From Candidatus Eiseniibacteriota bacterium (lineage in GTDB: Bacteria > Eisenbacteria > RBG-16-71-46 > JAFGJU01): a stretch of 32,497 nt of DNA. The stretch is taken from the NCBI GenBank assembly GCA_020349905.1, contig CP070702.1, positions 2,147,956 through 2,180,452 of the forward strand, given 5' to 3'. Numbering within the stretch: position 1 is the stretch's first letter; each line of letters starts with the position of its first letter. Shown piece after piece: positions 1 to 32,497 of this stretch. The notes beneath the pieces are model-generated. The model was not told the origin of the DNA and made no database searches. It saw only the letters and a list, made by a program, of their open reading frames with translations. A program made the translations under genes and the position numbers.

Positions 1-1951
1 GGTTCAGCATCTCCGCGTAACCTTCTTCGTGGCAGGATTCGCAGGCACGTGACACGATCTCATGGGCAGTCATATGGGAAATCTTTGTATGACATCCTCG
101 GCAATCCACCGCGCCGAACATGAGCCCCGGCTGCTCTTCTGCAGAATCCTGGCTCATGAAGCTGCCTTCGTAGAGAGCAGATTGCACGTCGTGGCAATTC
201 GCACACTTGCTGCTCGTCTGTTCGTGATGACATGAGTTGCACCCTTCGGGAGTTACACTTACTTCCTTGTGGCTTTCGCTCGAATGGCACTCTGTACACG
301 ATACGTCGTGCTCGATAAAGTGACGCCGGTGAGACAGGGAGCTTCCGAAAACCTGCACGACGCTCGGCATCTCGACTCCGACGCGACTGTGGCAGAGCCG
401 AGCGCAATAGTCCCCCCCCAGATAACTGTGCTTGCCGAGAGAGACAGGCTGTTCTCCCAATATATCCATCGCTCTGTCGAGGTTGGTGTTGGCGACGTGA
501 AGGAGCCCGGCTGCGTAGAACACGTTATGGACTCCCCGGCCTATCTCAACAAATCTAGCGTTGTGTCTTGCGTTGGCGAGAAGGCTGTCGGCCGCCCTGG
601 GCGACTTCCCGGCCTTCTTTGCGCTTTCAACGGCAGATGAAACCCTCGACAGCTTCGGCTTGAGTTCCCCGAGCATCACGTCGAACGTCTCCTGCCACAA
701 CCGCAGCAGCCCATCGTATTCCTCGCCGTGGCACTGCACACAAGCCTTCTGCGATGCACGGTAAGTGCTTCCCGTCAACTCGACTTGTTCGCGGTCGCCC
801 ATTGGCTCGGTGTGGCAGGCGATACAGTCGACCTGGGCAATAAACATGTGACTCGGGATTCCGTGGAAATCCCTACCCCCAGTTCCCATGAACATTTCCT
901 TCTGCGCGCTGTGCTTGTACTCGTGACAGATAGTGCATCCGTAGTCGAGAGGGGTCAATGTGGTCCTCACCGCATGCTTTATCTCCTCGTGGCATCGCGA
1001 GCACTCCACATTGTGGAGGGTCACGTGATTGTCATGAAGGCCCGGCATGTCCTCTATGTCTTCCAGTTTCCTGGGCTCGTTGTGACAGGCCAGGCACCGT
1101 TCCATGGGCGCTCTTCCGTCACCCTGAATGGCGTCAAGATGACAACTCTGGCACGGAACGTGTCTCTTACCAACAAACTCTTCGTGACTGAAGCTGATGC
1201 CTCCCACCTCAACTGCACCGGCCGGCGGCTCGTGGCAGGACGAACATCCCGCCAGAGGCAGCGTCTCCCTTCCCTGAACTTCTCCCTTAAAGTGGCAGAG
1301 AAAGCACGTGGTCTCCGTCACAACCATGTGCGTACCCACGACTATCTGAGAGTGACAGCTCGTGCACCTGAGCCGACGTCCTCTCCTGGGCTCGGTGAGG
1401 TGAGGCCCGTGGTCGAATATGATGCCTCGCTTGAAGGTGGTTATGCCCTCCAGCAAACGGGCCTCGTGACAGCCGCCCCTAAGACAGCTCTCGTCTTCCA
1501 CCTCGGCGTAAGGCTTCGAGCCGTAGGTGCGTGTCACGAATTTGGCAACCTGCGAGATCGCCTGGAACTTCACGCGCAGTTCGTCCCTCTTCCCCGGAGG
1601 GTAGTGGCACTCGACACATCGCACGAAATTGTGCCTCGACGTTTTCCAGGCATCGTAGTAAGGCCGCATTATGTGGCAACTATTGCAGAAGCGCGGGCTC
1701 GTGCTGTATTCGAAGAGCCCTACGAAGAGTATCAGAATAACCAGAAGCCCTAGACCGAGGAGTCGAAATAGCCTGGGCCGAATGTGAATCCTGTCCTTCT
1801 TGTCTCGCGGGAGATGTATTCCGAACCAGTGAAGGAACTTCTGCCATCCCGTGGTGGGGCGAACGTCCTCGTCCTGCCTTCCGAGCAGAAACCGCTTGAT
1901 CGCCCGGCCGAAGCCCGACAGTGCATCAGCGAACTTGCGTGTCCTCTCCAT
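1..1951 (-). CDS. NapC/NirT-anchored multiheme cytochrome c, 3' end outside window
   Basis: The minus-strand frame is open from about 2134 down through position 1, so the C-terminus lies beyond the left edge. About 650 residues are visible. A basic N-terminus is followed by one membrane segment (about residues 60-80) and then FCNSCHIMRPYYDAW and RCVECHYPPG, the quinol-facing start typical of NapC/NirT/NrfH proteins. I count 16 CXXCH motifs plus two expanded ones: CLRGGCH (CX4CH, near 1456-1476) and CARLCH (CX3CH, 389-406). A stretch reading GRGVHN..YAAGLL is typical of large cytochrome c families. Likely role: a membrane-anchored periplasmic conduit taking electrons from quinol. Its divergent partner is a 19-heme cytochrome c/b fusion. 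The ATG at 1951 is chosen because the family's membrane anchor follows; GTG at 1954 is also possible. The shine-dalgarno is weak. The terminal acceptor cannot be told. Confidence 0.88.
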   Translation of the reverse strand, partial: MERTRKFADALSGFGRAIKRFLLGRQDEDVRPTTGWQKFLHWFGIHLPRDKKDRIHIRPRLFRLLGLGLLVILILFVGLFEYSTSPRFCNSCHIMRPYYDAWKTSRHNFVRCVECHYPPGKRDELRVKFQAISQVAKFVTRTYGSKPYAEVEDESCLRGGCHEARLLEGITTFKRGIIFDHGPHLTEPRRGRRLRCTSCHSQIVVGTHMVVTETTCFLCHFKGEVQGRETLPLAGCSSCHEPPAGAVEVGGISFSHEEFVGKRHVPCQSCHLDAIQGDGRAPMERCLACHNEPRKLEDIEDMPGLHDNHVTLHNVECSRCHEEIKHAVRTTLTPLDYGCTICHEYKHSAQKEMFMGTGGRDFHGIPSHMFIAQVDCIACHTEPMGDREQVELTGSTYRASQKACVQCHGEEYDGLLRLWQETFDVMLGELKPKLSRVSSAVESAKKAGKSPRAADSLLANARHNARFVEIGRGVHNVFYAAGLLHVANTNLDRAMDILGEQPVSLGKHSYLGGDYCARLCHSRVGVEMPSVVQVFGSSLSHRRHFIEHDVSCTECHSSESHKEVSVTPEGCNSCHHEQTSSKCANCHDVQSALYEGSFMSQDSAEEQPGLMFGAVDCRGCHTKISHMTAHEIVSRACESCHEEGYAEMLN

Positions 1952-2432
1952 CACACCTCGTCTCGTCCACACTTCGTAGAGGGACCAGGAAAACGCATGG
2001 TCTGCCAGCTCAGGCCCCAGGTCTCTGCGACGACTGGGATGCACTGTTGCTCGATGTGGGAGGCCGGTAGCGCTTATCCTGGCTTGTTCTCTCGGGCAAG
2101 GTAAAGGAGGAGGGATCTTTCCCCTGGATTCAGGTTATAGGAAAACACTCCGGGCGTCAAGACAGAAGCTGGTCTCGCGTGACTGTGCTGTATTTAGATG
2201 TTGATACCGCGAGCTATAAGTGCAATAATTGATTCAAAGGATTCCTCCGAACCGGTTGTCTGCCGACATGAGGTCTCCGGTTTAGAGGGTCTTCAGAGAC
2301 TCATGAAGTGAAGCCCCTGACCCCTCCTCCTGTTTCCTTGTAATAAGCAAAATCTTGGGTACCTGTCTGTGGTAGACTCGCGGCCGAATGGATAGTGATG
2401 TCCCTTGTCCTCGCGGCGCCCTGGAGAACTTG
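1952..2432. other. divergent intergenic region between two giant cytochrome genes
   Basis: About 480 nt without a convincing gene. The NapC-type gene's frame stays open to 2134, but nothing there looks like protein, and the NapC-type anchor begins downstream. It holds the minus-strand promoter candidate at 2134-2160 and an AT-richer patch at 2190-2245. A weak plus-strand promoter-like pair lies in that patch: TTTAGA at 2193 and TATAAG at 2215, 16 bp apart. I found no clear FNR box or sigma-54 (-24/-12) site. Expression control of both cytochromes probably lies here. Confidence 0.5.
2134..2160 (-). promoter_or_regulatory. candidate sigma-70 promoter for the NapC-type cytochrome
   Basis: On the minus strand TTGACG (2155-2160) and TATAAC (2134-2139) are separated by 15 bp. 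Each hexamer matches 5 of 6 consensus bases, but the spacer is short. Use of this promoter would leave an untranslated leader of roughly 175 nt before the ATG at 1951. This is sequence inspection only. Confidence 0.35.
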
Positions 2433-5210
2433 ATGGTTAGACTTGCCTCTGTTCTGGCAATGCTGTTGTTTTTTTCGGTCCCGTACGGCTCACTGGCCTC
2501 AGAAAACGAGCCGTGCCTGCAGTGTCATTCAGATCCGGATCTCGCTACGAAGCGGGGAGCAGCCAGCGTTTCTCTATACGTTGACGCCCGCGTCTTCTCC
2601 AATTCTGTTCACAGAGGTCTGTCATGCGTTCAGTGCCACGCGGACGCAGACCCGGACGATCTCCCACATCCGGAGAGGCTAAACCCTGTATACTGCGGGA
2701 CCTGCCACGACGAGGTTCAGCTCCAGTTTGAGTCCGGCATTCACGGGCAGGCTTTACACAGAAAAGCCATCTACGCTCCCACCTGCAAGGAATGCCACGG
2801 CAAACACGACATTACGCCGTCGACCGACCCCGCTTCTCGTACCTTCAAGATGAATATCCCTTTCCTCTGCGGCAAGTGCCACCGGGAAGGCGCCCCTGTG
2901 GCGAGGGTCTACAACATATCCGAGCACAACATCATTGAGAATTACAGCCAGAGCATTCACGGAGAGGGACTGTTCAAGAAGGGGCTAGCTGTCACTGCAA
3001 CCTGCACCGATTGCCACGGCAGCCACCTGATTCTTCCTCACAGCAATGCCAAGTCGTCCATCTCAAGGCGTAACATATCTGCAACGTGCATGAAGTGTCA
3101 CTCGAGGATTGAAGAGGTCCATCTCAAGGTCATTCGCGGCGAGCTGTGGGAGGCCGAACCTGGCGCAATACCTGCCTGCACGGACTGTCACCTCCCGCAC
3201 AAGGTGCGCAAGGAGTCCATGGCCATTAACGTCTCGGATCGAGCATGCCTGAAGTGCCACGAAACCGATGACGTACACAAAGTAGTCGATGGAAAGAGGG
3301 TCAGCCTAACGGTGGGAAAGGACGACCTGTCCGGCTCTGTTCACAGAAACATCCCCTGTGTAAAGTGCCACGCCGACATCGATCCCAGATTGAAACGTCC
3401 CTGTGAGCCCGCGGACCGCGTCGATTGTTCAAATTGTCACGCCAAGATCGGCGAAGAGTACATCATCAGCGGGCACGGCCAGCACTTTCTGGAGGGACAC
3501 AAGGAAGTCCCCTACTGCACAACGTGTCACGGTGATCACGGGACCCTTTCGCATTTCGACGACACGGCTCCTACTTTTCGTAGTTCGATACCGGCTCTTT
3601 GTGGCGACTGCCATCGTGAGGACGGAAAGGCAGCGCGTGTGGGAGATCTGTCAGAGATAGATGCGTACTTCGACTACTCCACGAGCGTTCACGGCCGAGG
3701 GCTCACGGAGAAGGGGCTCCTGCCCAGCGCCGTGTGCACGGACTGTCACAATTCCCACATGGTAGCCAAGCACACTGACGAGCGGTCTTCGGTTCACAGG
3801 CGGAACATTCCGGCCACCTGTGCGTCGTGTCACCGCGGCATCTACAAGCAATATGTGAAGAGCGTCCATTTCTCCACGGACGAACGCAAGATGGCGGAAT
3901 TGCCCACGTGCACGGAATGCCACTCGTCCCATCTCATCGCCGAAGTGGAACGCGACAAGTTCATGACCGAGGTGACGGACCAGTGCGGCTCGTGTCACAA
4001 GGAGCTGGCCGAGACATACCTGGATACTATGCACGGAAAGGCGTACCACCTGGGCTATCTCAAGGCCGCCAAGTGTTCTGATTGTCACGGTGCGCATTCC
4101 ATCCTGGGGGTGAACGACCCCGGCTCCAGCGTAGGCTTCAGGCACGTCGTCGATACCTGCAAGAAGTGCCACGAGGACGCCAATCGTCGTTTCACGGGTT
4201 ACTTGACACACGCCACGCATCATGACCGCGTGAAATACCCGATTCTCCATACTACGTACTGGGCCATGACGCTGCTTCTCGTGGGAGTGTTCAGCTTTTT
4301 TGGAGTACATACGCTTCTGTGGCTACCTCGTTCCTTCAAACACCTGAGGGAACGAGAGAAGCAGAGGAAGGGCCATCACGAGAGATACTTCATAAAACGA
4401 TTCACGACTTCGCAGCGCGTCACACACATCTTCGTGATCGTGAGCTTCATGTCCCTGGCCTTAACGGGAATGATGCTCAAGTTTTCGTCCATGCCCTGGG
4501 CCGAGTTCATCGCGGACATGCTTGGGGGAGTCGTGGTCGCGGGAGCGATTCATCGGATCGCCGCGGTCACCACGTTTGGCTACTTCATCTATCACATTTT
4601 TGCCCTGGCCAAGGAAAAACGACGGCGAAGACTTACTTGGCGCGAGTTCATCTTTCAAAAGAACTCGCTGCTTCCCAACAAGCAGGACTTCATAGACTTT
4701 GCAGCCACCCTAAGGTGGTTCCTGGGAAGAGGGCCCCGACCCGAATACGGCCGTTGGACGTACTGGGAGAAGTTCGACTACTTTGCAGTTTTCTGGGGTG
4801 TGGCAGTCATCGGCGCCTCCGGTCTCATGCTATGGTTTCCCGAGTTCTTTACGAGGTTCGTGCCGGGCGTGCTGATTAACGTTGCCACCATCGTTCACAG
4901 CGATGAAGCTCTGCTTGCGGTGGGCTTCATCTTCACCATTCACTTCTTCAACACACACCTGCGCCCCGAGGCGTTCCCTATGGACAAGGTCATATTCACG
5001 GGGATAGTACCGCTGGACGAGTACAAGGCCGACAGGCCGCGAGAATACGAAGAGCTGAAGGACAGCGGGGAGCTGCGTAAGCGGGTGGTGATGAAGAGCC
5101 TTCCTCCACGATGGGAAAAGGCCATCTACGCGTTCGGCCTCACTTTTCTGGGAACTGGAATCTTGCTTATCGGACTAATCATATACTCTGTTCTCTTCGG
5201 CTACAAATAG
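2433..5210 (+). CDS. 19-heme cytochrome c fused to b-type membrane domain (CbcL-like)
   Basis: 925 residues from ATG 2433, chosen over ATG 2388 because a GGAG lies 6 nt upstream and a clean signal peptide (MVRLASVLAMLLFFSVPYG) starts there. Residues about 25-590 carry 19 CXXCH motifs in a repeated order: hemes 1-8 match hemes 9-16, and hemes 17-19 match hemes 3-5. Residues about 600-925 hold some six hydrophobic segments with His residues (for example VTHIF, GAIHR, FTIHFF) of the HydC/FdnI diheme b type. In Geobacter, CbcL has this c-plus-b architecture and moves electrons from menaquinol to the periplasm during metal respiration. That role is inferred here by architecture only. The gene is divergent from the NapC-type cytochrome and convergent with ccsA, which ends 63 nt away. 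Direction of electron flow is unknown; a quinone-reducing role is also possible. Confidence 0.9.
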   Translation: MVRLASVLAMLLFFSVPYGSLASENEPCLQCHSDPDLATKRGAASVSLYVDARVFSNSVHRGLSCVQCHADADPDDLPHPERLNPVYCGTCHDEVQLQFESGIHGQALHRKAIYAPTCKECHGKHDITPSTDPASRTFKMNIPFLCGKCHREGAPVARVYNISEHNIIENYSQSIHGEGLFKKGLAVTATCTDCHGSHLILPHSNAKSSISRRNISATCMKCHSRIEEVHLKVIRGELWEAEPGAIPACTDCHLPHKVRKESMAINVSDRACLKCHETDDVHKVVDGKRVSLTVGKDDLSGSVHRNIPCVKCHADIDPRLKRPCEPADRVDCSNCHAKIGEEYIISGHGQHFLEGHKEVPYCTTCHGDHGTLSHFDDTAPTFRSSIPALCGDCHREDGKAARVGDLSEIDAYFDYSTSVHGRGLTEKGLLPSAVCTDCHNSHMVAKHTDERSSVHRRNIPATCASCHRGIYKQYVKSVHFSTDERKMAELPTCTECHSSHLIAEVERDKFMTEVTDQCGSCHKELAETYLDTMHGKAYHLGYLKAAKCSDCHGAHSILGVNDPGSSVGFRHVVDTCKKCHEDANRRFTGYLTHATHHDRVKYPILHTTYWAMTLLLVGVFSFFGVHTLLWLPRSFKHLREREKQRKGHHERYFIKRFTTSQRVTHIFVIVSFMSLALTGMMLKFSSMPWAEFIADMLGGVVVAGAIHRIAAVTTFGYFIYHIFALAKEKRRRRLTWREFIFQKNSLLPNKQDFIDFAATLRWFLGRGPRPEYGRWTYWEKFDYFAVFWGVAVIGASGLMLWFPEFFTRFVPGVLINVATIVHSDEALLAVGFIFTIHFFNTHLRPEAFPMDKVIFTGIVPLDEYKADRPREYEELKDSGELRKRVVMKSLPPRWEKAIYAFGLTFLGTGILLIGLIIYSVLFGYK
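2511..4180 (+). repeat. in-gene octaheme repeats (8 + 8 + 3 hemes)
   Basis: Unit 1 runs from CLQCHSDPD (about 2514) to CTDCHLPH (about 3195). Unit 2 runs from CLKCHETDD (about 3246) to CTECHSSH (about 3921). A partial third unit runs from CGSCHKEL (about 3984) to CKKCHED (about 4175). Matching pairs include SVHRGLSCVQCHADADP with SVHRNIPCVKCHADIDP, and FLCGKCHREGAPVARV with ALCGDCHREDGKAARV. The match is at protein level; the DNA has diverged, so the duplication is old. Confidence 0.8.
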
Positions 5211-5273
5211 CTTCGACACTGGTTTTCAAGAGAAGCCGTTCCCATCAGAACCTCTTCCGCAAGAAAGAGCTTC

Positions 5274-6074
5274 TTACGCGTACGTGTGAAGCCCTCCAAG
5301 GAAGAGATTGCCGAGGAAGGACAATATGGCCGCAGAGAATCCCAAAATGGATAGTATCGCTGCCCTCTTTCCTCTCCAGCCGGCCGTAATTCGTGCGTGC
5401 AGGTACGCGGAGTAAATAAGCCAAATTACGAGCGAACCAACCTCTTTGGGATCCCAACCCCAAGGTGCACCCCACGCTTTCCAAGCCCAGATGGCCCCAG
5501 CGAACAGCGCCCCCAGAGTGAAAAGCGGATACCCGATCACTATCGCCCTGTAAGTCAGGTCATCCAGCGATTCAAGCGAAGGAAGCCATTTGGCTCCACG
5601 CATCTTGAACAGGTACATCACGCTGCTCGCAAAGGCCACCGCGAATGCGCCTTCGCCGATGACGGCCAGCGTGACGTGTATCTGTAGCCAGTAGCTCTGC
5701 AGGGCGGGCACAAGCTGGCTCTCCATGTCCTTGGGAAATAGAGAAGCGACGACGATAACAGCGAATGCCACAGGTGCAACGAAGACCCCTATGTTCTCGG
5801 CCTTACGTCTTAACTGGAGTACGAGATAACTGAGGACGGTCGCCCAAGCCAGGCAAGAGGCATATTCGTACATTCCCGTGAAAGGAGGGTGTCCTGTGGC
5901 TATGGTACGCACTACTAAAGCAACAGAGTGGAAGCCAAAACCGGTGGCCAGGGTCACCAGCGCAACTCTCTCCAGCCATCTCCTGGATAATGCGACGTTG
6001 GCGGCATAAAGTATTGTGGCTCCTAGATAGGCGAAAAGAGACACCCAAAAGAAAGGTACGTCACTCCCTGGCAC
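5274..6074 (-). CDS. ccsA: cytochrome c biogenesis protein CcsA (System II heme handling)
   Basis: Integral membrane protein of the CcsA/ResC/HemX-like family, which with ResB (Ccs1) moves heme across the membrane and attaches it to apocytochromes c. The tryptophan-rich WWD signature is clear (AWKAWGAPWGWDPKE), followed by SLVIWLIYSAYLHAR. Conserved His residues flank it. The start is taken as GTG 6074 because AAGGAG lies 6 nt upstream and the protein then opens directly with its first membrane segment. A GTG at 6137 would add 21 hydrophilic residues and has no ribosome site. The gene overlaps the end of resB by 14 nt, so the two are translationally coupled. About 267 residues. A second family member lies at 22502-23326. 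Confidence 0.9.
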   Translation of the reverse strand: MPGSDVPFFWVSLFAYLGATILYAANVALSRRWLERVALVTLATGFGFHSVALVVRTIATGHPPFTGMYEYASCLAWATVLSYLVLQLRRKAENIGVFVAPVAFAVIVVASLFPKDMESQLVPALQSYWLQIHVTLAVIGEGAFAVAFASSVMYLFKMRGAKWLPSLESLDDLTYRAIVIGYPLFTLGALFAGAIWAWKAWGAPWGWDPKEVGSLVIWLIYSAYLHARITAGWRGKRAAILSILGFSAAILSFLGNLFLGGLHTYA

Positions 6075-7500
6075 TTCCTTCTCCTTTCCCACGTGTTTCT
6101 GCGGTCGCAGCGAATTTGTAGAGGCCGTCGATTTCACGCTTCAAAGTGAAAGGATCCTTTCTGGAGACGCCTGCCATCCTAAGCTCGGAGCGCCCCTTAC
6201 CTGTCTCCAGAACCTTCACCCAGATCTTCTTGTAGGGCACAAAGAAAGAGAGGAATATGCCGATGCTCGCAATCCCAAAGCCCGTAAACATCAGGGCCAC
6301 CCCGGGATTTGCGGCCACATCAATGCCGGTGTAGAAAGCTGGATAGTAGTCGAAGAAATGAAAACGACCCAACTCACCCGACCCCGAGTGAACGTCCATT
6401 CCCTTCACCAGCCATCCGGCAGCTACCACGGCGCCCCCGCGCGACACCTCCAATCTGATTGCCGGAAGTCTCGGCTCGAGGGAGCGACTTCTGACTTCTC
6501 CGGTCGCAAGGTCCTTGACGAAGTGGGGAACATAATCTGTCACCTCTGCCTCAACCTCTGTATCAGGTATCTGTTTCCGGACTCTGAACGGCAGGTCAAT
6601 AATAGTGCGAGTGCCTTCCTCACCGGCAAAGACGATTCTTGCCTCCTTGACTTTGGTAGGGTCTTCGCCATAACTGGCCTGATAGAAGCTGATGCCGTTG
6701 TAGGTGAGAGGATGGTTCACCTCTATCACCTTCGTAAGAACTTCCCTTTCGCCATCGAGAACCGTCAGGGTCGATTTGTAGTCACGTATCTTGCCGTCCT
6801 CGGTAGTCTCTATCACGAAATCGTCGGCTCTGATGCTGAAGCCCGCGCCGGGCTTTATCTCGTTCAAGTCAAAGGACTCTCCCATGTTCAACGGCCTCTG
6901 GATTCTGTAACCCATTGTCCCGTTGACTATTCCGGCCACAAGCACGAGGATGACGGCAAGGTGAGTCACCAGGAAGCCAATCCGCGAGACGCCTCCCTTC
7001 TGACCCACTGTCAGCTTCGCCTGTCCGACCTCAGAACTGTTAACTGAAAAACCCTTCGCCCTAAGACGTTTACCTATAAGGTCATTGAGATTCGATACCT
7101 CGAGCGGTACCTCTGCAGTGCGTGCGGTGCGAAGCAGCCCGTGGTCCTCAGCGAGAGGTCTGGAAAATGCCTGACTGAAGCTAAACTTCACTCGCTTCAA
7201 TGAACAGAGGACGAGATTGACACACGTGAGGCATATCAACAGCAGATACCACCACACGCGATAAACCGAGCCCAATCCTGAAGACAAGATGAAACGTCCC
7301 CAGAATTCGCCGTAGCGAGACAAATACTGTTCCTGAGGAGCATTCTGGAGAACGAACATCCCCAGGAGAGAAACACATCCTACAGTCAGCAGCAGGAAGA
7401 GTCCAAACTTTGCGGAACTAAGAAACGAGTAGACGGACATCCAGATCGATCCCTGCTTTTCGTTTGAGGGAGTTCCCTCCTGGGGTAAGTTCATTTCCAT
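6061..7500 (-). CDS. resB: ResB/Ccs1 cytochrome c biogenesis protein
   Basis: 479 residues, normal for the ResB family. Membrane segments lie near the N-terminus (FGLFLLLTVGCVSLLGMFVL, then WWYLLLICLTCVNLVLCS), then a third at about residues 170-190. A large extracytoplasmic domain follows, with NHPLTYNGISFYQASYG typical of ResB, and a last membrane segment near residue 415 (ALMFTGFGIASIGIFLSFF). ResB holds or chaperones apocytochrome and works with CcsA, encoded immediately downstream with overlapping ends. The gene sits 9 nt downstream of a tetraheme cytochrome, so the operon supplies both a substrate and the ligation machinery. An AGGAAG about 5 nt before the ATG supports the start. Confidence 0.93.
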   Translation of the reverse strand: MEMNLPQEGTPSNEKQGSIWMSVYSFLSSAKFGLFLLLTVGCVSLLGMFVLQNAPQEQYLSRYGEFWGRFILSSGLGSVYRVWWYLLLICLTCVNLVLCSLKRVKFSFSQAFSRPLAEDHGLLRTARTAEVPLEVSNLNDLIGKRLRAKGFSVNSSEVGQAKLTVGQKGGVSRIGFLVTHLAVILVLVAGIVNGTMGYRIQRPLNMGESFDLNEIKPGAGFSIRADDFVIETTEDGKIRDYKSTLTVLDGEREVLTKVIEVNHPLTYNGISFYQASYGEDPTKVKEARIVFAGEEGTRTIIDLPFRVRKQIPDTEVEAEVTDYVPHFVKDLATGEVRSRSLEPRLPAIRLEVSRGGAVVAAGWLVKGMDVHSGSGELGRFHFFDYYPAFYTGIDVAANPGVALMFTGFGIASIGIFLSFFVPYKKIWVKVLETGKGRSELRMAGVSRKDPFTLKREIDGLYKFAATAETRGKGEGSARE

Positions 7501-7509
7501 CAGATCTTC

Positions 7510-8106
7510 CTACTTCTCAGTCTTCTTCTCTACCTTGTGCACGCCCTTAGCCACGTACTCCTTGAAGTCAAACCCCTTAAACGTGGGGCTCTTCTTGTTG
7601 TGGCATCCGATGCACACGGCCTCATCCACGGGGCTCACGAGACCGGCCTTGACTGACTGTTCATGGTCCTTCATGACCGACATTTTCATGTAGTCAGCAC
7701 CCGCGCCGTGGCATGCCTCACACTGCACGCCTTTGAGATCGGGTTTGTCCTTGCCTGTCTCGTAGCCGCCGTCGCCAAAACCGGTCGTGTGACACTTCAA
7801 GCACTCGGCGTTCTTGTCCTCCTTCTTCTCGACATTCAAAAGGTCAAAGGCTTTGGCATGCTGGCTGCCTTCCCATGCCTTGAAGTACGGCATGTGACAC
7901 ATCTTACATTTACCGACTCCGACATAGGCATGCTTAACGGCTTCGGTCGTGTCCTTCGACGCCTTTGTAGACTCGGCGCATGTCTCTTTCGCCTTCTCCT
8001 TGGTTGTCTCTTCCGCTGTCCCGTCAAAGTACAGCAGCACCGAAAGGCAAAGCGCAACTGCGCAGAGAGCCACCACGATCGGTGTCTTGCCTAACAGAGT
8101 TCTCAT
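7510..8106 (-). CDS. tetraheme c554-type cytochrome
   Basis: 198 residues with an N-terminal signal or anchor segment (VVALCAVALCLSVLLYF), a Lys/Glu/Thr-rich linker (about residues 30-58), then four CXXCH motifs: CKMCH, CLKCH, CEACH and CIGCH. The spacing and the phrases VGVGKCKMCHMPYFKAWEGS and GVQCEACHGAGADYM fit the cytochrome c554 family, periplasmic electron carriers usually of four hemes. The signal segment lacks an obvious cleavage site, so the protein may stay membrane-tethered. First gene of the resB-ccsA operon, with a good promoter at 8246-8274. The redox partner is not shown by the sequence; the nearby giant cytochromes are candidates. Confidence 0.88.
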   Translation of the reverse strand: MRTLLGKTPIVVALCAVALCLSVLLYFDGTAEETTKEKAKETCAESTKASKDTTEAVKHAYVGVGKCKMCHMPYFKAWEGSQHAKAFDLLNVEKKEDKNAECLKCHTTGFGDGGYETGKDKPDLKGVQCEACHGAGADYMKMSVMKDHEQSVKAGLVSPVDEAVCIGCHNKKSPTFKGFDFKEYVAKGVHKVEKKTEK

Positions 8107-8245
8107 CTACAAGTCACCCCCTTTCAACATGTTGTCTTGATTTGGGTTATCTGAAGATGCGCCTTCTGCGCACCACGTCGCGGCGATCGGGCTTGACGCA
8201 AAACCCGCTCCGTCTCCCCCGGTCAAAATGGCCTGCATTCAGCAT

Positions 8246-8274
8246 ATTCTAGAAGACCCGTTCCCATATAACAA
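8246..8274 (-). promoter_or_regulatory. sigma-70-type promoter of the c554-resB-ccsA operon
   Basis: On the minus strand TTGTTA (8269-8274) and TAGAAT (8246-8251) are separated by exactly 17 bp. The -10 element matches 5 of 6 bases and the -35 element 4 of 6. It lies about 130 nt upstream of the tetraheme cytochrome start, with no gene between. No sigma-54 -24/-12 element of comparable quality was seen here. Confidence 0.5.
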
Positions 8275-8350
8275 GAGCTTTCAACGCGAGTCCTCACGCA
8301 CCTCGGGGCCAACGAGTGCCCGGATGATGGTTGCCGTTCAAAAGAGTCCT

Positions 8351-8731
8351 CTAATCCGATGTGGATGTAGCCTCTTCAATAACACTCGCCAGTAGCTTAC
8401 CGTCAACCGGCTTGCTCAGGAAGCGAAAGACGCCGCAACTCCTTGCACGAGCCCTAGTCTCTGGGGAACCGTAGGCGCTTATGACAAGGACCTTGGCTGT
8501 GGGAATCCTCCTCTTGGCCGCGGATGCAACCTCCAACCCATCCATGCCTTCAAGTTTCAGGTCTGTTATCACAACATCGAACTGCTCTGACTCCAACAAC
8601 CGAACGGCCTCTTCACCGGAGGCTACAATGACCACTCGATAACCTCGCTTCGTGAGCTCCTGTGAAATAGACCATCGCAGAAGCTTCTCGTCCTCGACAA
8701 CTAGTATGCGTGGCTTACGTTCGAGTTTCAT
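8351..8731 (-). CDS. stand-alone response-regulator receiver protein
   Basis: 126 residues consisting only of a CheY-like receiver domain. Phospho-acceptor site D57 (VVITDLK), acidic residues E13/D14, S85 (VLVISAYG) and K107 (FLSKPVDG) are all in place, so it should accept phosphate. No output domain follows. Its opening (ILVVEDEKLLRWSIS) closely resembles that of the NtrC-type regulator 400 nt upstream (VLVVDDEKLLRWSVA), suggesting duplication of that regulator's receiver. It may compete for phosphate from the heme-motif kinase or act as an intermediate or sink. No clear ribosome site precedes the ATG. Confidence 0.85.
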   Translation of the reverse strand: MKLERKPRILVVEDEKLLRWSISQELTKRGYRVVIVASGEEAVRLLESEQFDVVITDLKLEGMDGLEVASAAKRRIPTAKVLVISAYGSPETRARARSCGVFRFLSKPVDGKLLASVIEEATSTSD

Positions 8732-9147
8732 TGGTATCGGTCCACGACTGCTTCTTTAGGCGGGACGTGCGAAGTTCGCGCGGAAAGGGACCGGAACTCG
8801 GTCTTGCCAACAGACAGCAGCAATTTTCGTGACAGAAATGAAGGTTTGGCCTGGGGAAATTGACTTGATCTCACCGAGGTATACGTCAATTAACCTTTTT
8901 AATTACAAGGCCCTACGACAACGGGCAGTCAGGTCTGACGGTCCGGGATTATCTCCCCGTCGATCAGCCACGTTCGTCTGCTAGTGAGGGGGATTTCACC
9001 CACCCAGAGTGGGTTAAGCACATACGTGAACGCGAAAGAGAGGTGGAGACGAGAGGGAATCGGCGGAGTTCAGGAGGCACGCCGGGGTACACGAAGACCG
9101 GGTCTGTTCCAATCGGGGCAGCCGTGGCATTCTACTGTGGACCGTCC
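8732..9147. other. 416-nt gap between receiver gene and NtrC-type regulator
   Basis: No supported gene; short open frames here lack family features. It holds an inverted repeat AATTGAC/GTCAATT (8858-8864 and 8885-8891, 20-nt spacer) next to an AT-rich run at 8889-8907. Near 8999-9017 there is a small hairpin (ACCCAC/GTGGGT) without a T-tract. Minus-strand promoter-like elements near the AT-rich run are poorly spaced. The receiver gene probably has its own control here, or the gap is decayed coding sequence. Confidence 0.4.
8858..8891. repeat. inverted repeat AATTGAC-N20-GTCAATT
   Basis: Perfect 7-bp arms at 8858-8864 and 8885-8891. The region lies about 130-160 nt upstream of the receiver gene and is bordered by an AT-rich run. 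It could be an operator or a weak stem-loop. No function is demonstrated. Confidence 0.35.
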
Positions 9148-10569
9148 CTACCAGAGGACTTTCTTCTCGATCCGATATTTCTTCATGCGGTAGCGGAGAG
9201 TATCTCTAGAGATGCCCAGGAGTTTCGCCGCACGCACCTGGTTTCCCGCCGATCTCTTCAAAGCGTCAATGATGAGCTGTCGTTCCACATCCGGCAGGGA
9301 AGGGCCTGAGTCGTTAGGAGGCTCGCGGCCGGAAGCCTGTGCTGCCGCTGTCATGCCACTGCGCGCTAGCTGCGTGGGCCGGAGAGCGTCACCCGGAACC
9401 CGGATTTCCATTGGGAGGTGGTGGAAATCTATGCGGTCCTCCTTTTCAAGAAGAACGATTCTCTCGAGAAGATTTCTGAGCTCTCTGACGTTGCCGGGCC
9501 AATCGTACGCAACAAGAGCGTCCATTGCTGCCGGGCTTACGTCGATAGGGGGACGATGATTCTCTTCGCAAAACTGTCTCACGAAGTTCATCGTAAGATG
9601 AGATATGTCTTCTTTCCTCGCTGAGAGGGGCGGCAGCTCGATGGGGACAACCTTGAGTCTATAGTACAGATCTTCCCTCAACTGTGCTTCTCTTACCGCC
9701 TGTTCCACTTCTCTGTTGGTCGCAGCGATTATTCTCACATCCACTTCTATGTCCCTTCTACCCCCCAACCTCTTGAACGTCTTATCCTCGATCAGTCTCA
9801 GCAACTTCGTCTGAAAGCTCGGATTCATCTCCGCAATCTCATCAAGGTACACAGTGCCTCCGTCAGCCAATTCAAACAGACCTTCCCTCGAGGTCCTTGC
9901 GTCGGTGAACGTACCCTTTTCATAGCCAAACAGCTCACTCTCTAGAAGCGACTCCGGAAGAGCAGAACAGTTTATCGTCACAAACGGAGCAGCGCTTCTC
10001 TCACTGCCGGAATGAATGGCCTGAGCGAAGAAATCCTTGCCCGTGCCTGTCTGGCCTGCCAGAAACACCGTGAGAGACCGGCTGGCGGCTACCTTCTTCG
10101 CCTGGCTGACCACGCGCTTCATGACCTGCGACTCAGCCACTACATCGTCAAACGTGACCTGTTTTCTGTCCCGCCTCCTCCAGGTCACTTCTCGCTCCAA
10201 CTTCCTGTGTTCCAGGGCACGCTTTACTATGACCTCTATCGCCTCCGGTTCGAGTGGCTTGATGAGATAATCAAATGCTCCCAGCTTCATCGACTCAACG
10301 GCTTCTCTGACTTCGGAGAAGGCGGTCATCATTATGACGACGCTCTGATGTGCTTCGTCGCGCAAGATGCGAAGGATCTCTATGCCCGACTTCCCTGGAA
10401 GCCGGACATCCATTAGAATCACGTCGACCCTGGACCTTCGCACGAGTTCAAGGGCGCTCTCTCCGTCCGCGGCCTCTTGTACTTCGAACCCCTCTTTCCT
10501 GAGAGGTTCAGCAACCGACCAGCGGAGCAGCTTCTCGTCATCAACAACTAGAACCTTGGGAGACGCCAT
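9148..10569 (-). CDS. NtrC-family sigma-54 dependent response regulator
   Basis: 473 residues from ATG 10569, chosen over 10590 because GGGGAGG lies 5 nt upstream. Order of domains: receiver (phospho-Asp D54, Lys K104), AAA+ ATPase of the sigma-54 activator class (Walker A GQTGTGKD, Walker B GGTVYLDEI, arginine-finger region REDLYYRLKV, WPGNVRELRN), then a C-terminal Fis-type helix-turn-helix (GNQVRAAKLLGISRDTLRYR). The sigma-54 contact loop reads GTFTDA instead of GAFTGA. It should activate transcription from -24/-12 promoters when phosphorylated. It overlaps the 3' end of the kinase gene by 29 nt, making the two a cognate pair. Targets are not evident; cytochrome or heme genes are the contextual guess. 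Confidence 0.93.
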   Translation of the reverse strand: MASPKVLVVDDEKLLRWSVAEPLRKEGFEVQEAADGESALELVRRSRVDVILMDVRLPGKSGIEILRILRDEAHQSVVIMMTAFSEVREAVESMKLGAFDYLIKPLEPEAIEVIVKRALEHRKLEREVTWRRRDRKQVTFDDVVAESQVMKRVVSQAKKVAASRSLTVFLAGQTGTGKDFFAQAIHSGSERSAAPFVTINCSALPESLLESELFGYEKGTFTDARTSREGLFELADGGTVYLDEIAEMNPSFQTKLLRLIEDKTFKRLGGRRDIEVDVRIIAATNREVEQAVREAQLREDLYYRLKVVPIELPPLSARKEDISHLTMNFVRQFCEENHRPPIDVSPAAMDALVAYDWPGNVRELRNLLERIVLLEKEDRIDFHHLPMEIRVPGDALRPTQLARSGMTAAAQASGREPPNDSGPSLPDVERQLIIDALKRSAGNQVRAAKLLGISRDTLRYRMKKYRIEKKVLW

Positions 10570-12058
10570 TTCTTCCTCCCCGGTTTTCATCTCCTACGGG
10601 GATGAAAACCGAAAAGCTACTTCCTTGACCCGGTGTGCTCTTTACATCTATAATGCCGCCGTGCTCTTTAACAATCCTCTGCGCTATGGAGAGTCCGAGC
10701 CCCGTGCCCTTGTGCTTCGTCGTAAAGAACGGATCGAAGATCTGGCCCAGTATCTCCTTATCCACTCCGTGCCCCGTATCCGTCAGGTCGACCCTCACGA
10801 ACGGCTTTCTGTGGGGAGGCCGAGCCTCCAAGTGCGTCGCAATCTCGAGAGTTCCTCCATCCGGCATAGCCTGGATCGCATTTAGCATCAGATTCAGAAA
10901 CACCTGCTGAATCTGTTTTTCGTCGACCATTGCGCTCGGAATGTGCGCCGAGAATCGACTTACCACGCCGATGTTCTGCCCCTTCATCTGCGGCATCAGG
11001 AGCGACAGCGTGCTGGAAACGATATCATTGATACCGGACAGTTTCAGTTCCGGCCTTGGGGGTCTGGCGAAGTCCAGCAGGTCCCTGACTGTATTCCCAA
11101 GTCGCTCGACCTGCACCAACATTTCGTCGAAGATCTCTCTCTTCGGGTCGTCTTCACGAATCTCGTCTGCAATGATGTGGATGGCGCCGGAAATGCCCGC
11201 CAGGGGATTCTTGATCTCGTGTGCCAGACCTGCTGCCAGTTGTCCCAGCGAAGCCAATCTCTCGGCCTTCTCCATTTGCTCGGCGTGGTAACGCCTGAGG
11301 TCGGCCTGCGCCGTTTCTAACTCACTGACCATGACGTTGAACGCAGTGGTGAACTCAGCGATCTCATCCTGCCCAGTAACCTCTGCTCTGGCAGAGAGAT
11401 CTCCTGCTTCAACTCTCTTCATTGTCTGGACGAGTGGAGCTACTCGCTTATCTATCATAGTCCTTACCACAATCCAGGTGCCAAGACCAATGCATAACAT
11501 CACAATTGCATTGGCAACAATTGTGGTGGATGTACCGATTGCGTTTTCCCTCTCGCTCTCGCCTGCCAGCAGCTCGGTGTTGATGAATCCCAACACGGCC
11601 TTGGTGCCGTGGCAGTCCCAGCAACGCTTCCTATTCGCGACTGGTTTCACATAGCTAAACACCCGTTCCTGGCCGGTCTTCGTGACAGACAGTCGCTGCT
11701 TCTTGAGTGCCCTGTCAAGTATTGCAGGGGGCGCTGCCATACCTTCTTCTTCCGGCAGAGACGATTTGAGAACGACGCCCTTCTCGTCGAATATTCTCAC
11801 CGACAGGACTTCCGGCTTGGCCTGTGCTCTCAGGAGCACCTCTGAGACGCGGCCGGCCGGACCCAACTCCATCTCTCTCACAAGCATGGCTTCAATAGAC
11901 TCTTCGAGCATGCTGACGTTTCGTTCCGCCGCGCGGCGGAAGGCCAGCCGTTCTCTTTCTATGGTGAGCAGACTCGACAAAACCACTCCCAGGCCCACGA
12001 TGAGTATCACGCCGGTGACCAGTCGTACTCTCAGGCTCTTGAACAGACTAAGTTCCAT
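10541..12058 (-). CDS. sensor histidine kinase with periplasmic heme c motif (CWDCH)
   Basis: 505 residues. Membrane segment 1 (about 11-31), an extracytoplasmic sensor region (about 32-175), segment 2 (about 176-199), HAMP (about 198-250), HisKA with phospho-acceptor H280 (LAHEIKNPLAG), and a HATPase domain (N-box around N393, DTGHGVD, TGLGLS). The sensor region contains C146-W-D-C149-H150-G, a CXXCH covalent heme c site located just before the second membrane segment, as in Tll0287-like/DUF3365-type and Geobacter heme-PAS sensors. It probably senses redox state, a gaseous ligand or cytochrome maturation in the periplasm and phosphorylates the overlapping NtrC-type regulator. Start 12058 lies 27 nt after hemL, suggesting co-transcription with heme genes. 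Heme binding is predicted, not shown. Confidence 0.92.
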   Translation of the reverse strand: MELSLFKSLRVRLVTGVILIVGLGVVLSSLLTIERERLAFRRAAERNVSMLEESIEAMLVREMELGPAGRVSEVLLRAQAKPEVLSVRIFDEKGVVLKSSLPEEEGMAAPPAILDRALKKQRLSVTKTGQERVFSYVKPVANRKRCWDCHGTKAVLGFINTELLAGESERENAIGTSTTIVANAIVMLCIGLGTWIVVRTMIDKRVAPLVQTMKRVEAGDLSARAEVTGQDEIAEFTTAFNVMVSELETAQADLRRYHAEQMEKAERLASLGQLAAGLAHEIKNPLAGISGAIHIIADEIREDDPKREIFDEMLVQVERLGNTVRDLLDFARPPRPELKLSGINDIVSSTLSLLMPQMKGQNIGVVSRFSAHIPSAMVDEKQIQQVFLNLMLNAIQAMPDGGTLEIATHLEARPPHRKPFVRVDLTDTGHGVDKEILGQIFDPFFTTKHKGTGLGLSIAQRIVKEHGGIIDVKSTPGQGSSFSVFIPVGDENRGGRNGVSQGSSC

Positions 12059-12085
12059 CTGCCAGTTGCCCTCTTGCTCAAGGAA

Positions 12086-13384
12086 TCAGCTGCCTGGTCC
12101 GCTAACGAAGCGGAATGCACTGCCCGCAGCGTCTACAGTCGCTGAAATGTCCCGCTTCGTGTGAGCAAGCGACAGAAAACACGTCTCGAACTGGGAGGGG
12201 GGAAACAATACACTACGCTCCTTGAGCTTCGAGAAAAAGCGAGCGTAAGCAGCAGTGTCCGATTCCTTCGCCTCTTCGTAGCAGCGGACCTCGCCACTTC
12301 GGAAGAACACGGTGAACATCGAGCCCACGGTGTTGATGACCACGTCAACTCCAGCCTCGCGCGCCCGTTCCCGTATTCCGCGCACGAGCTCCGCCGTCTT
12401 CTTCTCCAGCTCAGCGTAACGGCTCTTGCGCTTAAGGAGGCGCAACGTGGCGACCCCGGCAGCCATGGCCACCGGGTTTCCAGAGAGTGTTCCCGCCTGA
12501 TAGACCGGCCCCTGGGGAGCGAGTTCCTTCATGAGCCTAGCCTTCCCTCCGTAGGCTCCCACGGGAAACCCTCCGCCTACTATCTTGCCGAGGCACGTTA
12601 TGTCGGGCGCAATGCCCAGCATGTTCTGTGCACCCCCGAAGCAAAGTCTGAACCCGGTGATGACTTCGTCGAATATGAGCAGAGCGCCGTAGCGGTTGCA
12701 CGCCTGCCTGAGTGCGCGCAGGAACTTGAGAGTCCCGGGTACGACTCCCATGTTGCCGGCTACGGGTTCGACTATAACGGCCGCGACTTTCCGGCCGACG
12801 GTTAACATCGCTCTCTCGAACGTGGAGACGTCGTTATAGGGAAGGGTCAGCGTTGACCGGGCCAGGGAGGAAGGCACTCCCGCACACTGCGGTATTCCGA
12901 ACGTGGCCAGGCCGGACCCGGCCGCAGAGAGAAAACTGTCTGCGTGTCCGTGGTAGCATCCGCTGAACTTCACCAGCACCTCTCTACCGGTCGCTGCACG
13001 CGCCAACCTCAGAGCGCTCATCGTTGCCTCCGTTCCGGAGCTGACAAACCTCACCATCTCGACGGACGGAAAGGCGTCAGTGACGAGCTGCGCCATCTCC
13101 ACTTCTATCGCGGTGGAAAGGCCGAAACTGCTTCCCTCTGCAAGCGCCTTTCTGACGGAGGCCATCACCTGAGGATGGCCGTGGCCTGCTATCAGGGGCC
13201 CCCAGGAACACAGGTAGTCCACGTAGCTGTTCCCGTCCACGTCGTAGACTTTTGCCCCCCTTGCTCTGCTCGCGAAGATAGGCTCTCCGCCCACAGCGCT
13301 GAAGGCCCTGACCGGGCTGTTGACCCCGCCCGGAATGAGACCGCGTGCTTTACGGAACAATCTCTTTGAACGAGCTGTCCCCAC
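12086..13384 (-). CDS. hemL: glutamate-1-semialdehyde 2,1-aminomutase
   Basis: 432 residues, full length for HemL, a PLP enzyme converting glutamate-1-semialdehyde to 5-aminolevulinate in the C5 pathway. Visible marks are PGGVNSPVRAF near the N-terminus, SSGTEATMSALRLAR, FDEVITGFR, and the PLP lysine in CLGKIVGGGFPVGAYGG. The start is GTG 13384 with AGGAG about 10 nt upstream. It is the last heme gene of the cluster and is separated from ahbB by about 245 nt holding a tandem repeat array, so it may have separate control. The kinase gene follows 27 nt downstream. Confidence 0.95.
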   Translation of the reverse strand: MGTARSKRLFRKARGLIPGGVNSPVRAFSAVGGEPIFASRARGAKVYDVDGNSYVDYLCSWGPLIAGHGHPQVMASVRKALAEGSSFGLSTAIEVEMAQLVTDAFPSVEMVRFVSSGTEATMSALRLARAATGREVLVKFSGCYHGHADSFLSAAGSGLATFGIPQCAGVPSSLARSTLTLPYNDVSTFERAMLTVGRKVAAVIVEPVAGNMGVVPGTLKFLRALRQACNRYGALLIFDEVITGFRLCFGGAQNMLGIAPDITCLGKIVGGGFPVGAYGGKARLMKELAPQGPVYQAGTLSGNPVAMAAGVATLRLLKRKSRYAELEKKTAELVRGIRERAREAGVDVVINTVGSMFTVFFRSGEVRCYEEAKESDTAAYARFFSKLKERSVLFPPSQFETCFLSLAHTKRDISATVDAAGSAFRFVSGPGS

Positions 13385-13431
13385 CTGGAATGCTCTCCTC
13401 TCGTCTGTGCTGGCGTCACAACTGTGTTGTT

Positions 13432-13533
13432 ACCGACTCAACTGTATTGACCGCTCAAGTGTATCACTCGCTCGACCGTATCGCCGGCTCATCTGTATTA
13501 CCCACTCAAGTGTATCTTCCGCTCGACTGTACC
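13432..13533. repeat. tandem array of a 17-bp degenerate repeat upstream of hemL
   Basis: Six units in exact 17-bp register: 13432-13448, 13449-13465, 13466-13482, 13483-13499, 13500-13516 and 13517-13533. Plus-strand units read like ACCGACTCAACTGTATT, GACCGCTCAAGTGTATC, ACTCGCTCGACCGTATC and ACCCACTCAAGTGTATC. The shared core is CTCAASTGTAT (minus: ATACASTTGAG). Weaker extra copies occur near 13412-13428, 13398-13411 and 13570-13584. The period is not a multiple of 3 and the array lies between the ahbB stop and the hemL start, so it is not coding repeat sequence. It might be a multi-site operator, a weak promoter series (ATACACT resembles a -10 element) or a minisatellite. Confidence 0.75.
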
Positions 13534-13630
13534 AGGGGCCCACCTACATCCCTCCTCTACCGCATCATTGGCCCAACTGTATTACCACCTCAACGAAGAG
13601 AATTTCAGCATGGCCATGCCACGAATCTCG

Positions 13631-14092
13631 TCAGTCTATCTCCCAGCTCGTCTTCTTGAATTCCTTCTCGGTGAACAGGAGCTTGTATTCCTCAAGACCC
13701 GTCGCGGCCGACATTTTCCTAACTGACTCCTCGCAACGCTCCATGTCATCTGCGTGAATCATAGTGAAAAGGTTGTACTCCCACCCCTCGAAGGTCTCTC
13801 TCTCGTAGCAGTGGCTCACTTCGCTGAAGCCTGCCATGATCCTGCCCGCTTCCTCCAGCTTCTCGGGGTGACATTTCCAGACAGCCATGACGTTGACCTT
13901 CTTGCCGACCCTCTTGTGAGCCAGAATGGCCCCGAACCGCCTTATCTTTCCCTCCTCGAGCCAATGCCTTATGGTCGACAGCACGTCGTCTTCCGAGACT
14001 CCCAGTCTGAGGGCGATGTCCTGAAGCGGCCTTCTCACGACCGGGACGTCTCGCTGCAGAAACCGTACGAGTTCCTTCATGTCCTCTCTCAT
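13631..14092 (-). CDS. ahbB: siroheme decarboxylase, AhbB-type subunit
   Basis: 153 residues. Lrp/AsnC-like fold: an N-terminal helix-turn-helix-like part (LQDIALRLGVSEDDVLSTIR) followed by RRFGAILAHKRVG and GFSEVSHCYERETFEGWEY, the signature segment of the siroheme decarboxylase subunits that bind substrate near the conserved His. With AhbA it converts siroheme to 12,18-didecarboxysiroheme in the alternative heme pathway. It follows ahbA by 33 nt. Lrp-type regulators have the same fold, but the paired paralogs inside a heme operon with ahbC and ahbD make the enzyme assignment secure. Confidence 0.92.
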   Translation of the reverse strand: MREDMKELVRFLQRDVPVVRRPLQDIALRLGVSEDDVLSTIRHWLEEGKIRRFGAILAHKRVGKKVNVMAVWKCHPEKLEEAGRIMAGFSEVSHCYERETFEGWEYNLFTMIHADDMERCEESVRKMSAATGLEEYKLLFTEKEFKKTSWEID

Positions 14093-14125
14093 CGGCAGTC
14101 ACGTCTATCGGGCTGCTGTGTTCCT

Positions 14126-14572
14126 TCAAATGTCGAAGACCGTTCTCACCTTGAACGTTCTCTTCGCCCTCAGAAGGTGAAGAGAACATCCGGCGAATTC
14201 CTCTATTGCCCGCACTATCTCCTGGATTCTCTCCTGCGACGAGGCGGTTATTGTAAACCACAGGTTGTATCTACTCTTCCGCGAGTAGTTGTGCGTCACT
14301 TCTTTGAAGCTGCTGACGTAGGAAGCCACTTCTTCCAGACGCTCCGGCGCAACACACATTGTGGCCAGCACGCTCTTGTAACCGAGTGCGGCCTGGTCGA
14401 AGACGGCGCCGATTCTCCGGATTACTCTTTTTGCCTTGAGTTCCTGCACGCGCTTCAGAACGTCTCCTTCTTCCACTGAGAGCCGCTCGGCCACCTTCGC
14501 AAACGGCTCAAGCACCAGGGGAAAGTCGTTCTGCAGAATCAAGAGGAGCTCCCGTTCGTGTGCGTTGTCCAT
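14126..14572 (-). CDS. ahbA: siroheme decarboxylase, AhbA-type subunit
   Basis: About 149 residues from ATG 14572. The Lrp-like fold includes RRIGAVFDQAALGYKS and FKEVTHNYSRKSRYNLWF, with the conserved His-Asn-Tyr-Ser-Arg segment of AhbA. It partners AhbB in decarboxylating the two acetate side chains at C12 and C18 of siroheme. The start is uncertain: a GTG at 14611 extends the frame by 13 residues, but the AGGAGG there is only 1 nt away. ATG 14572 gives the usual N-terminus (MDNAHERELLLILQ) but has a weak ribosome site. Confidence 0.9.
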   Translation of the reverse strand: MDNAHERELLLILQNDFPLVLEPFAKVAERLSVEEGDVLKRVQELKAKRVIRRIGAVFDQAALGYKSVLATMCVAPERLEEVASYVSSFKEVTHNYSRKSRYNLWFTITASSQERIQEIVRAIEEFAGCSLHLLRAKRTFKVRTVFDI

Positions 14573-14629
14573 GTTTGCTTTCACTGATTGCGCGCTGCTA
14601 CCTTTCTCCACGCCTCCTGAAAGTCGTAC

Positions 14630-15754
14630 TCACTTCCTGGCGCTTCCCGGCCTGCGAGCGCTGGTACGCCTCTCTGCTGCCTCGGAAGGAGTATAGTCAC
14701 AGAAGGGTTCTTCTGCCAGATACTCGCCGGTCATCGCAAAGGACCTGGCCCTGCAACCTCCGCAGACTTTTCTGAATTCGCAGTATCCACACGTCCCGTG
14801 ATATCGCTCGAAATCGCGCAGTGAGAGGAAGAACGGCGATTCCCTCCATATCTTATCAAAGCTGTCATTCTTCACGTTCCCGGCGCTTATGTCCAAAAAC
14901 CCGCACATCTGCACGTCACCGACGTGCGATATGAAGCAGAACGAAGAGCCACCCATGCAGCCTCGCGTAAGGGAATGAAGCTGCTCCGACTTCTTCTCTG
15001 GAGTCCCCTTCTGTCCCAAGATTCTGTGGTAGTGGGGAGCACAGGTCGGCTTAAAGTCTAGGGGGGTCCTGCCGCTTTCCTCGTAGACCCAGGTCAGGAC
15101 TGTTTCGTACTGTGCGGGGCTGAGTTCCTCTTCTGCGAGCTCCTTTCCCCTCCCTGTGGGCACCAGAAGAAACGGATGAAACGCACAGGCTCCAAGCTCC
15201 ACAGCAAGCTCCAGTATGTCTTTCAGCTCACCCAGGTTTCGCCTTGTCACCGTCGTGTTTATCTGAAACTCCATGCCCGCGCGTTTGAGAAACTCGATTC
15301 CCCGCAGCGCGCCGTCGAAGGCACCGCTCTCTCCCCTGAAACTGTCGTGACTCGCGCTGCTGGCACCGTCCAAGCTGATGCTCACTCTCCTGACGCCAGC
15401 CTCCACCATGCGGCGTGCGCTCTCCTCGTCAATGACCGTCCCGCACGAGGCCAGGACGGTCCGCATACCGAGTTCGTTCGCGCGCCGGGCGATATCGTAC
15501 ACGTCGTCTCTCAGAAGGGCCTCTCCGCCCGTCAGAATCAGAATGGGCGTGGATACCAGTGCAATCTCGTCCAGGACCCTCATGCACTCCTCCGTGGTCA
15601 GCTCCCCCTCGTAAGGTTCCCGTTGTGCGGACGCCCTGCAATGAGAGCACGACAGGACGCACGAGCGCGTTATCTCCCATGCGATGAGTCTGGGCACGAA
15701 CCTCTCGGCCTGCCCTGCCGTCGCTTTCTGGCTACGCTGCTTCTCGTTTTGCAT
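14630..15754 (-). CDS. ahbD: AhbD-like radical SAM heme synthase
   Basis: 374 residues. The radical SAM cluster motif is C32-X3-C36-X2-C39 (SCVLSCSHCR), followed by ILTGGEALL and VSISLDGASS. The C-terminal SPASM-like cysteines (CMGGSSFCF, MCGFLDISAGNVKN, TCGYCEFRKVCGGCRAR) bind an auxiliary iron-sulfur cluster. AhbD oxidatively decarboxylates the two propionates of iron-coproporphyrin III to vinyls, giving protoheme. The sequence motifs and the position between hemB and ahbA support AhbD over other SPASM proteins. The tail (ERRTSARRPGSARK) is basic. The upstream gap to hemB is 85 nt. Confidence 0.9.
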   Translation of the reverse strand: MQNEKQRSQKATAGQAERFVPRLIAWEITRSCVLSCSHCRASAQREPYEGELTTEECMRVLDEIALVSTPILILTGGEALLRDDVYDIARRANELGMRTVLASCGTVIDEESARRMVEAGVRRVSISLDGASSASHDSFRGESGAFDGALRGIEFLKRAGMEFQINTTVTRRNLGELKDILELAVELGACAFHPFLLVPTGRGKELAEEELSPAQYETVLTWVYEESGRTPLDFKPTCAPHYHRILGQKGTPEKKSEQLHSLTRGCMGGSSFCFISHVGDVQMCGFLDISAGNVKNDSFDKIWRESPFFLSLRDFERYHGTCGYCEFRKVCGGCRARSFAMTGEYLAEEPFCDYTPSEAAERRTSARRPGSARK

Positions 15755-15839
15755 CTAGTTTCGGTCTTGATTCGGGTCCCGACTCTCGTTCTGGCTCCGC
15801 GTGTCGTCCTCGTTTACCCTTCCCTTCACTCGCACCTCT

Positions 15840-16826
15840 TCAAAACCCATCTCCCCGACCCAGAACCCTCGCCGCCTCTTTAGCGTGATAGCTTATGATG
15901 AAATCGGCGCCGGCCCTCTTGATTGAGGTCAGTATCTCCAGGACGATCCTCTCTCTATCAAGGCAGCCTGACCTCACCGCGCCCTCCACCATTGCGTACT
16001 CTCCGCTCACGTTGAATGCGGCCAGAGGATGTCCGAAGCGCTGCTTCACTCGGTGTATGACGTCAAGATAGGCGAGGGCCGGTTTCACCATTATTATGTC
16101 GGCCCCTTCATCTATGTCCAGAGAAGCCTCTCTGAGAGCTTCCTCGACGTTGGCCACGTCCATCTGGTATGAGCTCCTGTCGCCAAAAGAGGGGGCGCAC
16201 TCTGCTGCGTCTCTGAACGGTCCGTAGAATGCGCTGGCGTACTTCACCGCGTACGAGATAATGACCGCGTTCTGGAACCCCTCTCTGTCGAGTGCCTGCC
16301 TGATGGTCTTCACGCGACCGTCCATCATGTCCGAAGGGGCCAGCGCGTCGGCCCCTGAGCGCGCGTGGGACACCGCGATCTTTGCAAGCAACTCGATTGT
16401 TGCGTCGTTTTCGACTTCCTCCTTGCGAACTACCCCGCAGTGGCCATGGTCCGTGTACTCACAGAGACACACGTCGGTAATCACGAGGACTTCCGGAAGA
16501 GACTTCTTCAGTTGCTCGACGGCCCTCTGTACGATGCCTCCGGCCGCGTAGGCGCCGGATGCCGTCGAGTCCTTCTGCTCGGGGATTCCGAAGAGAATCA
16601 CGCCGCCCAACCCCAGGTCGTTTCCCTCCTTCACCTCGTCAACGAGCTTGTCGATCGAGAAGCGAAAGCAGCCGGGCATAGAAGGAATCTCTTCCTTCAA
16701 TCCCCTCCCCGGAATCACGAAAGCTGGAAGGACGAGATCCCCTGCGTTAAGCTCGGTCTCTCTGACGAGCCTCCGCAGCGGCGCGGACTGCCTCAACCTT
16801 CTAAGTCGTGTAGAAGGAAACTCCAT
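15840..16826 (-). CDS. hemB: 5-aminolevulinate dehydratase (porphobilinogen synthase)
   Basis: About 328 residues from ATG 16826, chosen because AGGAGG lies 5 nt upstream. An in-frame start at 16880 would add 18 residues overlapping ahbC. It condenses two 5-aminolevulinates to porphobilinogen. The zinc-type cysteine cluster is present (DVCLCEYTDHGHCGV), as are the two active-site lysines (SYAVKYASAFYGPFR and IMVKPALAYLD) and the SDMMDGRV segment. All essential residues are present, so it should be active and zinc-dependent. Confidence 0.96.
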   Translation of the reverse strand: MEFPSTRLRRLRQSAPLRRLVRETELNAGDLVLPAFVIPGRGLKEEIPSMPGCFRFSIDKLVDEVKEGNDLGLGGVILFGIPEQKDSTASGAYAAGGIVQRAVEQLKKSLPEVLVITDVCLCEYTDHGHCGVVRKEEVENDATIELLAKIAVSHARSGADALAPSDMMDGRVKTIRQALDREGFQNAVIISYAVKYASAFYGPFRDAAECAPSFGDRSSYQMDVANVEEALREASLDIDEGADIIMVKPALAYLDVIHRVKQRFGHPLAAFNVSGEYAMVEGAVRSGCLDRERIVLEILTSIKRAGADFIISYHAKEAARVLGRGDGF

Positions 16827-16857
16827 TACTTCCTCCTGTCCGATGCCCGAACACGGG

Positions 16858-18048
16858 TCAAGCGCTTCCGATTTCTTCATCGGTGAGGTAGCAGGCCGGG
16901 TCGGGCGCCCAGATGTCGCCGTAAACGGCCTCGGCCCTTACTCTGAAGTTGCCGTTACATATGTCCAGAAACTTGCAGCTGCCGCAGCGTCCTGTCAGGA
17001 GATGTTTCCTGTCTTTGAGGCCCGCCATCAGCGGATCACCTATGTCTGTCCAGATTTCTCCGAAGCGACGCTCCCGCACGTTTCCGAATGAATGGTGACG
17101 CCAGAATTGATCCGGATGCACCTCGCCGGTGGGACCGACGCAGGCGATGGCGATTCCGGAATTGTTGCCTCCGTTCCACCTGAGAAGCTCGAGAACCTTC
17201 TCCGCGCGCTCGGGGTTCTCTTCTCTCATCTTCAGATAGAGAAAGACACCGTCCGTATGATTGTCCACTGTAAGAAGCTCACACGAAACGCCGTCGCGGC
17301 AGAATTCCTTGGTCTTCTCGTAGATAAGCTCCGCCGCGGCCCTGGATTCGTCCAGCGAGACGTCCTCTCCAACCATGCTGGAGCCTCGACCCGCGTAGAC
17401 AAGATGATAGAAGCAGCAGCGCGGTATCTGCTCCGTCTTCAGAAGTTCAAAGATGCGTTCGAGATCGTGGTAGTTGTGCCTGTTTATCGTGAACCGCAGA
17501 CCCACCTTGACACCGGCTTCCCGGCAGTTGCGGATAGCGGTGAGCGCGTCCCGGAACGCGCCCTTTTTGCCCCTGAAGCAGTCGTTAGTCTCTTCCATCC
17601 CATCGAGGCTTACGCCCACGTATGAGAACCCGCTCGCCTTGATTCTCTTTGCGGTTTCCTCGGTTATGAGCACTCCGTTGGTGGAGATTACCGTTCTGAG
17701 CCCCTTTGACACGGCGTAGTCCCCCAGCTCATAGAGGTCCTTCCTGAGCAAAGGTTCACCTCCGGAGAAAAGCAGAACAGGAACGCCGAACTCGGCCAGG
17801 TCGTCTATCATTCGCCTGGCCTCTTCCGTAGACAGCTCGTCGACTCCCCGCCCTGGGCTGGCCTCTATGTAGCAGTGAATGCAGCTCAGGTTACATTGCC
17901 TCGTGGAGTTCCACACGACAATGGGCTTCTTGTCCGTGGAGAACTGCAGAAGGTGCGAAGGGAGTTTCGAACTGTCCCTTCCGTATCTGAGTTCGTCGCC
18001 GATCTCTTCTGTCCCGCATATGAGCTTGGTAAACCCGATCATCTTCAT
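16858..18048 (-). CDS. ahbC: AhbC-like radical SAM, 12,18-didecarboxysiroheme deacetylase
   Basis: 396 residues. Radical SAM motif C52-X3-C56-X2-C59 within VVWNSTRQCNLSCIHCYIE, then LLFSGGEPLLRKD. The C-terminal half carries NGGNNSG, HPDQFWRHHSFGNV and the cysteine set CGSCKFLDICNGN with a later CYLTDEEIG, all hallmarks of AhbC/NirJ-like proteins. AhbC removes two acetate chains to give iron-coproporphyrin III, the substrate of AhbD. NirJ (heme d1) is the near alternative, but the absence of other nir genes and presence of ahbA, ahbB and ahbD favour AhbC. Confidence 0.9.
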   Translation of the reverse strand: MKMIGFTKLICGTEEIGDELRYGRDSSKLPSHLLQFSTDKKPIVVWNSTRQCNLSCIHCYIEASPGRGVDELSTEEARRMIDDLAEFGVPVLLFSGGEPLLRKDLYELGDYAVSKGLRTVISTNGVLITEETAKRIKASGFSYVGVSLDGMEETNDCFRGKKGAFRDALTAIRNCREAGVKVGLRFTINRHNYHDLERIFELLKTEQIPRCCFYHLVYAGRGSSMVGEDVSLDESRAAAELIYEKTKEFCRDGVSCELLTVDNHTDGVFLYLKMREENPERAEKVLELLRWNGGNNSGIAIACVGPTGEVHPDQFWRHHSFGNVRERRFGEIWTDIGDPLMAGLKDRKHLLTGRCGSCKFLDICNGNFRVRAEAVYGDIWAPDPACYLTDEEIGSA

Positions 18049-18080
18049 CCACCTTCCTGTTCACTCACCCGTCTTCCGCC

Positions 18081-19598
18081 TCACTTCGAATAGTAGTCGA
18101 CCATGCACTCCACGAGCCCGTCGATCGTATAGTCTGAAGCCGTGGCTGCGATTCTGAGACCCAGTTCGTGCGCGGTGTTCGTGGTTATGGGGCCGATGCT
18201 GAACAGTTTCACGGCCTTCAGGAGCTTCTGGTTGTCCTTGCCAACCAGTGCCACGAAGTTAGAGCACGTGGAAGAACTCGTGAAGGTGACACAATCCAAG
18301 GTCCTCTTCGAAAGAAGCCGCATCAGGCTTGGTCGTACGCCGCGCGGTCGCACGGTCCTGTAAGCAACTACCTCCGTCACGTCGGCTCCCATCTCTCTCA
18401 GACGTCTCGGGAGCACGTCCCGGGTAGCGGCGGCCCTGGGCAGCAATATCCTCCTGTCTGTCACGTCCATCGACTCGAACAGTCGAACTACTTCCTCAGC
18501 CACGTACTTCTCGGGCATCGCGTCGACTCGAATTCCGGCCCCGGCCAGTCTTTCTGCCGTGGCCGGCCCTATCGTGCATATCCTTATACTTCTCAGCCGC
18601 GAAGGCGCGACCCCAAGTTTTTCCATACGGTCGAGTAGACTGTCGACGCCGTTTGCACTTGTCAGAATGAGCCAGTCGTACTCCTCTATCCGGGCCAGCT
18701 CGGCGTCAAGCTCCGCCCAGCTGTGAGGAGGCTCTATCGAGATCGTGGGTATCTCGATGACTTCAGCCCCCCTCTCTCCCAACAATATGGAGAGGCGCCC
18801 CGCCTGTGCCCTGGTCCTGGTCACCAAGATTCTCCTCCCGAAAAGGGGAAGTATTTCGTACCAGCGCATCTCGCTCCTCAAAGAGACCACGTCGCCGACA
18901 ACCAGAACCGCCGGCGGCTTCACGCCACCGGCCTGGGCCCTGGCAGGCAACGTGGAGAGCGTGCCAGAAACCACTCTCTGCGCGGACGTGGTTCCGTTCT
19001 CTATCACGGCGGCCGGACAACTGCGCTTCATGCCGGCACCCACCAGCCGGGTGCAGATCGTCTTCAGATTCTTGACCCCCATGAGAAACACCAGGGTCCC
19101 GCCGCTCGAAGCCAGGGCGTCCCAGTCCAGGTCGCTGCGCTCCTTCGTTGGGTCTTCGTGGCCGGTCACAAATGTCACGGACGAGGCCTTTCCTCTGTGG
19201 GTCACCGGGATGCCGGCGTAGGCAGGCACTGCAACCGCCGAGGTTATTCCCGGCACTATCTCGAAATCCACGTTCTTCGTTCTGAGGTAGAGGACCTCTT
19301 CCCCGCCCCTTCCAAACACGAACGGATCCCCGCCCTTGAGGCGCACCACGGTCTTGCCGTCCAGGGCTTTCCTGGCCAAAAGCCTGTTTATCTCCGCCTG
19401 CGGCATGGAATGGCGTCCGGCCTGCTTGCCGACGTAAATCTTCTCACCCGTGGAGAACTCCAGCAGCCTCTCGTTTGCCAGCTGGTCGTATACGACTACG
19501 TCCGCCTTCCGCAGCAACTCGCGGCCTTTCACCGTAATGAGGCCGGGGTCACCGGGTCCTGCACCGACGAGATAGACCTTTCCGCGCTCCTTCACCAC
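18081..19598 (-). CDS. cobA-hemD: uroporphyrinogen III methyltransferase/synthase fusion (CobA-HemD)
   Basis: 505 residues in two domains. Residues about 5-245 are the SAM-dependent uroporphyrinogen III C-methyltransferase (YLVGAGPGDPGLIT, VVRLKGGDPFVFGRGGEE, PAYAGIPVTHRG), making precorrin-2. Residues about 252-505 are uroporphyrinogen III synthase HemD (RILVTRTRAQAG, LILTSANGVDS, FTSSSTCSNF). One polypeptide therefore cyclises hydroxymethylbilane and methylates the product, committing it to siroheme. Such fusions occur in Firmicutes, delta-type bacteria and relatives. The GTG start overlaps the hemC stop, with AAAGGA about 9 nt upstream, so translation is coupled. Confidence 0.95.
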   Translation of the reverse strand: MVKERGKVYLVGAGPGDPGLITVKGRELLRKADVVVYDQLANERLLEFSTGEKIYVGKQAGRHSMPQAEINRLLARKALDGKTVVRLKGGDPFVFGRGGEEVLYLRTKNVDFEIVPGITSAVAVPAYAGIPVTHRGKASSVTFVTGHEDPTKERSDLDWDALASSGGTLVFLMGVKNLKTICTRLVGAGMKRSCPAAVIENGTTSAQRVVSGTLSTLPARAQAGGVKPPAVLVVGDVVSLRSEMRWYEILPLFGRRILVTRTRAQAGRLSILLGERGAEVIEIPTISIEPPHSWAELDAELARIEEYDWLILTSANGVDSLLDRMEKLGVAPSRLRSIRICTIGPATAERLAGAGIRVDAMPEKYVAEEVVRLFESMDVTDRRILLPRAAATRDVLPRRLREMGADVTEVVAYRTVRPRGVRPSLMRLLSKRTLDCVTFTSSSTCSNFVALVGKDNQKLLKAVKLFSIGPITTNTAHELGLRIAATASDYTIDGLVECMVDYYSK

Positions 19599-20521
19599 GA
19601 CAACAGTTCCTTTGCACCTTTGGCCAAAAGCTCTTGCCCAAGAGCCACCCCGATGTTCTCAGCGTCCTCCACGCACTTCACCTGGCCGCGCATCTCTCCG
19701 GCGATGCGCCTCGAGCCGTCCGGGGCAGAGATGTCGCCCCGAATCTCGAATTCCTCGCCTTTCCGAGTTGCCAGACTCCCCACCGGTACCCTGCACCCTC
19801 CGCCGAGCGCCGCCAGAAAAGAGCGTTCCGCCACGACTTCGTTTCGAGAGTACGGGTGGTCCAGAAAGCCCACCAGTTCAAGCACGGCCTCGGAGTCGGA
19901 ACGAGCCTCTATTGCTATCGCTCCCTGTCCGGGGGCCGGAAGGCACTCGGCTGCAGGAAACACCTCGGCTATTGAGCTGGCTTTTCCCATGCGAAGCATG
20001 GCTGCCTGGGACACCACGACCGCCTCGTACTGCCCATCATGGACTTTCCTGAGCCTGGTGTCCAGGTTTCCGCGGATTTCGTTCACCTCGACGTCGGGCC
20101 TCTTTCGCAGGACGAAAGCGCGCCTTCTCAGACTCCCAGTTCCCACTCTCGCGCCGGAGTCGAGCCCGGAGAGCAGCTTGTTTTCCCTCGAGACCAGAGA
20201 GTCCAGGGGAGACTCGCGAGGAAGCACGGCCGCCAGAGTCAGTCTGTCAGGTAGCTCGGTGGGCATGTCCTTCAGGCTGTGGACGGCGATGTCAATTCTG
20301 CCAGCGAGCAATTCTTCCTCCAGCTCCTTCACGAAAATCCCCTTCTCGGCAAAGGAAGCGAACGGAGACGCCTTGTCTCTGTCGCCGCCCGTTTTCACTG
20401 TGCTCACTTCCACTTCTAGACGAGGCAGGCGTTGCTGGAGCGCGGCCACCACCAACCGGGTCTGTACCTGGGCCAGCCTGGACCCTCTTGTTCCTACGAC
20501 GATCTTCTCGATACTGCTCAT
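19592..20521 (-). CDS. hemC: hydroxymethylbilane synthase (porphobilinogen deaminase)
   Basis: 309 residues, full length. The dipyrromethane cofactor cysteine is C243 (LGGGCRVPVG) and the catalytic aspartate is D85 (HSLKDMP). TRGSRLAQVQT, GTGSLRRRA and RGNLDTRLRK line the active site. It polymerises four porphobilinogens to hydroxymethylbilane. Its end overlaps the cobA-hemD start. The ribosome site is weak. Confidence 0.96.
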   Translation of the reverse strand: MSSIEKIVVGTRGSRLAQVQTRLVVAALQQRLPRLEVEVSTVKTGGDRDKASPFASFAEKGIFVKELEEELLAGRIDIAVHSLKDMPTELPDRLTLAAVLPRESPLDSLVSRENKLLSGLDSGARVGTGSLRRRAFVLRKRPDVEVNEIRGNLDTRLRKVHDGQYEAVVVSQAAMLRMGKASSIAEVFPAAECLPAPGQGAIAIEARSDSEAVLELVGFLDHPYSRNEVVAERSFLAALGGGCRVPVGSLATRKGEEFEIRGDISAPDGSRRIAGEMRGQVKCVEDAENIGVALGQELLAKGAKELLSW

Positions 20522-20584
20522 ATCTGACTAGAATCCTGGATTGCGGACGCCGTGCCGCCCGCTCACGCCGATGGCGCCGGAGCC

Positions 20585-21871
20585 CTAGCCTGGAGAATCT
20601 CCCTGTTTCTTGTCCAGGTCGAACAGGATCCTGAGTGAGCTCATAAGCTCGAGGCCCTTCTTCTCCGAGGCGGACTTGCGCAGGTTCACCGTCGGAGGAC
20701 GAAGGACTTTGTTGAGCAACGACTCGCTGAACTTCTCGATTTCTCTCTTCTGGTCGTCATCGAGCGTCTTGACCTTAGAGAATAGCCTCTCTACCTCGGA
20801 GTCCCTGATGCTTTCTAGCTTCTTTCGGAAGGAAACAATCGTGGGGGTGGCTTCCAAGCCGTTAAGCCAGGATGAAAACGAAGCCACTCCGGACAACACA
20901 ATCTTCTCTGCCGCCTCGACCTCTTCAGTTCTCTGCTGCATGTTCTGCTCCACTACTCGCTTGAGGTCATCTATATTGTAAAGGAACACGTTTTCCAGTT
21001 TGTCCGCATCGGGCGGTATGTCGCGCGGAACCGCGATGTCCACCAGAAACAACGGTTTGTTCTTTCTCTTGTGAACGAGCTCCGACAGCTGCTCGCTGCT
21101 CATCACGTAATGTGGTGCCGCCGTTGAGCTTATCACTATGTCCACGTCGGTCAGCGCGTCCATCATGGCGGCGAAGGGGACGACCTGCCCTCCGAGCCGC
21201 TTGCTCAGTTCGACCGCCCTCTCCTGGGTTCTGTTTGTCACCAGGACAACCTTCACGCCTCGCTTCACGAGACTCCGGAGCACCAACTCAGCCGTCTCCC
21301 CTGCGCCGATGATCATGGTGGAACGCTGGTCGAGGCCTCCGAATATCTTGACCGCCAGTTCCACTGCCGCGTAGCCGATGGAGACGGGCAACGCTCCCAG
21401 GTTAGTCTCTGTCCTCACCCGCTTGCCCACCTGGATCGCCTGCCTGAAGAGCTTGTTCAGCAGCAAATCGGTCTTCTCCAGTTCCAGTGCCAGCAGGTAG
21501 GCATCCTTGACCTGCCCCAGAATCTGCGTCTCGCCTACGACCATGGCGTCCAGACTGGCCGCCACCCTGAATGCGTGTTGTACGGCGCGGGAGCCTTCGT
21601 AGAAATACAGATGGGAATTCAGGGAGCCTCTCTCAAGGCTGTGGAACGATTCTAGGAACTTCACCAGTCTCTCTTCAGCCTGCTCGAGGGTCGGAACCAC
21701 GGCGTAAATCTCAGACCTGTTGCACGTCTGGAGAATGACCGACTCTTTGAAGAACCCGTCGGTCGTCAGCGTCTCGAGCGCACTCTTCTGCCGGGAGACG
21801 GTGAAGTTTATCTTCTCCCGCACCTCTATGGGAGCAGTGACGTGGTTAAGACCCAGGACTACTATCTGCAC
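20585..21871 (-). CDS. hemA: glutamyl-tRNA reductase
   Basis: 428 residues. The nucleophile C50 is in LQTCNRSEIY, the NADPH-binding region is MIIGAGETAELVLRSL, and the C-terminal helical dimerisation domain is present. It reduces glutamyl-tRNA to glutamate-1-semialdehyde, the first committed and usually regulated step of the C5 pathway. Starts at a GTG inside the end of the Met8-like gene (10-nt overlap) with GGAAGAA upstream. The CcsA/HemX-like protein two genes upstream belongs to the family in which HemX modulates HemA levels, so a regulatory link is possible. Confidence 0.96.
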   Translation of the reverse strand: MQIVVLGLNHVTAPIEVREKINFTVSRQKSALETLTTDGFFKESVILQTCNRSEIYAVVPTLEQAEERLVKFLESFHSLERGSLNSHLYFYEGSRAVQHAFRVAASLDAMVVGETQILGQVKDAYLLALELEKTDLLLNKLFRQAIQVGKRVRTETNLGALPVSIGYAAVELAVKIFGGLDQRSTMIIGAGETAELVLRSLVKRGVKVVLVTNRTQERAVELSKRLGGQVVPFAAMMDALTDVDIVISSTAAPHYVMSSEQLSELVHKRKNKPLFLVDIAVPRDIPPDADKLENVFLYNIDDLKRVVEQNMQQRTEEVEAAEKIVLSGVASFSSWLNGLEATPTIVSFRKKLESIRDSEVERLFSKVKTLDDDQKREIEKFSESLLNKVLRPPTVNLRKSASEKKGLELMSSLRILFDLDKKQGDSPG

Positions 21872-22500
21872 TTCTTCCGCCCCCCTTGCGCCTTCCGGGC
21901 CCTGCTCCGCGCCAGGACACGCTCCGCAGCTCTGGTAAGCTTCTTCTTCCTCTTCGCCTGGGCCTCCGGAATCTTCTCTCTCAGGCGCTGCCTCATCTCC
22001 CCAAGAGTGGACACCAGAGCCCCCATTTCTTGGCTCAGCTCCCCTTCAAGGAGCTTTCGTATCGCCTTAGAGAGAGCCGGGCTCTTGCCAGAAGTCGAAA
22101 TCGCAACAGAAAGCGCCCCGCGCTTGACGATGGAGGGAACGATGAAGCTACAGAACTCGGGGGTGTCCACGACGTTCACCAGTCCCGACGCGCAGGAAGC
22201 CTCCTCAGCCACAGCACTGTTGACCTTTCTGGAATCCGTTGCAGCGAACACCAGCAGGCTGCCTCGGCAATCACCTTTTCTAAACCCTCTCCTCAGGTGC
22301 TCCACCAGCCCCCTCTTCTTGAGATTGCTCAGGCCCCGGGACAGTCTGGGGCTGACGACCACGACGCGGGCGCCATGCTCCAGCAAGGTCCTCACCTTTC
22401 GCTCGGCAACGGTCCCTCCACCTACCACGACGCACTTCTTGCCGCTCAGTTCCACGAAGATAGGGTAGTAAGTTTTCTCGGCGCTTCTCTTGTCTTTCAT
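21862..22500 (-). CDS. precorrin-2 dehydrogenase / sirohydrochlorin ferrochelatase (Met8/CysG-N type)
   Basis: 212 residues. The NAD-binding loop is CVVVGGGTVAERKVRTLLE; VFAATDSRKVNSAV and VNVVDTPEFCSFIVPSIV follow, then STSGKSPALSKAIR. This is the Met8/CysG N-terminal fold that oxidises precorrin-2 to sirohydrochlorin and, in some members, inserts iron. No separate CbiK/SirB chelatase is visible in the window, so this protein may also perform chelation. The tail (residues about 180-212) is strongly basic (RKKKLTRAAERV, GGRKKCR) and unusual. It starts just after the HemX-like gene with a poor ribosome site, implying coupling. Confidence 0.9.
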   Translation of the reverse strand: MKDKRSAEKTYYPIFVELSGKKCVVVGGGTVAERKVRTLLEHGARVVVVSPRLSRGLSNLKKRGLVEHLRRGFRKGDCRGSLLVFAATDSRKVNSAVAEEASCASGLVNVVDTPEFCSFIVPSIVKRGALSVAISTSGKSPALSKAIRKLLEGELSQEMGALVSTLGEMRQRLREKIPEAQAKRKKKLTRAAERVLARSRARKAQGGRKKCR

Positions 22501-22501
22501 A

Positions 22502-23326
22502 TCAGAAAGCGTGAATCCTTGTCAGGAAGACCCCCACAACCAGAAACGTCACAAAGACGAGACAGAAACCCAGGATTCCAAGTATGGCCGTTCTCCTTCC
22601 TTGCCAGCCGCCGACAAACCTGGCGTGTAGGTAGGCGGCGTAGAAGAGCCACATCGCGAGCGTGGCCGTCTCCTTGGGATCCCAGCTCCAGAAAGAACCC
22701 CAGGCGGTCGAGGCCCAAACGCTTCCAGTGATAATTGCCAGCGTGAGGGCGGGAAAGCCGAGGGAGACGCTCCTGTAACCCATCGCATCCAGAAGCTGCA
22801 GAGAGGGAAGGCGGGAGAAGACGAATCCAACCCTCTTGCTCCTTATTAACTCCGCCTGGACGAGGTACATGGTCCCCGTGACGAAGGCCAGCGAGAAGGA
22901 AGCGTAGGAGAGGAGGGCCAACGACACGTGAACTTCGAACCATCCGCTTTGCAGGATGGGCTCGAGCTCCGTTGGCACGGAAGGCCTGGCAATCGCCAGA
23001 AGCTGAAAGAGGGCCACCAGGGGAATGACGAAAGCCCCGAGAGCCCTCTCTTTGAACGCTCTTTCTATCAGGAACACGTAGAGGGCCACGACGAGCCAGA
23101 CGAAAGTGCAGAGAGATTCAAAGAGGTCAGCAAACGGAAAGTGTCCCGATTCGACGGTTCTGAACGCAAGAAAGAGAGTGTGGAAGACGAGGCCGCCGAA
23201 CAAGACGCGCGGTGCGAAGGCGCTCACCCGCTTGGTCTCTCTGGCCAGAAACGCCACGTACAGGGAACCGCTCAAAACGTAGAGGCCGCCCGAAGCCCAG
23301 AGGAAGATCGTGGAGAGTCCGCTCAT
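22502..23326 (-). CDS. CcsA/HemX-like cytochrome c assembly membrane protein
   Basis: 274 residues with about eight membrane segments and the WWD signature (WASTAWGSFWSWDPKE) followed by MWLFYAAYLHAR. It is a paralog of the ccsA product at 5274-6074. Position at the head of the heme operon next to hemA matches HemX, a family member implicated in controlling HemA abundance. It could equally be a heme-handling CcsA homolog. Start ATG 23326 has GGAGGG about 9 nt upstream. It is the first gene of the heme operon; I found no convincing promoter in the 136 nt upstream. Confidence 0.85.
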   Translation of the reverse strand: MSGLSTIFLWASGGLYVLSGSLYVAFLARETKRVSAFAPRVLFGGLVFHTLFLAFRTVESGHFPFADLFESLCTFVWLVVALYVFLIERAFKERALGAFVIPLVALFQLLAIARPSVPTELEPILQSGWFEVHVSLALLSYASFSLAFVTGTMYLVQAELIRSKRVGFVFSRLPSLQLLDAMGYRSVSLGFPALTLAIITGSVWASTAWGSFWSWDPKETATLAMWLFYAAYLHARFVGGWQGRRTAILGILGFCLVFVTFLVVGVFLTRIHAF

Positions 23327-23462
23327 CTACTCAAAACCCTCCGTCTTCCCACGTCCCGATCCAACGTCGAGTGCCGGCGGTCAAGTAGTATCCGGCCCCG
23401 CGTCACAAGGGCACAGGAACCTCGGGCCTCAGACAGACACCTCAGCGTGAAAGTCAAATCTG

Positions 23463-24839
23463 TCAAGAAAGCTCTTCCTCCGCGTTGCGGTTACCGCGCC
23501 AGATTCTTCTCCAAGCTGTGCGCGCCAGCTCCCGTAGCAATCTGGCTTGAAGGGTCGGCCCCAGAGACTTCTTGAATATCTCTACGTAGGGAGCATCTCC
23601 CGTGAAGATGTTCCAGAGAACCCTGTTGAGACCCCTGCTCTTCGGCTGCAGCTCCTGCTCCTTTCTGGCCACGAAAAGATGCGAGGAGGCAAGAAGGTGG
23701 TATTTCGAGATTACGTCGTTCAGAGCGAAAAGTACTTTTCCGAAGGCGTTATCCACATAGTATCTGGAGCGACATTCGCGAACGGCGTGCGAGCGAAAAT
23801 CGTTCCGGGTAACACCCTTTTCAGCGACAGTAAGCGCTGCGGCACGGGCCGTGAATAAAGACGACTCGATACCGTTCTTCACGTATCTTGATATGTTAGC
23901 ATCGCCGACAATCACGATTCTATCATGAAACGGCCGCCTTGCGGCCGAAACCGGAAGCCTGGGAAAGCACATGCAATACTCGCTCGGCGGCTCCCATCCG
24001 TCCGGAAAGTGGGCCTTCACCCTCGGATGCATGAGAAAGGCCTCGAGTGTGCTGCGTGATACCCCCTTTCCGACAAGCGAGACTGTCACGTGCTTGCGCT
24101 TGGGAGTTATGGCCCCGAAGCGCACCCCCGGAATTCCTAGAGCAAAGACTTTGATCTCGTCGCGACACCCGCGCGAGACGAAATCTTCGGGAAGTGGAAT
24201 CTCCGCAAGGCAGGCCTTCTCGGTTCGAGGTCTCCTGTAGCCAAAGTCCAACTTCTCGAAGACGCCGCATAGCTCGCTGTTCACTCCGAAAGCACCCACC
24301 ACGAGGTCCGCTTCGTAGCTACCGTCTTCCAGTTCAACGGTGACCGGCCCTCCCGGTTGGCCGCGAGACAATCGCACGTTACGTATCTGGGTGTTCACGC
24401 ACCTGACCCCTTGTTCTATCGCCGTCCTCAGCAGGAAGAAATCGAAGCTCCTCTCCTTATCGAACTCCAGGCCCGGGGGCCCGATGCCCCGGTAGACCGT
24501 GTAGATAAGCACGCCGGGGTCCTTCGCCATCCTGAGTCCGCCCGCTTTCGTTTCCAGGCAATGACCCGTTATTTCTCTCTGGATGACTTTCTCGGGAATG
24601 GCGATGCCAAGAGCAGATAGACTGTTTATGAAGACGCTCGAAATCACACCCGCGCACATGTTGCAGCCGTAGGCGCCGAAGGCTCGGAAGTCCCGGCGTT
24701 CGAAGATGACAATGTCGAACTCCTTCCCTGCTTCACGTGCCATCTTCTGAAGCATGAAGGCGCAGAGGGTTCCGGCCGGGCCACCACCCAGGATGGCGAT
24801 GCGAGCGCCTTGGTCAAGTCCAGGAAAATCAGGGCTCAT
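23463..24839 (-). CDS. FAD-dependent oxidoreductase, geranylgeranyl-reductase-like, substrate unknown
   Basis: 458 residues. The N-terminal FAD Rossmann motif is ILGGGPAG (residues 16-23), and a second FAD motif is VIVGDANISRYVKNGIESS (from about residue 309). A cysteine pair CNMC lies at 59-62. These features place it with the PHBH-fold flavoproteins related to geranylgeranyl reductases, but I cannot name a substrate. The C-terminal part (about 370-458) is basic and could contact the membrane. It lies 136 nt upstream of the heme operon on the same strand, so possible roles include tetrapyrrole, isoprenoid or quinone chemistry. ATG 24839 has GGGAG 7 nt upstream. Confidence 0.8.
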   Translation of the reverse strand: MSPDFPGLDQGARIAILGGGPAGTLCAFMLQKMAREAGKEFDIVIFERRDFRAFGAYGCNMCAGVISSVFINSLSALGIAIPEKVIQREITGHCLETKAGGLRMAKDPGVLIYTVYRGIGPPGLEFDKERSFDFFLLRTAIEQGVRCVNTQIRNVRLSRGQPGGPVTVELEDGSYEADLVVGAFGVNSELCGVFEKLDFGYRRPRTEKACLAEIPLPEDFVSRGCRDEIKVFALGIPGVRFGAITPKRKHVTVSLVGKGVSRSTLEAFLMHPRVKAHFPDGWEPPSEYCMCFPRLPVSAARRPFHDRIVIVGDANISRYVKNGIESSLFTARAAALTVAEKGVTRNDFRSHAVRECRSRYYVDNAFGKVLFALNDVISKYHLLASSHLFVARKEQELQPKSRGLNRVLWNIFTGDAPYVEIFKKSLGPTLQARLLRELARTAWRRIWRGNRNAEEELS

Positions 24840-24883
24840 GCGCAGACTCCCGGAACGGGTCGTTTCGCCCCTAAAAAGGAAAA

Positions 24884-24987
24884 CTGAGGCACGACCAGCG
24901 ATTTTGGGACAATTGACCGCGACTCATTTCTGAGCCGCCTTGGCCTCCTCCTGTTTCCCGCCATCTAATGTTCGTTGCGTGCCTCAG
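24884..24987. repeat. inverted repeat pair CTGAGGCACG / CGTGCCTCAG
   Basis: Perfect 10-bp arms at 24884-24893 and 24978-24987, with 84 nt between. Similarity continues outward with one mismatch (AAAA before the left arm, CTTT after the right arm). It could be the ends of a small non-autonomous element or a long-range hairpin. No flanking target-site duplication was recognised. Confidence 0.4.
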
Positions 24988-25168
24988 CTTTCGACCGATT
25001 CACCCTTTTGACGAAGCTCATTGCCGTGCTTCGCCCGGAACTCGACGTGTGTCGAGCTAGTGATCGATGCCAAAGTCCGAGCTTCGTACCTCCCAATGAG
25101 CACGATACGTGCCACGGGCAGAATGACGAAATTTCAACAAGTTAACGCGTTAGAGGTGCGCTGGATAA

Positions 25169-25194
25169 GGGGGCAAATGCCCCAATTGGGGCAT
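25169..25194. repeat. 18-bp perfect palindrome with competing third arm
   Basis: ATGCCCCAATTGGGGCAT (25177-25194) is fully self-complementary. Just upstream GGGGCA (25170-25175) can pair with TGCCCC (25178-25183), and TGCCCC can instead pair with GGGGCA (25188-25193). So one strand can fold two mutually exclusive hairpins. The dyad could be a dimeric regulator site. No T-tract follows, so it does not look like an intrinsic terminator. Confidence 0.6.
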
Positions 25195-25379
25195 AACAGG
25201 CACGGGGGCGGGTGTGGATTTCGAGGGGTACGCGGGGGACAAATGCACGGCAGAGGAGGAGCCGTGTCTCGGCCGCACGCAGCGGCCGCCGGATCAAGTT
25301 CGCTCTCACGGCCGGGGCGTTCCGGTCCCTGGTTCGAGGGCGTGCCGCGCACGCTTGCCAGCCACTCGCCAGCCAGGCC

Positions 25380-25408
25380 TTGACCGTGATGCGTCTCTGC
25401 AATATCAT
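25380..25408 (+). promoter_or_regulatory. sigma-70-type promoter for the ClC gene
   Basis: TTGACC (25380-25385) and TATCAT (25403-25408) are separated by exactly 17 bp, each matching 5 of 6 consensus bases. Transcription would start near 25415, giving a leader of about 150 nt to ATG 25564. Confidence 0.55.
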
Positions 25409-25563
25409 CCCAACAGGATAATTCAAGGCCGTAGCAGGAGACGCGCTCAGGAGGCGAGACCCGCGTCGTGAGCATCGCACCCTGCTTGCAGACCCGGCTC
25501 GAATCGCCCTCCAGTACGAGCCGGTTTCTAATTGCCGGCCAACCGAGTCACCCAAAGAGATTC

Positions 25564-27330
25564 ATGCAAGAACAACTCGTTCCCAGGACAGAAAGCTTTC
25601 CCAGGTTCCGGGCCGCACTGCGCAGTTTCGTCTCCGACGAAAACAATCTCATCATCGGCCTGTCGATCGTGATCGGAGTGTCCGTCGGCCTGGGCTCTCT
25701 GGTCTTCAGATTTCTTCTGGAAGGAGCCAAGACTCTTCTGTTCGACGGGCTGGCAGGGCCGGAGGGGACGCCGACGTACCTGCTCGTGATTCTGATTCCT
25801 GCCATAGGCGGTCTTCTGGTGGGACCCATCATCCATTTCTTTGCCAGCGAGGCAAAGGGGCACGGAGTGCCCGAGGTCATGTCAGCCGTGGCCCTGAGGG
25901 GCGGCATCATCAGGCGCCGCGTCGCAATGGCCAAGGCCGTCGCCTCCGCCATTTGCATAGGTTCAGGCGGGTCGGCAGGTAGAGAGGGGCCAATAGTGCA
26001 GATCGGCTCCGCAATCGGTTCGGGCATAGGGCAGTTCGCCAGGATGTCGACCCAGCGGCTGAGAGTCCTGGTGGGTTGTGGTTCCGCCGCGGGAATCGCC
26101 GCCGTCTTCAACGCGCCCATTGCCGGCGTCATGTTCGCGCTGGAGGTTATCCTTGGCGACTGGGGGATTAGAACGTTGAGCCCGGTGGTACTCTCGTCGG
26201 TCCTCGCTTCAGTCACGTCGAGACTGGCGGTGGGAGACAAGGTGGCCTTCAGGGTACCGGAATACCACCTGGTAAGTGCTTGGGAAATGCCCATCTATTC
26301 TCTTCTGGGGATACTGGCCGGAATCGTGGCAGTGCTTTTCATAAGAAGTCTCTACAAGATGGAGGACCTGTTCGAATCGCTCAAGGTGCCCGGATACTTG
26401 AAGCCCGCCATAGGCGGTCTTCTCGTGGGAGTTCTGGGTTTCTTCTTCCCCCAGATTTTCAGCGACGGATATCCGGCAGTGAACGCCGCCCTGACCGGAC
26501 AGCTGGGACTTCTGTTGTTGGTTGCACTTGTCTTCGCGAAGATAGGGGCAACGTCCTTCACGCTGGGCTCGGGTAACTCGGGGGGCATATTCGCACCCTC
26601 CCTTTTCATCGGAGCTATGCTCGGTGCGGCGGTAGGCAGTGTTGCCCACACTTTTCTGCCGGAGCTCACGGCCACCAGCGGGGCATACGCCCTCGTAGGG
26701 ATGGCCGCAGTCGTGGGAGGAACCACACACGCGCCCATTACTGCGATGCTCATCATCTTCGAGATGTCGAACGACTACAGCATAATCCTTCCCCTGATGC
26801 TGTGTGCAGCCATCAGCACGCTCGTCTCTTCGCAGATAAGCAAAGAGTCAATCTACACATTGAAACTTGCGAGACGGGGCATCAACCTGAAGCGTGGGGT
26901 CGAGGTCAACGTGATGGGATCCATAACTGTCGAGTCCATCATGCTTCAGAGGGTAAACACGGTTCCGGCCAGCCAGACCCTGGCCGATTTTCTCAAGTTC
27001 CTTCAGGGCACCACTGAAACCAGTTTCCCCGTCGTGGACGACTCAGGGAGACTCGTGGGTGTCCTGTCGCTCGAGCACGTGAGGGAGGTCCTGCTCAACG
27101 AATCGAGGGCCGGCCTCGAGCAGATCCTCATAGTCCAGGACATAGCTGATACAGATCCCCCCACACTCCATCCGGGTCACACTCTGAACGACGCGATGAT
27201 GAGATTCGGCAAGCGCGATTCCGACCGACTTCCGGTCGTGGACCCCGGCACCCTGGAGCTGAAGGGCATCGTCAAGCGAAGCGACGTCATAAACGCTTAC
27301 AACAAGGCCCTTCTGGCGACGGGACGGTAG
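25564..27330 (+). CDS. ClC-type chloride channel/transporter with C-terminal CBS pair
   Basis: 588 residues from ATG 25564; a GTG at 25468 would add 32 residues with no membrane character. The ClC core includes GHGVPEV (about 99), GSGGSAGREGPIVQIG (gating Glu in GREGP, about 141), FNAPIAGVMFALEV (E194-V195) and GSGNSGGIFAPSLFIGA. Two CBS domains occupy about 455-585 (SITVESIMLQ, FPVVDDSGRLVGVLS, RLPVVDPGTLELKGIV) and may sense nucleotides. The position of the proton-coupling Glu of E. coli CLC-ec1 (E203) holds Val, as in channel-type ClCs, and the first Ser of GSGIP is His. This suggests passive Cl- conduction rather than H+/Cl- exchange, which is inference. Confidence 0.92.
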   Translation: MQEQLVPRTESFPRFRAALRSFVSDENNLIIGLSIVIGVSVGLGSLVFRFLLEGAKTLLFDGLAGPEGTPTYLLVILIPAIGGLLVGPIIHFFASEAKGHGVPEVMSAVALRGGIIRRRVAMAKAVASAICIGSGGSAGREGPIVQIGSAIGSGIGQFARMSTQRLRVLVGCGSAAGIAAVFNAPIAGVMFALEVILGDWGIRTLSPVVLSSVLASVTSRLAVGDKVAFRVPEYHLVSAWEMPIYSLLGILAGIVAVLFIRSLYKMEDLFESLKVPGYLKPAIGGLLVGVLGFFFPQIFSDGYPAVNAALTGQLGLLLLVALVFAKIGATSFTLGSGNSGGIFAPSLFIGAMLGAAVGSVAHTFLPELTATSGAYALVGMAAVVGGTTHAPITAMLIIFEMSNDYSIILPLMLCAAISTLVSSQISKESIYTLKLARRGINLKRGVEVNVMGSITVESIMLQRVNTVPASQTLADFLKFLQGTTETSFPVVDDSGRLVGVLSLEHVREVLLNESRAGLEQILIVQDIADTDPPTLHPGHTLNDAMMRFGKRDSDRLPVVDPGTLELKGIVKRSDVINAYNKALLATGR

Positions 27331-27395
27331 CGAGGTCACCACCGGAGACATCTCAAGTGCCGTCGGCGGCGAAGTGTCCGTTGAGCGGCTTTCTG

Positions 27396-27424
27396 TTGAT
27401 ACAGAGTGCCACGCGCGTTAGAAT
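27396..27424 (+). promoter_or_regulatory. sigma-70-type promoter for antiporter and stress-protein genes
   Basis: TTGATA (27396-27401) and TAGAAT (27419-27424) are spaced 17 bp apart, each matching 5 of 6 consensus bases. It lies in the 189-nt gap between the ClC gene and the antiporter, with a predicted leader of about 90 nt. Confidence 0.6.
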
Positions 27425-27519
27425 CATATTCTTTGTGGAACGGTCGGGGTCTTTCCCGGCCAGCTGTGAGCCACGATACTTAGGAGGGCTCGCTGCGTCC
27501 GGCCCGCGAGGTTTTGGTG

Positions 27520-29157
27520 ATGCGTCCCGTAAACACTGCGGCGTTTATACTGGTATTGCTCCTCGCGGGGTTATTCCTTGGTGGAAACGCAGCGCTTGCG
27601 GAGGACCCGGAGGCAGTGGCCCGGCACTCGGGGACCTCCTACGCCGAAGATTCACTTCGGCGGGGTTCGCCGCCCGAGACGTCGCCCGCAGAAACGTCGC
27701 GCGCTCAGAGGTCGCACCCTCAGGCCTCGCAGGGCGATGTCTCCGGCCACGACGCCCCGCACGACGCGGCGGAACACAATGAAGCGTCGCACCCGGACGA
27801 CTCTTACCTGGGGACGCTGCTCCCCCTCTGGAGCGCTCTTCCGTTCATAGGGATACTCCTCTCGATCGCCCTGTTCCCGCTGCTGGCTCCCACGTTCTGG
27901 CATCACAATTACCCCAAGGTCTCCCTCTTCTGGGCACTCGTGTTTGCCGTTCCGTTTCTCATCGTCTTCAAAAACCTCGCGGGGTACGAGATTCTCCATA
28001 TATACCTGATTGACTACATCCCGTTCATTATTCTTCTCTGGGGGCTGTTCACGGTCTCGGGGGGCATACTGCTGCGGGGAAAGCTCCAGGGGACCCCGGC
28101 TCTCAACACGCTTCTCCTTCTCATAGGCACTGCCCTGGCATCGTGGATGGGCACCACGGGCGCGGCCATGCTTCTAATCAGGCCTCTCCTGAGGGCCAAC
28201 GCTTTCAGAAAACACAAGAGACACACGATCATCTTCTTCATCTTTCTGGTTGCCAATATCGGCGGCTCTCTAACGCCCCTCGGAGACCCGCCGCTGTTTT
28301 TGGGATTTCTTCACGGAGTGCCCTTCTTCTGGACCTTCAAGATTCTACCTCACATGCTTCTCGTTAGCGGAATCCTGCTGGCGTTGTACTTCGTTCTGGA
28401 TACGCTTTACTACCGCAGAGAGGCGCAGCCCGCAGCCCCGGAGACAACTGACAGGGGGATACGAATCGAAGGGGCCCACAATTTCCTCTTCCTCGCCGGC
28501 ATTCTGGGGGCCGTACTTCTCTCGGGCAACTGGCAGGCCGGGACTTTCACCGTACTCGGAGTCCACGTGAACATACAGAGCGAGGTCAGAGACGTTCTGA
28601 TACTGACGATGGGGCTTCTATCGCTGCTCACGACGTCGCAAGAGCTCAGGCGGGACAATCAGTTCACGTGGTTTCCCATCAAAGAGGTGGCGTATCTCTT
28701 TGCGGGGATATTCATGACCATCATCCCCATGCTTGCCATGCTGCGAGCGGGCAGCAACGGAGCGCTCGCGTTCGTGATAAATGCGGTGAACGAACCCGCG
28801 CATTACTTCTGGATAACCGGTGCGCTGTCGAGCTTTCTTGACAACGCACCCACCTATCTCACCTTCTTCAACCTGGCACTCGGCAGGCTCCAGATACCCG
28901 CCGCAAGCGTGACGGCCGTTCTCAGCGATCCCGCGGTCCACGAGGGGGGACGTCACTTCGTGACGTTCCTCAAGGCCATCTCGGCCGGCGCGGTCTTCTT
29001 CGGTGCCAACACGTATATCGGAAACGCGCCTAACTTCATGGTGCGGGCCATAGCAGAGGAGAACAAAGTCCCGATGCCCAGCTTCTTCGGTTACATGCTG
29101 TGGTCCACGGCCATACTCGTCCCCGTCTTTCTCCTCGTGACGTTGAAGTTCTTCTAA
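27520..29157 (+). CDS. NhaD-like Na+/H+ antiporter (CitMHS-type fold)
   Basis: About 545 residues from ATG 27520 (GTG 27517 and TTG 27514 are alternatives; GCGAGG lies about 9 nt upstream). A signal-like segment (TAAFILVLLLAGLFLGGNAALA) leads into a hydrophilic His/Ser/Glu-rich stretch (about residues 25-95, including HDAPHDAAEHNEASHPDD). About 11-12 membrane segments follow with family marks GSLTPLGDPPLFLGFLHGVP, SSFLDNAPTYLTFF and GANTYIGNAPNFMV. Proteins of this type exchange Na+ (or Li+) for H+, though some relatives carry organic acids. It sits between a ClC channel and a universal stress protein, fitting ion and pH homeostasis. Confidence 0.85.
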   Translation: MRPVNTAAFILVLLLAGLFLGGNAALAEDPEAVARHSGTSYAEDSLRRGSPPETSPAETSRAQRSHPQASQGDVSGHDAPHDAAEHNEASHPDDSYLGTLLPLWSALPFIGILLSIALFPLLAPTFWHHNYPKVSLFWALVFAVPFLIVFKNLAGYEILHIYLIDYIPFIILLWGLFTVSGGILLRGKLQGTPALNTLLLLIGTALASWMGTTGAAMLLIRPLLRANAFRKHKRHTIIFFIFLVANIGGSLTPLGDPPLFLGFLHGVPFFWTFKILPHMLLVSGILLALYFVLDTLYYRREAQPAAPETTDRGIRIEGAHNFLFLAGILGAVLLSGNWQAGTFTVLGVHVNIQSEVRDVLILTMGLLSLLTTSQELRRDNQFTWFPIKEVAYLFAGIFMTIIPMLAMLRAGSNGALAFVINAVNEPAHYFWITGALSSFLDNAPTYLTFFNLALGRLQIPAASVTAVLSDPAVHEGGRHFVTFLKAISAGAVFFGANTYIGNAPNFMVRAIAEENKVPMPSFFGYMLWSTAILVPVFLLVTLKFF

Positions 29158-29183
29158 CCTGCCGCAGGAGGTGGAGGTCGCCG

Positions 29184-29630
29184 ATGTTCAAGAAGATCAT
29201 GTGTCCCGTCGATTTGAGCGAGAACTCGCTTGTGGCCTTGAAGGTCGCAGCTGACCTTGCGAGAACGTTCGGGGCCGAGCTTCTCGTTCTCCACGTGAGA
29301 GAAGAGTTCATGACGAAAGAAGAGATGACGATGCTCAGGGTGAGTCCAGAGCACTTCTTGGAGGTTGAGAAGAACATAGCCACCAGCTCGAAGGAGATCA
29401 TGGCCGACGAGCTTAAGCGAACGGGGGCGCTGGACTTGCCGCATCAACTTCTACTCAGGCAGGGAAAGCCGTTCAAGGAGATCATAAGCACCGCGGAGGA
29501 GCTGGGGACGGAGTTGATCGTCATAACAACGAACGGAAGGACGGGGGTGGGGGAGAAGCTCCTCGGCTCCACGGCCGAGCACATCGTGAGACACTCCAGG
29601 GTGCCGGTGTTGACAATAAGGATAGACTAG
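29184..29630 (+). CDS. universal stress protein (UspA family)
   Basis: 148 residues from ATG 29184, picked because GGAGGT lies 5-6 nt upstream and the family start MFKKIMCPVDLSENS follows. The ATP-binding glycine motif is present (TNGRTGVGEKLLGSTAEHI), so it is of the nucleotide-binding subclass. Such proteins often accompany transporters and modulate them. It lies 26 nt after the antiporter gene and is likely co-transcribed. Its last 4 nt overlap the convergent MgtC-like gene. Confidence 0.93.
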   Translation: MFKKIMCPVDLSENSLVALKVAADLARTFGAELLVLHVREEFMTKEEMTMLRVSPEHFLEVEKNIATSSKEIMADELKRTGALDLPHQLLLRQGKPFKEIISTAEELGTELIVITTNGRTGVGEKLLGSTAEHIVRHSRVPVLTIRID

Positions 29631-30088
29631 CCGCTTCCGAAGACCCGCTTCGCCTTCCTTTCCACTCTTCCGAGCAGAGAGATAGTCACGAAGCTCAGCG
29701 CGGTGGCCGCGAAGGCCAGCAGGAAGTCTCCGAGCCCCACCGTGAGGCCTATAGCCGCGAGCAACCAGAGACCCGCCGCAGTAGTCAAACCGCGCACCGA
29801 GGCACCTTCACGAAAGATCACCCCTCCTGCCAGGAACCCGGTTCCCATCAGGGCACCCTGCACGATGCGAAGCAGGTCTGCCTGAGGAGAGGTGGCCTGT
29901 ATGCGCAGTCCCACGATGGCGAAAAGACAGGCTCCCGCGGACACGAGCATGTGCGTCCTGAGTCCTGCCGCCTTTTCGTGTCGTTCCCTTTCCCAACCGA
30001 TGGCCGCACCACAGGCGAGTGCCACCAAAAGCTTCCCCAGGGCGACCAACGTATCGGCGACATCGCCGCCAAGAATGTCCGTCTGCAT
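29627..30088 (-). CDS. MgtC/SapB-family membrane protein
   Basis: 153 residues, about five membrane segments. Family marks are LACGAAIGWERERHEKAAGL and LMGTGFLAGGVIF followed by VRGLTTAAGLWLLAAIG. It is the short form lacking the C-terminal ACT-like domain of Salmonella MgtC. Short homologs have varied or unknown roles in Mg2+ limitation and membrane energetics. GGAAGGG precedes the ATG. It lies downstream of tldE on the same strand (21-nt gap), so probably co-transcribed with the Tld genes. Confidence 0.9.
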   Translation of the reverse strand: MQTDILGGDVADTLVALGKLLVALACGAAIGWERERHEKAAGLRTHMLVSAGACLFAIVGLRIQATSPQADLLRIVQGALMGTGFLAGGVIFREGASVRGLTTAAGLWLLAAIGLTVGLGDFLLAFAATALSFVTISLLGRVERKAKRVFGSG

Positions 30089-30109
30089 TATCCCTTCCCG
30101 GTCAGGCTG

Positions 30110-31459
30110 TTACTTGCCAGGTCCCGAGATGGACATCTCGCGGACGCGGAAAGTCGGACAACGGACCGAATCGCTGAAGACCAGATCGTTGGCCACCGCA
30201 TCTACACCGGCAAGCATGTCGGGCACCGTGGAGGCAATCGAGACTCCCGACACCGGCTCCGCGAGCTCTCCGTTTCTTATCCATCGGCCCGTTGCGGCGC
30301 TCGAGTAGTCGGGCGAGGCCGGATTCATTCCGACCCACCAGCCCGACAATTTCATTACGAAGAACCCGTTCTGCGTGTTCTTGACGATCTGCTCCGGCTT
30401 CACTGTGCCCTTGTCCATGTAGTAGTTGCTGAGACCTACTCCGGGCAACCCGCGATAGCCGTCGCGCACTGCATTTCCGGTGGGGCTCGCTCCGGCGCGA
30501 ATCGCGGACGAGTAATCGTAGAGGAAGTTCTTGAGCACCCCTTTCTCGATGAGAACGAGGTTGCTCGTCGCTACGCCCTCGGCATCCACTGGTCGGCTTG
30601 CGGGTCCCCCCTGCAACCTGCCGTTATCGCGAAGGGTCACCAGCTCGGAACCAATCTTCTCCTCCTTTCGCCCCCCCAGGTAGGACATCCCCTTGTTCAC
30701 ATTGTCTCCACGCAGTGCCTGCCCCAGGCAGGCCAGAAGAGTGAAGCCCGCGTCCGGGTCGAACACGACGGGCGCCTTCTGCGTGCCCACCGGCTTGGCC
30801 CCAAGGAGGACCACCGCACGGCTGGCAGCTATTTCGCCGAGTTCCTTCGGAGACAGGAGTCGCTTGAAGTGAGTGCTCGTCCAACTGGCGTGCCCGGTTT
30901 CCATCTCGCCGTTCTTCTCGGCGACGGCCCCCACTCCCATGTTGCACGAGCTCCTGTCGTACGAGTATGAAAGCCCCTTGGTGTTGGCCACCTCCACCGT
31001 GCCCAGGAACTCAGAGTACCAGGCGCCCTCTATCCTTTTCACGGCCGGGTCGTACGCCAGGGCGCTGGCCTCCATTTCCTTCAGAAGCTCGGCTTTTCGC
31101 TTGAGTCTGATCGACTTTATTCCGGAATCGAAGACGTCCATCACGACTTTTCGGGGTTTCTCGTCGGGAAGCGTGTTGTACTGGTCCGCGGAGGCCTGAC
31201 CCGCCAGCGCCACGGCCCTCTCAACCACGCGTCCAAGTGCATCCCTGCCGAAGTCAGACGTGTAGACGAAGGACAGTTTCCCGTCCACAATCGTCCTGAT
31301 GCCTACTCCGTTCGTATCCGCTTGGCTGACCCTCTCGAGCTTCCCTTCCACGACCTCCAGCTCGAGCCTCGAGCCTCCTTGCATGTAGACCTCGGCCTCG
31401 TGGGCCCCGGCCTTTTCCAGTTCTTCCAACAACCACTTGGTCAGCCCCTGACTAGCCAT
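30110..31459 (-). CDS. tldE: TldE/PmbA metalloprotease subunit
   Basis: 449 residues, usual length. TldE (PmbA) pairs with TldD into a heterodimeric protease that degrades unfolded or modified peptides. Marks include SRLELEVVEGKLERVSQAD, NTKGLSYSYDRSS, VFDPDAGFTLLACLGQALRG and SGWWVGMNPASPDYSSAATG. It lacks the HEXXXH zinc motif, as expected of the TldE partner. GGAGGG precedes the ATG and tldD lies just upstream (22-nt gap). Confidence 0.94.
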   Translation of the reverse strand: MASQGLTKWLLEELEKAGAHEAEVYMQGGSRLELEVVEGKLERVSQADTNGVGIRTIVDGKLSFVYTSDFGRDALGRVVERAVALAGQASADQYNTLPDEKPRKVVMDVFDSGIKSIRLKRKAELLKEMEASALAYDPAVKRIEGAWYSEFLGTVEVANTKGLSYSYDRSSCNMGVGAVAEKNGEMETGHASWTSTHFKRLLSPKELGEIAASRAVVLLGAKPVGTQKAPVVFDPDAGFTLLACLGQALRGDNVNKGMSYLGGRKEEKIGSELVTLRDNGRLQGGPASRPVDAEGVATSNLVLIEKGVLKNFLYDYSSAIRAGASPTGNAVRDGYRGLPGVGLSNYYMDKGTVKPEQIVKNTQNGFFVMKLSGWWVGMNPASPDYSSAATGRWIRNGELAEPVSGVSIASTVPDMLAGVDAVANDLVFSDSVRCPTFRVREMSISGPGK

Positions 31460-31481
31460 TCTCGCCCTCCAAGCGTATCGG

Positions 31482-32483
31482 TTATTCTCTTCCGCCTATT
31501 GTTATTCGAGAGATCCTCAGTGTGGGAGCCCCACTCGTCACCGGCACCCATTGGCCCTTCCCGCACGTCCCGGGCCAATGTGCCATGTCGCTGGCGACCA
31601 TGTCTATCTTCTTCATCACGTCCGGTCCGTTACCTATCAGGGTGGCGCCCAGGATGGGAGCCTTTATCTCTCCGTTCTCGATGAGATAGCCCTCCCTTAG
31701 GCCAAACGTGAAGTTTCCGGACGCAGTATCCACTTCACCGCCACCGAGTTCCTTCGCATATATGCCCTTCTCAGTTGCCTCTATCACCTCGCCGGGTTCC
31801 AGACTGCCGGGTGCCAGAAGGGTGTTGGACATTCTGACCAGCGGATAGTACCGGTAAGACTGCCTTCTGCCGTTGCCGGTCGGTTCAACGTTGAGATACT
31901 TGGCAGTGAGAAGGTCGTTCAGGTATCCCTTGAGAACACCGTTCTCTATGAGCACGTTTCTCTTGGCCGGCACTCCCTCGTCATCGAAATTGAAGCTGCC
32001 TCTGAGATTGGCGAGCGTGCCGTCGTCGATTACCGTAACGTGCTCGCTGCCAACCTTTTCGCCGACCATGCCCGTGAACATGGAGGTTTTTCTCTTTATC
32101 CCGTCTGCCTCGAGACCGTGTCCGACCGCCTCGTGGAATATCACGCCCCCGCCGGCAGCAAGCACCACCGGCATCTCGCCCATAGGAGCCGGCTTGGAAC
32201 CGAGCATTGTCAGCGCTTGCTCCGCAGCCCTTCGCCCCGCGCCCTCCGGGGTGTTCTCCCCGAAGAACTCGAATCCGCTACGGCCGGACATGCGAATGTA
32301 TCCCGGCCTCTTCTTGCCGTTCTCTGTAGCGACAGCGTCGATCGACAGCCAGACCATCGGAAGCTCATCGGCAACGAAGACCCCCTCCGAGTTGGCGAGG
32401 TTGAAGTTATTGAGGGAATCCTCGTAGGTGTGCATCACCTGTGTAATACTGGGGTCAACTGAGCGCGCAGCGCTGTCTGCCCT
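31482..32483 (-). CDS. tldD: TldD metalloprotease, N-terminal part missing or frame-interrupted
   Basis: The visible frame covers the C-terminal two thirds of TldD, with the zinc motif HEAVGHGLEADG and NDLLTAKYLNVEPTGNGRR. TldD is normally about 460-480 residues; only about 320 follow the first usable GTG (32438). The 15 codons before it still read like TldD (RADSAARSVDPSITQ), but an in-frame TAA stands at 32484-32486, 11 nt before the window ends. So the true N-terminus must lie beyond the edge in another frame (frameshift or sequencing error), or the gene is truncated. The active-site motif is intact. Confidence 0.8.
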   Translation of the reverse strand, partial: RADSAARSVDPSITQVMHTYEDSLNNFNLANSEGVFVADELPMVWLSIDAVATENGKKRPGYIRMSGRSGFEFFGENTPEGAGRRAAEQALTMLGSKPAPMGEMPVVLAAGGGVIFHEAVGHGLEADGIKRKTSMFTGMVGEKVGSEHVTVIDDGTLANLRGSFNFDDEGVPAKRNVLIENGVLKGYLNDLLTAKYLNVEPTGNGRRQSYRYYPLVRMSNTLLAPGSLEPGEVIEATEKGIYAKELGGGEVDTASGNFTFGLREGYLIENGEIKAPILGATLIGNGPDVMKKIDMVASDMAHWPGTCGKGQWVPVTSGAPTLRISRITIGGRE

Positions 32484-32497
32484 TTAAACGATGACCA

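Follow-up and report, generated by a model that had tools for sequence, protein, structure and literature searches.

How bacteria rich in multiheme cytochromes match the synthesis and attachment of heme to demand is largely unknown. The window analyzed here, by which we mean the whole stretch of 32,497 nucleotides from a Candidatus Eiseniibacteriota bacterium, raises this question through a sensor histidine kinase gene that sits between genes for heme biosynthesis and genes for a cytochrome and for cytochrome c maturation. What does this kinase sense, and which of these genes does it control?

Organization of the locus

The heme genes of the window form a one-strand run on the minus strand. 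The run begins with a flavoprotein gene (23463–24839) and continues with a ccsB/hemX-like gene (22502–23326), met8 (21862–22500), hemA (20585–21871), hemC (19592–20521), a cobA-hemD fusion (18081–19598), ahbC (16858–18048), hemB (15840–16880), ahbD (14630–15754), the siroheme decarboxylase pair ahbA (14126–14611) and ahbB (13631–14092), hemL (12086–13384; TIGR00713, E 2e-178), the kinase gene (10541–12058), and a gene for an NtrC-type sigma-54 response regulator (9148–10569). The hem genes of this run correspond to the siroheme-dependent route to heme. The ccsB/hemX-like gene, which adjoins met8-hemA, encodes a second ccsB-type protein; no resB lies alongside it, and its position resembles that of hemX. 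In the 246-nt gap between ahbB and hemL, upstream of hemL-kinase-regulator, a 17-nt sequence is tandemly repeated about 6.5 times in degenerate form (13419–13531). No structured RNA or tRNA was found when these were sought within the window.

The preliminary description had placed the kinase 27 nt downstream of hemL and overlapping a sigma-54 activator gene, and both statements hold: hemL lies on the same strand at that distance, and the start of the regulator gene falls within the 3' end of the kinase gene. The longest open reading frame for the regulator begins at 10590; a strong GGAGG precedes the residues MASPK, with a start at 10569, and this is probably the true start, inside the end of the kinase gene. 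The cytochrome and resB-ccsA genes said to follow the kinase are also present on this strand, as a tetraheme cytochrome c gene of the Cytochrome_C554 type (7510–8106), resB (6061–7500, system II cytochrome c maturation), and ccsA/ccsB (5274–6137, system II heme handling), but a gene for a lone single-domain receiver (8351–8731, minus strand) sits between the regulator and the cytochrome. On the plus strand, positions 2388–5210 encode a 940-aa protein in which 19 CXXCH motifs precede a membrane domain like that of cytochrome b561 or the formate dehydrogenase gamma subunit.

The regulator contains a receiver, an AAA+ sigma-54 interaction domain, and a Fis-type helix-turn-helix, and rpoN is present in the genome. 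Its version of the GAFTGA motif reads GTFTDA, a variation on the GAFTDA found in most relatives, which leaves some doubt as to whether this regulator still contacts sigma-54. The lone receiver is 31% identical to the receiver domain of the regulator, and an equivalent gene follows the regulator at six related loci (L142, L143, L146, L041, L042, and L061).

The kinase carries a predicted heme c sensor domain

The kinase gene encodes 505 residues from an ATG start, with a first transmembrane segment at about residues 9–32, a periplasmic domain of the sCache_heme type of about 140 residues, a second transmembrane segment at about 177–200, a HAMP domain (206–248), a HisKA domain with H280, and a HATPase domain. 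A perfect 18-bp palindrome within the gene (TTCCGCCGCGCGGCGGAA, 11924–11941) is probably incidental. The heme c motif CWDCHG is found at residues 146–151 of this minus-strand frame, as originally reported (CXXCH at 146–150; nucleotides 11606–11623, minus strand). It does not lie immediately before the second membrane segment, as had been stated; the last beta strand falls within the roughly 25 residues that separate the two.

The CXXCH motif is not a chance occurrence, as it arose in only 0.02% of shuffled versions of the kinase (probability 0.0002) and is invariant across 29 homologous sensor domains. C146, C149, and H150 are invariant in all three alignments (A3, A4, and A5). Position 63 is a Met in 28 of the 29 domains. 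In the window this residue (codon at 11870–11872, minus strand) aligns with Met60 of GSU0935, an axial ligand of the heme.

Comparison of the single sequence with solved structures gave the Geobacter sensors GSU0935 and GSU0582 as the best homologues (0.002), the window sensor being about 22% identical to their solved domains. A profile built from the 29 relatives (A5) matched the same proteins with much greater strength (PDB 3B47, GSU0582, E 6e-13; PDB 3B42, GSU0935, E 9e-12). The search against sensor profiles suggested in the preliminary description gave a divided result: taken alone, the window sensor scored below the Pfam cut-offs, with 22.0 against 27 bits for PF21563 (Mcp40H-20_sensor) and 17.5 against 24.1 for PF11845, but 22 of the 29 relatives matched PF21563 at E <= 0.01. 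An AlphaFold2 model of the sensor, computed without heme (pLDDT 87), has a Cache fold in which CXXCH occupies a short helix preceding the last strand, the same placement as described for the sCache_heme family, in which the motif is 99% conserved (PMC12889525). Foldseek matched the model to Cache domains of WalK and to 3B42 and 3B47, the best match by E-value being WalK, whose Cache domain is heme-free. The rmsd to 3B42 and 3B47 was high, probably because the solved heme domains are domain-swapped (PMC8396549).

By sequence, then, the sensor belongs to the known sCache_heme/Mcp40H family that includes GSU0582 and GSU0935. The earlier proposal of a heme c sensor kinase is well supported as a prediction by homology to solved heme c sensors, by the invariant CXXCH, and by the conserved Met at the axial-ligand position. 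The heme of GSU0935 is ligated by His144 and Met60, undergoes a redox-linked ligand switch, and binds NO and CO; release of Met60 on oxidation is the proposed signal (PMC8396549). Characterized members of the family are redox or NO sensors in the holo form (PMC8396549, PMC12889525).

The pair recurs beside multiheme cytochrome genes

Relatives of the kinase were collected from one scan of a genome collection, from which the named relatives are drawn, and from a profile search of 385 genomes. In the Geobacteraceae, Anaeromyxobacter, Nitrospirota, Aminicenantes, and other lineages the kinase gene is nearly always followed by a gene for an NtrC-type regulator; the kinase-NtrC pair is conserved across phyla. 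At 15 of 24 loci containing the pair we found open reading frames with at least four CXXCH motifs; of 20 comparison segments placed arbitrarily, mostly in these same genomes, 2 had such frames. The 24 loci were picked by similarity of the kinase and not by their neighbors, and are not all independent because near relatives (several Geobacteraceae and Anaeromyxobacter) are included. Most relatives have the pair beside cytochrome genes and away from hem or ccs genes. Genes for resB-ccsA are found in the fetched flanks of three loci (L044, L066, and L138). In one Nitrospirota relative (L066:9752–10933) the kinase has neither the sensor domain nor CXXCH; it lies directly behind resB-ccsB, and genes for an NtrC-type protein and a receiver come after it.

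The gap downstream of the regulator was also examined for sigma-54 promoters. Sixteen relatives could be tested, having a co-directional next gene and a gap of at least 100 nt, and 11 of these contain a sense-strand box with no more than one mismatch. Shuffled sequences gave 0.13; no such box stood on the antisense strand, and 4 of 66 other gaps between co-directional genes at these loci had one. At four loci (L142, L143, L146, and L042) the regulator gene is followed, as in the window, by a gene for a lone receiver and then by cytochrome genes.

Linkage of the pair to heme genes

Linkage of the kinase to hem genes occurs in three lineages. The preliminary description proposed to check whether kinase-hemL linkage is conserved in related genomes; at the 20 hemL loci examined in the window's class it is not, as all of them lack the kinase. 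Two members of the window's family (G001 and G002) gave no match to hemL at E <= 1e-60, and the heme operon may therefore have been lost in these or gained in the window genome. Outside the class, one locus (L049) has the order met8-ccsB-hemA-hemC-cobA/hemD-kinase-NtrC, and ten Anaeromyxobacteraceae genomes have the order hemA-kinase-NtrC.

Each of the ten Anaeromyxobacteraceae genomes has a sigma-54 box a short distance before the linked hemA (shuffle mean 0.03). In eight of them a single script put the box 46–61 nt from the hemA start, and inspection by eye gave a similar distance in the other two (L185 and L188). The ten upstream regions amount to about seven distinct sequences, and the sequence around the boxes has diverged to about 20–40% ungapped identity between most of the ten genomes. 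Farther upstream is found a palindrome, GCGCAA-N3/4-TTGCGC, in exact or degenerate form; hemA upstream of the heme-c kinase with conserved box and palindrome is recorded at L064, L067, L137, L177–L183, L185, and L188. Two of the genomes (G394 and G397) were searched for their hemA content, and in both the linked copy is a second hemA with a lower score. In two sister genera of the same family (L187 and L189), and in a member of another family (L192), the pair lies beside a gene for 17–21 hemes that has its own box. Of all the evidence, the hemA linkage and boxes in the Anaeromyxobacteraceae argue most strongly that the system can drive not only cytochromes but also heme synthesis.

In a phylogenetic tree, the window kinase groups weakly (86/72) with those of L044 and L138, both of which lie near resB-ccsA and multiheme genes. 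The hem-linked kinases do not group together in the tree, which argues only tentatively against a single origin for the hem linkage, as its backbone is weak.

Candidate promoters within the window

A sigma-54-like box, TGTCACGAAAATTGC (8820–8834, minus strand), precedes the receiver gene by about 90 nt. It has one mismatch, in the -24 GG (TGTCAC), and the shuffle probability of an equally good match in that gap is 0.0065. A candidate box for the heme run, TGGCACGTATCGTGC (25100–25114, minus strand), is 261 nt upstream of the flavoprotein gene, and about 70 nt upstream of this box is a perfect 18-bp palindrome, ATGCCCCAATTGGGGCAT (25177–25194). The palindrome is only a candidate activator site, because a genome-wide search turned up no further exact copy, but just one that differs by a single mismatch, and because the region is shared with a divergent chloride-channel gene. 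A loose 16-mer search for this palindrome was uninformative, the Anaeromyxobacter operator GCGCAA-N3/4-TTGCGC occurs in the window at chance level, and a search for an operator motif common to the relatives found none beyond A-runs. Genome-wide, sigma-54 boxes are in slight excess (68, versus 52 for a reversed-pattern control). The promoters of the window are weaker than those of the relatives.

A model for signaling by the kinase

We propose that the kinase holds a covalent heme c in its periplasmic Cache domain, with His150 as the proximal and Met63 as the probable second ligand. By analogy with GSU0582 and GSU0935, a change in heme redox state, or NO, would displace the Met and alter kinase activity. 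The kinase would then phosphorylate the NtrC-type regulator encoded by the overlapping gene, and perhaps also the lone receiver, which might serve as a sink or feedback element; the regulator would in turn activate sigma-54 promoters and raise the capacity for c-type cytochromes. The receiver-tetraheme cytochrome-resB-ccsA operon is the probable target in the window, and the hem operon around the pair a possible one. In the relatives, the repeated gene order and the predicted sigma-54 promoters speak for a functional connection of the pair with heme and cytochrome genes. The most likely role of the kinase is to sense redox state (or NO) in the periplasm and to turn on cytochromes and heme supply; the system probably acts as a switch by which the output of heme and cytochromes is adjusted to redox conditions. 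Taken as a whole, we consider this account, in which a heme c Cache kinase and an NtrC regulator raise c-type cytochrome capacity through sigma-54 promoters, somewhat likelier to be right than wrong.

A narrower reading would have the pair sense redox or NO but control the receiver-cytochrome-resB-ccsA operon alone, its place behind hemL being a by-product of gene clustering. This is unlikely, though it deserves serious attention: the pair accompanies cytochrome rather than hem genes in most relatives, hemL loci of the window's class lack the kinase, and the hem-operon box in the window is distant and weak. It does not readily account for the recurrence of hem linkage at L049 and in the Anaeromyxobacteraceae, where a box immediately precedes hemA in all ten genomes. 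A further concern is whether CXXCH binds heme at all, since the best fold match by E-value, WalK, raises the prospect of an ordinary Cache domain for a small ligand. We regard this as extremely improbable given the invariance of the motif in such divergent domains, its near-universal conservation in the wider family (PMC12889525), and the heme c borne at CXXCH by the solved homologues 3B42 and 3B47.

The preliminary description had offered heme supply, maturation capacity, or redox state as the quantity reported. Redox state (or NO) is the favored signal; supply or capacity is not supported over it, because the characterized homologues are redox/NO sensors and most relatives lie away from hem and ccs genes. 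A kinase reporting heme supply or maturation capacity would raise hem and ccs genes through its apo-sensor when heme is lacking or Ccs is saturated. Such a sensor should itself need Ccs to deliver heme for its maturation, which fits the resB-ccsA genes downstream in the window and in the flanks of L044, L066, and L138, the hem linkage in three lineages, and the heme-linked two-component system in the hem cluster of Leptospira (PMC2266917). Against it stand the holo-form signaling of characterized family members (PMC8396549, PMC12889525), the location of most relatives, the conservation of an axial Met for which apo-sensing would have no need, and the L066 kinase, which lies directly downstream of resB-ccsB although it lacks the sensor. 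We do not favor sensing of heme supply and judge it quite improbable. More elaborately, the kinase might monitor its own heme c, down to whether any heme was loaded, and so exert feedback on heme synthesis through the Ahb operon and on heme attachment through resB-ccsA, gauging the capacity for cytochrome c assembly by its own maturation. This possibility is speculative and more doubtful still.

Comparison with known systems

The closest parallel for the sensor is the sCache_heme, or DUF3365-Tll0287/Mcp40H, family of GSU0582 and GSU0935, which likewise has a periplasmic Cache-type domain between two transmembrane helices followed by HAMP, a short CXXCH-bearing helix ahead of the last strand, and the aligned axial Met (PMC12889525, PMC8396549). 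GSU0582 and GSU0935 are chemoreceptors, whereas the window protein is a kinase with an NtrC-type partner in a hem operon. DcrA of Desulfovibrio vulgaris also has heme c in a periplasmic sensor and a proposed role in oxygen or redox sensing, but is a chemotaxis receptor rather than a kinase-regulator pair (cited in PMC3460858). Heme c kinases are themselves known, as G. sulfurreducens has eight two-component proteins with CX2-4CH (PMC8396549). NmpRSTU of Myxococcus xanthus resembles the window system in joining a heme-containing sensor kinase to an NtrC-like regulator of hemN and cytochrome oxidase genes; it differs in using a soluble cytoplasmic globin oxygen sensor and a four-part phosphorelay (PMC11841059).

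The preliminary description saw the new aspect in the coupling to a full heme operon. This needs qualification, as the Hklep/Rrlep two-component genes of Leptospira also lie within a hem cluster, flanked in L. interrogans by hemE and hemL, and their mutants require heme or ALA and have lowered hemAEL expression (PMC2266917). What does differ is the sensor and its partner: Hklep has a dispensable periplasmic loop of 32 residues and Rrlep, of about 227 aa, is not of the NtrC type (PMC2266917), and neither the short loop nor the small two-domain regulator is seen in the window, with its full sensor domain and NtrC-type partner. A search of the open-access literature found no earlier account of this kinase-NtrC pair as a regulator of hem or cytochrome genes, or of its tie to hem or multiheme genes through sigma-54 promoters. 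With heme c kinases and hem-cluster two-component systems already known, the new element is a pair conserved across phyla, beside multiheme cytochrome genes or hemA, with sigma-54 boxes attached. That the sensor family consists of heme-binding Cache domains was recognized only of late, and few of its targets are known. The promoter pattern described here supplies a testable regulon for a kinase-NtrC family found by multiheme cytochrome genes in many lineages and by a hemA in Anaeromyxobacter, which is cultured and non-pathogenic.

Follow-up and report, generated by a model that had tools for sequence, protein, structure and literature searches.

The intergenic gap between ahbB and hemL in a Candidatus Eiseniibacteriota bacterium holds a 17-bp tandem repeat array, which is probably an old, decaying intergenic minisatellite rather than a dedicated hemL control element. 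We favor this reading because about thirty similar intergenic arrays, each with a different and unrelated unit, lie in 46% of the same genome.

We analyzed a 32,497-bp stretch of genomic DNA (the window) and, using Tandem Repeats Finder (TRF), lag identity and shuffles, confirmed the 17-bp array that an initial annotation had placed between the two genes. Its six head-to-tail units span 13437–13538, with starts at 13437, 13454, 13471, 13488, 13505 and 13522, exactly 17 bp apart, so that the described six-unit register stands; the core said to be common to them, CTCAASTGTAT, is exact in three of the six units and carries one or two mismatches in the rest. The degenerate outliers proposed on both sides can be read at 13400, 13417, 13539, 13556, 13572 and 13589, and with these weaker units included the array nearly fills the gap (13385–13630).

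12086–13384, minus strand: hemL, glutamate-1-semialdehyde 2,1-aminomutase (TIGR00713, 593.1 bits, cut-off 527)
13385–13630, no strand: ahbB-hemL intergenic gap, 246 bp, mostly array, with gene calls on either side and none inside
13400–13436, plus strand: two degenerate units on the hemL side, their register set by eye on the core and therefore weak
13400, plus strand: degenerate unit CTCGTCTGTGCTGGCGT, hemL side
13417, plus strand: degenerate unit CACAACTGTGTTGTTAC, hemL side, 20 bp before unit 1
13437–13453, plus strand: unit 1, CTCAACTGTATTGACCG
13454–13470, plus strand: unit 2, CTCAAGTGTATCACTCG
13471–13487, plus strand: unit 3, CTCGACCGTATCGCCGG
13488–13504, plus strand: unit 4, CTCATCTGTATTACCCA
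13505–13521, plus strand: unit 5, CTCAAGTGTATCTTCCG
13522–13538, plus strand: unit 6, CTCGACTGTACCAGGGG
13539–13605, plus strand: degenerate units on the ahbB side, at 13539, 13556, 13572 and 13589
13572, plus strand: degenerate unit CCCAACTGTATTACCAC, ahbB side, one core mismatch, 16-bp step
13631–14092, minus strand: ahbB, siroheme decarboxylase beta subunit (NF040707, 174.7 bits, cut-off 125)

The degenerate unit at 13400 abuts a purine-rich stretch that is a putative hemL ribosome-binding site, and on the ahbB side the units at 13539, 13556 and 13589 are weak compared with the one at 13572. Array units are about 67% alike, and their periodicity is far above chance. TRF returned periods of 17, 34 and 51 at 13419–13531, and identity at lag 17 was 0.65 over 85 bp from 13430, against a background of 0.25; lags 17, 51 and 34 were the top three of all lags from 8 to 79 across the window when 85-bp stretches were compared. 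The local periodicity score of the gap reached 32 (pair) and 76 (multi-lag), and dinucleotide shuffles of all 440 intergenic gaps sampled from the genome yielded none at 18 or above (pair) or 20 or above (multi-lag). The array had been described as non-coding, in agreement with our coding-potential model, which placed no gene in the gap. Two plus-strand frames stay open across it; we rejected hidden coding since the gap scores too low in coding potential to be called a gene and also because each 17-bp step shifts the reading frame.

The surrounding genes form a siroheme-dependent heme cluster on the minus strand (9148–21871 of the window) comprising hemA, hemC, a fused cobA-hemD, ahbC, hemB, ahbD, ahbA, ahbB and hemL. 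Genes for a histidine kinase and an NtrC-type regulator come next, downstream of hemL, and had been correctly annotated. The model scores of AhbC and AhbD are slightly below their cut-offs.

The array unit is specific to its locus, being neither common to other arrays nor scattered through the genome. Random scatter of the core, which the initial annotation had proposed to look for, was not seen in a scan of the genome: allowing at most one mismatch, there are 30 single cores, five in the array and 25 outside it, and the reversed-pattern control also gave 25. The paired-unit pattern matches solely at the hemL array in the 2.69-Mb genome. Among 59 other genomes we found no homologous array DNA, only weak matches of 16–31 bases with E-values of 0.002 or worse, the best being a single match of 23 bases. 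The nearest genomes, from the same family, are without this hemL, and identity to the best orthologues is about 57–59%. At about 100 distant loci with hemL or a hemL-like gene, no array of similar strength was found in the 300–330 bp upstream, where the highest periodicity score was 21 versus 68 for the window.

Tandem arrays of this kind are frequent in the genome. We sampled sixty 20-kb stretches together with the window, 1.23 Mb or 46% of the genome in all, and scored every gap of at least 60 bp for local periodicity, finding arrays in 31 of 440 intergenic gaps (7%), compared with about 0.4–1 in shuffles; genes in the sampled stretches were called with a simple hexamer model that may have missed genes holding a few of the arrays, and one possible case (L195:3452) dropped out of the gap set after the minimum gene length was lowered. 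The periods cluster at 15–20 bp (16 of the 31 arrays, including six at 16 bp), as in L171:4845–4933 (19 bp), L173:12610–12684 (15 bp) and L282:9767–9863 (19 bp), and L168:9890–10030 has eight 16-bp units with degeneracy equal to that of the hemL array. The arrays have no common motif, their unit consensus sequences being no more alike than shuffled ones. It is this genome-wide occurrence of comparable arrays in intergenic gaps, their units unrelated, that speaks for the minisatellite among the readings initially offered. Fifteen arrays lie between co-directional genes, nine between divergent genes and seven between convergent genes (7 of 53 convergent gaps); those in convergent gaps count for a minisatellite since a promoter is not expected there. 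Coding tiles hold fewer arrays per length than gaps do, and the periods of these coding arrays are nearly always divisible by three, as produced by repetitive proteins.

The abundance of arrays differs between genomes. Arrays occupy 5 of 42 gaps in one genome of the same family (G001) and 3 of 137 in a second, poorer one (G002), and none of 161 gaps in a distant genome (G058; Fisher P = 8e-5 for our genome versus G058). Both MutS and MutL are present in the genome. A simple repair defect therefore does not account for the many arrays, and we rejected loss of mismatch repair as their cause. An active process in this bacterial family that keeps seeding 15–20 bp intergenic arrays despite mutS and mutL, each from new local sequence, with some of them (the hemL array for one) since co-opted as binding sites specific to their locus, is conceivable, but we regard it as improbable.

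The internal similarities of the arrays bear on how they may have arisen. Several arrays of the genome show neighbour-first similarity, a mark of local duplication, as in L205, where similarity runs from neighbours outward as 0.75, 0.69, 0.63 and 0.57. The hemL array shows no steady fall of similarity with distance; its units are most alike at 51 bp, between units i and i+3 (0.74 versus 0.61 for neighbours), a pattern that joint copying of a three-unit block would produce, and this pairing ranks first among 15 possible ones (P = 0.067). The contiguity of its core (below), the missing steady decay of similarity, this P value of 0.067 and the presence of MutS and MutL count against the minisatellite reading. 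From the repeat pattern, we infer that a 17-bp stretch may have been tandemly duplicated via slippage or unequal recombination, possibly with an additional three-unit, 51-bp duplication step, and that the array would have been decaying since, presumably neutrally and without function, in non-coding DNA that tolerates it. On this reading, the hemL array belongs to the older part of a population spread across the lineage, in which each array would have arisen in place from the local sequence, with most units 15–20 bp long. Any effect on hemL would be indirect, through a longer distance from ahbB to the hemL ribosome-binding site.

Three readings had been offered for the array: a regulator array, a transcript-level element and a minisatellite. 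Whereas the last gained support, the first was weakened. Under it, the array would be a multi-site operator controlling hemL, each unit being one asymmetric candidate site for the NtrC-type regulator or an AsnC/Lrp-type protein, and its conserved columns do form a contiguous 11-bp core beside a near-random 6-bp spacer, more contiguous than neutral decay gives: P = 0.006 (autocorrelation) and 0.05 (block test) against column shuffles and 0.008–0.02 against neutral simulations, values that have to be read knowing that the initial annotation picked this array because its core was visible. The gap is also the largest inside the heme cluster and precedes the hemL, kinase and regulator genes, and AhbA and AhbB themselves carry AsnC-type helix-turn-helix (HTH) domains. 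Operator arrays of NtrC-type and AsnC/Lrp-type regulators likewise consist of several similar sites that precede a gene neighbouring a regulator gene; here, however, the unit lacks dyad symmetry (best self-complement 6, shuffle average 8), and Fis-type and AsnC-type dimers usually bind dyad-symmetric sites. Against an operator also stand the control-level count of cores elsewhere in the genome, the lack of other genomic sites or a detected promoter, the other hemL genes without a comparable upstream array, and the similar arrays in unrelated gaps, convergent ones included. We found no sigma-70 site in the gap and no sigma-54 site in the gap or near hemL, the window total for sigma-54 sites being that expected by chance. 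The core-contiguity test combined over 22 arrays was not significant (P 0.18–0.20), on which grounds we rejected a general core-plus-spacer design. Taken on these points, an operator seems unlikely. Elsewhere in the window, a sigma-54-like site on the minus strand at 8820–8834 (TGTCACGAAAATTGC, one mismatch), a match type at chance level over the window, lies about 90 bp upstream of a single-domain response regulator gene (8351–8731).

The transcript-level reading supposes a leader, an attenuator or a protein-binding RNA repeat in an ahbB-hemL mRNA. If the cluster is a single operon, its mRNA would include the array, and short repeated motifs can bind RNA proteins, yet on either strand the folding is less stable than that of shuffles (z +1.0 and +1.3), the gap contains no promoter-like or terminator-like site, and Rfam gave no match at a meaningful score in it, two weak matches outside the gap being far under their gathering scores. 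With neither structure nor a meaningful Rfam match, a riboswitch or structured leader was rejected, and the transcript-level option as a whole fared badly and is very unlikely. The reading with the smallest chance of being right, and one already largely refuted, is that the array is left over from a mobile or dispersed element: plasmid-style iterons, or REP/BIME-type repeats that a Y1 transposase had mobilised. Its intergenic position agrees with REP elements and iterons are typically direct repeats of 17–22 bp, but the genome lacks a Y1 transposase (PF01797), the unit is not palindromic, the array occupies a single location without dispersed copies, and the adjoining heme-cluster genes examined include no replication gene; the missing transposase led us to reject a Y1-transposase/REP origin.

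As a minisatellite, the hemL array fits a unit definition of more than 10 bp (PMC3899988). Like bacterial intergenic minisatellites and variable-number tandem repeats (VNTR) used in MLVA typing, for example mycobacterial MIRU-VNTR, it is head-to-tail and non-coding with a locus-specific unit and imperfect copies, and there are many such loci per genome. In contrast to these, its units are unusually degenerate, the density of 7% of sampled gaps is high, and the hemL array is known from the copy in one genome. In Mycoplasma hyopneumoniae, many tandem repeats, mostly of that study's SSR classes, lie upstream of genes without a motif common to them, and a regulatory role has been proposed from qPCR (PMC5179023). 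The genome studied here resembles it in having many arrays without a common motif, although M. hyopneumoniae belongs to a very different, pathogenic lineage and the units here are mostly 15–20 bp, with arrays also between convergent genes. The hemL array shows that a striking repeat beside a pathway gene can belong to a genome-wide habit and need not switch that gene. Why short intergenic minisatellites are so abundant in this lineage, with mismatch repair genes present, is a modest question that could be tested in close relatives.

Individual arrays of the sample differ in apparent age and layout. The array at L205:13950–14078 (GATGACACAGGGGGGA; 16 bp, about eight units) has one end that is perfect or nearly so and another that is degenerate; it is a young, polar array, suited to tests of copy-number change. 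In style, the hemL array is most closely matched by L168:9890–10030, where similarity peaks at 48 bp (three units) and the unit is an unrelated one. At L204:7941–8057, between two co-directional genes, a CATACGT core recurs at variable 17–19 bp steps, a layout that resembles spaced sites more than it does a simple tandem repeat. Longer periods occur at L183:6266–6383 (38 bp, three copies) and L014:883–1085 (72 bp, 2.8 copies).
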